From Burkholderia anthina (lineage in GTDB: Bacteria > Pseudomonadota > Gammaproteobacteria > Burkholderiales > Burkholderiaceae): a DNA stretch of 64,000 nucleotides. Shown here piece by piece: positions 1 to 64,000 of this stretch. The notes under the pieces were generated by a model, which saw only the letters and a program-made list of their open reading frames with translations, had not been told where the DNA came from and searched no databases. The stretch's first letter is position 1. The number at the start of each line of letters is the position of its first letter. Location: the NCBI RefSeq assembly GCF_001547525.1, contig NZ_CM003768.1, positions 992,001 through 1,056,000 of the forward strand. The letters are read 5' to 3'. Made by a program: the position numbers and the translations under genes.

Positions 1-2
1 TC

Positions 3-1496
3 GGGAAATCGCGTGCGCGGCTGATCGACGAGAACAACAACGCGGTGAACTTCTCCGACGTCGCGGGCTGCGACGAAGCGAAGGAAGAAGTGTCCGAGCT
101 CGTCGACTTCCTGCGCGATCCGCAGAAATTCCAGAAACTGGGCGGCCGCATTCCGCGCGGCGTGCTGCTGGTCGGCCCGCCGGGTACCGGCAAGACGCTG
201 CTTGCCCGCGCGATCGCGGGTGAAGCGAAGGTGCCGTTCTTCAGCATCTCGGGTTCGGACTTCGTCGAAATGTTCGTCGGTGTCGGCGCGGCTCGTGTGC
301 GCGACATGTTCGAGCAGGCGAAGAAGCATGCGCCGTGCATCGTGTTCATCGACGAAATCGACGCGGTCGGCCGTCATCGCGGCGCCGGCATGGGCGGCGG
401 CAACGACGAGCGCGAACAGACGCTGAACCAGATGCTCGTCGAGATGGACGGCTTCGAGGCAAACTCGGGCGTGATCGTGATCGCCGCCACCAACCGTTCC
501 GACGTGCTCGACAAGGCGCTGCTGCGTCCGGGCCGTTTCGACCGCCAAGTCTATGTCGGGCTGCCCGACATCCGCGGCCGCGAGCAGATCATGCGCGTGC
601 ACCTGCGCAAGGTGCCGATCGCGAACGACGTCGACGCGGCGGTCATCGCGCGCGGCACGCCGGGCTTCTCGGGCGCCGATCTCGCAAACCTCGTGAACGA
701 GGCTGCGCTGTTCGCCGCCCGTCGCGGCAAGCGCATCGTCGAGATGCAGGATTTCGAGGACGCGAAGGACAAGATCTTCATGGGTCCGGAGCGCAAGTCG
801 GCCGTGATCCGCGAGGAAGCGAAGCGCGCCACCGCGTATCACGAGTCGGGCCACGCGGTGATCGCGAAGCTGCTGCCGAAGGCCGACCCGGTGCACAAGG
901 TCACGATCATCCCGCGCGGTCGCGCGCTGGGCGTCACGTGGCAGTTGCCGGAGCATGACAACGAGACGTATTCGAAGGATTACCTGCTCGACCGCCTCGC
1001 GATCCTGTTCGGTGGCCGGGTGGCCGAAGAGCTGTTCATGAACCTCGTCAGCACCGGCGCATCGGACGACTTCAACAAGGCCACGCAGACGGCGCGCGCG
1101 ATGGTCGCCCGATTCGGCATGACCGACGCGCTCGGGCCGATGGTCTACGTCGACGACGAGAACGATGCGTCGCCGTTCGGCCGCGGCTTCACGCGCACGA
1201 TCTCGGAAGCGACGCAGCAGAAGGTCGATTCCGAAATCCGCCGCGTGCTCGACGAACAGTACAACCTCGCGCGCCGCCTGCTCGAAGAGAACCGCGACAA
1301 GGTCGAAGCGATGACGGCCGCACTGATGGAGTGGGAGACGATCGACGCCGATCAGATCAACGACATCATGGAAGGTCGTCCGCCGCGCTCGCCGAAGAGC
1401 TCGCCGGCTGTCGGCGGCGATTCGTCGGGCGGCGGCAGCGCCGCCGCCGAGGTCAAGCCGGGCACCGCGCCGGCGCCGGCGTCGCCGGCGGCATAA
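3..1496 (+). CDS. ftsH: ATP-dependent zinc metalloprotease FtsH (5' end outside window)
   Basis: Membrane-anchored AAA+ protease that degrades misfolded membrane proteins and regulatory substrates. The frame is open from the first bases, so the N-terminal membrane segments lie upstream; 497 residues are visible against roughly 630 for the family. Walker A GPPGTGKT is at about 178-201, Walker B IVFIDEID at about 340-363, the second region of homology follows ([15 protein letters not shown]), and the zinc-binding HESGH is at about 840-854. The C-terminal tail is rich in Gly, Ser, Ala and Pro, as in Burkholderia FtsH. It precedes folP and glmM in the ftsH-folP-glmM order widespread in proteobacteria, and a strong terminator separates it from folP. 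Identity is certain; only the start is missing. Confidence 0.97.
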
Positions 1497-1516
1497 TCTC
1501 CGCTTTAGCGCCGTAT

Positions 1517-1551
1517 ACGGGCTGGTGTGGCTTCACACCGGCCCGTTTTGC
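1517..1551 (+). terminator. Rho-independent terminator after ftsH
   Basis: GC-rich stem (CGGGC...GTGTG pairing with CACAC...GCCCG) around a GCTT loop, followed by TTTT. It lies 20 bases after the ftsH stop, which argues against any folP start upstream of it. Confidence 0.75.
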
Positions 1552-1572
1552 ATTCATCCACGTCCGTTGCTC

Positions 1573-2466
1573 GTGTCCGATTCCCCAGTGTCCCCGTTCA
1601 TTCCCGCGCCGCTCCGGTGCGGCCGCTTCGAACTGACGTTCGAACGCCCGCTCGTGATGGGCATCCTCAACGCCACGCCCGATTCGTTTTCCGACGGCGG
1701 CCGCTTCCTCGCGCGCGACGATGCGCTGCGCCAGGCCGAGCGGATGATTGCCGAAGGCGCGGACCTGCTCGATATCGGCGGCGAATCGACGCGCCCCGGC
1801 GCACCACCCGTGCCGCTCGACGAGGAACTCGCGCGCGTGATTCCGCTCGTCGAGGCGCTGCGGCCGCTGAACGTGCCGCTGTCGATCGATACCTACAAGC
1901 CGGCCGTGATGCGTGCGGCGCTGGCCGCCGGCGCGGACCTGATCAACGACATCTGGGGGTTCCGCCAGCCGGGCGCGATCGACGCGGTGCGCGAGGGCAA
2001 CAGCGGGCTGTGCGCGATGCACATGCTCGGCGAGCCGCAGACGATGCAGGCCGGCGAACCGGACTACGGCGACGTCGTGACCGACGTACGCGATTTTCTC
2101 GCCGCGCGCGCCCAGGCGCTGCGCGACGCGGGGGTGGCGGCGGAGCGCATCTGCGTCGATCCCGGCTTCGGGTTCGGCAAGGCGGTCGTCGACGACAACT
2201 ATGCGCTGCTGGCCGCGTTGCCGGACACGGCGCCCGCGCGCCCCGACGGGCGCGCCTATCCGATTCTCGCGGGCATGTCGCGCAAGTCGATGCTCGGTGC
2301 GGTGATCGGCGGCAAGCCGCCGATGGAGCGCGTCGCGGCGAGCGTCGCGGCCGCGTTGTGCGCGGTCGAGCGCGGTGCCGCGATCGTGCGCGTGCACGAC
2401 GTCGCGGCGACGGTCGATGCGCTCAAAGTCTGGAATGCCGTGCGCGTAGCCGCGCGGCAACGATAA
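1573..2466 (+). CDS. folP: Dihydropteroate synthase
   Basis: Condenses 6-hydroxymethyl-7,8-dihydropterin diphosphate with p-aminobenzoate in folate synthesis; cytoplasmic target of sulfonamides. The two signatures are clear: [14 protein letters not shown], and [10 protein letters not shown] with the pterin-binding Asp. Later motifs include [28 protein letters not shown] and GMSRKSMLG. The GTG at 1573 is chosen because the longer frame would begin inside the terminator hairpin; a GTG at 1588 is also possible. The length of about 297 residues fits the family. It is followed 32 bases later by glmM, so the two are probably co-transcribed. Confidence 0.95.
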
Positions 2467-2498
2467 GCAAGTCAGAAAAACGAAGGAGGAAGGACCCC

Positions 2499-3854
2499 AT
2501 GGGACGTCGATATTTCGGCACGGACGGCATTCGCGGCACGGTGGGCGAAGCGCCCATCACGCCGGATTTCGTATTGCGTCTCGGCTATGCGGCCGGCAAG
2601 GTACTGGCCGGCTTGGCCGACGTCGCGGCGGGCTCGCGTCCGACGGTGCTGATCGGCAAGGACACGCGCGTGTCGGGCTACATGCTCGAAGCCGCGCTCG
2701 AGGCCGGATTCTCGGCGGCCGGCGTCGACGTGATGCTGGCCGGCCCGATGCCGACGCCCGGCGTCGCGTACCTGACGCGCGCGCTGCGTCTGTCGGCCGG
2801 CGTCGTGATCAGCGCGTCGCACAACCCGTATCACGACAACGGCATCAAGTTTTTCTCGGCGGACGGCAACAAGCTGCCCGACGACACTGAAGCCGCGATC
2901 GAAGCGTGGCTCGACAAGCCGCTCGAATGCGCGGCGTCCGACGGTCTCGGCAAGGCGCGCCGTCTCGACGACGCGGCCGGCCGCTACATCGAATTCTGCA
3001 AGAGCACGTTCCCGGCCGCGTTCGATCTGCGCGGGCTGAAGCTCGTGATCGATTGCGCGCATGGCGCCGCGTACCAGATCGCGCCGCACGTGTTCCACGA
3101 ACTCGGCGCGGACGTCATTCCGATCGGCGTGGCGCCGAACGGCTTCAACATCAACGACGGCGTCGGCGCGACCGCGCCGGACGCGCTGGTGCGTGCGGTG
3201 CGGGCGAACCACGCCGATCTCGGCATCGCGCTCGACGGCGATGCCGACCGCCTGCAAGTGGTCGACGCGACCGGTCGGCTGTACAACGGCGACGAACTGC
3301 TCTACGTGCTCGTGAAGGATCGGATCGCGACCGACGGCAAGGTCGACGGCGCGGTCGGCACGCTGATGACGAATCTCGCCGTCGAAGTCGCGCTGCAGCG
3401 CGAGGGCGTGAAGTTCGTCCGTGCGGCGGTCGGCGACCGCTACGTGCTCGAGCAGTTGCGCGAGCACGGCTGGCAGCTCGGCGCGGAAGGGTCGGGCCAC
3501 ATCCTGTCGCTCGACCGGCATTCGACCGGCGACGGCATCGTGTCGGCGCTGCTCGTGCTGGCCGCGCTGAAGCGCAGCGGCCGCACGCTCGCACAGATGC
3601 TCGACGGCGTCACGCTATTCCCGCAGAAGCTGATCAACGTGCGGATGAAGCCGGGCGCCGACTGGAAGGGCAGCGCGTCGATTCGCGCCGCGATCGATGC
3701 CGCCGAAGCCGCGCTTGCCGGTAGCGGACGCGTGCTGATCCGCGCATCGGGCACGGAGCCCGTGCTGCGCGTGATGGTCGAAGCGCAGCAGGCGGCCGAT
3801 GCGGCGCGCCATGCGGAGGCGATTGCCGACGCGGTGCGGGCGGCGACGACCTGA
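2499..3854 (+). CDS. glmM: Phosphoglucosamine mutase
   Basis: Interconverts glucosamine-6-phosphate and glucosamine-1-phosphate on the way to UDP-GlcNAc for peptidoglycan and LPS. It is 451 residues, normal for GlmM, and begins [13 protein letters not shown]. The phosphoserine active-site loop is [13 protein letters not shown], the metal-binding loop is DGDADR, the sugar-binding loop is EGSGH, and the phosphate-binding loop near the C-terminus is [13 protein letters not shown] strong GGAGGAAGG ribosome-binding site precedes the ATG. It lies downstream of folP, the usual arrangement. Confidence 0.97.
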
Positions 3855-4294
3855 TCCATGTCAGCGGCGCGCGGCGGTTCGACCGCCCGCGCGCCGGCTC
3901 TGACGAATTTGCGTGCGGCGCCTTCGGGCGCCGTGATTTTGTCGGACGCAAAGGTTTGCCGTACTGATAGAGGTGACCTTCCGCCCGCGCAGTCTTCCGC
4001 TCAAATCACGCATCCGACCCCGGAAGCCGGCCTGCCGCCGCGCCCGGCTTCCCGTCCGGCTGACGCCACGCCACGACGCGCCCGCACACCGGTGAAAACA
4101 GCGTCCGTCCCGCCCTCCGAGGCAGGCAATTCTTGCCGCCATCACCGCTGCTGCGCCGCCGGCGCGCCACCCCATACTCCCTTTCAACCAGTCATGTTAC
4201 TGTCACGCCAGTTTCATCGATTGTCACATTACCGTCATGAGCAGCCCCTAACCTTCGCGGTGCCGTAGTCATCCGCTCACACACTGGAGGTCTC
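3855..4294 (+). other. glmM-pstS intergenic region (440 bp)
   Basis: No convincing gene. It holds a tetraloop hairpin at 3916-3933 (CGGCGCC, TTCG loop, GGCGCCG), which may end glmM transcription, and the PhoB repeats described separately at 4190-4238. The reading frames running through it lack plausible starts and family resemblance. Confidence 0.6.
4190..4238 (+). promoter_or_regulatory. Tandem Pho boxes upstream of pstS
   Basis: Five hexamers resembling the PhoB half-site TGTCAT: AGTCAT (4190), TGTCAC (4201), TTTCAT (4212), TGTCAC (4222) and CGTCAT (4233). Successive spacings are 11, 11, 10 and 11 bases, one helical turn each, as expected for PhoB dimers loading in tandem. The array ends 57 bases before the pstS ATG. 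Confidence 0.85.
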
Positions 4295-5329
4295 ATGAAA
4301 TTGATGCAAACCGCGATTGCCGGCCTGGCTGGCGCGCTTTTCGCCGTCGCCGCCCACGCTGCCGACATCACGGGCGCAGGTAGCACGTTCGCGATGCCGA
4401 TCTATACGAAATGGGCTGCCGACTACCAGCAGTCCGGCGGTTCGAAGGTCAACTACCAGGGCATCGGTTCGTCGGGCGGCCTGAAGCAGATCGTCGCGAA
4501 GACGGTCGATTTTGCCGGTTCGGACGCTCCGCTGAAGGATGAAGAGCTCGCGAAGGAAGGCCTGTTCCAGTTCCCGACGGTGGTCGGCGGCGTGGTGCCG
4601 GTCGTCAACGTGCCGGGCGTGAAGGCCGGCGAACTGACGCTGTCGGGCCCGGTGCTCGGCGACATCTACCTCGGCAAGATCAAGAAGTGGAACGACCCGG
4701 CGATCGCCGCGCTGAACCCGAAGGTCAAGCTGCCGGATACGGACATCGCCGTGGTCCGCCGCGCCGACGGTTCGGGCACGAGCTTCATCTGGACGAACTA
4801 CCTGTCGAAGGTCAACGACGAGTGGAAGTCGAAGATCGGCGAAGGCACGACGGTCAACTGGCCGACGGGCACGGGCGGCAAGGGCAACGACGGCGTCGCG
4901 GCCTTCGTGCAGCGCCTGCCGGGCGCGATCGGCTACGTCGAATGGGCGTACGCGAAGAAGAACAACATGGTCTACACGGCCCTGAAGAATTCGACGGGCA
5001 CGGTGGTCGAGCCGAAGACGGAAACGTTCAAGGCCGCGGCGGCAGGCGCGAACTGGTCGAAGTCGTTCTACCAGATCCTGACGAACCAGCCGGGCAAGGA
5101 AGCCTGGCCGGTCGTCGGCGCGACGTTCGTGCTGCTGCACGCGAAGCAGGACAAGCCGGAGCAGGGCGCGGAAACGCTGAAGTTCTTCAGCTGGGCGTTC
5201 AAGAACGGCGAGAAGGCTGCCGACAGCCTCGACTACATCTCGCTGCCGGCGACGGTCGAGACGGAAATCCGCAAGCAATGGAAGACGAAGGTGACGGACG
5301 CCTCGGGCAAGCCGGTCGCCGCCGAGTAA
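4295..5329 (+). CDS. pstS: Phosphate ABC transporter periplasmic binding protein
   Basis: High-affinity periplasmic phosphate receptor of the Pst transporter. It is 344 residues with a classic signal peptide ([22 protein letters not shown], cleavage before ADITGAGS). The mature start [14 protein letters not shown] and the motifs IGSSGG and DFAGSDAPL form the phosphate-binding pocket, and [15 protein letters not shown] is the conserved second loop. A GGAGG ribosome-binding site precedes the ATG. It is the first gene of pstSCAB-phoU-phoBR and lies directly behind a PhoB array, so it should be induced under phosphate starvation. A strong hairpin follows it, consistent with higher expression than the downstream permeases. 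Confidence 0.97.
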
Positions 5330-5345
5330 GCGATCCAGCGGTTCG

Positions 5346-5370
5346 CTGCCCGGCCGCGCCGGTCGGGCAG
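5346..5370 (+). other. Intercistronic hairpin between pstS and pstC
   Basis: A 10-bp stem (CTGCCCGGCC pairing with GGTCGGGCAG, one G-U pair) with a 5-base loop. There is no U-run after it, so it more likely stabilises or attenuates the message after the abundant binding-protein gene than terminates fully. Confidence 0.55.
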
Positions 5371-5423
5371 TGTGTGCGGTAAGGCCGGGCGTCACGGCGC
5401 CCGGCGATCCAAAGCAGGCACCC

Positions 5424-6410
5424 ATGTCTGATATTTCATACACGTCCTCACGATCGCCCGACACCGCGCAGCAGCGCGCGCCGAGCCGTCTCGGGGATGT
5501 CCTGTTCGGCGGCCTTGCGCGGCTCGCCGCGATCGTGACCCTGCTGCTGCTCGGCGGGATCATCGTTTCCCTGATCATTGCGTCGATGCCGACCATCCAG
5601 AAGTTCGGCCTCGGCTTCCTGTGGCAATCCGAGTGGGATCCCAACTCGGACGTTTACGGCGCACTCGTGCCGATCTACGGCACGCTCGTGACGTCGCTGA
5701 TCGCACTCGTCATCGCGGTGCCCGTCAGCTTCGGCATCGCGCTGTTCCTCACCGAGCTGGCGCCCGTGTGGCTGCGCCGTCCGCTCGGCATCGCGATCGA
5801 GCTGCTCGCCGCGATTCCGTCGATCGTGTACGGCATGTGGGGCCTGCTCGTGTTCGCGCCGATCTTCGCCGAATACTTCCAGAAGCCGATCGGCCGCCTG
5901 CTCAAGGACGTGTGGGTGCTCGGCCCGCTGACGTCCGGCGCGCCGATCGGCATCGGCATCCTCGCGGCCGGCGTGATTCTCGCGATCATGATCATCCCGT
6001 ACATCGCGTCGGTGATGCGCGACGTGTTCGAGGTCACGCCAGTGCTGCTGAAGGAATCGGCATACGGAATCGGCTGCACGACCTGGGAAGTGATGTGGAA
6101 GGTCGTGCTGCCCTATACGAAGACCGGCGTGATCGGCGGCGTGATGCTCGGCCTCGGCCGCGCGCTCGGCGAAACGATGGCTGTGACCTTCGTGATCGGC
6201 AACACGAACCTGCTCGACAGCGTATCGCTGTTCGCGCCGGGCAACAGCATCACGTCGGCGCTCGCGAACGAATTCGCGGAAGCGCAGCCGGGCCTGCATA
6301 CGTCCGCGCTGATGGAACTCGGGCTGATCCTGTTCGTGATCACGTTCATCGTGCTGTCCATCTCCAAACTGCTGCTGCTTCGTCTCGAGAAGGGAGAGGG
6401 CAAGAAATGA
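5424..6410 (+). CDS. pstC: Phosphate ABC transporter permease PstC
   Basis: Inner-membrane permease subunit, 328 residues. A cytoplasmic N-terminus precedes about six hydrophobic segments. The binding-protein-dependent permease (EAA) loop is visible as [32 protein letters not shown] followed by [10 protein letters not shown]. The ATG at 5424 is preferred over an upstream in-frame Met because that one lies next to the intercistronic hairpin. Its stop overlaps the pstA start in an ATGA tetranucleotide, implying translational coupling. Confidence 0.95.
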
Positions 6411-7300
6411 GCGAGCCCATCATGAATTTCCCGGGGCCGGACGGCGCCGTGCTCGACGCGATGCGCAACCGCCTGCAGCGCAAGCGCAAGGCCATCAACG
6501 CGATCGCGCTCACCGCATCGCTCGCCGCGATGGCATTCGGCCTGCTGTGGCTCGTGTGGATTCTCTACACGACGGTGCACCTCGGCGTCGGCGGCCTGTC
6601 GCTGCAACTGTTCACCGAATCGACGCCGGCGCCGAACACGGAAGGCGGCGGTCTCGCGAACGCGATCGTCGGCAGCCTGCTGCTGTGCGGCTTCGGCACG
6701 CTGGTCGGCACGCCGATCGGCATCCTCGCGGGCGTCTATCTCGCCGAATACGGGCAGAAGAACCTGCTGGCGAGCACGATCCGCTTCATCAACGACATCC
6801 TGCTGTCGGCGCCGTCGATCGTCATCGGCCTGTTCGTGTACGCGATCGTCGTCGCGAAGTCGGGGCGCTTCTCGGGCTGGGCCGGCGTGATCGCGCTCGC
6901 GCTGCTGCAGATTCCGATCGTGATCCGCACGACCGAGAACATGCTGAAGCTCGTGCCGAACGCGCTGCGCGAAGCGGCCGTCGCGCTCGGCACGCCGAAG
7001 TGGCGGATGGTGCTGAAGATCACGCTGCGCGCGTCGGTCGGCGGGATCGTGACGGGCGTGCTGCTCGCGGTCGCGCGCATTGCCGGCGAAACGGCGCCGC
7101 TGCTGTTCACCGCGCTGTCGAACCAGTTCTTCTCGTGGGACATGAGCCAGCCGATGGCGAACCTGCCCGTCACGATCTACAAGTTCGCGATGAGCCCGTT
7201 CGCGGAGTGGCAGTCGCTCGCGTGGGCGGGCGTGTTCCTGATTACGCTCGGGGTGCTCGGACTGAACGTCCTGGCGCGCTCGATCTTCTCGAAAAAGTAA
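6407..7300 (+). CDS. pstA: Phosphate ABC transporter permease PstA
   Basis: Second permease subunit of the Pst system, 297 residues, starting at the ATG that overlaps the pstC stop. Six membrane segments are recognisable, the first around residues 25-48. The coupling loop reads [23 protein letters not shown], then [24 protein letters not shown], typical of PstA. It pairs with PstC to form the channel energised by PstB, which starts 15 bases downstream. Confidence 0.95.
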
Positions 7301-7315
7301 CGGCGGAGCAATCCG

Positions 7316-8164
7316 ATGAATATGGCAGAAAGCCACCTGAATCCCGTCGAGCGCACTGCTGCGCCCGCCGGCACGCAAGACGCGGCGCACGGCCGTCCGC
7401 TCGCGCCGCTGAACGCGAAGATCGAGGTCAACAACCTCAACTTCTTCTACAGCAAGTTCCACGCGCTGAAGAACATCAACCTGCGCATTCCCGAAGGGAA
7501 GGTGACGGCGTTCATCGGCCCGTCGGGCTGCGGCAAGTCGACGCTCCTGCGCACGTTCAACAAGATGTTCGCGCTCTATCCGGAGCAGCGCGCCGAAGGC
7601 GAAATCCTGATGGACGGCGAGAACCTGCTGACGACGAAGCGCGACATCTCGCTGCTGCGCGCGCGGATCGGCATGGTGTTCCAGAAGCCGACGCCGTTCC
7701 CGATGTCGATCTACGACAACATCGCGTTCGGCGTGAAGATGTTCGAAAAGCTCACGCGTTCGGAAATGGACGACCGCGTCGAGTGGGCGCTCACGAAGGC
7801 CGCGCTGTGGAACGAAGTGAAGGACAAGCTCGGCCAGAGCGGCTACGGGCTGTCGGGCGGCCAGCAGCAGCGCTTGTGCATCGCGCGCGGTATCGCGATC
7901 CGGCCGGAAGTGCTGCTGCTCGACGAGCCTTGCTCGGCGCTCGACCCGATCTCGACGGGCCGCATCGAGGAGCTGATCGCGGAGCTGAAGAGCGACTACA
8001 CGGTCGTGATCGTCACGCACAACATGCAGCAGGCCGCGCGCTGCTCGGATTACACGGCCTACATGTACCTGGGCGAGCTGATCGAGTTCGGCGAAACCGA
8101 AAAGATCTTCATCAAGCCGGTGCGCAAGGAAACGGAAGACTACATCACCGGCCGTTTCGGCTGA
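7316..8164 (+). CDS. pstB: Phosphate ABC transporter ATP-binding protein
   Basis: ATPase of the Pst transporter, 282 residues. Walker [11 protein letters not shown]-loop [15 protein letters not shown] signature LSGGQQQR, Walker [14 protein letters not shown] and H-loop VIVTHNM are all intact. The N-terminal 35 residues before [11 protein letters not shown] are an extension common in Burkholderia PstB. It sits between pstA and phoU; PstB is also the part of the transporter through which PhoU signals to PhoR. Confidence 0.97.
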
Positions 8165-8182
8165 TGACGGAGAACAACAGTC

Positions 8183-8887
8183 ATGTCGGATAAACATCTG
8201 TCGAGCCAGTTCGACGCGGACCTGAATGCCGTGTCGTCGAAAGTGCTGGAAATGGGCGGACTCGTGGAGTCGCAGATCGTCGGCGCGATGCACGCGCTGA
8301 ACGAATTCGATCGCGAGCGGGCCGAGAAGGTGATCGCGGCCGAGGAAACGCTGAACGCGATGGAAGTGGAGATCGACCAGGAATGCGGCAACATCATCGC
8401 GCGGAGGCAGCCTGCCGCGCGTGACCTGCGTCTTTTGATGTCGATTTCGAAAACGATTACGAACCTCGAGCGCGCCGGCGACGAAGCGGAGAAGATCGCG
8501 AAACGCGTGCGCCGCCTGATCGACGAGCCGGCCGCGCGCACGGTCAACATCGCCGAGATCAAGGTGTCGGGCGAGATGGCCGTGACGATCCTGCGCCGTG
8601 CGCTCGACGCGTTCGCGCGCCTCGACACGGTGGCCGCCGCGCAGATCGTCAAGGACGACAAGGAGATCGACCAGGAATTCCGTGCGTTCGTGCGCAAGCT
8701 CGTGTCGTACATGCAGGAAGACCCGCGCACGATCTCGGTCGGCCTCGAATACCTGTTCATCGCGAAGGCGATCGAACGGATCGGCGATCACGCGAAGAAC
8801 ATCGCCGAATTCATCATCTACATCGTGAAGGGCACCGACGTGCGGCACCAGCCGCGCGACACGCTCGATCGCGAAGCCAACAGTTAA
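8183..8887 (+). CDS. phoU: Phosphate signalling regulator PhoU
   Basis: Negative regulator linking Pst transporter status to PhoR, 234 residues, all-helical with two PhoU repeats. The metal-binding E/DxxxD pattern appears as LERAGDEAEKIAKR in the first repeat and as IERIGDHAKNIAEFIIY in the second. It lies 18 bases after pstB and 31 bases before phoB, in the standard operon order. Confidence 0.96.
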   Translation: MSDKHLSSQFDADLNAVSSKVLEMGGLVESQIVGAMHALNEFDRERAEKVIAAEETLNAMEVEIDQECGNIIARRQPAARDLRLLMSISKTITNLERAGDEAEKIAKRVRRLIDEPAARTVNIAEIKVSGEMAVTILRRALDAFARLDTVAAAQIVKDDKEIDQEFRAFVRKLVSYMQEDPRTISVGLEYLFIAKAIERIGDHAKNIAEFIIYIVKGTDVRHQPRDTLDREANS

Positions 8888-8918
8888 TCGACTCCGTACA
8901 GGAAGAACAGAGGTGCCG

Positions 8919-9620
8919 ATGCCCAGCAACATTCTCGTCGTTGAAGATGAGCCCGCGATTTCCGAACTGATCTCGGTGAATCTCCAGCACGCCGGTCACT
9001 GCCCGATCCGCGCGTACAACGCCGAACAGGCGCAGAACCTGATCAGCGACGTGCTGCCCGATCTCGTGCTGCTCGACTGGATGCTGCCGGGCAAGTCCGG
9101 TATCGCGTTCGCGCGCGACCTGCGCAACAACGAACGGACCAAGCACATCCCGATCATCATGCTCACCGCCCGCGGCGACGAGCAGGACAAGGTGCTCGGC
9201 CTCGAAATCGGCGCGGACGACTACGTGACGAAGCCGTTCTCGCCGAAGGAGCTGATGGCGCGCATCAAGGCCGTGCTGCGCCGCCGCGCGCCGCAGCTGA
9301 CCGAGGACGTCGTGTCGATCAACGGGCTGCGGCTCGATCCGGCCACGCATCGCGTCGCCGCGCACGGGGACGGCAGCGAGATCAAGCTCGATCTCGGCCC
9401 GACCGAGTTCCGCCTGCTGCATTTCTTCATGACGCATCCGGAGCGCGTGCACAGCCGCACGCAATTGCTCGATCAGGTGTGGGGCGACCACGTGTTCGTC
9501 GAGGAGCGCACCGTCGACGTCCACATCAAGCGATTGCGCGCGGCCTTGAAACCGGCCGGCTGCGATGCGATGATCGAAACCGTGCGCGGCAGCGGCTACC
9601 GCCTCGCCAAGCACGCGTAA
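8919..9620 (+). CDS. phoB: Phosphate regulon response regulator PhoB
   Basis: OmpR-family transcription activator, 233 residues. The receiver domain has the acidic pocket (VVEDE), phospho-acceptor Asp53 (LVLLDWMLPG) and the conserved Lys (YVTKPFSPKEL). The C-terminal winged helix is typical (LGPTEFRLLHFFMTHPERVHSR, then VDVHIKRLRAAL and RGSGYRL). The ATG at 8919 is chosen over a GTG at 8913 because AGAGG ends six bases before it. Its likely targets in this window are the direct-repeat arrays before pstS and ppk. Confidence 0.96.
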   Translation: MPSNILVVEDEPAISELISVNLQHAGHCPIRAYNAEQAQNLISDVLPDLVLLDWMLPGKSGIAFARDLRNNERTKHIPIIMLTARGDEQDKVLGLEIGADDYVTKPFSPKELMARIKAVLRRRAPQLTEDVVSINGLRLDPATHRVAAHGDGSEIKLDLGPTEFRLLHFFMTHPERVHSRTQLLDQVWGDHVFVEERTVDVHIKRLRAALKPAGCDAMIETVRGSGYRLAKHA

Positions 9621-9677
9621 CGTACTCGGGCGTGCCGTGTGCCGCGGCATGCCGTTCATTCTTTCGGACGCTGAATC

Positions 9678-10997
9678 ATGAACATCATCTGGGCGCGCTT
9701 TCTGGTGTCGCTCGTGCTGCTCGTGCTGATCGGCGTATTGGTCGGCGTGTTCGCCGGCCCGACCGTGGGCCTCGTGTTCGTGGTCGTGATGCTGGTCGCG
9801 CAGGGCTTTTTCAGCACCTTCCATACGCAGCGTCTGTGGCGGCTGCTCGATGCGCCGGTCTACGGCGAAGTGCCGAGCGCGCCGGGCATCTGGGGCGAGA
9901 TCTACTACCGGCTGCACAAGCTCGCGAAGCAATGGCATGCGCAGGTTCGGCAGGTCGAACAGCAGCACTCGCGCTTCATCCAGGCGATCCAGGCGTCGCC
10001 GAACGGCGTCGCGATGCTTGACGACCACGACCAGATCGAGTGGTGCAACGCGATCGCCGAAGTCCATTTCGGCCTCGATGCGAAGCGCGACCTGCGCCAG
10101 CACATCACGAACCTCGTGCGTCATCCCGATTTCGTCCGCTACCTGAATGCGCAGCACTACGAGGACACGCTGCTGATGCGCGGCATGGGCGACTCGCGGC
10201 AGAACGTGCTGGCCGTGCAGGTGTTTCCGTACGGCGAGAACCGCAAGCTGCTGCTCACGCAGGACATCACCGAGCTCGAGCGCACCGACGCGATGCGGCG
10301 CGACTTCGTCGCGAACGTGTCGCACGAGCTGAAGACGCCGCTTACCGTGCTGTCGGGCTTTCTGGAGACGATGCGCGAGCTGCCGCTGAACGAGGAGGAT
10401 CGCGCGCGCTATCTCGACATGATGGAGCAGCAGGCGTCGCGGATGCGGCACATCGTGACCGACTTGCTGGTGCTCGCGAAGCTCGAAGGCGAGAGCAAGC
10501 CGCCGGTCGATCGCGCGATCGACATGCGGGCGGTGTTCGACCATCTGAAGGAAGACGCGCGGACGCTGTCGAACGGGCATCACGACATCACGTTCTCGAT
10601 CGACGAGACGCTCGGGGTCACCGGTGCGCAGACGGAGCTGTTCAGCGCGTTCGCGAATCTCGTCACGAACGCGATCCGCTATACGCCGGACGGCGGCAAG
10701 ATCGCCGTGTCGTGGCGGCGCGACGGCGCGCAGGGCGTGTTTTCCGTCACGGACAGCGGCTTCGGGATTCCGGCCGCCGATCTGCCGCGGCTCACCGAGC
10801 GCTTCTACCGGGTCGATCGCAGCCGTTCGCGCGATACGGGCGGCACGGGCCTCGGGCTCGCGATCGTCAAGCACGTGCTGCAGCGGCACGACGCGCATCT
10901 GTACGTGCAGAGCGAGGAAGGGCGCGGCAGTACGTTCACCGCGCGGTTCCCGGGCTCGCGCGTCATCGCGATCCGGCCGGCCGCTTACGAAGCATGA
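9678..10997 (+). CDS. phoR: Phosphate regulon sensor histidine kinase PhoR
   Basis: Membrane sensor kinase, 439 residues. Two closely spaced hydrophobic segments (about residues 8-43) with almost no periplasmic loop, then a cytoplasmic PAS-like region (about 95-200), the dimerisation/phospho-acceptor helix with His216 (NVSHELKTPLTVLSGF), and a HATPase domain with N, G1 and G2 boxes (LVTNAIRYTPDGG, TDSGFGIP, GGTGLGLAIVKH). The lack of a sensory ectodomain fits the view that PhoR reads phosphate through PstSCAB and PhoU. Confidence 0.96.
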   Translation: MNIIWARFLVSLVLLVLIGVLVGVFAGPTVGLVFVVVMLVAQGFFSTFHTQRLWRLLDAPVYGEVPSAPGIWGEIYYRLHKLAKQWHAQVRQVEQQHSRFIQAIQASPNGVAMLDDHDQIEWCNAIAEVHFGLDAKRDLRQHITNLVRHPDFVRYLNAQHYEDTLLMRGMGDSRQNVLAVQVFPYGENRKLLLTQDITELERTDAMRRDFVANVSHELKTPLTVLSGFLETMRELPLNEEDRARYLDMMEQQASRMRHIVTDLLVLAKLEGESKPPVDRAIDMRAVFDHLKEDARTLSNGHHDITFSIDETLGVTGAQTELFSAFANLVTNAIRYTPDGGKIAVSWRRDGAQGVFSVTDSGFGIPAADLPRLTERFYRVDRSRSRDTGGTGLGLAIVKHVLQRHDAHLYVQSEEGRGSTFTARFPGSRVIAIRPAAYEA

Positions 10998-11017
10998 TCG
11001 CGTAGCGGCCCGGCATT

Positions 11018-11048
11018 GAAAAAAGCAGCCCGCCGGCTGCTTTTTTCA
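11018..11048. terminator. Bidirectional terminator between phoR and ppk
   Basis: Near-perfect inverted repeat AAAAAAGCAGCC-CGCC-GGCTGCTTTTTT, with a T-run on each strand after the stem. It serves both convergent genes. Confidence 0.85.
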
Positions 11049-11085
11049 TTCCGGCGCGACGCGCGACCCGCATCGCGCGGGCGGC

Positions 11086-13149
11086 TCACGAACAGAACTT
11101 CGCGAGCAATCCGAGCTGCGCGTTGCGGATCGTCTTGCCGGTGCGGCGGCGGCGATAGTGACCGTCGCTGTGCATCTGCCATGCCGACTGGTTGTCGCCG
11201 AGGCACACCGATAGCCCTTCGGCGATCACGCGACGCTTGAGCCTGCGATCGCGGATCGGGAACGCGACTTCGACGCGGCGGAACAGGTTGCGGTCCATCC
11301 AGTCGGCGCTCGACAGATAGACGTCCTCGGCGCCGCCCGCGTGGAAATAGTAGATGCGGTGGTGCTCGAGGAAGCGGCCGACGATCGAGCGCACCGTGAT
11401 GTTTTCCGACAGCCCCGGCACACCGGGCTTCAGCGCGCAGACGCCGCGCACGATCAGGTCGACCTTGACGCCGGCCTGCGACGCTTCGTACAGCGCGGCG
11501 ATCACCGACGGCTCCAGCAGCGCGTTCATTTTCGCGACGATCCGCGCGCGCTTGCCGGCCTGCGCATTGTCGATCTCCGCGCGGATCGAATCGATGATGC
11601 GCGGATGCAGCGTAAACGGCGACTGCCACAGTTCGTGCAGCGTCAGTTCGCCGCCGATCCCGGTCAGTTGCTGGAATACGTGATGAACGTCCTCGCAGAT
11701 CTTCTGGTCGGCCGTCATCAGCCCGAAGTCGGTGTACAGGCGTGCGGTGCGCGGATGGTAGTTGCCGGTGCCGAGGTGCACGTAGCGGCGCAGCGATGCC
11801 TTGCCGCCCTCGACGACGCGGCGCACGATCAGCATCATCTTCGCGTGGCACTTGTGACCGACCACGCCGTACACCACGTGCGCGCCGACCGCTTCGAGCT
11901 GCGATGCCCAGTTGATGTTGGTTTCCTCGTCGAAGCGCGCGAGCAGCTCGACGACCACGGTCACTTCCTTGCCGTTGCGCGCGGCTTCCATCAGCGCGTC
12001 CATCAGCGGCGAGTCGGTGCCGGTGCGGTAGATCGTCTGCTTGATCGCGACGACGCTCGGGTCTCTCGCGGCCTGCTGCAGCAGTTCGAGCACGGGCTGG
12101 AAGCTCTCGTACGGGTGGTGCAGCAGGATGTCGCCGGCGTCGATCGCGTCGAACATCGTCGGCGCGTTGGCGATTGCCGCGGGGGTCGACGCGGTGAACG
12201 GCGTGAACTTCAGGTCGGGACGATCGACGAGGTCGGGAATCTGCATCAGGCGCACGAGATTCACGGATCCCGCCACGCGATAGCAGTCCTTGTCGCCGAG
12301 CTCGCTTTCGTCGAGCAGGCGCCGCACGATGTGCGCCGGCGTGTCGGCCGACACTTCGAGGCGCACCGCATTGCCGAGGTGGCGTGCGGGCAATTCGCCC
12401 TGCAACGCGACACGCAGGTTCGTGATTTCGTCTTCGTCGACGAACAGCTCGCTGTTGCGCGTGATGCGGAACTGATTGCAGCTCTTCACGACGAGTTGCG
12501 GGAAGAGTTCGCCGACGAAGCGCTGCATGAACGAGCTCAGCAGCACGAAGCCGTGCTCGAAACCCGACAGCGCATGCGGCATGCGCACGACGCGCGGCAG
12601 CGCGCGCGGCGCCTGGACGATGCCCATCACGGCCTGGCGGCCGAACGCGTCGCGGCCTTCGAGCTCGACGACGAAGTTCAGGCTCTTGTTCAGCACGCGC
12701 GGGAATGGGTGGGCCGGATCGAGGCCGATCGGCGTCAGCACGGGCAGCAGTTCGTCGAGGAAGTAGCGCCGCGCCCATTCGAGCTGCTCGTCGTTCCACG
12801 TGTCGCTCGCGTGGAAGTAGATGCCTTCCTGTTCGAGCGCTGGCAGCACGGTTTCGTGCAGCATCGTGTACTGTCGATGGACGAGCCGCTGGGCGCGCTC
12901 GACGACGAGATCGTAAGCGTGCTGCAACGACATGCCGTCGGGCGTCAGCGCGCCGGGGTTGTCGCGAATCTGCTCCTGCAGGCCGGCCATCCGGACTTCG
13001 AAGAATTCGTCGAGATTGCTGCTGGTGATGCAGATGAAACGCAGGCGCTCGAGCAACGGGACATGCGGATCGGCAGCCTGGGCCAGCACGCGCTCGTTGA
13101 AACCGAGGATGCCGAGTTCACGATTGAGAAGCGGGTAACGGACGGACAT
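11086..13149 (-). CDS. ppk: Polyphosphate kinase 1
   Basis: Makes polyphosphate from ATP, reversibly. It is 687 residues, usual for PPK1. The start MSVRYPLLNREL at 13149 is chosen because the family begins just before the N-terminal domain LGILGFNERVLAQA; the longer upstream frame covers the Pho-box region. Conserved blocks include SSNLDEFFEVR, HPYESFQPV, AIKQTIYRTGTDSP and the catalytic-His block YVHLGTGNYHPRTARLYTD. It is divergent from ppx. The Pho box upstream suggests activation by PhoB, tying polyphosphate synthesis to phosphate starvation. Confidence 0.96.
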   Translation of the reverse strand: MSVRYPLLNRELGILGFNERVLAQAADPHVPLLERLRFICITSSNLDEFFEVRMAGLQEQIRDNPGALTPDGMSLQHAYDLVVERAQRLVHRQYTMLHETVLPALEQEGIYFHASDTWNDEQLEWARRYFLDELLPVLTPIGLDPAHPFPRVLNKSLNFVVELEGRDAFGRQAVMGIVQAPRALPRVVRMPHALSGFEHGFVLLSSFMQRFVGELFPQLVVKSCNQFRITRNSELFVDEDEITNLRVALQGELPARHLGNAVRLEVSADTPAHIVRRLLDESELGDKDCYRVAGSVNLVRLMQIPDLVDRPDLKFTPFTASTPAAIANAPTMFDAIDAGDILLHHPYESFQPVLELLQQAARDPSVVAIKQTIYRTGTDSPLMDALMEAARNGKEVTVVVELLARFDEETNINWASQLEAVGAHVVYGVVGHKCHAKMMLIVRRVVEGGKASLRRYVHLGTGNYHPRTARLYTDFGLMTADQKICEDVHHVFQQLTGIGGELTLHELWQSPFTLHPRIIDSIRAEIDNAQAGKRARIVAKMNALLEPSVIAALYEASQAGVKVDLIVRGVCALKPGVPGLSENITVRSIVGRFLEHHRIYYFHAGGAEDVYLSSADWMDRNLFRRVEVAFPIRDRRLKRRVIAEGLSVCLGDNQSAWQMHSDGHYRRRRTGKTIRNAQLGLLAKFCS

Positions 13150-13201
13150 CGGCAGGGTAGAGGGTAATTCAGGCGATGATTCGAACAGACGCTCGGAAAC
13201 T

Positions 13202-13229
13202 CTCACGGTACGATGACGTGCTGATGACA
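13202..13229 (-). promoter_or_regulatory. Pho box upstream of ppk
   Basis: On the minus strand three hexamers follow at exact 11-base steps: TGTCAT (13224-13229), CGTCAT (13213-13218) and CGTGAG (13202-13207). The first two match the PhoB half-site well and the third weakly. The array ends about 53 bases upstream of the ppk ATG. Confidence 0.7.
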
Positions 13230-13427
13230 ATAATGCCTTTATATCCGGAAATTCTACGCCGTAACCCTTTCGTCGCATAAATGTTTCGGCTATATGGAAT
13301 CGAGCGGCGTGCATGCCCGTCAAGCGTGGCAACGGCAAGCGTTCCACGCTTAAAATGTCGCCTTTGATTGATCGCCCTCGGTTGCCGGAACGGCTGCCGC
13401 GGAAGAACGCGCACGGAGCCCCTTCTG

Positions 13428-14942
13428 ATGGTTACAACTCCCCACTTGCTGGCTGCCGTGGATCTCGGCTCGAACAGCTTCCGGCTGATCGTCGGGCGCG
13501 TCGAGGAAACGCCGGCCGGCAGCCAGATCTACCCCGTGGATGCGCTGCGCGAGCCGGTTCGGCTGGCCGCGGGGCTGTCGAGCGACAAGATGCTCGACCG
13601 CGCGTCGCAGGAGCGGGGCTGGGACGCGCTCAAGCGGTTCGGCGAGCGCCTGCGCGATTTCCATCCCGACCATGTGCGCGCGGTGGCGACCAACACGCTG
13701 CGCGTCGCGAAGAACGCCGCCGAATTTCTCGGCGAGGCCGAGGCGGCGCTCGGTTTCCCGATCGAAGTGATCGCGGGCCGCGAAGAAGCGCGCCTCATCT
13801 ATGCGGGCGCCGCGCACTCGGTGCCGGCGAGCGCCGGCAAGCGGCTCGTCGTCGATATCGGCGGCGGCTCGACCGAATTCATCATCGGCTCGCACTACAC
13901 GCCGATCGTGATGGAAAGCCTCTATATCGGCTGCGTGAGCCATAGCCGCACGTTCTTCCCGGCCGGCAACGTCGACGAATACACGATGCGGCAGGCCGAA
14001 CTCGCGGCCAAGCGCGAGATCCAGATCATTTCGAGCGAGTACAAGAAGGCCGGCTGGGACCAGGCGATCGGCTCGTCCGGCACCGCGCGCGCGCTCGCGG
14101 AGCTCGTCGAGGCGAACGGCTTCAACGATCCGGGTATCACGCACGGCATTTCGCGCGGCGGCCTCGAGCGGCTCAAGCGTGCGCTGATCAAGGCGGAGAA
14201 CGTCAACCGGCTGAAGCTGATCGCGCTGAAGCCCGACCGCGTGCCGGTGCTCGCGGGCGGCCTCGCGATCATGCTGGCGGTGTTCGAGGAGCTGGGTGTC
14301 GACTACGTCGATACGACCGACGGCGCGCTGCGCCTCGGCGTGCTGTACGACCTGCTTGGCCGGACGCAGCACGAGGACATGCGGGCGGTGACCGTCGAGG
14401 GTTTCACGCGCCGCTACGGCGTCGATCGCGCGCAGGCCGAGCGGATCGGTGCGCTCGCCGTGCGCTTCTACGACGAGCTGGAGGAAGGCGACGAGGAAGC
14501 GCGCGAGGAAGGGCGGATGTTCCTCGGCTGGGCGGCCGCGTTGCACGAAATCGGCCTGTCGATCTCGCACAGCGCGTATCACAAGCATTCGGCCTATATC
14601 GCGAGCAATGCGGACATGCCGGGTTTTTCGCGTACCGACCAGGCGCGGCTCGCGGCGCTCGTGCTCGGCCATGCGGGCAAGCTCGGCAAGCTGTCGCAGG
14701 CGCGCGAGGTCGAGTGGCCGCTGCTGTTCTGTCTGCGGCTCGCGGCGCTGCTGTGTCGGCGCCGGACCGATGCCGGGCTGCCCGACATCTCGGTTTCGCA
14801 GATGAAGAAGGGCGGGTACGAGGTGCGTTTGCCGAACGCATGGGTCGAGCAGAACCCGTTGACCGACTATAGCCTCAGCCAGGAGGCGGCGGAGTGGGAG
14901 AAGGTCGGTATTCCGTATCGGGTGGTGTATACCGGCGCGTGA
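13428..14942 (+). CDS. ppx: Exopolyphosphatase / pppGpp phosphohydrolase
   Basis: Hydrolyses terminal phosphate from polyphosphate and, in GppA-like members, pppGpp to ppGpp. It is 504 residues: an N-terminal actin-like ASKHA fold with phosphate-binding loop AVDLGSNSFRL and the second motif VVDIGGGSTEFI, and a C-terminal HD-like helical region (LHEIGLSISHSAYHKHS). The ATG at 13428 immediately precedes the conserved fold. It is divergent from ppk across about 278 bases, a common arrangement for this antagonistic pair. Confidence 0.93.
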   Translation: MVTTPHLLAAVDLGSNSFRLIVGRVEETPAGSQIYPVDALREPVRLAAGLSSDKMLDRASQERGWDALKRFGERLRDFHPDHVRAVATNTLRVAKNAAEFLGEAEAALGFPIEVIAGREEARLIYAGAAHSVPASAGKRLVVDIGGGSTEFIIGSHYTPIVMESLYIGCVSHSRTFFPAGNVDEYTMRQAELAAKREIQIISSEYKKAGWDQAIGSSGTARALAELVEANGFNDPGITHGISRGGLERLKRALIKAENVNRLKLIALKPDRVPVLAGGLAIMLAVFEELGVDYVDTTDGALRLGVLYDLLGRTQHEDMRAVTVEGFTRRYGVDRAQAERIGALAVRFYDELEEGDEEAREEGRMFLGWAAALHEIGLSISHSAYHKHSAYIASNADMPGFSRTDQARLAALVLGHAGKLGKLSQAREVEWPLLFCLRLAALLCRRRTDAGLPDISVSQMKKGGYEVRLPNAWVEQNPLTDYSLSQEAAEWEKVGIPYRVVYTGA

Positions 14943-15045
14943 GGGGGCGATAGCGAGCCCCGGAAGGCGCTCGAGGCCCGGTGGTCGTGGGTGATCCGCG
15001 GCGGCGCCCGTCAGGCGCGCCCGCGGGTTCGTGCTGCCGATTTGC

Positions 15046-15483
15046 TCAATCCGACGAGCAGACGATCGCGGTCAGGAACGGGAACGCCTGCTTGACGGTT
15101 GCGTCGCTGCCGGCCTTGCGTACGGCTTCCTCCACCGAACCCTTCGCGCCGCGCACAACGACGCCGTAGGCCCAGTCGCCGATCGGCGTGCCGTCGCCCG
15201 GACGGAAGATCGGGTCGTTCGCCTGGTAGCCGAGCACGACATAGACGCCGAAGCCGTACGCCGTCAGCGGGTGGTTCGTGCGGAATGCATTGACCGAATT
15301 CGACTCGACGTGCATCGGCTCCGACTGGATGTCGCCGGCGGCGAGCAGCGGCGCGACGAACTTGTGCCCGGTCGAATGGCAGTCGAGCGCGTCGTCGAGC
15401 GCTTTCGCCGACGCAGTGCCGGCGGTGGTCGCAAGCACGAGTAGCGACGCACACAGGGCGGTTTCGAGAATGTTGTTTTTCAT
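15046..15483 (-). CDS. Secreted hypothetical protein, 145 aa
   Basis: Starts at MKNNILETAL with a signal peptide ending TAGTASA, cleavage before KALDDALD. The mature part is about 115 residues, contains two Cys (one in ALDCHSTGH, one near the C-terminus in TAIVCSSD) that could form a disulfide, and has no family motif I recognise. It is a likely periplasmic protein. An in-frame Met 15 codons upstream is less likely because it would spoil the signal peptide. Confidence 0.65.
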   Translation of the reverse strand: MKNNILETALCASLLVLATTAGTASAKALDDALDCHSTGHKFVAPLLAAGDIQSEPMHVESNSVNAFRTNHPLTAYGFGVYVVLGYQANDPIFRPGDGTPIGDWAYGVVVRGAKGSVEEAVRKAGSDATVKQAFPFLTAIVCSSD

Positions 15484-15686
15484 GCGCGGTTGCGGGTTGT
15501 TCACACGTATTATCGCGTGTTCCAGCAAGTTCCGTGCGCGGGCCTGGGTGGGGAGGCGCGGGCGCGTCGATGCGGCGGGTGGTTCGTGCCGGGCCGTACC
15601 GCTGCGGACACGGAAAACAGGCGTGCGATTCGAGGGCCAGGAAAAAAGCGCCCGTAAACGTAAATGGGGCTACAGTGGTCAACCGG

Positions 15687-15750
15687 AACCCCTTGATTCC
15701 TTGGTCGGAGCGAAAGGGTTCGAACCTGCGGCTCTCTGATCCCCAATCCG
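15687..15750 (-). repeat. tRNA-Pro 3'-half fragment, left direct repeat of the T6SS cassette
   Basis: On the minus strand 15702-15750 reads as the anticodon-loop-to-CCA half of a tRNA-Pro, with loop TTGGGGA implying a GGG anticodon. Together with the bases after the CCA it is identical for 31 positions (15687-15717) to 23183-23213 and stays similar for about 30 more, in the same orientation. The 5' half is absent, so it is not a functional tRNA. Confidence 0.75.
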
Positions 15751-15810
15751 GATATATGGGTGAATCCTTTTAGAATCGACCGCAGCGGTCGAGCCTGGAG
15801 GCGCACGAGT
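15751..15810 (+). repeat. Dispersed ~60-bp repeat, copy 1
   Basis: Starts GATATATGGGTGAATCC and includes TTTTAGAATCGA and GCAGCGGTCGA. About 50 of 60 positions match the copy at 36241-36301. It sits immediately inside the left tRNA-Pro fragment. Confidence 0.7.
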
Positions 15811-16209
15811 CCGTTCTTGAACGCATGCTCGCGTAGATACATGCCAGCGGGAATTCATTGCCGGGTGGCCGCACAAATTAACGGAATGGCCGATAGCTCC
15901 GTGAAGTCGAAGCCGGACGTAGCGACTGCTCGACGTTGTATTGCGATGGATAGATACAACGAGTGCGTTCGCATGTGACTGTCGGGCTTTGGAAGGCAGT
16001 GCCAACTCACGAATTTAATCTTGGTTAGCTTTTTGAAAGAAGTGCTTTTGTAAGGCCGCGAGTGAGCGCTTTTTTCACTGACGTTTGCTATGCTTTAATA
16101 TCGAAATCGAATCGGTATTTATTCAAATTCGCTTTCTGATATTTTACATTAACATTATCGTCGAATTGTCTGAGAGCAATAGACGTGTTTCCCTAAACGG
16201 GGTTGTTGC
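15811..16209 (+). other. AT-rich leader upstream of vgrG
   Basis: About 400 bases, clearly more AT-rich than the flanking core, with several T-runs and no gene I can support. It presumably carries the vgrG promoter; I could not single out a convincing -35/-10 pair. Confidence 0.45.
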
Positions 16210-18717
16210 ATGGCATCGGACATGCTGGATAAGGTGCTGCGCGGCGGTTACGCGCAGTTTGATCGTATCGTCAAACTTGACACTCCACTCGGCGACAACT
16301 GGCTCACGCCACTGTACGTCAAGATTAAAGCGCGGCTTGGGCGCAATTTCGAGGTGACTGTCGATGCCTCATCGGTCGTCGGCGACAAGATCAAGCTCAG
16401 CGCCCTGATGCTGCAGCCCGTCACGCTCTGGATCCGCCAGACGGACGGCGGCTATCTGCCAATCCACGGCTACGTGCAACAGGCTCGCCGCTTAGGAAAC
16501 GATGGCGCTTTGTCGTACTTTCAGCTCCATTTCGCTTCATGGTTAAGCTTCCTCAAGCTCAGTAGCGATCGGCGCGACTGGCAGGAGGCCAGCGGCTGGC
16601 AGATTCTCACCGACGTATTCGACAAGCATCCGCAGGCTTCCGGCAACTATGCACAGGAACTGCGCACGGCAATGCGCTCGTATTCGCACCGCGTGCAGTG
16701 GGAAACCGACTGGAATTTTGTTCACCGGAGTCTGGAGGAAGTCGGCGTATTTCCGCGCTTCGATTTCGCGAAGGATGGCAAGTCGCACAAGGTCGTCATG
16801 ATGGACGACTTGTATTTCGGGCCGTCGCTGCCGAATTCGGAGATGAAGTTCAGCCACGCAGGTACCGACGAGGATTTCGACGGACTTACCCAGTTGAGTG
16901 AACAGCAGGACGCCCAAAGTGCGACGCTAACGCTGGGCACCTTTGACTACAAGAGGCCTGACCTCGACAAACAGGCGAGCACGCCAGCGGCTGACCTCGA
17001 TGAATTACCCGGTCAGGGCGAAGAGTATCTCTATACCGGCTCACAGACGTGGGCCGAATCTGATGCTGGACAGCAACAGGCCCGCATCCGCACCGAGGAA
17101 TGGGCTTCGCGAGCAAAACGCTATTTCGCGATCGGCAGTCCCCGCTATGCATTGCCCGGCTACTGGTTCAAGGTGTCGGGACATCCCCTCTTCGATGCAT
17201 TGCCGGAGGAGGAGCGCGAGCTGTCGATCATCGCCAGCGACTGGTTGATCCAAAATAATTTGCCCGGCATGGACGCGCTCACGCGATTTCCGCGCAGCCT
17301 GCGCAGCGAGATCGAACAGGTCAAGGCGGCCGGGACCGGAGCGACCGTGAGCCACCGCGATGGCGGTGTCGGATTTTTTCACGTCGAGATCGAAGCGCAA
17401 CGCCGCAAGACGCCGTTCCGCAGCCCGTTCGAGCATGAGAAGCCGGAAATGCATTTGCAGACGGCGATCGTCGTGACCGATAGTGACGAGGAAATCGTCA
17501 CAGACGACAGCAATCGTGTGCGGGTCCGGACGTCGAACAGTCGAAAGGATCGAAATACGAAGTCCACGTCGTGGATTCGTGCAGCGATGCCGGACGCAGG
17601 CTCGAAGCGCGGCGGCTACTTCCCGTTACGCAAAGATGATCAGGTGCTCCTCGGGTTCGTCAATGGCGACTGCGACCGGCCGGTAATCATCTCGCGACTG
17701 CACGGTGGTGCGACGATGCCGGTGTGGCACACGCACGGCCTGCTGTCCGGCTTCCGTTCTCGCGAATACGGTGGTGATGGCTTCAACCAGCTCGTCATGG
17801 ACGACGCTACCGGCCAGAACCGAGTCCACCTTTACTCGTCGAGCTACAGTTCTCACCTGCATTTGGGCTACTTGATCGAACAATCCGATAACACGCGCGG
17901 CTCGTTCGTCGGCAACGGATTCGACCTGAAGTCTGGCGCGTACGGCGCGGTACGCGCCGAGCAGGGACTCTATGTATCGACGCAGCCAGCCACCGCCCAG
18001 CCGCTGAACGTGACGGCCGCCACCGATCCGCTTGCCGGCGCGGAAGCCGTGCTCGAGACCGTGTCGAAGGCCAGTGAAACGAACCGTGCCGAAAGTCTCC
18101 AGGACGGTCAAGCCGCGCTGAAGTCGTTCACAGACGCAACGCAGCGCACCGTTGCTGGTTCTGCCAGCGGCGGCCGTACAGCCGGCGGCGGTACGGGTAA
18201 TGCGAACGGTTTTGCGAAGCCGGTGATGCTGTTGTCGAGTCCTGATGGCATCGCCGCGTCGACGCAGCAATCGGTGCATGTCACGGCGAACCAGCACGCG
18301 AACGTCGTTGCGGGCAAGAACGTCAACTTGGCCGCCGGTAAGGCGTTACTGGTCAGCGTGCTCGACAAGATCAGCCTGTTCGCGCAAAACCTCGGCATCA
18401 AGATTTTCGCGTCAAAGGGATCGGTAGACATTCAGGCGCAAAGCGGCTCGGCCTCGCTGGTGGGGCTGCAGGACGTGAAAATCGAAAGCGCGGACGGGCG
18501 GCTGATTCTGACGGCCGCGAAGGAAGTGTGGATCGGCGCGGGCGGCTCATACATCAGCATCAAGGGCGGTTTGATCGAGAACGTGACGACTGGACAGATT
18601 CTCGAAAAATGCGGGAGCTGGGACAAACCGAGTGGTGGCAGCGGAATGAAGCTTGATCCGCTGAAGGCGACGCCAGTATCGACTGACGGCGGACGCGGTT
18701 CGCTCTTCTCCGGCTGA
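16210..18717 (+). CDS. vgrG: Type VI secretion spike protein VgrG
   Basis: Trimeric spike of the T6SS tail tube, 835 residues. The gp27-like N-terminal part runs to about residue 350 (FEVTVDASS, LSFLKLSSDRRDWQEASGWQILTDVF), then the gp5-like OB region (about 420-510, VRVRTSNSRKDRNTKSTSWIRAAMP...GGYFPLRKDDQVLLGFVNGDCDRPVI), and a DUF2345-type beta-helix region (about 640-790). The region around residue 600-680 is low-complexity and Gly/Ala/Thr rich. It heads a cassette of effector, immunity candidate and PAAR. No tssA-M structural genes lie in the window, so this is an orphan cassette served by a T6SS elsewhere. Confidence 0.93.
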   Translation: MASDMLDKVLRGGYAQFDRIVKLDTPLGDNWLTPLYVKIKARLGRNFEVTVDASSVVGDKIKLSALMLQPVTLWIRQTDGGYLPIHGYVQQARRLGNDGALSYFQLHFASWLSFLKLSSDRRDWQEASGWQILTDVFDKHPQASGNYAQELRTAMRSYSHRVQWETDWNFVHRSLEEVGVFPRFDFAKDGKSHKVVMMDDLYFGPSLPNSEMKFSHAGTDEDFDGLTQLSEQQDAQSATLTLGTFDYKRPDLDKQASTPAADLDELPGQGEEYLYTGSQTWAESDAGQQQARIRTEEWASRAKRYFAIGSPRYALPGYWFKVSGHPLFDALPEEERELSIIASDWLIQNNLPGMDALTRFPRSLRSEIEQVKAAGTGATVSHRDGGVGFFHVEIEAQRRKTPFRSPFEHEKPEMHLQTAIVVTDSDEEIVTDDSNRVRVRTSNSRKDRNTKSTSWIRAAMPDAGSKRGGYFPLRKDDQVLLGFVNGDCDRPVIISRLHGGATMPVWHTHGLLSGFRSREYGGDGFNQLVMDDATGQNRVHLYSSSYSSHLHLGYLIEQSDNTRGSFVGNGFDLKSGAYGAVRAEQGLYVSTQPATAQPLNVTAATDPLAGAEAVLETVSKASETNRAESLQDGQAALKSFTDATQRTVAGSASGGRTAGGGTGNANGFAKPVMLLSSPDGIAASTQQSVHVTANQHANVVAGKNVNLAAGKALLVSVLDKISLFAQNLGIKIFASKGSVDIQAQSGSASLVGLQDVKIESADGRLILTAAKEVWIGAGGSYISIKGGLIENVTTGQILEKCGSWDKPSGGSGMKLDPLKATPVSTDGGRGSLFSG

Positions 18718-18775
18718 CACGGAAACGTAACACGCCGACGCAACACGAAAGCAAAAACGAGAGATTCCGAGAAAC

Positions 18776-21658
18776 ATGAGCACGAACCATCATTCCGCGA
18801 AAGGTCACGCGCCCGCAAAACCGAAAGCTGCGCCAAACGCATCGGCGGCAACGCAGACGACCGCTGCACCGAGTTACAAGGCCCTCAAGTGGGCCTATCC
18901 GTTTACCCCGGTCGATACCGACGGGGCGGACAAACCAATGACGTATATGAAGGCGCTAGCGACGGCGGAGGACGGGTTTTACCCACTCGGCGCAAACGGT
19001 ATGTGGCACGGAGGCGTCCACTTTGACCAGAACACAGCCGTCCAACTGAAGCAAGACGAAGGCTTCCGCGCGATCGCCGACGGCGAAGTCGTTGCATACC
19101 GGCTCGACAGCAAGTATCCGGAACAGGATTACCAGGACGGCCGACACGCGCTGTATTCGACCGGTTTCGTGCTGGTTCGCCATCGACTGCAACTACCGCC
19201 TCCGCCATCTCCGTCGCAACCGTCGAAGACGGATGCGACCACGAGCAAGAATTCGGCTGTCCAACCTGCATCGTCATCAAATTCTGCTCCGCCGCCGACG
19301 CCATCGCCAGTAGCGACTGCTCCAACGACCACAAATAAACCGGCACCAGACGAAGTATTGACCTTCTTCAGCCTGTACATGCACACGATGGATCACGACG
19401 GCTATCTATCGGCTAAAGAACAAGCGAAGGTCGCCCAAGTCGATCCGTCGAAGCTGAACATGGACGCGATGCCGTATTGGGAAGGCGATCGGTACTATCG
19501 TGTCGGTGACAAAGCCAAGGATCCGCAAGGCGTTCCACTTCCGAAAATTCCCATGCCTTCGCTGAAAGACACGATCAGTGAGGACGTGTTGGGTGATTTC
19601 ATCAAGAGCAATTTCAAAACGCCACCACAACTCAAACCAGATCCCAAGGATACTCCCACCCCGACGTCTCAGCCTGCCCCGATCGTTGGCCTGCGCATCC
19701 GAGATCTGCCCAACGGCAAGGTCATCGGCATCTTGCCGAGGGGAACAGAATTAACCGTTTCAGCTACGGATGAGAAGGCAAAAGCAAGTCCTGGCTGGGT
19801 CAAGATCAGTGCGATCAAGTCGGGGAAGCCGGTGGCAGCGGTCGTCGGCGAATCCGTATCCCCGCATGCACCCTTCGGATACGTATTTGAGAAGGAGCTT
19901 GACCTCGTCGTCGATCCGAAGCCGCTGGATACGATCGTCGTGCTCAAAGAACCCAAGTGGGTGAACGCCGGCGATGTGATCGGCCGGCTCGGTCACTATC
20001 TGCGTTACCCAGACGCGAAGCTGTTGCCGGCGAAGCCAACGCGGCCGCTCCTGCACCTGGAGGTATTCGCGGGTCCTGAACTTGAGGCATTCATTGATAA
20101 AAGCCGCGAACGCGCCAAGCAGTTGCCCAAGTCCAAAGCGTTTCTGGGGATCTCACCAGGCGCTCGACTCATCGCAGATCTTCCTGATGCGGACCAAAAA
20201 CTGCCGCCCGGTGTAAAGCTTGTCCCTCTCTCCCGCGACGCGAAGGGTAAATGGATCAAGGTGCAGCCTAAAACAGCCGCCCCCGTTCATGGCGGACGCC
20301 ATACGAAACCCGTTTACAACGATGCCGGCGCCCCTGTTTGGGTCGAAAGTAATTTCGCCAACACGACGACCACGACAATCGTGCCTGGCTGGAAGGATTT
20401 CCCGCTGAACTTCTCAAATGCCAAAGGGCCTGGTGCGGACTTTCGCGCTGTGTTCCGCGTGAGCGAACTGGACAAGAGCGGCGCAACCAACTTCGCGAAA
20501 GATGACAAGGATCGCCGTTGGTACTATGTGAAGATTGGGGCGAAGGACGGCAGCCTTCGCGAAGGATGGGTATGTGAGCAGGACCACCCACTCGTGCAAA
20601 TGTGCGGGCCGTGGGACTGGCCGGGCTTCGAACGTGTTGACAACAGCAGTATCAAGCCCGTGGACATGTTCAAACGTTACATCCACGTCGGAGAGCAGTT
20701 TCTTGCCGATGAGAGCAAGACGGAATTCGAAACAAGCGCGGCAACGGTCAATGCGAGCCCACTTATCGCAAAGCTTGAGAAGGCCCTCGATGCAAACCAC
20801 GACGGCAAGGTGACTGCACAAGAATTGAAACATGCGCAAGCGGTAGATTGGTCGGCGGAAGCGCTTTCCCACCTCATCGTGCGTTGTGAAAGTGAATGGG
20901 GCGGCGGCTTGGGAAAATGGGAGGAGTTGTCACCATTAATGAAGAAGCTAATGTGGTTGTGGAAGGCCGAGATCGAACGCATCGGGAAGCTTCAATGGTG
21001 GGAGGAGATCGCTGCGAAAAAAGTGGACGGATTTCCTGACGATCCAAATCCGTGGCATTTCCATCCGATTGGGATTATCGGTAATTTCTGCGGCCTTAGC
21101 GGGATTGGCATTACTCTAGAAGAAGCCAGGGTGCGCGCATTTTTACGAATGCTTCGAGTCGGGGAAGGCACTGAGGGGCCAGAAGGATATGAGAGACTAT
21201 ATGGCGGCGAATCTTTCATAAAAGATTATCATCGAGATTTTAGCGACCATCCGAAGATATATATTACCCGAGAACATAACGGAAAGAGCATAACATCGTC
21301 GGCTGCCGGTGCCTATCAGATCATGGGATATAACTGGTTCCCGGAAGAGGGGCAAACCTACAGAAGATTGGCAAAGGTTAAAGATTTCTCTCCAATTTCT
21401 CAAGATAGATATATTGTTGCGATCATGAAATACAAAAGAAATTGTCTCGACGACGTGAAAAATGCTGATCTGGAGCGAGCAATCTTCACGCATCATGCTA
21501 ATAACGAGTGGGCCAGCCTGCCAGGCGATCAGTATGGTCAAGGTGGCGTCAACATGAAGTCAGTGAAGGAGCATTTTGAAAAATATGTGGCGGACGAGCT
21601 AGCGGGAAATAGTGATCTTGCAGTTCCTGTTGGTGGTCTTGATGATTTGATTAAATAA
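18776..21658 (+). CDS. Probable T6SS peptidoglycan-targeting effector, M23-like plus lambda-R-like muramidase domains
   Basis: 960 residues, no signal peptide, directly after vgrG. The N-terminus (about 70-135, MWHGGVHFD...AIADGEVVAYR) and a distant LLHLEVFAG (about 425-432) are pieces of an M23 metallopeptidase fold. They are separated by a Pro/Ser/Thr-rich linker (140-190) and an SH3-like segment (about 300-345). An EF-hand-like loop DANHDGKVTAQE is at 672-683, then WHFHPIG, common in cell-wall T6 effectors. The C-terminus (about 787-937) resembles phage lambda endolysin R: RMLRVGEGTEG with presumed catalytic Glu797, YGGESFIKDY, FSDHPK, SAAGAYQIM, KDFSPISQD and EWASLPGDQYGQ. The M23 part lacks the first His of HxH and may be non-catalytic. 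Codon usage becomes AT-richer toward the 3' end. Confidence 0.82.
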   Translation: MSTNHHSAKGHAPAKPKAAPNASAATQTTAAPSYKALKWAYPFTPVDTDGADKPMTYMKALATAEDGFYPLGANGMWHGGVHFDQNTAVQLKQDEGFRAIADGEVVAYRLDSKYPEQDYQDGRHALYSTGFVLVRHRLQLPPPPSPSQPSKTDATTSKNSAVQPASSSNSAPPPTPSPVATAPTTTNKPAPDEVLTFFSLYMHTMDHDGYLSAKEQAKVAQVDPSKLNMDAMPYWEGDRYYRVGDKAKDPQGVPLPKIPMPSLKDTISEDVLGDFIKSNFKTPPQLKPDPKDTPTPTSQPAPIVGLRIRDLPNGKVIGILPRGTELTVSATDEKAKASPGWVKISAIKSGKPVAAVVGESVSPHAPFGYVFEKELDLVVDPKPLDTIVVLKEPKWVNAGDVIGRLGHYLRYPDAKLLPAKPTRPLLHLEVFAGPELEAFIDKSRERAKQLPKSKAFLGISPGARLIADLPDADQKLPPGVKLVPLSRDAKGKWIKVQPKTAAPVHGGRHTKPVYNDAGAPVWVESNFANTTTTTIVPGWKDFPLNFSNAKGPGADFRAVFRVSELDKSGATNFAKDDKDRRWYYVKIGAKDGSLREGWVCEQDHPLVQMCGPWDWPGFERVDNSSIKPVDMFKRYIHVGEQFLADESKTEFETSAATVNASPLIAKLEKALDANHDGKVTAQELKHAQAVDWSAEALSHLIVRCESEWGGGLGKWEELSPLMKKLMWLWKAEIERIGKLQWWEEIAAKKVDGFPDDPNPWHFHPIGIIGNFCGLSGIGITLEEARVRAFLRMLRVGEGTEGPEGYERLYGGESFIKDYHRDFSDHPKIYITREHNGKSITSSAAGAYQIMGYNWFPEEGQTYRRLAKVKDFSPISQDRYIVAIMKYKRNCLDDVKNADLERAIFTHHANNEWASLPGDQYGQGGVNMKSVKEHFEKYVADELAGNSDLAVPVGGLDDLIK

Positions 21659-21668
21659 AAAACGAACA

Positions 21669-22196
21669 ATGAAGAGCGATATTTTATTGAAATTTGCCAT
21701 TGTAGTTGCAGCAATGAGCCATGCCTTGTGCTGGGGGCAGGATGTCGATTTCGCAAATCATCCTTCCACTCTTTATCGAGGTGCCCTCCATATACCGAAG
21801 TATTACAAAAAAACCGATTCCGGCTGGCGGGATGATGATGGCAAGCTAGTGGGGCCTCCTGTAATAAATTTCGCGGGAAAATATCACATCGGGGTCCATA
21901 GTTGCGGCATGGAGTGTCGTTACTACACTTTATCAGACCTTTCGACGGGAAGGGATTTAAACTCCCTGGATATGTTTTCGTCAAACGGCAAAGCGCCTAA
22001 CAAAACCCAGGATGGCAGATCATATATCACCGAATTGCTAAGCAAGGCAGAGAGCAAGATGCTTGTCGCAAAATACTATATCGACGCATCAAACGGAAGG
22101 CCTGCCGAGTGCCGGCAGCGGAAATTCATTCTCGACGACAATATTAAGATAGTCGCCATCCCAAATTCATTCTCCTCTTGCAAAACAGAAAATTAG
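21669..22196 (+). CDS. Candidate periplasmic immunity protein
   Basis: 175 residues beginning 10 bases after the effector stop, so probably translationally coupled; no good ribosome-binding site of its own is seen. A hydrophobic N-terminus (LLKFAIVVAAMSHALC) with a likely cleavage near CWGQ-DVDF marks it as exported. The mature part has four Cys (CGMEC, a Cys in AECRQ and SSCKTEN) that could form disulfides in the periplasm. There is no family I recognise. Position and export match what is expected of an immunity protein against an effector acting on the periplasmic cell wall; the assignment is inference from context. Confidence 0.7.
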   Translation: MKSDILLKFAIVVAAMSHALCWGQDVDFANHPSTLYRGALHIPKYYKKTDSGWRDDDGKLVGPPVINFAGKYHIGVHSCGMECRYYTLSDLSTGRDLNSLDMFSSNGKAPNKTQDGRSYITELLSKAESKMLVAKYYIDASNGRPAECRQRKFILDDNIKIVAIPNSFSSCKTEN

Positions 22197-22224
22197 AGCC
22201 ATTTCTTCGTCACGACGAAATATC

Positions 22225-22476
22225 ATGATAAATTTAATCCGCCTTCACGATGACACTGATCACGAAGGCAAGGTCATTACAGCCTCTTCGACAATGTCTT
22301 TTGACGGCCGTTACGTCGCGCGAAAAGGCGACTATGTGTCGTGCCCTCGGCATCCTGACGTATCACCCAACGTCATCGAAGAGGGTGACGGATCGATGAT
22401 GGATGACGGCCTTCCAATCGCGCGTCACGGCCATCGCGCCACGTGTGGCTGCCATCTGATATCGAGTCTCGTATGA
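22225..22476 (+). CDS. PAAR-domain spike-tip protein
   Basis: 83 residues. PAAR proteins cap VgrG trimers and sharpen the T6SS spike. It has the metal-binding pattern of the family: CPRHPDVSPNVIEEGD, GLPIARHGHRATCGCHL, with the His and Cys residues that hold zinc at the tip. No extension domain is present, so the effector is likely carried by VgrG and not fused to PAAR. It ends the vgrG-effector-immunity-PAAR cassette. Confidence 0.85.
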   Translation: MINLIRLHDDTDHEGKVITASSTMSFDGRYVARKGDYVSCPRHPDVSPNVIEEGDGSMMDDGLPIARHGHRATCGCHLISSLV

Positions 22477-22900
22477 CCGCTACTGCACAAGGCACGGATC
22501 CATTGGAGGTATCTCCGGGATGTGCGCGAACTAGGTAGCGCCGGGCGAGGATCCGGGCCAGAGCGATCAAGATCGACAGTTTTCGGGGTCCGTACCACCG
22601 GACGCCGTGGAAGCCGCAGATCCGTCAGGACTACGACGTGCCGATCGTCGGCTACGTAGACGACCAGTTCAAGCCGCTGATCGCCAACTTCGGCTTCCTG
22701 CCGCGCGCGATCCAGAAGGAGCGGATTGAAGCGGCCAGGGCGGCCGGCAAGACGCCAGGCGTCATGCGCACCGTGATGAACGTGCGGGACGACAACGTGG
22801 GGAAGTCGCGGCTATTCGCTCCAGCGTGGCGAGCCGGGGGCCGTCGTTTAATCCCAGCCAAGTACGTCGGCGAGCCGTCGTATCCGCAGGCGTATCAAGA
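22477..22900 (+). pseudogene. Fragment of a SRAP (HMCES/YedK-like) domain gene
   Basis: From about 22560 a plus-strand frame reads YHRTPWKPQIRQDYDVPIVGY, then ANFGFLPRAIQKER, then MNVRDDNVGKSRLFAPAWR and RRLIPA. This matches the core of SOS-response-associated peptidase proteins, which protect abasic sites. The N-terminal catalytic Cys2 region is missing and similarity stops after RRLIPA, so only the middle survives. It lies just inside the right end of the T6SS cassette and looks like debris from an earlier insertion. Confidence 0.5.
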
Positions 22901-23161
22901 GGAGAATGGTGAAGGGGCGCTCGGGCAATGCGTGTGGCGGCACATCGGCATGATCTGCGGTCAGTATCTTGGCGTCGCAGCCCCCGGACTGCACTCTGGC
23001 GGCAACCGGAGTTTCCGGCCCCATAAACGCTGGAATCGCATCGAAAACTTGGCTGGATCGTTCCGAGAGGAGGAGAGCAGGGAGGAAATTGGCCGGGCCG
23101 AAATGGATCAATGTAGATTGACCTAGGCTGGATCGGGTTACCTAGCGTGGACCGAGTAAAG
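22901..23161. other. Cassette right margin without recognisable gene
   Basis: About 260 bases between the SRAP fragment and the tRNA-Pro terminator. Nothing coding can be supported. Confidence 0.4.
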
Positions 23162-23192
23162 AAAAAGGGGTTAGCATCAGCTAACCCCTTGA
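23162..23192 (-). terminator. Terminator after tRNA-Pro
   Basis: On the minus strand an 11-bp stem AAGGGGTTAGC-TGAT-GCTAACCCCTT followed by TTTCTTT, starting a few bases after the tRNA CCA end. Confidence 0.85.
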
Positions 23193-23197
23193 TTCCT

Positions 23198-23274
23198 TGG
23201 TCGGAGCGAAAGGATTCGAACCTTCGACCCTCTGATCCCAAATCAGATGCGCTACCAGGCTGCGCTACGCTCCG
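23198..23274 (-). tRNA. tRNA-Pro(UGG)
   Basis: 77 bases on the minus strand. Acceptor CGGAGCG pairs with CGCTCCG, discriminator A and encoded CCA follow, the anticodon loop is TTTGGGA with anticodon TGG, and the T-loop is TTCGAAT. All four arms fold. It forms the right-hand copy of the direct repeat bounding the T6SS cassette. Confidence 0.95.
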
Positions 23275-23435
23275 ACGAGCCAGAGATAATAACGTCGAAC
23301 GGCCGATTCGGTCAATCACGATATGCGGGTAAATGCCGCGGCGGCGAATCTGCCACGATTTGCGACAATTCCCTTGATGATCGGCCGCCCCGCAGGCATT
23401 CGCGTGCGGCCGCCTGCCGATGCAAGGAGAACATC

Positions 23436-23897
23436 ATGATGAACCTGATCCTGTGGCGCCACGCCGAAGCCGAAGACTACGCGACGAGCGATCTCGCGCG
23501 CCAGTTGACCGTGCGCGGCCGCAAGGACGCGCAGGCGATGGCCAAATGGCTGCGCGGCCGCCTCGAGACGAATACCGTGATTCTCGCGAGCCCTGCGGCG
23601 CGCACCGTGCAGACCGTCGAGGCGCTGACCGACCAGTACCGGACCGTCGACGCGCTCGCGCCGGGCGGCAGCGTCGACGACGTGCTCACGGCGGCCGGCT
23701 GGCCGGAAGGCATCGCGCCGACGGTCGTGATCGTCGGCCACCAGCCGACGCTCGGCAGCGTCGCCGCGCAGCTCGTCGCCGGCGGCGACGACGGCTGGAG
23801 CGTCAGGAAGGGCGGAATCGTGTGGCTGGCGAGCCGCACGCGCGACGGCAGCCCGCAGGCCGTGCTGCGGGCAGTACTGACGCCCGAACTGGTGTAA
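23436..23897 (+). CDS. sixA: Phosphohistidine phosphatase SixA
   Basis: Histidine-phosphatase superfamily protein of 153 residues that dephosphorylates phosphohistidine (ArcB Hpt domain or PTS-Ntr proteins in E. coli). The RHG-type motif is LILWRHAEAED with catalytic His near residue 9, the second conserved Arg is in SPAARTVQTVE and the second His in VIVGHQPTLG. AAGGAGA precedes the ATG at 23436; a Met codon follows directly and may be the true start. Confidence 0.85.
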   Translation: MMNLILWRHAEAEDYATSDLARQLTVRGRKDAQAMAKWLRGRLETNTVILASPAARTVQTVEALTDQYRTVDALAPGGSVDDVLTAAGWPEGIAPTVVIVGHQPTLGSVAAQLVAGGDDGWSVRKGGIVWLASRTRDGSPQAVLRAVLTPELV

Positions 23898-24067
23898 AGC
23901 CCGACTGAGCAGGTTTGAAGGGATTGGTCATACGGTTTTGCAAGCTTTCTGCTAAAGTCAATTCGGCGACACGTCATTGAAAGGACACGGTCGTGCCACA
24001 TAACGGTCACGGCCGGTTACTACATTGGCGGGCATGTCGTCCTATTCCTTACGATCAGGAAAGCCTA

Positions 24068-24874
24068 ATGCGAGAACTGCCGACGCCTACGCTCCCTTTT
24101 GCCTCGCTGCCCCTCGACACGTCGCGGCGCCATCTGCCGCGCGCCAGTGAAACCGTCACATCGGAGTATCGCCTGCGCGCCGCATGGGCGCGTACGGAAG
24201 ACGAATTGCGCGAAGCCCAGCGCCTTCGCTACAGCGTGTTCGCCGAAGAGATGGGCGCGCAGGTCAGCGGCCCGTCCGGTCTCGACGTCGATCCGTTCGA
24301 CGCGTATTGCGATCACCTGCTGGTCCGCGATCTCGACACGCTGAAAGTCGTCGGCACGTACCGCGTGCTGCCGCCGCACCAGGCGGCGCGTGTCGGCCGT
24401 TTGTACGCGGAAGGCGAATTCGACCTGTCGCGCCTTACGCATCTGCGCGGCAAGATGGTCGAGGTCGGCCGCTCGTGCGTGCACACCGACTACCGGAGCG
24501 GCGCCGTCATCATGGCGCTGTGGGGCGGCCTGGGCGCATACATGATGCAGAACGGCTACGAGACGATGCTCGGCTGCGCGAGCGTGTCGATGGCCGATGG
24601 CGGCCACTATGCGGCGAACCTGTACCAGTCGCTGTCGGCAGGCGCGCTGACGGCGCCCGAGTATCGCGCGTTCCCGCACACGGCGTTGCCGGTCGACGAA
24701 CTGCAGACGGGCACCGTCGTCGCGCCGCCGCCGCTGATCAAGGGTTATCTGCGTCTCGGCGCGAAGATCTGCGGCGCCCCGGCCTGGGATCCCGACTTCA
24801 ACTGCGCGGATTTCCTGACGCTGTTCCGTCTGTCGGACATCAACGCGCGCTACGCCCGCCACTTCCTGGGCTGA
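24068..24874 (+). CDS. olsB: L-ornithine N-alpha-acyltransferase OlsB-like (GNAT fold)
   Basis: First step of ornithine-lipid synthesis: transfers a 3-hydroxyacyl group from ACP to ornithine. 268 residues with the acyltransferase core often mislabelled hemolysin-like: AQRLRYSVFAEEMGAQV, DPFDAYCDHLLVRD, VGTYRVLPP, MVEVGRSCVHTDYRSGAVIMALW, LGCASVSMADG. The start at 24068 is taken because the family begins shortly before this point. In rhizobia this gene is induced by PhoB; a weak PhoB-like pair (CGTCAT then GGACAC 11 bases on) lies near 23971. No olsA follows it here. Confidence 0.8.
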   Translation: MRELPTPTLPFASLPLDTSRRHLPRASETVTSEYRLRAAWARTEDELREAQRLRYSVFAEEMGAQVSGPSGLDVDPFDAYCDHLLVRDLDTLKVVGTYRVLPPHQAARVGRLYAEGEFDLSRLTHLRGKMVEVGRSCVHTDYRSGAVIMALWGGLGAYMMQNGYETMLGCASVSMADGGHYAANLYQSLSAGALTAPEYRAFPHTALPVDELQTGTVVAPPPLIKGYLRLGAKICGAPAWDPDFNCADFLTLFRLSDINARYARHFLG

Positions 24875-25077
24875 ACGGTCCGAATCGCGTCGCGCCCGTC
24901 AGGTGCGGCGCACGCAAGCGAACGCCGTCGCACGTTAGCCGCGCGACGGCGTTCGTGTATCCGGTCCATGCATGCATGTCCGGCCCCGATAATTTCGGCG
25001 ACACGCAACGATCACCGCGCCGCAGAAACCGGCACGTTCGCAACGGCCCGACGCGGGACCGGACGGCAGCGGCGCGC

Positions 25078-25248
25078 TCAGTGCTTGCGCCGCCAGTCGA
25101 GCAGGTGGTGTTCCGTCATCCAGTGGTGGATCATCCCTTCGCCTCCGTGGCTGCGCTTGTATTCGCGCGATTCGAAGTACGACAGGGCGACCAGCACCAT
25201 CAGACCGATGATCAGGCCGATCAGGCCCGCAATTTCCTCAGACGACAT
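25078..25248 (-). CDS. Small single-pass membrane protein, 56 aa
   Basis: Begins MSSEEIAGLIGL after a textbook AAAGGAGG ribosome-binding site. One transmembrane helix (about residues 7-24) is followed by a basic, His-rich cytoplasmic tail (EYKRSHGG...HHWMTEHHLLDWRRKH). The His clusters could bind metal, but no family is recognised. Confidence 0.6.
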   Translation of the reverse strand: MSSEEIAGLIGLIIGLMVLVALSYFESREYKRSHGGEGMIHHWMTEHHLLDWRRKH

Positions 25249-25384
25249 GGCAGCCTCCTTTCGACGGCACAGCGCCATGCGTACATAGTAGGACATGCGC
25301 GGCGCAACCCCGAAACCGGATTTCCGCTAGACTCGGCGCGGTTCCGGCGCGCGATGGGCGCGCCGTTTTCCGGAGCCCTCCCTG

Positions 25385-25561
25385 ATGACCCGTTTCCTGC
25401 TGGCCGTGCTGGCCGCATCCCTCCTTGCCGCCTGCAGCAGCGATCCTCGCCAGGCGCGCCGCGGCCACCCGCCGGAAGACCCGGCCGACTATCACGGCGT
25501 GCCGACCGACATGACGCCGCCCTCGATGCTCGACGCGCCGCCGCCGAAGCCGGTGCAGTAA
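25385..25561 (+). CDS. Small lipoprotein, 58 aa
   Basis: MTRFLLAVLAASLLAAC: signal peptide with lipobox LLAAC (Cys18), then a short Pro-rich mature part (HPPEDPADYHGVPTDMTPPS). Probably an outer-membrane-anchored lipoprotein of unknown role. It converges with the MATE gene, whose stop is 18 bases away. Confidence 0.7.
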   Translation: MTRFLLAVLAASLLAACSSDPRQARRGHPPEDPADYHGVPTDMTPPSMLDAPPPKPVQ

Positions 25562-25579
25562 CGGCCGGCGGCCCCGCCG

Positions 25580-26959
25580 TCACGCACGGGCCGCGGAAGC
25601 GACCGGCGGGTCGGCGCCAATGCGCCGCACCAGCGCCGGCAGGTGGCGCGCGAGCGTCGCACCGCGCGCCGCCATGAACAACAGTAGCGCGAACCACAGG
25701 CCGTGATTGCCGAACGGTCCGACGGCGGCGAGCGTGGCCACGATGAAGATCGACAAGGACACGACCATCGCGCGCATCAGCGATTGCGTCTGCGTGGCGC
25801 CGATGAACACGCCATCGAGCAGGAAGCCCCAGACCGACACGATCGGCGAGATCGCGGCCCACGGCAGGTAGCGCAGTGCGACGGTGCGGATCTCGGCCTG
25901 ATCGGTCAGGCGCGCGACGATCCAGCCGCCCGCCGCCCAGTAAACGAGCGCGAACAGCAGCGCGCCGAGTGCCGACCAGAACAGTGTGACGCGTACGGCT
26001 TGCCGAAATGCGCGGCGGTCGCGCGCGCCGGCCGCCGCGCCGACGAGCGCCTCGGCCGCATGCGCGAAGCCGTCGAGGCCATACGCCATGAACGTCTGGA
26101 AATTCAGCAGCAACGCGTTCGCGGCGAGCGTCGCGTCGCCCTGTTTCGCGCCGAGATGCGCGAACCACCCGAAGGCGCCGAGCAGGCACAGCGTGCGCAG
26201 GAAGATGTCGCGGTTGAGCGCGATCAGCCGCTTGAGCGCGACGCGGTCGGCAAGCGCGCGCATCGCGAGCGGCGCAAGGCCGCTCGGCCGCAGCCGCCAC
26301 AGCATCCACGCGCCGAGCGCGAAGCCGCATGCGTCCGCGGTGGCGGTCGCGGCGCCGATGCCGGCGATACCCCAGCCGAAACCGTACACGTAGAGCAGCA
26401 CGGCGCCGATGTTCACCGCGTTGATGAACACCTGCGCGACGAGCGCGAGCCGCACGCGCTGCACGCCGAGCAGGTAGCCGAGCACCACGTAGTTCGCGAG
26501 CGCGAACGGCGCGCTCCAGATCCGCGCGTGGCTGTATGCGAGCGCCGTCGCGCGGACGGCATCGCTGCCGCCGAGCGCGGACAGCGCGAACGACAGCAGC
26601 GGCACCTGCAGCGCAAGCACCGCGGCGCCGAGCGCGAACGCGACGATCAGCGCGCGCAGCAGGTTCAGGCGGATCCCGGCGGCGTCACCGGCGCCATGCG
26701 CCTGCGCGACGAGCCCGGTCGTCCCCATCCGCAGGAAGCCGAAGCCCCAGAACACGAAATTGAAGAAGAGCCCGCCGAGCGCGACGCCGCCGAGATACTG
26801 CGCGCCGTCGAGGTGGCCGGCGACGGCCGTGTCGACGGCGCCGAGGATCGGCTGGGTCAGGTTCGCGACGACGATCGGGAACGCGAGCGCGAGGACGCGT
26901 CGATGCGTGACGGCGGCCGACGCGCTGCCGGCCCCGTGCGGTACCGCGGATCCGGACAT
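25580..26959 (-). CDS. MATE family multidrug efflux transporter
   Basis: Na+ or H+ coupled inner-membrane exporter of the DinF/NorM type, about 459 residues from MSGSAVPHG. Twelve hydrophobic segments in two MatE halves: ALAFPIVVANLTQPILGAVDTAVAGHL at the start, then repeated LxxYxLG-type packing, and a second half from about residue 230. The start at 26959 lies 11 bases after the DUF2288 stop; the longer frame would overlap that gene. Substrate unknown. Confidence 0.88.
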   Translation of the reverse strand: MSGSAVPHGAGSASAAVTHRRVLALAFPIVVANLTQPILGAVDTAVAGHLDGAQYLGGVALGGLFFNFVFWGFGFLRMGTTGLVAQAHGAGDAAGIRLNLLRALIVAFALGAAVLALQVPLLSFALSALGGSDAVRATALAYSHARIWSAPFALANYVVLGYLLGVQRVRLALVAQVFINAVNIGAVLLYVYGFGWGIAGIGAATATADACGFALGAWMLWRLRPSGLAPLAMRALADRVALKRLIALNRDIFLRTLCLLGAFGWFAHLGAKQGDATLAANALLLNFQTFMAYGLDGFAHAAEALVGAAAGARDRRAFRQAVRVTLFWSALGALLFALVYWAAGGWIVARLTDQAEIRTVALRYLPWAAISPIVSVWGFLLDGVFIGATQTQSLMRAMVVSLSIFIVATLAAVGPFGNHGLWFALLLFMAARGATLARHLPALVRRIGADPPVASAARA

Positions 26960-26969
26960 GGCGGACGCG

Positions 26970-27293
26970 TCAGGCGCGTTCCTGCACGCACACCCACGGC
27001 GAGACGACGACCGCCCACAGCTCCGGATTGCGCGCGGCGTAGTCGGCAGCCGTTTCGGCCGGCATGCGCGCGACGAGGCCGGACGACAGCCAGCGCGTGA
27101 CCTGTTCGGCATCGTCGTTGGCGACTGCTTCGGCGACGCTCACGAGATCGAGGTCGCGCGCGATCGACAGCAGCTTGCCCTGCGCGAAGAAGCGTTCGAG
27201 ATCGCACCAGTCGATCTTGGCGGTTTCGCCGAGGAGTTTGGCGTAGAGCGGGCTGTGCGACGCGCCCGTGGCGGGGTGTTGATCAGAGGACAT
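26970..27293 (-). CDS. DUF2288 family protein
   Basis: 107 residues starting MSSDQHPATG; the conserved part reads LYAKLLGETAKIDWCDLERFFAQGKL, then LDLVSVAEAVANDDAEQV and WLSSG. This is a small cytoplasmic protein of unknown function that is common in beta- and gamma-proteobacteria. It lies between the acyl-CoA synthetase and the MATE gene on the same strand. Confidence 0.75.
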   Translation of the reverse strand: MSSDQHPATGASHSPLYAKLLGETAKIDWCDLERFFAQGKLLSIARDLDLVSVAEAVANDDAEQVTRWLSSGLVARMPAETAADYAARNPELWAVVVSPWVCVQERA

Positions 27294-27364
27294 CGGTTTC
27301 TTGGAAAGACTGCGTGGCGCCACTATAAACCATCCGGTCGGAGGGCCGAGCGCGGCCGGGCGGC

Positions 27365-28984
27365 TCATGCGTCGCGCAGCGCGCGGCGCACGATCTTGCC
27401 GGTCGCGGTCATCGGCAGGCTGTCGACGAACGCGATCGCGCGCGGATACTCGTGCGCGGCGAGCCGCGTGCGCACATGTGCCTGCAGCGCGCTCACGAGG
27501 GCGTCGTCGCCGACGTGGCCAGGGTTCAGCACGACGAACGCCTTGACGATCTCGGTACGCGTCGCATCGGGCACGCCGACGACGGCCGCCATTCGCACCG
27601 CCGGATGCGTGAGCAGGCAGTCCTCGATCGGCCCCGGGCCGATCCGGTAACCGGCGCTCGTGATCACGTCGTCGTCGCGGCCGACGAAGCGCACGAACCC
27701 GTCGGCGCCGATGGTGCCCGTATCGCCGGTGAGAAGGTAGTCGCCCGCGAACTTGTCGCGCGTCGCGGCGGGATTGCGCCAGTATTCGAGAAACATCACC
27801 GGGTCGGGGCGGCGCACCGCGATGCGGCCCTCGACGCCCGGAGGCAGCGGCGTGCCGTCCGCATCGACGATCGCGACCGTGTGACCCGGCACCGCCTTGC
27901 CGATCGCGCCGGGCTGCGCATCGAACAGCGCCGCGCACGACGACAGCACCATGTTGCACTCGGTTTGCCCGTAGAACTCGTTGATCGTCACGCCGAGCGC
28001 GTCGCGGCCCCACGCCGTCAGTTCGGTGCCGAGCGATTCGCCGCCGCTTGCGACCGATTTCAGCGACAGCGCGTAGCGTTCGCGCGGCGCCGCGACGGCG
28101 CGCATCAGCTTCAGCGCGGTGGGCGGCAGGAACGCATGGGTGACGCCGTGCCGCGCCATCAGCGCGAACGCCGCTTCGCCGTCGAATTTCTCGAAGCGAC
28201 GTGCGAGCACCGGCACGCCGTGATGCCATGACGGCAGCAGCACGTCGAGCAGCCCGCCGATCCATGCCCAGTCGGCGGGCGTCCAGAACAGGCGTGCGTC
28301 GCGCGGGAAGCACTGCTGCGACATCTCGACGCCCGGCAAGTGGCCGAGCAGCACGCGATGCGCGTGCAGCGCGCCTTTCGGTTTGCCGGTCGTGCCGGAC
28401 GTGTAGATGATCACGGCCGGATCGTCGGCGGCCGTATCCGCCGGCACGAAATCCGGCGCTTCGGCGGCGAGCGCCGCGTCGTAGCGGAGCACGCCGGGCG
28501 TGTCGGGCGCGTCGTCGCCGATGCAGTAGACGGTATGCAGCGCCGGCAGCTGCGCGCGCAGCGGCGCGATCTTCGCGTAGCCGGCCGCGTCGGTGACGAG
28601 CGCGGCCGCCTCGCTGTTCGCGAGCCGGTACTCCAGCGCGTCGACGCCGAACAGCGTGAAGAGCGGTACCGCGATCGCGCCGAACTTGTACGCGGCGAGA
28701 TGGGCGACGGCCGTTTCAGGGCCTTGCGCGAGAAAGATGCCGATCCGGTCGCCGCGCCGCAGGCCCGCGCGCGCAAAACTGTTCGCGAGCCGATTAGAAG
28801 CATGCTTCAGTTCGTCGAACGTGATGCGTGAAACGTCGCCTTGCGCCGTTTCGTGGATCAGCGCGATGCGTCCGCTGCCGTCGGCCCATTTGTCGCACAC
28901 GTCCACGCCGATGTTGTAGCGCGCCGGAATGTCCCACCGGAAGCGGGAGAGGAGCAGGTCGTAGCGGTCGGTGGCGGGCAGCAT
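27365..28984 (-). CDS. AMP-forming acyl-CoA synthetase
   Basis: 539 residues of the ANL superfamily; activates a carboxylic acid to its acyl-CoA via acyl-adenylate. P-loop IIYTSGTTGKPKGA, A5-type motif INEFYGQTECN, A7 LLTGDTG, A8 FVGRDDDVITSAGYRIGP and the catalytic A10 Lys in MTATGKIVRRALRD are all present. Overall it resembles medium-chain or acetoacetyl/propionyl-type synthetases (AcsA/YtcI group) more than AcsA itself. Substrate cannot be named. Confidence 0.88.
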   Translation of the reverse strand: MLPATDRYDLLLSRFRWDIPARYNIGVDVCDKWADGSGRIALIHETAQGDVSRITFDELKHASNRLANSFARAGLRRGDRIGIFLAQGPETAVAHLAAYKFGAIAVPLFTLFGVDALEYRLANSEAAALVTDAAGYAKIAPLRAQLPALHTVYCIGDDAPDTPGVLRYDAALAAEAPDFVPADTAADDPAVIIYTSGTTGKPKGALHAHRVLLGHLPGVEMSQQCFPRDARLFWTPADWAWIGGLLDVLLPSWHHGVPVLARRFEKFDGEAAFALMARHGVTHAFLPPTALKLMRAVAAPRERYALSLKSVASGGESLGTELTAWGRDALGVTINEFYGQTECNMVLSSCAALFDAQPGAIGKAVPGHTVAIVDADGTPLPPGVEGRIAVRRPDPVMFLEYWRNPAATRDKFAGDYLLTGDTGTIGADGFVRFVGRDDDVITSAGYRIGPGPIEDCLLTHPAVRMAAVVGVPDATRTEIVKAFVVLNPGHVGDDALVSALQAHVRTRLAAHEYPRAIAFVDSLPMTATGKIVRRALRDA

Positions 28985-29162
28985 CGCATGGTCTCCTGGG
29001 TGTCGAACGTGGCGTTGGGTGAACGGCTTACATCAGGATTTCACTCGGACGCATCCACAATGGTGTTTGCTGATAGGGAATGTTCGGACTCGTCCAATAG
29101 GCGGGGCTCAGTGCACGATTCCACAATGACGCATAAGATCAAGACAAAACAGTGGTGTGATC

Positions 29163-29282
29163 ATGGATTTGCTTCTGATAGCTGCGGGGTTCAGCCTGAT
29201 TGGAATCGGCGGGCTGGTGGCGTTTGCCCGCCACGTCGATCCGTTGTCCGGCCGTTTCACCGGACGTCTGCGCAAGCGCTGA
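29163..29282 (+). CDS. Small membrane protein, 39 aa
   Basis: MDLLLIAAGFSLIGIGGLVAFARH followed by a basic tail ending RLRKR. One transmembrane helix and a positively charged end; ribosome-binding site weak. Codon third positions are GC-rich as in neighbouring genes. Function unknown. Confidence 0.5.
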   Translation: MDLLLIAAGFSLIGIGGLVAFARHVDPLSGRFTGRLRKR

Positions 29283-29352
29283 CTCGATTTTTTCCGTTTT
29301 CGTCGTGACGACACGCGATGCGCACCGGCATCGTGTGTCGTCTGTCGTGCGC

Positions 29353-30054
29353 TCAACGCGGCGGCAGGTAGCGTGACGGATCGATCGAGCGGCCGCCATA
29401 GCGCAGTTCGAAATGCAGCGCGACGCGATCGCTGTCGCTGTTGCCCATCTCCGCGATCGATTGCCCTTGCGTGACCGACTGGCCTTCCTTCACCAGCAGC
29501 GCGCGGTTGTGCGCGTAGGCCGTCAGGTAATCGGCGTTGTGCTTCAGGATGATCAGGTTGCCGTAGCCGCGCAGCCCGTTACCGGCGTAGACCACGACGC
29601 CCGGCGCGGCCGCCACCACCGGCGTGCCCGGCGAGTTCGCGATGTCGATGCCCTTCGATTTCGAGCCATCGAACGTACGCACCACGTTGCCGGCTGCCGG
29701 CCAGATCAGCGCAATGCTCGTGGCCGGCTTCACCGCCGATTCGACCGGCGCGGACGGAGCCGGCCGCGCGCGGCCCGCGCTGCCGGTGCCGGTGGTCGAC
29801 GGCGTCGATGCGGTGGCCGAGCCGGGCGGCGGCGCGACGCGCAGCACCTGCCCGACTTCGATCGCATCGGGGTTCGTCATCTGGTTCCAGCGCACGATGC
29901 TCTGGACCGACGTGCGGTTCGCGCGCGCGATCTTGTACAGCGTGTCGCCACGCTCGACGCGATAGAACCCGGGGCCGACGGGTGCGGAGCCGCACGCGAC
30001 GAGCAGGGCGGCGCAGGCGGCTGCGAAGAGTCGCTTCGTTGTTGTTCCGAACAT
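29353..30054 (-). CDS. LysM/M23 outer-membrane lipoprotein, NlpD/YgeR-like
   Basis: 233 residues from MFGTTTKRL. Signal peptide with lipobox LLVAC (Cys near residue 20), LysM domain (FYRVERGDTLYKIARANRTSVQSIVRWNQM), a Ser/Thr/Pro/Gly linker, then an M23 domain (WPAAGNVVRTF...KGIDIANSPGTPVVAAAPGVVVYAGN...LHFELRYGG). The HxH-type metal ligands are incomplete, with KGIDI replacing HxGxD. That is typical of NlpD/EnvC-class activators of amidases, which are not themselves hydrolases. Confidence 0.88.
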   Translation of the reverse strand: MFGTTTKRLFAAACAALLVACGSAPVGPGFYRVERGDTLYKIARANRTSVQSIVRWNQMTNPDAIEVGQVLRVAPPPGSATASTPSTTGTGSAGRARPAPSAPVESAVKPATSIALIWPAAGNVVRTFDGSKSKGIDIANSPGTPVVAAAPGVVVYAGNGLRGYGNLIILKHNADYLTAYAHNRALLVKEGQSVTQGQSIAEMGNSDSDRVALHFELRYGGRSIDPSRYLPPR

Positions 30055-30187
30055 TGAACCTCGCAAAACCCTGCCGCGCGTGACGCGGCAGGCAACACAA
30101 AACGTCCGATTTTAACGGGTTCGACCCGCACGCCGCAGTTTCGGCTGCGGGCGCGGCCGTAGCGGCCCCGGTCCGATGCGTGTCGAA

Positions 30188-31099
30188 TCAGCCGGCGAAC
30201 GGGATCACGCGGATCCGCAGCGTCGCCGTTTCCGTCGCGCCCGGCGCGAGCAAGCGCAGCCCGCGGCCGTTGTGGATCGCGTCGGGCAGTCCGAGCCACG
30301 GCTCGACGCAATAGAAGTCCGAATCCGGCTTTTCGGTCCACGTCGTGACCGCGTACCACGGGATCGAGCCCGGCAGGTCCAGCGCGATCTCGACCGTGCG
30401 GCGGCGGCCCGGCATCACGATGCGCACCGGCGTGGACGGTTCGCCGTCGAGGCAGTGGAAGCGGTCGAGGATGTCCGCATCGTCGAGACGGTAACGGGCC
30501 TTGCCCGGTTCGAGCGGGCTGATCGAGCCGTCCGCACGCTGGTGGCAACGGTGGGTGGGCGGCAATTCGAGGAGGGTCTCGGCCCGCTCGCCGTGCGGCA
30601 GCGCAAAGTAGAAATGGTGGCCGGCGTAGTAAGGCAGCGGCGTGTCGCCGCGATTGGTCGTCGTCAGCGCGACGTCGAGCGTATGTGCGTCGGCCAGCCG
30701 GTAGGTGGTTTCGAAGCGGAAATCGAACGGGTAGCTCGCGCGCAGCGCGTCATTCGCGTCGAGCGTCATCGACAGCGCGGCGCCGTCGGCCGACGGGTGT
30801 GCATCGAACGGCAGATCGCGCGCGAAACCGTGCATCGGCAGGTCGCGGACCACGCCGGCGGCATCGCGCCAGCGGCCGATTTCACCGTCGACGCGGTGGC
30901 GGCCGAGGAACGGGAACAGCAGCGGATTGCCGCCTCGCACGCGGGCGAGATTGCTCCAGTCGGCGGTTTCCGGCCAGAAGATCACCGGCTCCCCATCGAC
31001 GTGCCAGGACAGCAGGCGGCCGCCGAATTGTGGGGCGACCCGGACGAGCGACGGGCCGGCATGAAGTTCGTGAATGTCGTGTTGCTGGAAGATCGGCAT
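30188..31099 (-). CDS. Aldose 1-epimerase (galactose mutarotase-like)
   Basis: 303 residues from MPIFQQHDIHEL; the upstream in-frame extension is basic and low in family likeness. Galactose-mutarotase fold with NPLLFPFLGRH, the catalytic-His segment MHGFARDLPF, YYAGHHFYFALP, and the catalytic-Glu region DFYCVEPWLG. Likely acts on free or phosphorylated hexoses; closer to the YeaD/GalM-like group. No sugar operon surrounds it. Confidence 0.8.
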   Translation of the reverse strand: MPIFQQHDIHELHAGPSLVRVAPQFGGRLLSWHVDGEPVIFWPETADWSNLARVRGGNPLLFPFLGRHRVDGEIGRWRDAAGVVRDLPMHGFARDLPFDAHPSADGAALSMTLDANDALRASYPFDFRFETTYRLADAHTLDVALTTTNRGDTPLPYYAGHHFYFALPHGERAETLLELPPTHRCHQRADGSISPLEPGKARYRLDDADILDRFHCLDGEPSTPVRIVMPGRRRTVEIALDLPGSIPWYAVTTWTEKPDSDFYCVEPWLGLPDAIHNGRGLRLLAPGATETATLRIRVIPFAG

Positions 31100-31270
31100 G
31101 GCGAATCGGGTTGGGCGGGTGAGGGGAGCAACGTGCATTCCATTATCGGGCCGCGGGCGGTCCGGGAAAACCCTTCTCGGGAAATTGCGAGTTTTTAACG
31201 CTGTCAACCGTCGGGATAATGCCTCTAAACCGGTGATGTTGCCGGGTCATGACACTTCGTGGAGGGGGCC

Positions 31271-31357
31271 ATGGATCTGGCAATGGCAATGGGAATCGCA
31301 CTGTTCGGCATGTTTACCGGCAGCACCGTATTATTTTTCTATCAGCTCGGCCGCTGA
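31271..31357 (+). CDS. Very small membrane peptide, 28 aa
   Basis: MDLAMAMGIALFGMFTGSTV then a short FFYQLGR end. It follows a strong GGAGG ribosome-binding site and ends 25 bases before a clear terminator, so it forms a complete small transcription unit. One hydrophobic helix; function unknown. Confidence 0.6.
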   Translation: MDLAMAMGIALFGMFTGSTVLFFYQLGR

Positions 31358-31382
31358 CGGCAATTTCTGCCGAAACCGACAG

Positions 31383-31409
31383 GCCCGCCATGCAAATGGC
31401 GGGCTTTTT
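31383..31409 (+). terminator. Terminator after the 28-aa membrane peptide
   Basis: Perfect 9-bp stem GCCCGCCAT-GCAA-ATGGCGGGC followed by TTTTT. Confidence 0.9.
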
Positions 31410-31578
31410 GCTTTCTGAGTGCTTACAAATTGCAAGCGTTTGTGTGCATTGCCGCAATATCCTGCCAAATGCCTTGGCGCGGTAATCCTGGCTCGGCATA
31501 ATCGGGGCGCGTTTTTCAGGACGCGCATCGCGTCGTCCACCTTCCTTCCCGCTTAATCTTCACTGAAAGGACCGACGC

Positions 31579-32409
31579 GTGAGCCTCTGGTTTCTGGTAT
31601 TCCTGAGCGTCCTGCAGGGCGTCACCGAACTCTTCCCCGTCAGCAGCCTCGGCCATACGCTGCTCGTGCCGGCGCTGTTCGGCATGCACATCGACAAGCA
31701 TGCGCCGCAGCTGTTGCCATTCCTCGTCGCGCTCCACCTCGGTACCGCGTTGGCGCTGCTGTGGTACTTCCGCGCGCGGTGGATCGCGCTGATCGGCGGT
31801 TTCTTCGCGCAGCTCGGCGGTCGCAAGAACGACGACGGGCACCTGATGTGGGCGCTGATCATCGGCACGATCCCGACCGGCATCGTCGGGCTGCTGCTCG
31901 AGAAGCGCATCGAACGCGTGTTTCACGACCTGCGGATCGTTGCGATCGCGCTGATCGTCAACGGCGTGTTGCTGTGGCTCGGCGATCGCATCCAGCGTAG
32001 CCGCGCGCACCAGCCGCCCGAGAAGATGACGTTCAAGCAGGCGTTCTTCGTCGGGCTCGCGCAGATCGGCGCGCTGATTCCGGGCTTCTCGCGCAGCGGG
32101 CTGACGATGATCGCCGGCAACGCGGCCGGGCTGACGGCGGAGAAGGCGGCGGAATTCTCGTTCCTGCTCGGCACGCCGATCATCTTTGCCGCGGGCGTGC
32201 TCGAACTGCCGAAGCTGTTCCATGCGCGCGACCAGCTCGCCGATGCGCTGCTCGGCGGGGTGCTGACGGCGATCGCCGCGTACCTGAGCGTGCGGTTCCT
32301 GATGCGCTATTTCGAAGGGCGCGGCCGGCTCGCGTCGTTCGGCGTGTATTGCGTGATCGCCGGGGTGGTCTGCCTCGGCTGGTTCATGCTGCATCCGCAG
32401 CCGGTTTGA
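31579..32409 (+). CDS. uppP: Undecaprenyl-diphosphate phosphatase
   Basis: Integral membrane phosphatase that recycles the lipid carrier of peptidoglycan synthesis and gives bacitracin tolerance. 276 residues, GTG start after AAAGGA. The family signatures are [13 protein letters not shown] near the N-terminus and [13 protein letters not shown] in the second half, with about eight membrane segments. Followed by its own terminator. Confidence 0.96.
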
Positions 32410-32459
32410 TGCGGCGGGCGCCGGTATCGCGTGATCCGGCGCGATGATCGGGTATAATT

Positions 32460-32492
32460 TCGGGCTCGGCTTCGTGCCGGGCCCGTTTTGTT
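32460..32492 (+). terminator. Terminator after uppP
   Basis: GC stem CGGGCTCGGC-TTCGT-GCCGGGCCCG followed by TTTTG. Confidence 0.8.
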
Positions 32493-32601
32493 TCGGGGGT
32501 TTGAGTTGTCGTGGGGTAGTGGGCGGTGTTGCTGCTGCTTCGTTACTCAAAAGCCCGATGCCGAATGCCGGTCCGTGTCCGGCCGTGTCTTTTCTCCCCG
32601 A

Positions 32602-32678
32602 CCGCCCTTAGCTCAGTTGGATAGAGCAACGGCCTTCTAAGCCGTAGGTCACACGTTCGAATCGTGTAGGGCGGGCCA
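32602..32678 (+). tRNA. tRNA-Arg(UCU)
   Basis: 77 bases. Acceptor CCGCCCT pairs with AGGGCGG, D-arm AGCTCAGTTGGATAGAGC, anticodon stem ACGGC/GCCGT with loop CTTCTAA (anticodon TCT), T-arm ACACG-TTCGAAT-CGTGT, discriminator G and encoded CCA. Foreign-looking DNA begins directly after it. Confidence 0.96.
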
Positions 32679-33884
32679 GAATTCTTCGTTTTTCAAGCAC
32701 TTCCAATTTCGCATCAACCGCGTGGTTACAGATACGCGTGGCCGACGTGTCCGGTACTGTACCGTAGCGATCGTTTTGACACTGGTTAGCGCGGGATTTG
32801 ACACTGGGCGGCCATGAGGAAGAAAAGACGCATTGCGGGCGATTCTGAAACAATCCGCGTCGAATGAGCACCCTCAACGAGATTATTGAAGATCGAACCA
32901 TGCCTCCTATCCGGAGGGTGGAAACCCTGGCGGCGTTGATTCACAAATTTGGGACCCTACAAGTGCTGACCGATCCCCGCAACACCAAAAATTATCATTG
33001 ACCGGGAAAATGCTTTGGTCGGATCAACAGCAACGGCGCTCTAACGAGCGCTTTTTTTGTGCGATTGCATCAATATTTGCAGCAATCGCGAAAGGACTGG
33101 GTTTCCGGTTGCTTTCGGTCTGCGCAAAGGATGTCGCGGGCCGTATGTGAGGCTTTTTCCTTTCTAATCATGAGCTTGCAATAAATACGAAAGCGAATGT
33201 GTCCATGCACAACATGCTTTCGTTTTCCCTCGTGAATCCCTCAAGCTGCCTCCTTCCTCGAATGCCCAATATAATGACACCCGGGTAGAACCTTGCGTAC
33301 TCCCGCGGAATCCAGCACTGGCCCAGATATCAACGCTCGAACGCTGATGGGCGCGGTAGCCAACCGCCCATTGCGCGTCGGCGCGACGGCTTTCCAGACC
33401 TCTGGCATTTTCTGCCACTTCCCTTGACAAAACCCTCGCAAAATCCGTGCATTTCGCACAAGAATTTTGCAAACGTTTCGCGCGGCTTCTTTAATGTGCG
33501 CCGCCCCGAGTCCCGCCACCGTCGAGGCTTTCGGGACTTGTCCACACCCTCTCATCGTTGTGTCAAATCGAGCGCCTCCCCACAGGTATCGCCGGAGCGT
33601 GGTCGAGCGAGCACCTGACGGACGAGGGCAGCCAGTTCACCGCGAACGCATCAGCCGAGGCAAGGCAATGCGTTTTGTTGTGAATCAAATGCTGCTCGAT
33701 TCTATTTTTGTGATTTTTGATGTCACAATTGTTTGAATAATTTCTTCAACTATTCCATAAAATTCGACTGTCATAAGTATCAGCTTTCGGTGCCGATGTT
33801 CGCGTTCTATGTTTGAAATGCATTGCGGGGTATGCATTCAAAAACGGCTGCGATGCGTAATCACACTTTATTGTGGATAGCGAA
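32679..33884. other. 1.2-kb region after tRNA-Arg with no assigned gene
   Basis: AT content rises here. A tiny overlapping pair can be read: a 17-codon frame at 32814-32867 (MRKKRRIAGDSETIRVE) whose stop overlaps, as ATGA, a 45-codon frame at 32864-33001 (MSTLNEIIEDRTMPPIRRVE...). I do not recognise either. Direct repeats of TTTGACACTGG (near 32775 and 32799) resemble insertion-sequence ends. Two overlapping minus-strand frames around 33164-33555 have no family resemblance. Confidence 0.4.
33036..33058 (+). terminator. Orphan Rho-independent terminator
   Basis: GCGCTC-TAAC-GAGCGC stem followed by seven T. It lies just after the small frame ending at 33001, which lends some support to a transcript there. 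Confidence 0.75.
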
Positions 33885-34246
33885 ATGTCCGCACGAAGCA
33901 CTGTTGTGAAGCTGCAAAACAACTCGGGCAGCACGTTGTTTCTGGACTCGGCATCGATCAATCTGCTGCATGGCGAATGGGTCACGTACCCGCCGGAGAA
34001 GATCCCGAATGGACAAATGGGGGAATGGGAGAGCGATTCCGACGGCTTCACGACCGGAACCGAGGGGAAGCTTCAATATCAATTTGCCGACGGTGGCGGT
34101 ATCGAAAACTTGCGGATCTACTGGGACAACCCGTATTACGGCGGAAACGGATACTCGATAACCGTGAGCGCTGCCGGTTACAAAGTCGGTTACGACGGAG
34201 GCTCAGGAGACAATGCGACGGTCACTTTCTACATCAAGCAGGCTTG
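33885..34246 (+). CDS. Aegerolysin-like protein
   Basis: 120 residues from MSARSTVVKLQNNSGS; a GTG 12 bases upstream is the alternative start. The C-terminal half matches the aegerolysin pattern: GTEGKLQYQF, then LRIYWDNPYYGGNGYSITVS, then DNATVTFYIKQ, comparable with the FYWDCPW and GTITVD blocks of ostreolysin and Asp-hemolysin. Aegerolysins are small beta-sandwich lipid-binding proteins, some acting as pore-formers with a partner. There is no signal peptide and no MACPF partner nearby. Base composition is unlike the core genes, and it sits in the island between tRNA-Arg and IS66. Confidence 0.6.
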
Positions 34247-34376
34247 ACTTGGTGTGATCGGCTCGCGCCCATTCCGATGGGCGCGAATGATGGCCAGGAG
34301 TCTGTATCCCAGGAGTAGGCCGACGAAGTGTAAGCGAGTCTCCAGCACCGTCTCGACGGCCTGACCAGAAATTGCC

Positions 34377-34415
34377 AAAGTAGTCCCCACCACTTCAAGT
34401 AGCGGGGACTACTTT
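34377..34415. repeat. 12-bp inverted repeat upstream of IS66 tnpA
   Basis: AAAGTAGTCCCC and GGGGACTACTTT, perfect complements separated by 15 bases, ending at the tnpA start codon. It could be a regulatory hairpin or a fused pair of element ends. Confidence 0.6.
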
Positions 34416-34809
34416 GACAACAGAAGCACCAAAGAGGATTGGCCGCAAAGGCATCCCGAATCACCCGCTCGAATTCCGGCGCGAGGTGGCCAGGCTGGCA
34501 TGCGAGCCCGGCGTGTCGGTCGCGCGCCTGGCAATGGAGCACGGCCTGAATGCGAATCTGGTGTTCAAATGGCGCCGTTCGTTGCGGGCCGGCGAATACG
34601 ATTCGGCTGGACTGCTACCGGTGAAAGTGGAGACGCCGCTTGCCGAGACTACGCCGCTGGTGCCGGTGTCGCCGCGGACCACGATACCGACCGGCGCGAT
34701 TGAGATCAACGTAGGCAACGCCCATGTCCGCATCGAAGGCGCTCCGAACGAGAGTACGTTGACGCTGGTGCTGCACATGTTGCGCGGCATGCCGGGGATG
34801 GCAGCGTGA
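34414..34809 (+). CDS. tnpA: IS66 Orf1 (TnpA) transposase accessory protein
   Basis: 131 residues, TTG start. The N-terminal helix-turn-helix of the family reads [39 protein letters not shown]. Its stop overlaps the tnpB start region (GTGATCGG), so the genes are coupled. Confidence 0.85.
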
Positions 34810-35153
34810 TCGGTTTGCCGAGTCGAACTCGCGTCTGGTTGGCTGCAGGCGTGACCGACATGCGCTGCGGGTTCAACACCCTGGCGGCTAAGGTCCAGAC
34901 CGTGCTGGAGCGAGATCCGTTCAGCGGGCACGTGTTCGTGTTTCGTGGCCGGCGGGGCGATCTGGTCAAAGTGCTGGGGTGGAGCGGCGACGGCATGTGT
35001 CTGCTGATGAAACGCCTGGAGCGTGGGCGCTTCATCTGGCCGCGCGCCGATGGCGGCGTGGTCTGCCTGAGTCAGGCCCAGTTATCGATGCTGCTCGAAG
35101 GCATCGACTGGCGGCAGCCGGTGCGTACGACCGAGCCGAGTTCGGCGTTGTAA
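34806..35153 (+). CDS. tnpB: IS66 Orf2 (TnpB)
   Basis: 115 residues, normal length. Conserved [31 protein letters not shown] and [22 protein letters not shown]. The protein is required for IS66 transposition, with unclear biochemistry. Intact. Confidence 0.92.
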
Positions 35154-35182
35154 ACCTACCGGCGCCCGCGTAAACTGCGGGC

Positions 35183-36064
35183 ATGACCACGGCCAACGCT
35201 TATCCGGATGACATCGAAGCGCTCAAAGCCTTGTTGCTTGAGCGCGATGCGCGCATCGGTCATCTGGAAGATCTGGTCCAATCACACGAAGCCGTGGTGG
35301 CCACGGGCAAGGCCGAGATCGAGCACCTGAAGCTGTTGATCGCGAAGCTGCGCCGTATGGCATTCGGGCGCAGCTCCGAGAAACTGGATCGCCAGATCGA
35401 GCAGCTCGAACTGAAACTGGAAGATCTCGAAGCCGACGAAGGCGCTGCGCCCATCGAGATTCCCAAGGCACCGCGCACGGTACCGGAACAGATACAACGC
35501 AAGCCGCTGCCGGAGTATCTGCCGCGCGACATACGAACGTACCTGCCGGAGTCCGACGAAACCTGCAAGGCGTGCGGTGGCGCGATGACGCCGCTCGGCG
35601 AAGACGTGTCCGAGCAACTGGAGTACGTGGCGGCCAGCTTCCGCGTGATTCGCCATGTTCGACCGAAACTGGCCTGCACCTGTTGCGATCAGATCGCACA
35701 GGCGGCAGCGCCAAGCCGCCCCATCGAACGGGGTCAGGCCGGCCCGGGACTACTTGCGCATGTGCTCGTGGCGAAGTTCAACGATCACCTGCCGTTGTAC
35801 CGCCAGTCGGCGATCTACGCCCGAGAAGGCGTGGAACTGGATCGCTCGTTGCTGGCGAAATGGGTGGGGCACAGTGCCAAGCTACTGCAACCGCTGGTCG
35901 ATGCGCTGCGCCTGCATGTAATGGCAGCCACGAAGCTGCACGCCGACGATACGCCAGTTCCGGTGCTCGCGCCGGGCAATGGCAAGACGAAAACCTCCGC
36001 GCGGACTTACGCCGCTCGCTCGCGCCTGTGCGCCCCCGTGCGCGGGGAGGGGCCGTATCGATAG
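35183..36064 (+). pseudogene. tnpC: IS66 TnpC transposase, C-terminally truncated
   Basis: About 270 genuine residues out of the usual 510-540. Present: the N-terminal coiled coil (LLLERDARIGHLEDLV...ALKAL), the LRRMAFGRSSEKLD motif, the zinc-binding CKACGG...CTCC region and the first part of the DDE domain up to LHADDTPVPVLAPGNGKTKT (first catalytic Asp). The remaining catalytic residues are missing and the last residues come from unrelated sequence. Non-functional. Confidence 0.88.
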
Positions 36065-36164
36065 GGGGCGAAACGGAATGTCGTTTTAAAAACAGAACGA
36101 CGCCGATGCTAATGAGAATTAGCACAATGGCATTGCCAATGGCAAAGGCAAGCGTGGGGTGCAT
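36001..36164 (-). CDS. Small membrane protein, C-terminus possibly cut by IS66 remnant
   Basis: ATG at 36164 follows an excellent CAGGAGG ribosome-binding site. The start MHPTLAFAIGNAIVLILISI forms one transmembrane helix, then LKRHSVSPPIDTAPPRARG. The frame continues into the IS66 remnant and stops only at 35778, which suggests the natural end was replaced. Unknown function. Confidence 0.35.
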
Positions 36165-36211
36165 GGAACCTCCTGAGCGAAGTGCGCCGATGCGGAAGTG
36201 CATCGGCGGAG

Positions 36212-36245
36212 CGGCCGTAGCGGGCCGTGCTCGTGGAGGTGATAT
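36212..36245 (+). repeat. Direct repeat bracketing the lasso cluster, left copy
   Basis: CGGCCGTAGCGGGCCGTGCT then CGTGGAGGTGATAT; about 28 of 33 positions match 41374-41406 in the same orientation. Confidence 0.6.
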
Positions 36246-36301
36246 GTGGGTGAATCTTTTTAGAATCGATTGCAGCGGTCGAACCAAGGGGGCGCACAAG
36301 T
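36241..36301 (+). repeat. Dispersed ~60-bp repeat, copy 2
   Basis: Partner of 15751-15810: GATATGTGGGTGAATC, TTTTTAGAATCGA, GCAGCGGTCGAACC, GGCGCACAAGT. Lies 36 bases beyond the end of the lasso exporter gene. Confidence 0.7.
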
Positions 36302-36336
36302 AGGCGACCGATGTGGTGTGACACGAGATCGTACTC

Positions 36337-38079
36337 TTAATCCATGTGTTGTCGGCGCTGATGGGCAGTTGGATCGGGAGATTCGGGTGCGAATTCTGTG
36401 ACGCTCCCGTGGTCCACGTGATATACACGGTCTGCGACATGCAATAGCGCCTCGCGGTGCGTGACTGCGATGATTGTACGTACGCGTTGACGTATTTGTT
36501 CGAAGACTCTGATTTCACGAAGGGGATCAAGAGATGACGTGGGCTCATCAAGAACAATGATGGGTGTCCTGCGTGCAAGTGCACGACCAAGTGCAACTCG
36601 CTGCTTTTCTCCCCCAGAAAGTTCTCTGCCTTGGACGCCGAGCGTGGCATCCAGTATATTGCCCGTGCTGCTTTTGGTTAAGCTTCGCAGTTCAAGTGCG
36701 TCGACTAGGTCGAGCAACTGATCATCGCTCGGTGGTTCTTTGCAACCGAATGCGAGATTGTCCCGGAGCGTACCACTGACAATTAACGGATTCTGCGGCG
36801 CCACTGCCACGATCTTAGATATTGCGGGGGGAGACAGCGTTGAGATATCTACGCCATTCAGCCGGACATGTCCCTCGGACGGACGCAGTAGTCCTAGCAT
36901 CAAATTGATGACGGTCGACTTGCCATTTCCTGACGGGCCTATTAGTACTGTCACTTCGCCGTCGTAAGCATGGAGATTGACTTTGTGAAAAATCTCGCGA
37001 CCTTCTAATGTCATGGCTACATCGCAGAACTCAAAAACAGGGCTCTTCCCTGTGCTTTCTGCTATTTCCGAAAAATCTGACTCTCGTGGAAGATTGAGAA
37101 TATTGAAGCCTTCACAAAGGGCGAGATGATTCCGACGTAGATCGGAGAGCGATGCAGCAAGATTGGTGAATGGTGCTGTAAGCGCAACAATATATCCGGT
37201 AACCATGACGAAATCACCGACGCTAAATTTACCCCGAGTTACTGCTGCTGCTGCGATCACGGTAAAGACCGTGAGAGCGATACCGGTGAGCAGAGCCTGT
37301 AGAGCTAGCAACAACGAGAGCCGTGCGTTACCTTGCGACACCTGAGTAACATATCTCCCTAGGATGCGATCTAATGAACGTTCTTCACGACCGTATGCGT
37401 CATTCACCTTAATGTCCGTCATGAAGCCGAGTTTTTCGATCAAGTGACTGGACAGAAGATTAGACGCACCAAATATTTCGGCGTGAGCACTTTTGGTTCT
37501 CGCGGCCAAGCTCCACGTGGCTGCGAAGAGTACAAGCATTGAAAGTACAAAGGCGAGCGCGAAGTATAGGCTTGTTAGTCGCCAAAGTACGGTCGTAGTA
37601 AATACGAGCTGAAAAATGGTCGGTGCAATGATCCAAAACAGAGTAAAAGTGAGTGCGCTGAAGGCTGCGCGACTTCGGGATATTATTGAGGCTATCGTGC
37701 CAGGGTCTAATTTTGATAATTTTGAATACTCTACGCGAATCAGGTGTGAGTAGTAAGATTTCTGAAATGCTGCGTCACATCTGGCTAGCATGGCCGCCGA
37801 AAAAGCTGTTTTTATCCATTCAGTGATTCGTGCGACTGTCCAAGAGACCCCGTACGCAGCAGCGAAAATCAAGGCTGATTGTTTGGAAAATCCATAATCT
37901 GGATGAGAGAGCGCATTGGTGCTTTCTCTCAGAAAATACGGTATCGAAGTCCCGAGCGCGGAAATTACTAGCATTCCGATCGTCGCAAAAATGAAATGAA
38001 TCGGAAGGGCCTTGTAGCTGGAAATTGCGACACGGTGTGCCGAAATATAATCTCTAATTATTTCTCGCACAAACGACAT
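36337..38079 (-). CDS. Lasso peptide ABC exporter (D protein)
   Basis: 580 residues, one-polypeptide ABC exporter: six-helix membrane domain (about 25-310) fused to an ATPase. Walker A GPSGNGKST (381-389), Q-loop VAVAPQNPLIVSG, signature LSGGEKQR (488-495), Walker B IIVLDEPTSSLDP and H-loop AVTHREAL are intact. No C39 peptidase domain is present, as expected when the leader is removed by the B protein. It is last in the A-B-C-D order, 46 bases after the cyclase gene, and should export the mature peptide and give self-immunity, as McjD does for microcin J25. Confidence 0.9.
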   Translation of the reverse strand: MSFVREIIRDYISAHRVAISSYKALPIHFIFATIGMLVISALGTSIPYFLRESTNALSHPDYGFSKQSALIFAAAYGVSWTVARITEWIKTAFSAAMLARCDAAFQKSYYSHLIRVEYSKLSKLDPGTIASIISRSRAAFSALTFTLFWIIAPTIFQLVFTTTVLWRLTSLYFALAFVLSMLVLFAATWSLAARTKSAHAEIFGASNLLSSHLIEKLGFMTDIKVNDAYGREERSLDRILGRYVTQVSQGNARLSLLLALQALLTGIALTVFTVIAAAAVTRGKFSVGDFVMVTGYIVALTAPFTNLAASLSDLRRNHLALCEGFNILNLPRESDFSEIAESTGKSPVFEFCDVAMTLEGREIFHKVNLHAYDGEVTVLIGPSGNGKSTVINLMLGLLRPSEGHVRLNGVDISTLSPPAISKIVAVAPQNPLIVSGTLRDNLAFGCKEPPSDDQLLDLVDALELRSLTKSSTGNILDATLGVQGRELSGGEKQRVALGRALARRTPIIVLDEPTSSLDPLREIRVFEQIRQRVRTIIAVTHREALLHVADRVYHVDHGSVTEFAPESPDPTAHQRRQHMD

Positions 38080-38125
38080 TTTTCCCTCTTGAGAAATGGT
38101 GATTCACTGATGCTCGCTCGTATCT

Positions 38126-39913
38126 CTACTGGAAGGACTGAGCGGTACGTGCTATGCCTCTGTGTGCAGTGTGGGCCATGTTCTGCCGACTGAACATTCC
38201 CCGAACAAACGTTTCCGTCGCGTAGATACGCGTGATTTCGGCAAGACCGACAGGAAATCCATCGGCGGCACGTTTGAGTAGCTTCTCTAGACCATCTCGA
38301 CGTACCATTCGTTCCGCTATACAAAATCCGTCCAGACAAACTTCTCGTACATGGTCGTAGTGCACATAAAGGCCTCGTAAGGCTGAGTGTGTTGTGTCGC
38401 CTTTGTCGGTCCGCCATAGATTTGGCAAATTCGACGAATCGAAGGCCGCTTGTCGGACGATTAGGCGGTTGTGATAACCCGTGAACAAGTCTTCTAAACG
38501 AGCGCCGAGGGCGAGTTCAACCATTGGCTGCGCGAGAAATGGCAAGATGGGGCGGCGTATGGTGGGGCGGACCTGGATCACGGTTTCGTCCAGTGTCGCC
38601 GCCAGTGCTGCCATTTGATATCTTCTTCCTGGCCGTGCCAACAATCTCCAATTGTTTAGCAAGTCGTCGTATAGACCCGCAGGCATCGCCCTCGGGCACC
38701 CATGCACGACACTCGGATCAGCGCTTTGCCCAAGCCCGCCGCGAAAGTACTGCCGCGTGTCGTGCATTAACCGTTTGAGCGCAGCCCAAATCGGTATCCG
38801 ATAGTAAATCGCGAGATCCCGCAAGGCGGTGATCGCGCGTACAAATCGAAGTTTGGCCATAGCATCGACAGGTACTCCGAAGGGCGGGGGGGCCAAGAAG
38901 AGTGCATCGCCGCCGTGCCCGTTTATGAGTGTGTCGTTCCGCCCTGGAACACCAGCGTGAGCCAAATTTGCGGTCTGAGCGAGGAAGCATAGTTGTGTCG
39001 ACGGCCGCGCAGTCAATGGCACTTCGTGGACCGGTGCGAATGGTAGTTGGCTTAGTAGTGGGTAAGTTTCATGTCGCAGCCGACATTTTTCTGCGACGGC
39101 GCGAGCAACCGACACTTCGTTTGATGAAGCCCGATCAGGATCGAAATGGGTTACAGCCGTAATTTGCTCGGACAGTCCTGCGCGGTGTGCGGCGATCGCC
39201 AGGGCAGTCGACTCTAAACCACCCGACAATTCGAGAACTGCGGGTCGGTCGGGCTCTATAAGCGAGTGTAGGACTGTCGACAATATCGCAATCGGATTAC
39301 GATCGACTGATCGTTTCCGCCATACATTGGGAGCCCACATCCGGGACAGTGAAATATTTCCCTGTTGATAGGTAAGGAACATTCCCGGAGGCAAAAGCGA
39401 GACATTCTCGATTCCCGTCTCGTCTGCATTGCCATATCCATGTGCGAGGTAACAGTGAAGGTACGAATTATTCGGCTTCGCGTGACCTTGTTCGATGGGA
39501 GGAAGGTCGTTTACGTCTGAAGCGATATGAAGATCGCCAGATCGATCGAGTGAATAATAAATTGGAAATTGACCGCAAGAATCGCAAAGAACAATAAATG
39601 TCGAATTTATCCGGTCAAATATAATTGCAGCAAAAGGCCCCCAGAATTGAGCTGCCGCCTCACTGATATCTCGCAGAAATGCCGCGACGAAATCGCCTTG
39701 CGGCGCTGCCTTGCCGCTGTCGCGAGACAATACGCGACCTGCGATACACCAGAGCGCAATGCTGTTCTCGCCGAATATAAGAGGGGGATTGATGGTTTGG
39801 GAAGATAGTTTGAACCTTGCGAGATAGCGAGAGGCGGTCCGCCAAAATTTTTCCCGAGCGAGGCCATTAGAATTACATTGACTGGAATGGTTGAAGAGTG
39901 TTGCATTAACCAT
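38126..39913 (-). CDS. Lasso peptide macrolactam synthetase (C protein, lasso cyclase)
   Basis: 595 residues, asparagine-synthetase-B homologue. It activates the ring Glu/Asp side chain as an acyl-adenylate, attacked by Gly1 to close the macrolactam. The N-terminal glutaminase-like half lacks the nucleophilic Cys2 (it starts MVNAT), so it cannot use glutamine, as expected of lasso cyclases. The ATP-binding loop is LELSGGLEST (about 228-237) and the second conserved motif is LINGHGGDALF (about 329-339). Its ATG overlaps the stop of the B gene in ATGGTTAA, implying coupled translation. Codon usage is AT-richer than in core genes. Confidence 0.9.
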   Translation of the reverse strand: MVNATLFNHSSQCNSNGLAREKFWRTASRYLARFKLSSQTINPPLIFGENSIALWCIAGRVLSRDSGKAAPQGDFVAAFLRDISEAAAQFWGPFAAIIFDRINSTFIVLCDSCGQFPIYYSLDRSGDLHIASDVNDLPPIEQGHAKPNNSYLHCYLAHGYGNADETGIENVSLLPPGMFLTYQQGNISLSRMWAPNVWRKRSVDRNPIAILSTVLHSLIEPDRPAVLELSGGLESTALAIAAHRAGLSEQITAVTHFDPDRASSNEVSVARAVAEKCRLRHETYPLLSQLPFAPVHEVPLTARPSTQLCFLAQTANLAHAGVPGRNDTLINGHGGDALFLAPPPFGVPVDAMAKLRFVRAITALRDLAIYYRIPIWAALKRLMHDTRQYFRGGLGQSADPSVVHGCPRAMPAGLYDDLLNNWRLLARPGRRYQMAALAATLDETVIQVRPTIRRPILPFLAQPMVELALGARLEDLFTGYHNRLIVRQAAFDSSNLPNLWRTDKGDTTHSALRGLYVHYDHVREVCLDGFCIAERMVRRDGLEKLLKRAADGFPVGLAEITRIYATETFVRGMFSRQNMAHTAHRGIARTAQSFQ

Positions 39914-40532
39914 TTTTAGGAAACTCGTAGATTACCGCGAGTTGCGTACGGCGATCGGGGTGATCGCCCACGACAAATCCATTGGATTCGACCCATGCGT
40001 GTGCAAAGAAAGGGCGGCTTTGAACTCCAATGACGAGATTAAAATCGAATCCATAGCGATACCCGACAATAATGAGAGTCACGGCCCATTCCAAGCATTT
40101 TGTTTTTCGGGTATATGCCATGCAAGCCAGGTTGACCGACGCGATAAGATCTTCTTTGCTCACATTTGTTTGGAGGGGCTTGATTTTAGTTCGCTCGTTA
40201 TTGATTGCTTCTATAAGACCTAACATTCGCTTTTCTCTTGAGATGCGATGAACCTGGTGGAGTGTGGTGAGCAATTTGATCCAGTCAAAGGCTGGTATGC
40301 CTAATCGCAACTGGCCTGGTGTGAGTTTCCAACAGTTAAATGGAACGCCAGTGTGTTTAGGAGTTGGGTGGCTGCGCCGGTGGTCTTTTAGGTTATATTT
40401 CGAAACTGTTGCTAGTTTTTTGGATTGTGTCGGCGATAGTACGGTGTAGCGATCTGATGTGAGATCGAGCGCGATTATCTGATCGTCGAACCACGTTATG
40501 TGAGCTTGATTGTCTCGTGCGTGCATGGTCAT
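39906..40532 (-). CDS. Lasso peptide leader-processing protein (fused RRE and transglutaminase-like protease, B protein)
   Basis: 208 residues from the ATG at 40532; one at 40526 is also possible. Longer frames would start inside the precursor gene or the intergenic hairpin. The N-terminal part (about 10-45, AHITWFDDQIIALDLTSDRYTVLSP) has the shape of a PqqD-like recognition element that binds the leader. The C-terminal part has the lasso-protease triad: Cys146 (RKTKCLEWAV), His178 (PFFAHAWVE) and Asp190 (VVGDHPD), with VIGVQSRPF between. Both functions in one chain is the proteobacterial arrangement seen in McjB and CapB. It should cut after Thr-Met in the precursor. Confidence 0.88.
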   Translation of the reverse strand: MTMHARDNQAHITWFDDQIIALDLTSDRYTVLSPTQSKKLATVSKYNLKDHRRSHPTPKHTGVPFNCWKLTPGQLRLGIPAFDWIKLLTTLHQVHRISREKRMLGLIEAINNERTKIKPLQTNVSKEDLIASVNLACMAYTRKTKCLEWAVTLIIVGYRYGFDFNLVIGVQSRPFFAHAWVESNGFVVGDHPDRRTQLAVIYEFPKNG

Positions 40533-40533
40533 T

Positions 40534-40558
40534 CCGCCCCGTTTTTTTGACGGGGCGG
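40534..40558 (-). promoter_or_regulatory. Hairpin between lasso precursor and processing genes
   Basis: Perfect 9-bp stem CCGCCCCGT / ACGGGGCGG with a 7-base A-rich loop on the transcript, 25 bases after the precursor stop and directly before the B start. With no U-run, it probably stabilises the short precursor message and limits read-through, and it overlaps the weak ribosome-binding site of the B gene. Confidence 0.75.
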
Positions 40559-40582
40559 TCATAAAGCTATCGATCTCGTCGA

Positions 40583-40714
40583 TTATTCCATATAGACCCA
40601 CGAAATTCCTTCGAGGATCGCGCCACCGGCGGCGCCCATCGTGCTGTCGGTCGCATTCACCGACTCAGCGTCAGTAATTTCCAGGATGTCGGTCAGATTG
40701 ATTTCGAAACTCAT
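40583..40714 (-). CDS. Lasso peptide precursor (A), 43 aa
   Basis: ATG at 40714 preceded by AAGGAG six bases upstream; stop TAA at 40583. The leader begins MSFEINLTDILEITDAES and ends in ATDSTM. The predicted core is GAAGGAILEGISWVYME. Lasso rules are met: Thr at leader position -2 (T25), Gly1 at the cut, and Glu at core position 9 to close a nine-residue ring, leaving an eight-residue tail with bulky Trp13 and Tyr15 as likely plugs. The core has no Cys, so it would be class II. It is first in an A-B-C-D operon. Hand-calculated monoisotopic mass of the dehydrated core is about 1704.82 Da. Too short for default gene callers. Confidence 0.88.
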   Translation of the reverse strand: MSFEINLTDILEITDAESVNATDSTMGAAGGAILEGISWVYME

Positions 40715-40731
40715 CGGAATCTCCTTGATGT

Positions 40732-40747
40732 GCAGCGGAATTGCTGC
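40732..40747 (-). other. Small hairpin in the lasso 5' leader
   Basis: GCAGC-AATTCC-GCTGC on the transcript strand, 18 bases upstream of the precursor ATG and just before its ribosome-binding site. Possible 5' stabiliser. Confidence 0.35.
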
Positions 40748-40831
40748 CTCGTAAGGCTAGTAATTAAGAGTTTAAAAATCAACATACTTAAATGAAACGG
40801 AATGTAAAAAAGAGGGCCGTTAGCAATGTCG

Positions 40832-40860
40832 ATAATTGTTTATTCGAATGAAATTATCAA
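40832..40860 (-). promoter_or_regulatory. Candidate promoter of the lasso operon
   Basis: On the minus strand TTGATA (40855-40860), a 17-base AT-rich spacer and AATTAT (40832-40837), giving a start near 40825 and a leader of about 110 bases. It is the best sigma-70-like pair in the AT-rich stretch before the precursor; other pairs are possible. Confidence 0.4.
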
Positions 40861-41559
40861 TTTTTGTTCCACTGGGTAGTCTGGTGCGAGTCAGGTGGCG
40901 GCGGAGAACTCCTTCCTGCTGGTTGAAATCATGCTTAGTCACATACGCGCGGGATGGCGGTCGGGTGGCGCAGTCAGGCTACCCCGATGCAGATGACGGC
41001 AAAACGAGGGCGGTGTCCGGCGCAAATAAAAAGCAGTCGAGATCATTCGACGTTTGCCAGTCGGATTTGGGGAAGAACAGGATTTATCTAGATCGACGGG
41101 CCACACGTCACCAATTCGAATGGCCCGTGCCTGTGAGGGCGCATCTCGAACGACGACGCATGTCGAGACGGGGTCCGTCCAACTGAATCGCGTGCAGCGC
41201 GTGACCGGGATAGGGCGCATGAGCTCGCCATCCGTCGTCGAGCGGACAGCGAACCGGAGGCGTGATGAGCGTCGGCATTGGTGCGCCAGGCGGTTAGAGA
41301 GAGGGGGCATCCCACTGAATGTCTGGCGTGAAACGAAGAAGCTTCCCGCGATACCCAATGAGAGCCTACGTGACGGCCGCACGGGCCGTGCTAGTGGAGC
41401 TGATATAGATTTGAAAGAAACTAGATCCTCGATGCGAGAAAGCGCATGTCGGAGATCGTAAGAAATCGATTGATGCGTCCGTTGGGCGTCGAGGCAGCGA
41501 ATTGGCCAATCGAATTTGCAGTATCGTACTAGCGGCATGGACCGTCGCTTGCGGTGTGC
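40861..41559. other. Region between lasso operon and IS3 element, no gene recognised
   Basis: About 700 bases of higher GC than the lasso genes. Frames on both strands reach 135-200 codons, but their Arg/Ser-rich translations show no domain. It contains the right copy of the ~33-bp direct repeat (41374-41406). Probably scrambled remains of earlier insertions. Confidence 0.45.
41374..41406 (+). repeat. Direct repeat bracketing the lasso cluster, right copy
   Basis: CGGCCGCACGGGCCGTGCTA then GTGGAGCTGATAT; partner of 36212-36245. Confidence 0.6.
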
Positions 41560-41709
41560 TGACCCTGAACCAGAATTAGTCCCGGTCGGAAGTGGAGATT
41601 TCCGGCTTGTGACCCTGAACCAGAATTAGTCCCGGTCGGAAGTGGAGATTTCCGGCTTGTGACCCTGAACCAGAATTAGTCCCGGTCGGAAGTGGAGATT
41701 TCCGGCTTG
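41560..41709. repeat. Three exact tandem copies of the 50-bp IS end
   Basis: Copies begin at 41560, 41610 and 41660, each starting TGACCCTGAACCAGAATTAG; period exactly 50 bases with no internal differences except at the outermost junctions. Confidence 0.95.
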
Positions 41710-42533
41710 GTTGAGTTGTCAGGCGAGGCGGATTCCCTTGCCTGACGGGCGAATTCGGCGGGCGTCATCCACTGCAATGCAGAGTGGGGGCGCACCTCGT
41801 TATAGTACGTGCGCCAGTCGTCGATTTTGCTCTGCGCGTCGGCCAATGACAAGAACCAATGTGCGTTCAGACATTCCTGCCGGAAACGCCCGTTGAAGCT
41901 TTCGACCTTGGCATTGTCAGTGGGCGTGCCCGGCCGACTGAAATCCAATTCAACGCCATGTTCGTAGGCCCAGCGATCCATTGCCTTCGAGATGAACTCG
42001 CTGCCATTGTCGACCTTGATCGTGGCGGGGTGCCCACGTGTTGCAGTAATACGCATCAGCGCTTTGACCACATGCTCTCCCTTCAGACTTTGTCCGACCT
42101 CGATGGCCAAACATTCCCGTGTGTAGTTGTCGACGACGGTCAGAGTCCGAAGGCGTCGCCCATCGAACAGGGCATCTGCAACGAAATCCATGCTCCAGAT
42201 TTCGTTGATCGCGGTCACGATGTGCTTGGGCTGTCGCAGCCGAGCCGATTTGTTACGTCGTGGTCGCTTATGCCGCAGTGACAGGCCCTCCGCACGATAC
42301 AGCCTGTAGACGCGCTTGCAATTATCTCGCCAGCCTTCCCGTCGCAGGACCACATGAACGCGTCGATACCCGTAGTGCACGCGCGTGGCGGTGATTTCCT
42401 TGATACGCATGAGCAGCGCCGACGAATCGCGCGCAACCGACTGATACCGATACAGCGAACGAGACATGCCAAACAACGCGCATGTCTTCGTCAAGCTGGT
42501 TCGATAGCGATCACGCAACTCATCGATCAACAT
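41676..42533 (-). CDS. IS3-family transposase OrfB (DDE integrase core)
   Basis: 285 residues from the internal ATG; it is normally made as an OrfAB fusion. HTH_21 region at the start (MLIDELRDRYRTSLTKTCALFGMSRS), then the rve domain with DDE residues in WSMDFVAD, VDNGSEF and NAKVESFNGRFRQECL. Full length. The frame is open upstream to the A6G slippery site. Confidence 0.93.
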   Translation of the reverse strand: MLIDELRDRYRTSLTKTCALFGMSRSLYRYQSVARDSSALLMRIKEITATRVHYGYRRVHVVLRREGWRDNCKRVYRLYRAEGLSLRHKRPRRNKSARLRQPKHIVTAINEIWSMDFVADALFDGRRLRTLTVVDNYTRECLAIEVGQSLKGEHVVKALMRITATRGHPATIKVDNGSEFISKAMDRWAYEHGVELDFSRPGTPTDNAKVESFNGRFRQECLNAHWFLSLADAQSKIDDWRTYYNEVRPHSALQWMTPAEFARQARESASPDNSTKPEISTSDRD

Positions 42534-42550
42534 GCGCCGACGGGAAGGCT

Positions 42551-42817
42551 TCAGAGCTTTTTTGCGAGTACGTCCTGCAGCATGGCCTTGTCCAGGCTCA
42601 GGTCTGCTACGAGCCGCTTCAACTTCGCGTTTTCCTCTTCGAGCTGGCGCAAGCGGCGCAACTCAGAAGGTCCCAGACCTCCGAATTTCTTCTTCCAGTT
42701 GTAGAAAGTCGCCTCGCTTATTCCGAGCTTGCGGCAGATCTCTTCGACCTTCGTCCCCAACTCGGCTTGCTTCAGTGCAAATGCGATCTGCTCTTCCGTA
42801 AACTTGCTTGTCTTCAT
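42551..42817 (-). CDS. IS3-family OrfA (helix-turn-helix)
   Basis: 88 residues from MKTSKFTEEQIAFALKQ. HTH_8 domain (VEEICRKLGISEATFYNWKKKFGG) followed by a leucine-zipper-like segment (LRRLRQLEEENAKLKRLVADLSLDKAML). A CAAAAAAG run at about 42557-42564, six codons or less before the stop, is the expected -1 frameshift site for making OrfAB. Confidence 0.93.
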   Translation of the reverse strand: MKTSKFTEEQIAFALKQAELGTKVEEICRKLGISEATFYNWKKKFGGLGPSELRRLRQLEEENAKLKRLVADLSLDKAMLQDVLAKKL

Positions 42818-42898
42818 GGCATGGCCTTCGTGTCCGCTTGGACACATCATGCCGAATTTCTCTACTTTTGAACCGGACTATTTCTTGGGTCAGGGTCA

Positions 42899-43471
42899 CA
42901 AGTGCTGTGCCACCTTCCAGACACCGGTACAGATTCGGGAAACAATCATTCTTGAAAGGAAGCGCAGTGGCTGCGTTCTTCCGGCTTCAACTCATCTGAA
43001 AATCCCCATGAGAATGCGCGATGCGCCCCCTTCGTTGCCGTGGTCCCAAAGTTACTTGGCTGAGGTACCGCTATTGGGCCGGCTTGGTCGCCGGTATCCG
43101 GGCAACCTGCTCGATCCGGTTCTTAACCTACGGTAGGACAACTTGCTCATCCTGGTGGGCGACGCCTGCCGCCCGCTTGACAGAAATTGAGTACGTGAGC
43201 CCAGGCCCGTCATTGCTGGCCGTCTCCGCGCGCGTCTTTAGGCGCCTAAGAAATCACCGACCCGCCGGGCCGGGTGGTGTGTCCTTTCGATAGACGGCAA
43301 ACATGGCGAGCGGAGGCGTGTGCGGTTGGAAGGCCTCGAGCCGCACCGGCAGCGTCTGCGCGAACGCGGCACCACGCCCTTGCTTGCCAAAATCGGCTCG
43401 CCTCATGGCAGTGGCCTCGGTCAACACGTAGAGGCGCGGCTCCCCGGTGAACGTGGGAGCGCTCCATCGGA
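42899..43471 (-). pseudogene. Island-to-cluster junction with a possible gene remnant
   Basis: 42899-43253 shows nothing recognisable. On the minus strand 43254-43463 one frame has gene-like codon bias and composition (GEPRLYVLTEATAMRRADFG, then LPVRLEAFQPHTPPLAMFAVY) and ends in a stop at 43254. It has no start of its own after the SnoaL-like gene, so it looks like the 3' remnant of a lost gene. Family not identified. Confidence 0.3.
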
Positions 43472-43876
43472 TTAAAGCTGCGCTGCTTCCTCGCTGACCG
43501 CCGTCGACTGGAAATGCCGCAGACGCCAGTCGTCGCCGCACAGGCGCCACGTTTCGCTCACATAGCTGTACGTGCACAGCTCGCGCGGCGGCTCCGTTTG
43601 CAACCGCGCGTGCATGCGCTGAAACAGACTGACGCACGCCATGTCGCCGCCATGCGCGAAGTGCGCGATACGGGTGTGGATGTCCAGCACGTGCAGCTTT
43701 CGTGTGAAGAAGGCGATCAGCTCGGCTTTGCCCTGTACGAGACCCGTCGAGTGCACGTAAACCAGATCGTCGTCCAGCAGGTCGGCGAGGCCGGCGAGGT
43801 CACCGGCGGCAAGCCGCCGGATGCGCTCGCCGTGCCGCTCGAGTACGGCATGCGGGGGGAGCGCCACCGGCTTCAC
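43472..43876 (-). CDS. SnoaL/NTF2-like protein
   Basis: 134 residues starting at a GTG that overlaps the hydroxylase stop (GTGA), so translationally coupled. NTF2-like fold: ERIRRLAAGDLAGLADLLDDDLVYVHSTGLVQGKAELIAFF, then MACVSLF, and YVSETWRLCGDDWRLRHFQST. Such proteins act as isomerases, cyclases or small subunits; here it may handle a product of the hydroxylase. Precise role unknown. Confidence 0.75.
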   Translation of the reverse strand: MKPVALPPHAVLERHGERIRRLAAGDLAGLADLLDDDLVYVHSTGLVQGKAELIAFFTRKLHVLDIHTRIAHFAHGGDMACVSLFQRMHARLQTEPPRELCTYSYVSETWRLCGDDWRLRHFQSTAVSEEAAQL

Positions 43877-45474
43877 GCGGCCTCCACGGTGAGCGCGGGC
43901 ACGTCGCGCTTCCAGGCGGCCATGAGACCGTCGACGAGCATCGGCGCGTCGCCGCTGCCGAATACATAGAAGTCCGGCCGGACGAGCACGGCGCTCGTGC
44001 CCAGTTGCTCGAACCACCGTGTGTAAGTTCCGTCGACGTCGCGCGCCGCGCACGATCCGCCGATGCCGATCACCGTTGCGCCGATGCCGACGAGAAAGCG
44101 GCACTGCTCGGCGGTGAGTGAATCCGATGGATCGTGCCCGCGCCCGATCAACATGAAGCCCGCGCCGATGAGGTCGTCGAGCCGGCCGGTCCGGTCGCCA
44201 AGCTGTACGCGTCCCTGCACGCCGAGCCATCCAGCGCTCGGGTCGTCGTCGCGCACGAGCGGCGAACGGCCCAGGCGCGGGGCGGGCCATTTCTGCTCGC
44301 CGCGGCCGGTGTCATTGCGCAGTTGCTGGTCGCGTTCTTCCGCTTTTGCGGGATCGAGTACGCAGATGATCTTGCCGAGCATCACGGCGAACTCGATGAG
44401 CGCGGTGGCATGCGCCTGCCGTTCCGGCCCATAGCTGTCGAGCAGCCTCTCTTCGGCCTCGCCGCGTAACACGGCGTCGAGCCGCCACGCGAGTGCAATC
44501 ACGTCGCGCAGCCCCGCACAGAGACCTTGCGCGGCGAATGGCGGCGTAAGGTGGGCGGCGTCGCCGGCAATCATCAACCGCCCGCGCCGCCACCGGTCGG
44601 CCACGGCGGCGCGGAACGTATAGACCGCATGGCGCTCCAGGATTGCGTTGGCAGGCGTCCATCCCCACCGTTCCAGCCGGGCCCAGGCGGCCTGCGGGTT
44701 GTTCTGCTCGTCCTTGTGTTCGCCCTCGAGCATCATGAATTCGAAGCGGCGGCGCCCGGGGCCGCCGGGTACCATCGTCGTCGGGCATTGCGGGTCGCAT
44801 ACCTGGATGACGTCCGCGCCCCAGTGCGAAGGGTCGCGTGGCTGCACGTCCACCACGAGCCAGTCCGCAACGAAGCCCAGGTCCACCAGCGAGGCGCCCA
44901 TTGCGTTCCGCACGAAGCTGCCGGCGCCATCGCATCCCACCACGTAGCGTGCAGCGATCGGGCGGAGCGCCCCCTCGATCGCGCCGGTAGGCCGGGTTTG
45001 AAGCACGACCTTGTCGGGATGCTCGGCGGCGCCCACCACGGTGAGATTGCGATGCACGGTGACGCGATCCGAGTAAGCGCCGCTGATGCGCTCGTCGAGA
45101 AGGCGTTCGAGCGCGGGCTGGCTGAATCCGAATTGCCTCGGCCAGCCGGACTCCGCTGTTTCGTCGAGTCCAGGGAACGCGGCCAGCAGTTCGCCTTTGC
45201 CGTTGCGCCATTCGTAGACGTGGCTCAGGCACGTGTGAGGTTCGAATTCATCGACGATGCCGAGCGACTGCAGGATGCGCATCGCCTCGTGATCGAGGCC
45301 GACGGCTCGCGGCAGGCCGTACAGCTGCGGCCAGCGTTCGATCACCACCACGCGGTGCCCGGCCAGCGCGAGCTTCAAGGCGAGCGCTTGGCCAACCGGG
45401 CCGTAGCCGACGATCGCCACGTCAGCGACGTTGTCCGGCGCGCCGTCGTCAATGTGCTGCGATACGAATGTCAC
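43873..45474 (-). CDS. FAD-dependent aromatic hydroxylase (MhpA-type class A monooxygenase)
   Basis: 533 residues. Flavin monooxygenase using NAD(P)H and O2 to hydroxylate a phenolic ring, as in 3-(3-hydroxyphenyl)propionate hydroxylase. The motifs are GYGPVGQALALKLA (ADP-binding fold), VVGCDGAGSFVRNAMG (DG motif) and LMIAGDAAHLTPPFAAQGLCAGLRD (GD motif), with a thioredoxin-like C-terminal domain. It should produce the catechol that the adjacent extradiol dioxygenase cleaves. Substrate not determinable. Confidence 0.88.
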   Translation of the reverse strand: MTFVSQHIDDGAPDNVADVAIVGYGPVGQALALKLALAGHRVVVIERWPQLYGLPRAVGLDHEAMRILQSLGIVDEFEPHTCLSHVYEWRNGKGELLAAFPGLDETAESGWPRQFGFSQPALERLLDERISGAYSDRVTVHRNLTVVGAAEHPDKVVLQTRPTGAIEGALRPIAARYVVGCDGAGSFVRNAMGASLVDLGFVADWLVVDVQPRDPSHWGADVIQVCDPQCPTTMVPGGPGRRRFEFMMLEGEHKDEQNNPQAAWARLERWGWTPANAILERHAVYTFRAAVADRWRRGRLMIAGDAAHLTPPFAAQGLCAGLRDVIALAWRLDAVLRGEAEERLLDSYGPERQAHATALIEFAVMLGKIICVLDPAKAEERDQQLRNDTGRGEQKWPAPRLGRSPLVRDDDPSAGWLGVQGRVQLGDRTGRLDDLIGAGFMLIGRGHDPSDSLTAEQCRFLVGIGATVIGIGGSCAARDVDGTYTRWFEQLGTSAVLVRPDFYVFGSGDAPMLVDGLMAAWKRDVPALTVEAA

Positions 45475-45536
45475 TTCGTGTCTCCAATGGAAGGTCGTGA
45501 ATCGGGTGAGGGCGTTGTCTCGTGGTGGTCGCTGCT

Positions 45537-46781
45537 TCAGAGCAGCGTGTTGGCCGGATGCTCGTCGGCGTGTGCCGACTGGCCGGGCTCGCGCACGCCG
45601 AACGCCACGATGGCGGTGCCCACGGCGGTTGCGACGAGCGCGATGACGGGAATCACCGCGATGCCCATGGCGTGAGCCAGCGCGCCTGCGGCGGCGGGCG
45701 CGAGTGCACCGCCCGCAATTTCACCGACGCCCACCACGAGACCGGTGGCCGATGCGGCGAGGCGGGCGGGAACCGCGGCGCTGGTAAGCGGCCCCACCGT
45801 GATCGCGATCGCACCCGAGTTCATGAACGTGATGACGAACAAGGCCGCGAACAGCTTGACCGGCTCGGCGCCGATCGTGCGCAGCACCCAGAGCGCCACG
45901 AGCTGGGCGAGCAGTGCCGCGATCAGCATCGGCTTGCGCCCGAGCCGGTCGGACAGCGCGGGAATGATCACCATGCCGACCAGGCTCCCCACGCCTTGGC
46001 CCGTCAGCACCATGCCCATCTGGTCCAGATTCAGCCGGAGGTAGTCGGTGAGGTAATTGGGCATGAACGCGGAAAGCGTAATCACGCACGTGAGATAGCA
46101 AAGCATGGCTGCCGTATTCACGCGCACGGCACCGTGCAGGGCGAGCGCCCGCCACTCGTGCGCGTCGTGGCGCGGCGTTCCGGCGACACGGGCCGGGTCG
46201 CGCAACACTTTCGCCATCACGGCGGCCAGCAGCAGGCCGGGCACCGCGACCGCGGCGAACACGAAATGCCAGCTGGGCAGCACCTTGAGCAGCCCGACGG
46301 CCACGATAGGCCCCAGGCCCAGACCCACCAACGGCTGAGCCATCTGTTGCAGGCCGATGTTGAGCCCGACGCGCGAGGGCTTCGAAGCGTTCACGGTCGC
46401 CACGATGCTGGCTGGTACGTAGGCGCCTTCGGCGAGGCCCATGACCGAGCGGATCACGAGCAGGCTGCCGAGACCTGTCGCAAAGCCGGTCGTCGCCACC
46501 AGCAGCGAAAAGATGGCCATCGCGGCGATCAACACCCGGCGCGGACCCACGCGGTCCGCAAGGCGTCCGCTGACGATCGACGCCACGCCCCACGTCAGCG
46601 CCAGCGAGGCCGAAATCAGGCCGAGATCCTGGTAGCCGAGCCCGAGTTCCTTCTGCATCACGGGGAACAGCGGATTGATGATGAAGCGGTCGAGCCCGAC
46701 CATGCCGAGGCCGAGCGCCAGCAGGCTGACGGCCTTGAACTCGGATGCCCGGTCGCGGACCGGCGGGGTGTGAGGTCGCAT
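45537..46781 (-). CDS. MFS transporter
   Basis: 414 residues from MRPHTPPVRDRASEF. Twelve membrane segments; the family loop between TM2 and TM3 reads GRLADRVGPRRVLI and its repeat in the second half reads LSDRLGRKPMLI. Likely importer of the aromatic substrate, given its position between regulator and hydroxylase on the same strand. An ATG 19 codons upstream is less likely. Confidence 0.85.
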   Translation of the reverse strand: MRPHTPPVRDRASEFKAVSLLALGLGMVGLDRFIINPLFPVMQKELGLGYQDLGLISASLALTWGVASIVSGRLADRVGPRRVLIAAMAIFSLLVATTGFATGLGSLLVIRSVMGLAEGAYVPASIVATVNASKPSRVGLNIGLQQMAQPLVGLGLGPIVAVGLLKVLPSWHFVFAAVAVPGLLLAAVMAKVLRDPARVAGTPRHDAHEWRALALHGAVRVNTAAMLCYLTCVITLSAFMPNYLTDYLRLNLDQMGMVLTGQGVGSLVGMVIIPALSDRLGRKPMLIAALLAQLVALWVLRTIGAEPVKLFAALFVITFMNSGAIAITVGPLTSAAVPARLAASATGLVVGVGEIAGGALAPAAAGALAHAMGIAVIPVIALVATAVGTAIVAFGVREPGQSAHADEHPANTLL

Positions 46782-46922
46782 TGTGTTGTCTCCTTTTGTT
46801 CGTGAGCGGTTTGCTACGGCAAAGTCCACCCCTGCCACGTCGTACGCAGCATCTGCATCGTGATCTGGAAACGGTGCGGGCAGCGCCCGCCGCGTCAGCG
46901 GGGCGGGCTCATGCGCGCCCCG

Positions 46923-47663
46923 TCATGTTTCATCGCGACCGCGCGGTTTGCGGCCAGGGCCTCGTGTGGACGGGCGCGAGGTTGCGTCGTCGTTGAACAC
47001 GGCCTTCAGGATGATGCCGGTGGTCTCCCAGAAGTGCCCCGCAAGCAACTGAACCGCGAGATCGGCGTCGCGCGCCATGGCGGCTTCCATCAACTCGCGA
47101 TGTTCCTTCGCCGCGTCGCGGTTCTTCTCCGACGTGTACTGCTCGGCCAGGTTGCGATAGCGCTCCGACTGGTCGTACAGCAGCCGGCACAGCCGCAGCA
47201 TCCACGGCGATGCGCATCCCGCGACGAGCGCCTCATGGAACTGCCGGTGCACGGCCGCCCACGGCTCGTGCAACTCGGGGGAGCTGGGCGCGGGTGTGCG
47301 TTGCAGCCGATGAAAGGCCGACAGCACGTTGGACTCCCAGTCGATGTCGCCGTGCTTGAGCGCAAGCCGCAACGCGCTGCCTTCCACTTCCACACGCGTT
47401 TGCGTGAGGTCCGTCAGGTCTTCACGCGAAACCGGGGTGACGCAGAAGCCGCGCTGGTCTTCCGAATCGACGAGACCGTCGGTCACGAGGCGCGACAGCG
47501 CTTCGCGGATGGCCGTGGCGCCGATGCCATACCGCTCGCTGAGGGCCTGGATGCGCAGCCGTTCCGCAGGGCGCAACTGCCCGGCAAGGATGTCGCCGCG
47601 CAGGCGTTCCACCGCGAGCGACGTCAGGCTCTTCGCGCCTGGAGAGATGAGGGTCGTGTCCAT
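46923..47663 (-). CDS. GntR-family regulator (FadR subfamily, FCD domain)
   Basis: 246 residues from MDTTLISPG. N-terminal winged helix (LAVERLRGDILAGQLRPAERL, ALSERYGIGATAIREALSRLVTDGLV) and C-terminal all-helical FCD ligand domain (FHEALVAGCASPWMLRL, EHRELMEAAMARDADLAVQLLAGHF) that typically binds a carboxylic acid through a metal. It lies between the divergent halves of the aromatic cluster and probably represses both until substrate or intermediate is present. Confidence 0.88.
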   Translation of the reverse strand: MDTTLISPGAKSLTSLAVERLRGDILAGQLRPAERLRIQALSERYGIGATAIREALSRLVTDGLVDSEDQRGFCVTPVSREDLTDLTQTRVEVEGSALRLALKHGDIDWESNVLSAFHRLQRTPAPSSPELHEPWAAVHRQFHEALVAGCASPWMLRLCRLLYDQSERYRNLAEQYTSEKNRDAAKEHRELMEAAMARDADLAVQLLAGHFWETTGIILKAVFNDDATSRPSTRGPGRKPRGRDET

Positions 47664-47872
47664 TCGAGCAAGCATTCGTACATGGGGGAGCTTGCTGCGA
47701 TTCTCGCTTCCGCCATCCACGTTCGTCAAGATTATGGAATTCCCTATGTTTTATCGATTTTTTAGAGGTTAATCTGTTATCGTTAAATTTGTGGATTTAT
47801 CAGGACGCGACGCCATGCTCGCCTGCGACGACTCGCATAACGACTGGCACAACACAAGGAGACGCTTTTGTG

Positions 47873-48802
47873 ATGACAGTGCAAGACATCGCCTTCGTGC
47901 GGTATCAGGTCACCGACCTCGACCGCATGGAAACCTTTCTGCTGGACTTCGGCCTGCATCGCGCGGCCCGCAGCGAGCACGCGTTGTACATGCGGGCTGC
48001 GGACACCGCGCACCACGTGCATGTAAGCGAACTCGGTCCCGACAATTCCACCGTGGGGTTCGGCCTTCACGCGGCCGGCGACGCGGATCTCGAGCGGCTC
48101 GCCGCGCATCTCGGCGTTCAGGTGGAGGACAACCCGGAGCCGGGCGGCGGGCGGCGTGTGCGCTTTCGCGACCCGGACGGCTTCCTCGTGGACGTCGTGC
48201 ATGGCGCGGCGCGGCACGCGCCGTTGCCGCTGCGCGAGCCGGTCGCCATGAACTGCGGCGACGCGCGCCGGCGTCTGGGCAAGACCGTGCGCCTCGAGCC
48301 CGGCCCCAGCGGCGTGCTGCGGCTGGGCCACGTTGCGCTCCAGGTGCGCGACTTCCCCGCCATGCTGGCCTTCTATCGCGACGTATTGGGCTTTCGTGTA
48401 TCGGACACGTATTGGGCCGGCAGCGAGCAGAACACCATCGCCGCCTTCTTGCACTGCGGGCTGGGCGAACAATGGACCGACCACCACACGGTTGCGCTGA
48501 TCTCGGCACAGGACGGCCGCCCGCGTTTCGATCACGCGGCGTTCGAAGTGCTGGACCTGGACGACGTCGTGCTGGGCGGGGAGCACTTGAAGTCGTGCGG
48601 CTACGAGCACGCGTGGGGCGTCGGACGCCACGTGCAGGGCAGCCAGATCTTCGACTACTGGCGCGACCCGTTCGGCAACAAGATCGAGCACTGGACCGAC
48701 GGCGATCGGGTTAACGACGACACGCCGGCCGGGCACGCACCCATGTCGGCCGACGAACTCCGCCAATGGGCGCCGCCGCTCACGCCCGAATTCTTCGCCT
48801 GA
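47873..48802 (+). CDS. Extradiol ring-cleavage dioxygenase (vicinal oxygen chelate type)
   Basis: 309 residues; an AAGGAGA ribosome-binding site precedes ATG 47873 (GTG 47870 is the alternative). Two VOC modules. The C-terminal module carries the Fe(II) ligands His (RLGHVALQVRD), His (RFDHAAFEVLD) and Glu (GNKIEHWTD), the 2-His-1-carboxylate triad of BphC/catechol 2,3-dioxygenases. It cleaves the catechol made by the hydroxylase next to the hydroxyl pair. Divergent from the GntR gene. Confidence 0.9.
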   Translation: MTVQDIAFVRYQVTDLDRMETFLLDFGLHRAARSEHALYMRAADTAHHVHVSELGPDNSTVGFGLHAAGDADLERLAAHLGVQVEDNPEPGGGRRVRFRDPDGFLVDVVHGAARHAPLPLREPVAMNCGDARRRLGKTVRLEPGPSGVLRLGHVALQVRDFPAMLAFYRDVLGFRVSDTYWAGSEQNTIAAFLHCGLGEQWTDHHTVALISAQDGRPRFDHAAFEVLDLDDVVLGGEHLKSCGYEHAWGVGRHVQGSQIFDYWRDPFGNKIEHWTDGDRVNDDTPAGHAPMSADELRQWAPPLTPEFFA

Positions 48803-48835
48803 ACCGATTCCATTTTTTGCGCAGGAGCGCTCTGT

Positions 48836-49699
48836 ATGAAACTTGCCCGCTATACCTATGACGGTACGACCACCGTCGGCGCCGTGGATGGCAATCGCGT
48901 TGTTGCGTTGAAGGCGCTCGATCCTTCGGCGCCCGCTTCGATCCGCGAGGTGCTGGCCGCCGGTCCCGCGTTGCTGAGCCGCCTCGAACAGACGCTTCGC
49001 GACGTGAAAGACGGCGTGCCGCTCGAGCACGTGAAGCTCGAAGCGCCCATTCCTGATGCGCAGAAGTACCTCGCGATCGGCATGAACTATCAGGACCACG
49101 CCGACGAAGCGGCGCGCGCCGGCATTACCGCACCGCCCCATCAATTGTGGTTCAACAAGCAGGTGAGCTGCATCACGGGGCCGTTCGATCCGATCGTCAA
49201 GCCGCGCGTGTCGGACAAGATGGACTACGAGGCCGAAATGGGCGTGGTGATCGGCAAGCGCTGCCGCTACGTCAGCGTGGAGGACGCGCCGTCCGTGGTG
49301 GGCGGCTACTTCGTCTCGAACGACGTGACTGCGCGCGACTGGCAGTTCAAGAGCCCGACGTTTACGCTCGGCAAGTCGTTCGACACGCATGGGCCTATCG
49401 GCCCGTGGATCACCACGGCCAACGACATTGCCGATCCGCACGCGCTGCAAATGAAGCTGTGGGTGAACGGCGAGCTGCGCCAGAGCGCGAGCACGGGCGG
49501 AATGATTTACAGCATCTGGGAGCAGATCCACGAGCTTTCGCAGGTGATGACGCTCGAGCCGGGCGACCTGATCGCCACGGGCACCTGCGCGAACGTCGGT
49601 ATTGCGCTCGGCAAATTCCTCCAGCCGGGTGACGTGGTGAAGGTGGAGATCGAGGGCCTTGGCCATATCGAGAACACCGTCACGGCCGAACCCGCGTGA
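48836..49699 (+). CDS. Fumarylacetoacetate hydrolase family protein
   Basis: 287 residues. FAH-fold hydrolase or decarboxylase for meta-cleavage products or acylpyruvates. Metal-binding acidic residues lie in DYEAEMGVVIGK and SNDVTARDWQ; the start YLAIGMNYQDHADEA and the end LEPGDLIATGTCANVG are typical. It follows the dioxygenase by 33 bases and should split its ring-opened product. Confidence 0.92.
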   Translation: MKLARYTYDGTTTVGAVDGNRVVALKALDPSAPASIREVLAAGPALLSRLEQTLRDVKDGVPLEHVKLEAPIPDAQKYLAIGMNYQDHADEAARAGITAPPHQLWFNKQVSCITGPFDPIVKPRVSDKMDYEAEMGVVIGKRCRYVSVEDAPSVVGGYFVSNDVTARDWQFKSPTFTLGKSFDTHGPIGPWITTANDIADPHALQMKLWVNGELRQSASTGGMIYSIWEQIHELSQVMTLEPGDLIATGTCANVGIALGKFLQPGDVVKVEIEGLGHIENTVTAEPA

Positions 49700-49751
49700 G
49701 CACGGCGCCCGGCATCGTTCGCAGTAGGCAGGAGGTCCATCCGTACGGCTG

Positions 49752-49850
49752 GCGAACTCAACCTGCTCGTCGGTGGAAAGGGCGTGCCGGCCGCGGCCGG
49801 CGCGACCCTCGAGCGACGCGATCCGTTCCTGGCTCCGTCCGCGGCCACGC
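49752..49850 (+). pseudogene. 5' remnant of an aldehyde dehydrogenase gene
   Basis: After an AGGAGG, the frame reads ELNLLVGGKGVPAAAGATLE then RRDPF, the characteristic N-terminus of vanillin/salicylaldehyde-type aldehyde dehydrogenases. The presumed start codon has become ATC, and homology ends after about 30 codons. The rest of the gene (about 1.4 kb) is gone, so an original operon step was deleted between the FAH and ADC genes. Confidence 0.5.
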
Positions 49851-49950
49851 GGGCGTACACGAATTGGCGGACCCGCGCCGGCTTACGGTGCAGACCACGC
49901 CGCGCCGCTCCCCGATCTGAATCCTTCAACCCAAACAGGAACACTGAATC

Positions 49951-50844
49951 ATGACCGTCGAATTCAAACCAGGCGTGCGCTACCGCATGCCTGCCGTGTT
50001 CGGACCCGCGCCGGGTCCGCGTCAAAAGGCCGATGGCACGCTGTGGACGCCCGAGGAAGCGGGCACCATGAACGCCACGTGGATGACCGTCAAATACCGC
50101 ACTCGCCGCGAGCAACTGGAGCGCATCCTGCCGCCCGGCTTTGAACTGCGAGGCGAGCCCGAAGTCCACGCGTCGCTCGCATTCTTCAGCGACCTGTACT
50201 GGCTGGCGGGCCGAGGGTACGGCATCGCCATGATCGAGATCCCCACGACCTATCACGGCCGAACGGAGACCATCGATGGCGCGTTCTGCCCGGTGCTTTG
50301 GGAAGGTGTTCCCGACGCGATCATGACGGGGCGCGAGGAACTCGGGTTCCCGAAGCTGTTCGCGGACATCCCGGCGCTCGACATCGACCATTCGCGCGGC
50401 ACGGCCGGTGGGTCGGCATCGTGGTTCGACTTCAAGTTCTTCGAGATCGCGCTCGACGGGCTGGTTGAAGTGCACGAAGAACCCAAGCTGCCGGGCCCGG
50501 GCGGAGCGTCGCTCTTCTACAAGTACATGCCGCGCACGGGCCGCTTCGGCAGCGGCGGCTGTGACGTGGCCTACGCGACCACCTCGCAGCCCGAGGCCAG
50601 TGTGGCGGATGACACGTCGCCGATCAAGTTCGACGGTGCGCGCTTCAGGAAGTGGAAAGCCTCGGGCGGTTCGGTGAAGTGGCATCGCGCGACGTTCGAG
50701 CAGTTGCCGACGACGTTCCACGTCGTCAACGGTGTGTCGGACCTCGACATCCTCGAATACCTGGGCGCCGAAATGGTGCAGTTTTCCGCCCCGGGCCAGG
50801 CGGTGTCCGCCAACGTCATTCGCCCGGTGGAACCCGCGCTGTAA
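49951..50844 (+). CDS. Acetoacetate decarboxylase-family protein
   Basis: 297 residues. The ADC Schiff-base lysine region is recognisable as GREELGFPKLFADI; upstream TWMTVKYRTRREQLERILPPGFEL and SDLYWLAGRGYG fit the fold. The family includes true decarboxylases and other Schiff-base enzymes. Its place in the cluster suggests decarboxylation or hydration of a beta-keto-type intermediate. Specific reaction unknown. Confidence 0.82.
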   Translation: MTVEFKPGVRYRMPAVFGPAPGPRQKADGTLWTPEEAGTMNATWMTVKYRTRREQLERILPPGFELRGEPEVHASLAFFSDLYWLAGRGYGIAMIEIPTTYHGRTETIDGAFCPVLWEGVPDAIMTGREELGFPKLFADIPALDIDHSRGTAGGSASWFDFKFFEIALDGLVEVHEEPKLPGPGGASLFYKYMPRTGRFGSGGCDVAYATTSQPEASVADDTSPIKFDGARFRKWKASGGSVKWHRATFEQLPTTFHVVNGVSDLDILEYLGAEMVQFSAPGQAVSANVIRPVEPAL

Positions 50845-50969
50845 GGCAAGCCAGATCGATGCCGCGGCGGGCTCGGAGCAACGGCCCGCCGCCGTATGCA
50901 ACACCGCAGTATCCATAACTCATTCATTACAACAACAGCCGGCACGTGCCGGCATGTTTGGAGACACGC

Positions 50970-51983
50970 ATGATAATTTGCATAACGAAGTGTATTGCGA
51001 GGGCCGGGTGGCGGCTATGGGTGGCGGCATGTCTGGCGAGCACGGCTCCGGCATTCGCGCAGACAGCGCAGGGGCGCGTGCCCGCGATTTCGGAGCCGCA
51101 GGGCATCAATCTCGGCTCCACCAGCTTCTTCGACGGATATTCGGGCCCGGCCGGCTGGTCGTATCTCGGCCAAGTGCGCTACACGACGGCGGATTCGATC
51201 AAGAACGCGGACGGCAGCACGAACAGCGCATTTCGTCATCCCCGTGTCGATTCGTTTACATGGGTCAATCACCTGGCCTACGCATCTCCGTGGCAACTGG
51301 CGGGCGGGACGTTGGGTTTCAACGTGATCGTGCCGCTCACATGGCTGCATGGCAGTTTCGATCGGCCCGGGGCGAGTTTGTCGGGCGGCGGAACGGCATT
51401 GGGAGATGTGACGTTCGGACCGCAACTTCAGTACGCGCCCATTCTGGGCGCTTCGGGACAGCCTCTGTTCGTGCAGCGTTTCGAGTTCGATGTCATTGCG
51501 CCGACGGGGCAGTACAAGCACCATGCGGATCTGAATCAGAGTTCCGGTTACTTTTCCCTGAATCCGTACTGGGCGGCCTCGCTGTTTCCGCTTCCGAAGA
51601 TCGAGATCAGCTGGCGGCTGCATTACCTGTACAACTTCAAGAATCACGATCCGGCGGCGAGCTATCCCCTCGCATTCGAGGGTCGGCCCGTGAGCGACAC
51701 GCAAGCCGGCCAGGCCGCCTGGATCAACTTCACCACCTCGTATGCGCTCACTCCGCAATTGCACGTGGGCGTGAATGGCTATTACTTCCGCCAGCTTGCG
51801 GACAACCGCATCAACGGCACGCCGGTGGCCGGCCGTGAACAGGTGCTCGGCATCGGCCCCGGACTCTTCTGGCAGATCACTCGAACGCGCGCGCTGTGGC
51901 TCAACGCATACACGGAAACCGCGGTGCGAAACCGCACGCGCAACAGCCTCGTTCTTCAGGCGCAGCTCGCCACGTCGTTTTGA
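50970..51983 (+). CDS. SphA/MetA-pathway outer-membrane protein
   Basis: 337 residues from MIICITKC; signal peptide ending STAPAFA. A beta-barrel-like mature part begins SEPQGINLGSTSFFDGYSGPAGW and alternates hydrophobic and polar residues to the C-terminal Phe. This matches the phenol meta-degradation pathway family (PF13557), thought to pass hydrophobic aromatics through the outer membrane. Fits as the last gene of the plus-strand catabolic operon. Confidence 0.82.
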   Translation: MIICITKCIARAGWRLWVAACLASTAPAFAQTAQGRVPAISEPQGINLGSTSFFDGYSGPAGWSYLGQVRYTTADSIKNADGSTNSAFRHPRVDSFTWVNHLAYASPWQLAGGTLGFNVIVPLTWLHGSFDRPGASLSGGGTALGDVTFGPQLQYAPILGASGQPLFVQRFEFDVIAPTGQYKHHADLNQSSGYFSLNPYWAASLFPLPKIEISWRLHYLYNFKNHDPAASYPLAFEGRPVSDTQAGQAAWINFTTSYALTPQLHVGVNGYYFRQLADNRINGTPVAGREQVLGIGPGLFWQITRTRALWLNAYTETAVRNRTRNSLVLQAQLATSF

Positions 51984-52231
51984 TAACGGAGTGATCGCTG
52001 CGCCACCGCGCTCGTCTCCCGCCAGCCGCCGCCCAGCACCTTGTACGGCGTGATCAGGTTGGACTGCTTGGCGAGCATGTCCGTGACCCGTTGCCGTTGT
52101 GCGGCGTAGAGCGTGCGCTGCGCGTCGAGCAGGGTCAGGAAGCGGTCGGTGCCGCCGCGGTAGCGTGCCTGCGCGAGGTCGTAATACTGCTCGCTGATCG
52201 CTGCGATTTTCTTGATCAGCGGCATCGGCAA
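51956..52231 (-). pseudogene. C-terminal fragment of an OprM/TolC-type outer-membrane efflux protein
   Basis: Reads ISEQYYDLAQARYRGGTDRF, LTLLDAQRTLYAAQRQRV and SNLITPYKVLGGGWRE, the typical end of RND outer-membrane channels. The upstream 400 codons are missing. The frame runs into the 3' end of the SphA gene on the other strand. Confidence 0.7.
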
Positions 52232-52386
52232 GCTGGCTGCCCCCGGCGCAACGATGGCCTATATCGCCTCGCTGGTGCTTCCGGCACCGGCGCTCGGAAC
52301 GATCGGCGCGCTCGTGCTGGAACTAGCAGGCGCCGCGGCCACGTGCGCGGAAAAGTCGTCCTCGATGCGACCGCATAGAACACGGC
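52232..52386. other. Short spacer without gene
   Basis: No coding sequence or structured element seen between the OprM fragment and the AraC gene. Confidence 0.4.
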
Positions 52387-53313
52387 CTACGTACCGAAGC
52401 GAACCGCCGGCGAAAGGGTGAAGGACTCGCGCATGTCGCGAGCCTCCTCGATCGGCGTTCTTCCGAACAGGCGCTTGAACTCCCGGCTGAACTGCGACGT
52501 GCTTTCGTAGCCGACGCGCCCTGCCGCAGCCGCAGCGGTGACGCCGTCGCGAATCATCATCAGGCGAGCCTGGTGAAGGCGTGTGGACTTGATGTACTGA
52601 ATCGGCGACGTCCGCGTCACCGCGCGGAAGTTGGCGTGGAATGCCGGCACGCTCATGCCGGCTTCTTCGGCAAGGCGGGTCACGTTGAGCGGGGAAGCAT
52701 AGTCGGCGTGAATGCGCTTGAGCGCTTTCGCCACGCGACCGAACCGACCGTGGTGCCCAAGTGCGGCACGCAGCGCGCCTCCTTGCGCACCCGACAGAAC
52801 GCGGTAACAGATCTCCCGAACGAGGCTGGGTCCAAGAATCTGCGCATCCATCGGTACCGTCAATGCCTCGAGTAGACGCACGGTTGCATCGGCGAGCCGG
52901 TCGTCGAGCGGTGTGGACACGATGCCGTTTGGTGCGGCGTTCGGTAGACGTCCCAACTCACCGATCTGCGTGATCAAGTCGCTGAGCTCCAGGAGGTCGA
53001 GCCGGATGGACACCGCGAGCATCGGTTCCGCGCGCGATGCGTGCGTTTCGGTCGAGAAGGGCAGCGGTACGGAGAGTACGAGGTAGTGCTGCGCGTCGTA
53101 GATATAGACGTCGTTGCCAAGGAAGCCCAGTTTACGGCCTTGGCAAACAATCACGATGCTCGGCTCGTACAGCACTGGCGTGCGCCCGAGCGGTCGATCG
53201 GAACGCATCAGCCGCACGCTGTCCAGCGCCGACTGTGTATATCCCTCGCTCGGTGCCAGCCTCTCGATGAGGCGGACCATCTCGATGGACGCGGGAGAGC
53301 GAATCTTCGACAC
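52387..53313 (-). CDS. AraC-family transcriptional regulator
   Basis: 308 residues. The N-terminal AraC_N-type cupin region (PSIVIVCQGRKLGFLGNDVYIYDAQHYLVLSVPLPF) is followed by two helix-turn-helix motifs (VTRLAEEAGMSVPAFHANFRAVTRTSPIQYIKSTRLHQAR and VGYESTSQFSREFKRLFGRTPIEEAR). Related regulators often lie next to an SDR or aldo-keto reductase gene they control. It is divergent from three SDR genes across 249 bases. Confidence 0.92.
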   Translation of the reverse strand: MSKIRSPASIEMVRLIERLAPSEGYTQSALDSVRLMRSDRPLGRTPVLYEPSIVIVCQGRKLGFLGNDVYIYDAQHYLVLSVPLPFSTETHASRAEPMLAVSIRLDLLELSDLITQIGELGRLPNAAPNGIVSTPLDDRLADATVRLLEALTVPMDAQILGPSLVREICYRVLSGAQGGALRAALGHHGRFGRVAKALKRIHADYASPLNVTRLAEEAGMSVPAFHANFRAVTRTSPIQYIKSTRLHQARLMMIRDGVTAAAAAGRVGYESTSQFSREFKRLFGRTPIEEARDMRESFTLSPAVRFGT

Positions 53314-53562
53314 GTCAGTCTCCTGTTGCTCGCTATACGCGCCATTCTAACGTCGCGCCGGAAGCGCCGCCAGGTCGATCGATAGAAATAGGCAATAACT
53401 GAATCGATACGTGTATTCGCGCGACGGCACCCCGTTCCTATCATTCCATCACCGGCCGACGATCCATATCGCTTCATCCGATGCAGCAACGAACGGCGGT
53501 CGTTCGACGGATGAAAGCGAAAAGCGAAGGCCAGTTCATAGCCAACGATAGGAGTATGCAAC

Positions 53563-54303
53563 ATGGTACACATCTCCAACGAGTCGAAAATCATCCTGAT
53601 TACCGGCGCGAGCAGCGGCATTGGCGAAGGCGCGGCGCGTTTGCTCGCCGCACGGGGGCACCGCGTCGTGATCGGTGCTCGCCGTACCGACAGGCTCGCT
53701 CAGCTCGCGGAATCCATCGAAGCGTCGGGCGGCGTCGTTCGCTACCGCGAACTCGACGTGACCTCGGCCGACGACGTGGCGGGGTTCGCCCGCTTCGCGC
53801 TCGACGCGTTCGGCCGCATCGACGTGCTGATCAACAATGCGGGCGTGATGCCGCTTTCGCCGCTCAACGCGCTGAAAGTCGACGAATGGAATCGGATGAT
53901 CGACGTGAACATCCGTGGAGTCCTGCACGGCATCGCCGCCGTGCTGCCGACGATGGAAGCGCAAGGGCATGGCCAGATTGTCAATATCTCGTCGATCGGC
54001 GGCCTTTCCGTTTCCCCGACTGCCGCCGTTTACTGCGCGACGAAGTTCGCCGTGCGCGCCATCTCGGATGGCCTGCGCCAGGAAACCGACAAGATCCGCG
54101 TGACTGTGATTTGCCCGGGCGTCGTGGAGTCCGAGCTGGCCGACTCGATCTCGGACGGCACCGCACGCACGGCCATGCAGACGTTCCGTCGCATCGCGAT
54201 CACGCCCGACGCCATCGCACGTGCGATCGCTTACGCGGTCGAGCAGCCAATTGACGTCGACGTCAGCGAGATCGTTGTCCGGCCGACGGCCAGCCCGTTC
54301 TGA
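53563..54303 (+). CDS. Short-chain dehydrogenase/reductase 1
   Basis: 246 residues, classical SDR. Cofactor loop LITGASSGIGEGAARLL, NNAG motif, catalytic Ser in VNISSIGGLSV and YxxxK in YCATKFAV. The Arg in GARRTDR after beta-2 suggests NADP preference. First of three SDR genes on the same strand. Confidence 0.92.
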   Translation: MVHISNESKIILITGASSGIGEGAARLLAARGHRVVIGARRTDRLAQLAESIEASGGVVRYRELDVTSADDVAGFARFALDAFGRIDVLINNAGVMPLSPLNALKVDEWNRMIDVNIRGVLHGIAAVLPTMEAQGHGQIVNISSIGGLSVSPTAAVYCATKFAVRAISDGLRQETDKIRVTVICPGVVESELADSISDGTARTAMQTFRRIAITPDAIARAIAYAVEQPIDVDVSEIVVRPTASPF

Positions 54304-54356
54304 TCGGACCGGCACGCCACACGCAACGCATACGCATCCACATCCAGGAGAACACC

Positions 54357-55118
54357 ATGACATCAAACAGCACTGCAAACGGCGCCTTCGCAGGCAAGGT
54401 GGCCATTGTTACAGGCGCAGCCAGCGGCATTGGCCTCGCCACGACCGAACTGCTCCATGCCGAGGGCGCAAACGTGATTGCCGTCGGCCGCGGAAGCAAC
54501 GTGGAAGCGCTGGCTCGTCCCGGCATCGTACCGCTCGTCGCCGACGTGTCGCGCGAAGAGAGCGCCGTGCGCGCGGTGGCAACGGCGATGGACCGGTTCG
54601 GCAAGCTCGACGTGCTGGTCAACAACGCAGCGATCATCATCAACAAGCCGCTGATCGACATGTCGCTCGAAGACTGGAACGGGATTCAGGCCGTCAATGC
54701 GACGGGCGCGTTTCTGTTCTCGCGCGAGGCCATGCGGGCAATGGTGCCGGCAAAGAGCGGGGCCATCGTAAATGTGGGCTCCTACGCGTGCTATCAGGCG
54801 TTCCCACTGATCTCCGCGTATGCGGCATCGAAAGGGGCGCTCGCGCAGTTGACGCGTTCGCTGTCGCTCGAGGCGATCGAGCACGGCATCCGCGTCAATG
54901 CGGTCGGCTCCGGCGACGTCATTACCAACATTACCAATCATATTCATGCGGACGGGCAGGCGTTCCTTGCGGAGCACGGAAAGAAGGCACCGATCCGTCG
55001 CGCCGCGCAGCCGAAGGAAATTGCCGAGGTGATCGCGTTCCTCGCTTCGGAGAAGGCGAGTTTTATCGTCGGCGCCGTCGTCATGGCCGACGGCGGCATG
55101 AGCGTCGCACTGCCCTGA
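54357..55118 (+). CDS. Short-chain dehydrogenase/reductase 2
   Basis: 253 residues. VTGAASGIGLATTELLHAEG, VNNAAIIINKP (NNAG variant), a catalytic Ser in NVGSYACY (the Ser-to-Tyr spacing is shortened or shifted), and YAASKGAL. It ends in the enoyl-reductase-like motif SFIVGAVVMADGGMS. Good AGGAG ribosome-binding site; 53 bases after SDR 1. Substrate unknown. Confidence 0.9.
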   Translation: MTSNSTANGAFAGKVAIVTGAASGIGLATTELLHAEGANVIAVGRGSNVEALARPGIVPLVADVSREESAVRAVATAMDRFGKLDVLVNNAAIIINKPLIDMSLEDWNGIQAVNATGAFLFSREAMRAMVPAKSGAIVNVGSYACYQAFPLISAYAASKGALAQLTRSLSLEAIEHGIRVNAVGSGDVITNITNHIHADGQAFLAEHGKKAPIRRAAQPKEIAEVIAFLASEKASFIVGAVVMADGGMSVALP

Positions 55119-55165
55119 AGCAGCAATCCATCCCGCACCCTACTTGCAAATGAAGGAGGTTCATC

Positions 55166-56014
55166 ATGAAATCGGTCTCTCGCACATGGTTTGTCACCGG
55201 AGCATCGAAAGGGCTCGGCCGGAAGCTTGTCACGCACTTGCTCGAGCAAGGCCACCGGGTCGCCGCCACCTCGCGCGCCGCGGCATCGCTGACTGATGCT
55301 TTCGGTCAGGCGTCCGACCGCTTTTTACCGCTGGAGGTCGCTCTGACGAACGATCACAGCGTCCAGCAGGCGATCGACAAGACCGTGCAACAGTTCGGCG
55401 CTCTCGACGTCGTCGTCAACAATGCAGGATATGCGCAGCAAGGGACGGTCGAGGCACTGTCCGACGAAGAGCTGCGGAGGAATTTCGACGTCAATTTCTT
55501 CGCGCCGATGACCGTCATGCGTCATGCATTGCCGCATCTTCGTCGGCAGCGAAGTGGGCACATCATCAACATCTCGTCCATCGTCGGCTACCACGGCGGA
55601 TATGCGGGATGGGGAAGCTACGTCGCAAGCAAATTCGCGCTGTCGGGCGTGACTGAATCCCTGGCTGCGGAAGTTGCCGAACTGGGTATCCGCGCGACAG
55701 TCGTCTACCCTGGGCCGGTGCGCACTGATTTCCTGTCGAGCGATGCGCTCGCAGTTGCAAAACGGCAGATCGACGACTATTCGGAAGCAAAGGCCTCGCT
55801 GGACTTGCATCTCGACACCCTGCACGGCCATCAGGCCGGGGACCCCGACAAACTGGCGCTCATGATCATTCAAGCCGCAAGCGTCGAATCGGCGCCGCTG
55901 CACTTGTTCGCCGGCAAGATCGCGAACGAACTCGCCTTGGTCAAGGCCAGCGGGGTCGCAAAGGATCTCGATGCGTGGAAGGGTTCGTCCGAAGCCACCG
56001 ATTTCGCAGAGTGA
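55166..56014 (+). CDS. Short-chain dehydrogenase/reductase 3
   Basis: 282 residues. FVTGASKGLGRKLVTHLLEQG, VVNNAGYAQQG, ISSIVGYHGG and the YxxxK motif as YVASKFAL. The C-terminus is longer than in the other two, with a cap-like region (IDDYSEAKASLDLHLDTLHGHQAGDP). It is followed by a strong terminator, closing the SDR operon. Confidence 0.92.
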   Translation: MKSVSRTWFVTGASKGLGRKLVTHLLEQGHRVAATSRAAASLTDAFGQASDRFLPLEVALTNDHSVQQAIDKTVQQFGALDVVVNNAGYAQQGTVEALSDEELRRNFDVNFFAPMTVMRHALPHLRRQRSGHIINISSIVGYHGGYAGWGSYVASKFALSGVTESLAAEVAELGIRATVVYPGPVRTDFLSSDALAVAKRQIDDYSEAKASLDLHLDTLHGHQAGDPDKLALMIIQAASVESAPLHLFAGKIANELALVKASGVAKDLDAWKGSSEATDFAE

Positions 56015-56391
56015 CCCGAGCGTGAGAGCGTCCCGGCTTGGCCGGGACGCTCTTTGCGGTAGGGAACGACAAGGCCACGACGTTCACGATGCTCGCAACG
56101 AGCGAGATGATCGCCGCGCCGTGCCCTGGCGCATCGATTTCCGCAACAAATCGCCGCACTGGCGACCGGATCGAAATTCCGGAAGGCGATCCCGCCCGAT
56201 CGCGTCTGCCCGCATTCCGTCGCCACAGCGAAACGATTCTCGACAAACGGCGTCGATCCGCTCCTCCGGCTTGCAGTCGCAAGGGATGCCACCTATATAT
56301 ATGACTAATTGACTCGTACCACGGCAGCGGTGGGGCATGCGGCGGGGCGCACCATCGAATCAGAACAACCGGTGCCGAACGGGAGCCCAAC
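56015..56391. other. 377-bp intergenic region
   Basis: Contains the terminator at 56025-56053. The rest has no gene I can support; one minus-strand frame (VAEIDAPGHGAAIISLVASI) looks vaguely coding but has no start and no family. Confidence 0.4.
56025..56053 (+). terminator. Terminator after the SDR operon
   Basis: Perfect 13-bp stem AGAGCGTCCCGGC-TTG-GCCGGGACGCTCT, only a short T tract after it. Confidence 0.8.
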
Positions 56392-57627
56392 ATGGACGAG
56401 GGTGTGTCAGTCGCACGGATGTGTTCCGGCATCTGGTTCTCGAACGTACTGCACGCGCTCGCGCGTCCCGGCGGCCGGCGCGTGCTGGTGCTGTTCGCGT
56501 GCTGCACCGCACTGAGCGGCCAGGGCGCCGGCTTTGCAGCGGAACCCGGCGTGACCGACGACACGATCCGCCTGGGCATGGTCAACGCGCAATCGGGCAA
56601 TTCCGCCGGCCTCGGGCGCGGGCTGTTGATCGGTGCGCAAGCCGTATTCGACGACGTGAACGCTCGCGGCGGCGTGCACGGGCGGAAAATCGACCTCGTC
56701 GTCACCGACGACCGCTACGAACCCGACCGGACGGTCGACAACACGCTGGAAATGATCGAGCGGGGCAACGTCCTCGCGCTGTTCGGCTACGTCGGCACGC
56801 CGACAACCACCGCGGTGCTGCCGATGATCCGGGACGCCGGCATCCCGCTCGTCGGTACGTTCAGCGGCGCGATGGCGCTGCGCAGGCCGGTGATTCCGGA
56901 GGTCTTCAACATTCGGGCGAGCTATGACGACGAAACGCGCGCGCTGGTCGACCATTTGATCGCGCACGACCGCGCAAAGCGTTTCGCGGTGTTCTACCAG
57001 GACGACGGCTTCGGGCTCGCGGTGCTGGCCGGCACGCAACTGGCCCTGCGTCGCCATGGCCTCGACGTCGTCGCCACCGGCACGTTTCGCCGCGGCACGA
57101 CGGCGGTCGACACGGGGCTCGCTGCCGTACTCGACGCGCGGCCCGACGTCGTCGTCATGGTCGGCCCGTATACGCCGGTCGCCGCATTCATTCGCGCGGC
57201 GCACCGCGAAGGCTTCGCGGCCCGTCTCGCGGCGGTGTCGTTCGTCGGCACCGACGACCTGTTGCGCCTGATCGGCGACGAAGCGAACGGCACGGTGATC
57301 TCGCAGGTCGTGCCGCTGCCGCAGAGCGAGCGCCCCGTGATCCGGGACTGTGCACGGCTGATCGCGCGGCGCTTTCCGGACGAGCACATCGGCGTGGTGC
57401 ACATCGAGGGTTGTCTCGACGCGAAGGTCGCGCTGATCGGGCTGGAACGCGCGGGGCCGGCACCCACCCGGGCGACGCTGAAGCAGGCGCTCGAGTCGAT
57501 CCGGCATCTCGATCTCGGCGGTCTGGTGGCCAATCTGAGCACCGACGATCACCAGGCGCTGAACGACGTGTTCCTCACCGAAATCGCGAACGGCCGCGTC
57601 ACGCCGCTCGTCGTGCCGGCGCAATGA
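56392..57627 (+). CDS. Periplasmic ligand-binding protein (branched-chain amino-acid receptor type)
   Basis: 411 residues; type-I periplasmic binding protein (Peripla_BP_6). A hydrophobic export signal ([20 protein letters not shown]) precedes the mature start [20 protein letters not shown]. The hinge and binding segments read [41 protein letters not shown] and [18 protein letters not shown]. No permease or ATPase genes follow; instead it is 43 bases from a hybrid kinase, so it probably presents a ligand to that sensor and is not a transport receptor. Confidence 0.88.
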
Positions 57628-57670
57628 GCGGACGGATGGCCGCCGAGCCATCCCGATCCTGGAGGGCTGC

Positions 57671-60600
57671 ATGGACATCAAGGCGAAACTCGTCACCAGC
57701 ACCAGCCTGATGCTGCTGGGGGCGGTGGCGATTTCGGTGACCAGCCTGATCGCGGTGCACGGCATCGCGTCCGGCGTGCGCACGCTGACGACGGAATCGC
57801 TGCCGCTGCAGATGCGCAGCAACGAACTCCAGCGCGCCTATGCGGAACTTGCGGTGGAGTTCGGCCGGCTCCAGCACGCGCAGGATGCGTCGGAGCGACA
57901 GCAGTCGTCGTCGGAGATCGAAACGCAATTGCAGCGGATTGCCGGCATCACGGCCGCCGTGCGCGCGATCGACGGGCACGGCATCGCCGAACCGTCCACC
58001 GACCTGCGGACGATGTTCCGTTCGATGAACGAAGGGATCGACAAGCGCCTGCGCGGCGATGCGCAGCTCGTCGCCGAGCGCCGGCTGATCGAACGCCTGC
58101 AGGCACGGGGCGCCACGCTGCTGACCGAGATCGGCAAGGAAATCGAGCGGCTGGACGACGATGCCGATGCGGCGGTGAGCGGCGCGCTCGCGGCCAACAC
58201 CGCCTACAACCGGACGATTCATGCACTGGATCAGGTCCGCACGAACGTCAAGGACATCATGACGATCGCCGGCCGCGTCGACGTCGCGCCGAACCGGTAC
58301 CGGCTCGCGCCGCTGCGCGAGCGCATGCAGGCGTCGCTCGACGGCGCACGCAATGCGCTCGCGATCGCGGCGCCGAACCTCGATGCCGCCACCGCACAGG
58401 GGGTGACGAGCGCGCTGGGGCGCGTGGCGGCCGACATCCTCGACGGTCAGGACGGCCTCGTCGCGCTGCGCGGCGCCATGTTCGCCGAATCCTCCGTCGC
58501 GCCCCGCTACCGCGCGAAGGAGGACAGGGTGCTGCAGTCGCTCGATGCGCTGGACGCGAAGCTCGCGGAGATCGCGGACCCGTTCGCGTTGCAGATCGTC
58601 AAGGCGCGACGGCGCCTCGACGACGCGATCGAATTCCGGCGGCGAGCCGCGCGGGTTGCGTCGCTGTCGGCGGTCGTGAGCGGCGGCATCAATGCATTGG
58701 CGTTCGACTTGCGCATGATCGCGCAAAGCGACAGCGCCGACCGTCTGAAGCGCGCCGACGACGAACTGCGCAAGAGTATCGGCGCGCTGACCGCATCCGC
58801 CGGCGCGCTGCGCGAGGCGCTCGCCGCGGACGGCCCGGGCAACGCGAAGCGCGCCCAGGATGTCGTCGGGCTGACCGCGGCGCTCGGTGGATCCGCGCGC
58901 CGCATCCTCGCCGTGAAGTCCGACATGCTGTCCAACGACGTGGCCATGCAGCGCATCGTCGCGGACGTCGATACGACGGCCAATCGCCTCGCGGCCTACA
59001 CGGAGCAGGAAGCCGTGCGCGTCGATCTTCAGCAGCGCGGCATCGTATCGGACGTCTACCGGGCCGTGGCGACCGCGATCCTGATGATCGTGGGCGTATC
59101 GTTCCTGCTCGCGATCGGCGGGCTGGTGATCAGCCATCGGCTCGGCACGTCGATCTCGCGGCCGCTGTCGAACCTGACGCGCACGATGGCCCGCATTCGC
59201 AGCGGCAGCGACCTGTCGTTGCGCATGACGCACAAAGGCAGCGACGAAGTCGCCGTGCTGATTGCCGGCTTCAACATGATGCTCGACGAAATCGAGCGCC
59301 GCGACGTCGCGTTGCAGGCGGCGATCGCCACGGCCGAAGCCGCGAATTCGGCGAAATCGGAGTTTCTCGCGCGGATGAGTCACGAGATCCGCACGCCGAT
59401 GAACGGCGTGCTCGGCATGACCGAACTGCTGCAGCGCACGCGGCTGACGTCGAAGCAGCGCAAGTTCGTCGACACCGTGTATCGATCGGGCCAGACGCTG
59501 CTCGTCCTCATCGACGACATTCTGGATTTCTCGAAGATCGAGGCGGGCAAGCTGACGCTGGAGCGCATCGATTTCAATCTGCATCAATTGCTCGACGATG
59601 TCGTCGCGCTGCTGGAGCCCAACGCGCAACGCAAGGCGCTTGCGCTCGAGTTCCGGCGCGGCGACACCGTTCCGGAGTGGATGCGCGGCGACCCGGTGCG
59701 GTTGCGCCAGGTGCTCACGAACCTGCTGGGCAACGCGATCAAGTTCACCGAGCACGGGCACGTCGCGCTCGGCGCATCGTATTCGGACGACGGTCGCATC
59801 GTGTTCACGATCGCCGACAGCGGCATCGGCATCGCGCCCGAGGTGGCCGCGCAGTTGTTCCGGCCGTTCCAGCAGGCCGACAACTCGATCGCGCGCAAAT
59901 ACGGCGGAACCGGGCTCGGTCTGGTGATTTCCCGCCAGCTGGCCGAGATGATGGGCGGCGAGCTCACGCTCGAATCGACGCCCGGCAAGGGTTCGGTGTT
60001 TACCGTGACGACCCGGTTCGAGCCGGCATCCGGCGAGGTCGGCGTGGCAGCCGATGCACGACCGTCGCTCGCGGGCCTGAAGGTGCTGATCGTGGACGAC
60101 AGCGAGACCGATCGCAGCGTGCTGCTCGAACACGCGATCGAATGGCAGCTGTGCGTCGCCACGGCGATCGGCGGCGACGACGCACTGTCGCAGTTGCGCG
60201 CGGCGGTCGCCGACGGCGCGCCGTTCGATCTGGCGATCGTCGACGTGCGGATGCCGGGCATGGATGGCATCTCGCTCGTGCAGCACATCCGCCGCGATCC
60301 GTCGTTGCGCGCGCTCAGGATCATCACGCTGACCGCGTTCGAGATGATGGACAGCGTCCTGGTCGCGCACGAACTCGACATCGCCGCCCGGCTGACGAAG
60401 CCGCTTCGTGGCGCCGATCTCCATACGGCCATCGCGTCGGCGATGCATGTGATGCCGCCGCGGCTGAATTCGCCGGAACCGCTATCCGACGATGCCGGCG
60501 CCGGCCCGGGCCGGCCGCTCGATGCGATTGCGGCGCGCGTGCTGCTGGTGGAGGACAACGTCGTGAATCAGCAGATCGCGCTCGCGATGCTGGAGGACAC

Positions 60601-61360
60601 CGCCTATCAGGTGGCGGTGGCCGACGACGGCGAGCAGGCGCTGAATCGGCTGGCCGACGACGTATTCGACGTCGTGCTGATGGACTGCCAGATGCCGCGG
60701 CTCGACGGCTTCGAGGCGACGCGGCAGTTGCGCCGTCGCGAAGCCGAAGCCGGCGCGCCGCGCATGCCGGTCATCGCGTTGACGGCCAATGCGCTCAGCG
60801 GCGACCGCGAGCGCTGTCTGGCCGCCGGCATGGACGACTATCTCGGCAAGCCGTTTCGCCGCGATGCGTTGCTGCAGATGCTCGCGCGCCATGTCGGCGG
60901 CGCGGCGTGCGCGCCGGCTACCGGAACCGGTGCGGCAACGACGGGCGGCGGCGTCGAAGCGAAGCCGGAAGCGACGGGGGGCGCCGCCGTCGATCCGGAT
61001 GACGAAGCAAGCGTGATCGACCATAAGGCGCTCGATGCGTTGCGCGCGCTGCAGCGGCCGGGCCGCCCGGATGTCCTGACGCGGATCATCGATCAATTCA
61101 CGGCGGATGCGCCGCGGCTGATCCGCGACATGCAGGCGGCGGTCGAAGCGGGCGACGCCGATGCGCTGAAGCTGGCCGCTCATACGCTGAAATCGAGCAG
61201 CGCGAACGTCGGCGCGCACTTGCTGTCGGCGCGTTGCCGCGAGATCGAGCGGCTCGCGCGCGCCGCCGACGTGGACGCGGCGGTGGAACTGGTCGCCGGC
61301 ACGGAAGCGGAATTCGGGCACGCGCATGCGGCGTTGATCGCGGAGCGCGTGGACGGTTGA
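57671..61360 (+). CDS. Hybrid sensor histidine kinase with two receiver domains and Hpt
   Basis: 1229 residues: an N-terminal membrane segment (about 12-32), a long helical periplasmic sensor (to about 460), a second membrane segment (about 465-490), HAMP, dimerisation domain with His571 ([17 protein letters not shown]), HATPase ([32 protein letters not shown]), receiver 1 with Asp858 ([12 protein letters not shown]), receiver 2 with Asp1005 ([12 protein letters not shown]) and an Hpt domain with His1171 ([14 protein letters not shown]). The layout resembles TorS/BvgS-class phosphorelays. It is flanked by a binding protein and a GGDEF-EAL response protein that are its likely partners. Confidence 0.92.
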
Positions 61361-61416
61361 AGGGACGCCGGCCGATCGCCATGGCGATCGCGCGGCAGTA
61401 CAACAGGAGGACGGTC

Positions 61417-63996
61417 GTGAACGACGAGCATGCCGATGTACCGACGATTCTGATCATCGACGACGATGCGATGACGCGCCTGCTGGTCGTGGAAACGCTC
61501 GAACCGGAAGGCTTTCGCGTCGAGGAAGCGACGGGTCCGCAGGCGGGTATCGATGCGTTCCTGCGCCATCGTCCGGTCGTCGTGCTGCTCGACGTCGAAA
61601 TGCCCGGCGGCGACGGATTCGACTGTTGCCGGGCGCTGCGCGCGTTGCCCGAGGGCCGCCGCGTGCCGATCGTCATGCTCACGGGCAACGACGACGACGC
61701 GTCGATCGCCAGCGCGTTCGACGCCGGCGCGACCGACTTCGTGTCCAAGCCGATGCGGTGGAAACTGCTCGGCTACCGGATCCGCTATCTGCTGCGCGCG
61801 GCCGCGGCGGTCGAAAAGCTGGCGACGACCGAAGTCAGCCTCACGCATGCGCAGGCGCTCGCGCACCTCGGCAACTGGGAATACCAGGCCGGGCGGACGG
61901 ACGGCTACTGGTCGCCGGAGCTGTACCGGATTCTCGGGCTCGACGCCGCCCACACGCCGCCGACGTTCGAACGGCTCGTGCAGGCCGTTCCGCCCGACGA
62001 GCAGCCGCTGCTCGTGCAGTCCTACGCGAGCCTGCGCACCGAAGGCGTCGCGTTCTCGATCGAGCATCGGCTGATCCACGCGGACGGCACCGAGCGCTAC
62101 GTGCTGCATCAGGCGGAGTCCGGCCGCGATCCGAATCACGCGATCATCCTGCGCGGCATCGTCCAGGACATCACCGAGCGCAAGATGCAGCAGGGCCGCA
62201 TCGAATACCTCGCCAATCACGACGCGCTGACCGGCCTGCCGAACCGCAACCTGCTCGGCGACCGGATGGAGCAGGCGATGTCGCAGGCGCGGCGCACCGG
62301 GCAACTGATCGCGGTGATGGTGCTCGACCTGGACCGCTTCAAGCATATCAACGACAGCTTCGGCCACTCGGCGGGCGACGCGCTGCTGCGGGTCGTCGCC
62401 GCGCGGCTCAAGAGTTCGGTGCGCGACGGGGACACGGTCGCGCGGCTTGGCGGCGACGAGTTCGTCGTGATGCTGGTCAACCTGTCGACGGCGTCGGACG
62501 CGGACGCGATCGCCCGCAAGATCCTGGACACCTTCGTCGCGCCGTTCGTGCTCGACGGCCACGACCTGCACGTGACGACGAGCGTCGGCGTCAGCCTTTA
62601 CCCGACCGACGGCACCGACGCGGAGACGCTGCTGAAGACGGCCGATGCCGCGCTGTATTGCGCGAAGGAACACGGACGCAACTGCTATAGCTTCTATACG
62701 CGCGAACTGGGCGCGCGCGTCGAGGAGCACGCCATCCTCGAAAACGCGCTGCATCAGGCCGTGTCGAATGGCGAACTCGAGCTGTACTACCAGCCGAAGG
62801 TCGATCTCAAGACCGGCCAGATCAGCGGCGTCGAAGCGCTGATTCGCTGGCGACGCCCGGGAATCGGCGTGATTCCGCCCGACCGCTTCATCCCGATCGC
62901 CGAAGAAACCGGGCTGATTCTGCCGATCGGAGAATGGGTGCTGCGCACCGCGTGCGCCCAGGCCGTCGCGTGGCGCCGGGAAGGGCATCCGCCGATCCGG
63001 ATTGCCGTCAACCTGTCCGCGCGCCAGTTCCGGCAGCAGGACGTGGCCCACCTGGTGCGCACCGCGCTCGCGGAAACCGGTCTCGAGCCGGATTCGCTCG
63101 AACTGGAGCTGACCGAAAGCGTGTTGATGGAGGACTCCAATGCGATCGCCCATACGCTGCGCGAACTGAAGGCGCTCGGCGTCGTGCTGTCGCTGGACGA
63201 TTTCGGCACCGGCTATTCGAGCCTGTCCTACCTGAAGGACTTGCCGATCGACGTCGTCAAGATCGATCGTTCGTTCCTCAGCGACGTCACCACCAGCGCG
63301 GAAGGCGCGTCGCTGACGCGCTCGATCATCGCGATGGCGGAGTCGCTGCACATGGAGACGGTGGCCGAGGGCGTGGAGACGGAAGCCCAGCTGTCGTTCC
63401 TGAACCGGCATCGCTGCCATGCGATGCAGGGCTACTACTTCAGCCATCCGGTCACCGGCGACGAGATCGCCGACATGCTGTCCGCCGGCTCGGAGCTGCC
63501 CGAGCACTGCCGGCAGCGCGAACTGCTGCACCGCACGCTGCTGCTGGTGGACGACGACCGCGCGGTGCTGCAGATGCTCCGGCAGGCGCTCGGCCGCGAC
63601 GGCTACGAGATTCTCGACACCACTGATCCCGACGAAGCGCTCGACCTGCTGGCCCAGCATCGCGTCGGCGTGATCGTGTCGGACTTCCGGATGCCGAGCG
63701 TGTCCGGGCTCGACCTGCTGCAGCGGGTCAAGGCGCTGTACCCGGACATCGTGCGCATCCTGCTGTCCAGCTACGGCGACGGCGCGTCGATCGCCGACGC
63801 GTCCGGCAACGGGTCCGTTCAGAAGCTGCTGATCAAGCCATGGGACGTCGCGCTGCTGCGCAAGCACATTGCCGAGTCGTTCCAGCGGTTCGAGCACACG
63901 TCGCTGAGCGGCGGGGATCTCGGGGTGGCGCGTCTCGGCATTCGCCGGACTCCGCCGCGGTCGCTCGACGTGGCGGAACCGCACAACCGCCCTTGA
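61417..63996 (+). CDS. REC-PAS-GGDEF-EAL-REC cyclic-di-GMP response protein
   Basis: 859 residues from the GTG at 61417, chosen because AGGAGG lies six bases before it; an ATG at 61381 has no such site. Receiver 1 with Asp59 (VVLLDVEMPGGDG), a PAS domain (about 145-260), GGDEF at 345-349 with an upstream RDGD inhibitory site, EAL at 473-475 (SGVEALIRW) with later motifs NLSARQF, ELTES, DDFGTGYSSLSYL and EGVET, and a second receiver at the C-terminus with Asp756 (VIVSDFRMPSVSG). Both enzymatic motifs are intact, so it could make or break c-di-GMP. It probably receives phosphate from the preceding kinase. Confidence 0.93.
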   Translation: MNDEHADVPTILIIDDDAMTRLLVVETLEPEGFRVEEATGPQAGIDAFLRHRPVVVLLDVEMPGGDGFDCCRALRALPEGRRVPIVMLTGNDDDASIASAFDAGATDFVSKPMRWKLLGYRIRYLLRAAAAVEKLATTEVSLTHAQALAHLGNWEYQAGRTDGYWSPELYRILGLDAAHTPPTFERLVQAVPPDEQPLLVQSYASLRTEGVAFSIEHRLIHADGTERYVLHQAESGRDPNHAIILRGIVQDITERKMQQGRIEYLANHDALTGLPNRNLLGDRMEQAMSQARRTGQLIAVMVLDLDRFKHINDSFGHSAGDALLRVVAARLKSSVRDGDTVARLGGDEFVVMLVNLSTASDADAIARKILDTFVAPFVLDGHDLHVTTSVGVSLYPTDGTDAETLLKTADAALYCAKEHGRNCYSFYTRELGARVEEHAILENALHQAVSNGELELYYQPKVDLKTGQISGVEALIRWRRPGIGVIPPDRFIPIAEETGLILPIGEWVLRTACAQAVAWRREGHPPIRIAVNLSARQFRQQDVAHLVRTALAETGLEPDSLELELTESVLMEDSNAIAHTLRELKALGVVLSLDDFGTGYSSLSYLKDLPIDVVKIDRSFLSDVTTSAEGASLTRSIIAMAESLHMETVAEGVETEAQLSFLNRHRCHAMQGYYFSHPVTGDEIADMLSAGSELPEHCRQRELLHRTLLLVDDDRAVLQMLRQALGRDGYEILDTTDPDEALDLLAQHRVGVIVSDFRMPSVSGLDLLQRVKALYPDIVRILLSSYGDGASIADASGNGSVQKLLIKPWDVALLRKHIAESFQRFEHTSLSGGDLGVARLGIRRTPPRSLDVAEPHNRP

Positions 63997-64000
63997 CCGG

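Follow-up and report, generated by a model that had tools for sequence, protein, structure and literature searches.

A probable class II lasso-peptide operon of Burkholderia anthina and the small peptide family to which its predicted product belongs

Introduction

Lasso-peptide precursors have a threonine at position -2, a glycine at core position 1 and an aspartate or glutamate at core positions 7-9; the ring of ubonodin has eight residues. Class II lasso peptides have cores without disulfide cysteines, and in capistruin the ring is closed at position 9 (PMC9958762). According to a survey (PMC8506256), few Burkholderia lasso peptides have been characterised; it names capistruin and ubonodin, both of which are RNA polymerase inhibitors, and lists lasso clusters without a name from 17 of 60 Burkholderia species. 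The mcjABCD operon of microcin J25, which is likened to the present locus by description, has the same four roles (PMC13352647).

Here we describe a four-gene ABCD locus from a 64,000-nucleotide stretch of Burkholderia anthina DNA (hereafter the window; contig NZ_CM003768.1, positions 992,001 to 1,056,000, assembly GCF_001547525.1). The locus is very likely to be a functional lasso-peptide operon of class II, and very probably directs the synthesis and export of a small knotted (lasso) peptide whose sequence is new. The predicted product adds a member to a well-known natural-product class and comes from a small peptide family of a few Burkholderia and related species. New here are the peptide family, an RNA hairpin between genes A and B, and a change of place of the operon between near relatives.

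Results

An earlier note on this DNA proposed a complete lasso cluster of lower GC content, with four minus-strand genes in the order A, B, C, D and an overlap of B with C. The open reading frames have the proposed coordinates and strand, the overlap is of 8 bases, and the GC content is 50.7% over 36337-40714 compared with 63.1% for the whole window; the cluster is best read as a complete lasso operon of class II, in support of the proposal.

Gene A (40583-40714, minus strand) is a conserved open reading frame for a 43-residue precursor, identical in Burkholderia sp. MS389 and with five related precursors in other genomes. Its 26-residue leader, ending in NATDSTM, is followed by a predicted 17-residue core, GAAGGAILEGISWVYME, the product of which, with a Gly1-Glu9 ring, has a computed [M+H]+ of 1705.825. 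There is no cysteine in A, as is the case for class II. Thr25, Gly27 and Glu35, i.e. the residues expected of a lasso precursor at -2, core 1 and core 9, are invariant across the four precursors aligned and are also present in the other two of the family. A loose pattern of this kind, T-x-G-x(5-7)-[DE]-x(6-20)-end, matches 3 of 287 short open reading frames (35-70 aa), so the identification of A rests on position and on conservation in seven genomes, not on the motif. None of the family models searched with A match, and PDB sequence searches with A alone and with B alone found nothing. Four genus genomes (G001, G007, G008 and G043) gave weak matches to the precursor (E 0.06-0.07); these fall within open frames 402-409 aa long and were taken as chance.

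Gene B (39906-40532, minus strand) encodes a transglutaminase-like leader peptidase, matching the lasso B2 model NF033537 (E 1e-20; 74.4 bits, cut-off 33) and Transglut_core3 (PF13471; E 1.5e-17). The Cys-His-Asp triad ascribed to it earlier is found as Cys146, His178 and Asp190, all invariant in 16 aligned B proteins, that of the window included. The N-terminal region, which is probably leader-binding, can be aligned with that of capistruin-type B; a profile search of the PDB gave chance-level matches only (best E 0.83). The start codon may be the ATG at 40532 or that at 40526. When 23 B proteins are placed in a tree, the seven family rows fall on one side of a single branch, with moderate support (82/90).

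Gene C (38126-39913, minus strand) encodes, as judged from profiles and alignment, an asparagine-synthetase-like, ATP-dependent lasso cyclase, whose relatives in profile searches include beta-lactam synthetase and AsnB. The earlier description of C as an AS-B homologue with SGGxES and without the glutaminase cysteine is borne out by a match to Asn_synthase (E 6.6e-10), by an N terminus, MVNA, that has no Cys2 nucleophile, and by SGGLES at residues 230-235, which conforms to the SGGx[DE]S of AsnB-like cyclases; a trace of GATase_7 is under the cut-off (22.6 of 25 bits). C can be aligned with 13 other C proteins, including two of capistruin type, and a Glu in place of the Asp of SGGxDS is present in C of the window, MS389 and Paraburkholderia, whereas the other 11 of the 14 aligned proteins have Asp. 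In the comparison of B and C with models of lasso families, which had been suggested as a check, B is above the lasso B2 cut-off; C falls short of the curated thresholds of the two NCBIfam models for lasso-type cyclases (113.4 bits against 300, and 42.1 against 525), as does a capistruin-type C (83.5 and 44 bits).

Gene D (36337-38079, minus strand) matches both ABC_membrane and ABC_tran, in agreement with its assignment as a full ABC exporter; its probable functions are export and self-protection.

The core and ring size of microcin J25 differ from those of the predicted peptide. Capistruin-type operons (capABCD; in G017, G021, G036 and G042) resemble the locus in having adjacent A and B, the same enzyme families and a hairpin after A, and capistruin shares the ring closure predicted here at position 9; by contrast, their core is GTPGFQTPDARVISRFGFN or a one-residue variant, closing on Asp9, their leader is different, and in alignments their B is 22-26% and their C 22% identical to those of the window. 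The ubonodin-like operon (uboABCD; G047) also has a lasso B and a precursor of the same general kind in a Burkholderia host, but its core has 28 residues and its B is 20-22% identical. Burhizin-type operons (genera g8 and g18) have a lasso B, come from the same bacterial family and are next best in the B alignment, but their cores are GGAGQYKE.. or GGSGQYREAGVGRF and their leader is unlike that of the window. The g11-type operons, which we take to be pandonodin-like, likewise have a lasso B and come from the same bacterial family, but their cores, starting GVLGNDAEG or similar, have a long tail, and they form a separate branch in the B tree. The names ubonodin-like, burhizin-type and g11-type are presumptive type names. 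Side by side, the predicted core differs not only from capistruin, as had been claimed, but also from the cores of the ubonodin-like, burhizin-type and g11-type operons, and it is neither the capistruin or ubonodin core nor a close variant of either.

In MS389, where the identical precursor heads the same operon, B, C and D differ from those of the window by 5-7%, with dN/dS values, calculated with our own script, of 0.127 (B), 0.190 (C) and 0.146 (D); A has no amino-acid change and one silent change, too few differing sites for a selection test on A alone. The five related precursors stand at the head of ABCD operons in five other genomes, and the order A, B, C, D is kept in all seven family genomes. 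D is present throughout, being broken up into two open reading frames in one relative, G396, in which B is also in pieces, in two frames. The six distinct 17-residue cores all keep Gly1, Gly4, Gly5, Leu8, Glu9 and Tyr15, and the Thr at -2 is kept in all of the family leaders.

An RNA hairpin with a 9-bp stem (40534-40558, minus strand; z -3.46 in the window) lies between A and B, adjoining the start of B, whose ribosome site it may cover. It is present in all five of the close operons folded and is not clear in G396; its pairing is kept despite changed letters in relatives. The region 5' of A (40715-40780, minus strand) contains a ribosome site, AAGGAG, together with a small hairpin, GCAGC-AATTCC-GCTGC, the letters of which are common to MS389 and Paraburkholderia only. 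The latter hairpin is not supported, because shuffled sequences fold equally well (15 of 200 for the window, 76 of 200 for Paraburkholderia).

The flanking mobile elements noted earlier comprise, from profile matches, IS66-family genes (34414-36064, plus strand) for TnpA, TnpB and a truncated transposase whose match spans model positions 8-174 out of 387, and a two-frame IS3-family element (41676-42850, minus strand). The accompanying suggestion of horizontal acquisition is further supported by flanking repeats and by the different positions of the operon in the window and in MS389. A repeat 3' of D (36223-36282, plus strand) includes a 34-nt part (36249-36282), which recurs at 15759-15792 (plus strand) and flanks the MS389 operon on both sides; comparison with MS389 identifies 15759-15792 as the site that holds the operon there, with no operon at this site in the window. 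A sequence match on the A side (41384-41406, plus strand) is a partial second copy, of 23 nt with 2 mismatches. A genus-wide role of the repeat as mobiliser is rejected, the 34-nt part (up to 3 mismatches) occurring in only 4 of 65 genus genomes (two copies each in G000 and G039, the latter being MS389 as judged from its coordinates, and one each in G007 and G038). A scan showed no tRNA, as a possible attachment site, at 15.7 kb or adjoining the operon. Nor is a plasmid origin supported: the operon DNA had no match among plasmid records, in a set that may lack those of this genome and of near ones, and 19 plasmid records carry a relative of C, at no more than 29.8% identity.

Discussion

It can be proposed that the 43-residue precursor translated from A would be bound at its leader by the N-terminal part of B, and cleaved after Met26 by the protease part, leaving Thr at -2. 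C, judged by its family, would then activate the Glu9 side chain of the core with ATP and couple this to the Gly1 amino group, closing a nine-residue ring that traps the tail, and the 17-residue product would be exported by D, which would also protect the producer. It may be that the A-B hairpin masks the ribosome site of B, so that A is made in excess of B, C and D. The product is, by analogy with its relatives, most likely a narrow-range antibacterial peptide directed against related bacteria.

The operon sits among insertion sequences and gene remnants and, together with the fragmented B and D of G396, this could indicate that the lasso cluster is silent or in decay and travels with the island after loss of peptide production. 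Such decay is unlikely for the operon of the window, in that all four frames are open both there and in MS389, and the dN/dS values of 0.13-0.19 for B, C and D, with an unchanged precursor, suggest continued selection.

Two further alternatives concern the chemistry and the substrate. Processing of A by B, C and D to a plain macrolactam, without a threaded lasso, might be considered in the light of the best NCBIfam match of C, i.e. to an albusnodin/ikarugamycin-type cyclase model (113.4 bits, cut-off 300), but this match does not separate the two types of product, because a capistruin-type C has the same model as its first match (83.5 bits). The ring spacing and the Thr at -2 of A are typical of lasso precursors, and the macrolactam is accordingly very improbable. 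Least probable of all, to the point of being scarcely credible, is that A is not the substrate and that the true precursor lies elsewhere; A is recognised by no family model and the loose motif is not confined to it (3 of 287), but an A-family open reading frame precedes B in all seven family genomes, and is the same in MS389 as in the window.

With regard to the novelty of the class II lasso operon, four of the six family cores, searched for as exact strings, are absent from open-access PMC text, in which GGAILE, GGSILE and GGAMLE do not co-occur with 'lasso peptide'. The claim that the cluster is undescribed stands within the scope of that text; it is tempered by the unnamed clusters already counted in the survey (PMC8506256), and by the identical precursor of MS389.

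A bolder proposal, which we regard as possible but rather doubtful, is that the peptides form a Burkholderiaceae-limited lasso family with the core G-x-x-G-G-[AS]-[IM]-L-E-x3-[WF]-[VI]-Y-x2, encoded here by a relocating cassette, in which the strongly kept ring and aromatic tail would be directed at something other than RNA polymerase. With its almost invariant ring and its spread over several Burkholderia and related species, the small family described here provides a new scaffold that is directly testable, and the natural core variants already indicate positions that are free to change.

Operon genes and predicted product

The four minus-strand frames reported in the earlier note were all found where it had placed them, i.e. 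A at 40583-40714, B at 39906-40532, C at 38126-39913 and D at 36337-38079, and their stretch has the lower GC content claimed for it (50.7% vs 63.1% across the whole window). B, the leader peptidase (208 aa counted from the ATG at 40532, minus strand), matches the NCBIfam lasso B2 model at 74.4 bits (cut-off 33) and Pfam Transglut_core3 at 1.5e-17, and the Cys-His-Asp triad attributed to it is invariant, as Cys146, His178 and Asp190, across 16 aligned B proteins. It is the single lasso B2 match in the 7.27-Mb genome; in the same genome-wide search, one of 14 control genomes also matched.

The cyclase C (595 aa; Asn_synthase match, 6.6e-10) begins MVNA, so lacking the Cys2 nucleophile of glutaminases, and contains SGGLES, both as proposed earlier. 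Its profile matches the solved structures of beta-lactam synthetase (2.2e-13) and AsnB (1.8e-10). In an alignment with 13 other C proteins, two of them capistruin-type, the Glu of SGGxES is present in C of the window, of Burkholderia sp. MS389 and of Paraburkholderia, the other 11 of the 14 having Asp there. For both lasso-type cyclase models the score of C stays short of the curated threshold; this is no argument against its assignment, since a capistruin-type C likewise falls short of both. D (580 aa) has both the membrane and the ATPase region of an ABC transporter and is a full ABC exporter as stated, and the 43-residue frame A matched no family model.

In lasso operons, according to one review, B recognises and cleaves the leader, C adenylates an acidic side chain and then forms the ring, and D exports (PMC13352647). 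By analogy, B would recognise and then cleave the leader of A, C would adenylate the acidic side chain of the core before closing the ring, and D would export the product. In the predicted product the ring joins Gly1 to Glu9, and the [M+H]+ calculates to 1705.825.

The precursor and its relatives

The motif is weak proof of A, because among the window's 287 frames of 35-70 aa a loose lasso pattern is matched by three, one of them A. It is comparison with related sequences, rather than the motif, that supports the candidate precursor as real. A 43-residue precursor identical to A stands 5' of the corresponding operon in MS389, the two operons sharing 93, 93 and 95% identity in B, C and D, with script-computed dN/dS values of 0.127, 0.190 and 0.146, respectively; A itself differs by one silent and no amino-acid change, too few for a separate selection test. 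Related precursors stand 5' of B in Paraburkholderia sp. CNPSo 3274, B. singularis and three further genomes (G022, G070 and G396). The six distinct cores, GAAGGAILEGISWVYME, GTPGGAMLEGISWVYVE, GAAGGSILEINRFVYKL, GTRGGSILEIGAWVYKF, GIRGGAILEIGAWIYKL and GKAGGAILESISWVYQF (four precursors compared by alignment, the last two by eye), all keep G1, G4, G5, L8, E9 and Y15, and in every leader NAT[DE]xTx precedes the core, with Thr at -2.

With regard to novelty, the cluster had been called apparently undescribed, and exact strings from its core are indeed absent from 5.39 million open PMC papers; it may be listed in a bulk genome-mining table, as subscription papers and supplementary tables lie outside such a search. 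Nor did these papers contain exact strings from the cores of Paraburkholderia, B. singularis and G022; for the G070 and G396 cores, the motif GGAILE combined with 'lasso peptide' gave no paper. A term search did not find the word lasso in the main text of the MS389 paper (PMC10821513). Of 60 Burkholderia species in one survey, 17 were counted as having lasso clusters, with no cores given in the accessible part (PMC8506256), and capistruin and ubonodin are named for Burkholderia in two further papers (PMC9958762, PMC10826400). The operon's predicted peptide is a new sequence within an already known lasso-peptide class.

Distribution

B has a match at E 1e-3 or better in nine of 65 Burkholderia genomes, four with the new core type, four with capistruin-type precursors and one with a ubonodin-like precursor; at locus L037 (genome G047) the precursor 5' of lasso B resembles ubonodin. 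Searched with the B alignment at 1e-6, 40 of 398 genomes from the bacterial family give a match. Thirty loci were kept; apart from those of the window and MS389, all 28 were searched for precursors, which gave a candidate at 24 and none at L064, L076, L077 and L079. The seven best genomes (8.1e-57 or better) all have the new core type and span four genera as labelled (g1, g3, g7 and g20); the next-best matches, at 4.6e-42 and 5.0e-42, are burhizin-type. In an order-wide, even draw of 399 genomes, including few of the same family, only the window's own matches at 1e-25.

A tree was built from a chosen set of 23 B proteins, with long Citrobacter and ubonodin-like rows; a branch of moderate support (82/90) has the seven new-core-type rows together on one of its sides. 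At L081 (G396), where the operon has the new core type, B is broken into pieces lying in two frames and D is divided between two ORFs. Candidatus Paracaedibacter symbiosus and two alphaproteobacterial MAGs (L005, L006 and L009) also carry relatives of lasso B and C, in each case together with two candidate precursors; the leaders of these end [SK]AS[TAL]LTQ, then Gly.

A stem between A and B

A 9-10-bp RNA stem between A and B was found in each of the five close operons that were folded (z-scores -2.46 to -3.46; 0, 1, 2, 5 and 2 of 200 shuffles folding as well), and between the window and Paraburkholderia two pairs are, by eye, altered on both sides. The stem is strong in G070; folding gave no clear stem in G396. 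As the purine-rich stretch directly 5' of the ATG of B is in the 3' arm, the stem may hide the ribosome site of B, so lowering the levels of B, C and D compared with A. Stems of a similar kind 3' of the precursor in capistruin-type and g11-type operons (both folded without shuffles) make it look like a habit common to such operons.

Probable change of place

The MS389 operon occupies the counterpart of window 15.69-15.75 kb, 5' of a vgrG gene, 20 kb from the window's operon at 36-41 kb. On either side of the window's empty place the sequences align at 91-94%. A 71-nt direct repeat (copies 82% alike) stands on both sides of the MS389 operon (6696-6766 and 11687-11757 of locus L034). In the window, where the repeat marks both the empty place and the operon, copies lie at 15759-15792, 36223-36282 and 41384-41406; a 34-nt part, found in four of the 65 genus genomes altogether, has two sites in the window's genome, one at the empty place (the first of these copies) and one beside D. 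In two genomes where no operon adjoins it (G007 and G038), the repeat stands 5' of a small gene starting MHPTLAF or MSSPYAF, and remnants of such a gene bracket the window's operon, with its beginning 3' of D and a DDGWRAHAPYPGHALHAI piece 5' of A (by eye). The rare repeat looks like the upstream region of the small gene. We infer that the operon has probably moved by recombination between copies of this region. The IS66-family genes (34414-36064, plus strand), the IS3-family element (41676-42850, minus strand) and, in MS389, an adjoining IS30-like element recognised by eye appear to have settled beside the operon.

Adjoining the MS389-type place, a VgrG-like gene is followed by frames of 960 aa, with a weak, sub-cut-off EF-hand match, and 175 aa, with no family match (together 16210-22196, plus strand). 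A tRNA-Arg (tct; 32602-32678, plus strand) at the edge of the operon's low-GC stretch is a possible island entry point. Within that stretch, 5' of the IS66 genes, lies a gene for an aegerolysin-like small protein (33873-34247, plus strand; PF06355, 27.4 bits, cut-off 22). A 50-nt unit is repeated perfectly three times in tandem at 41560-41709, where it overlaps the IS3 transposase gene at its end.
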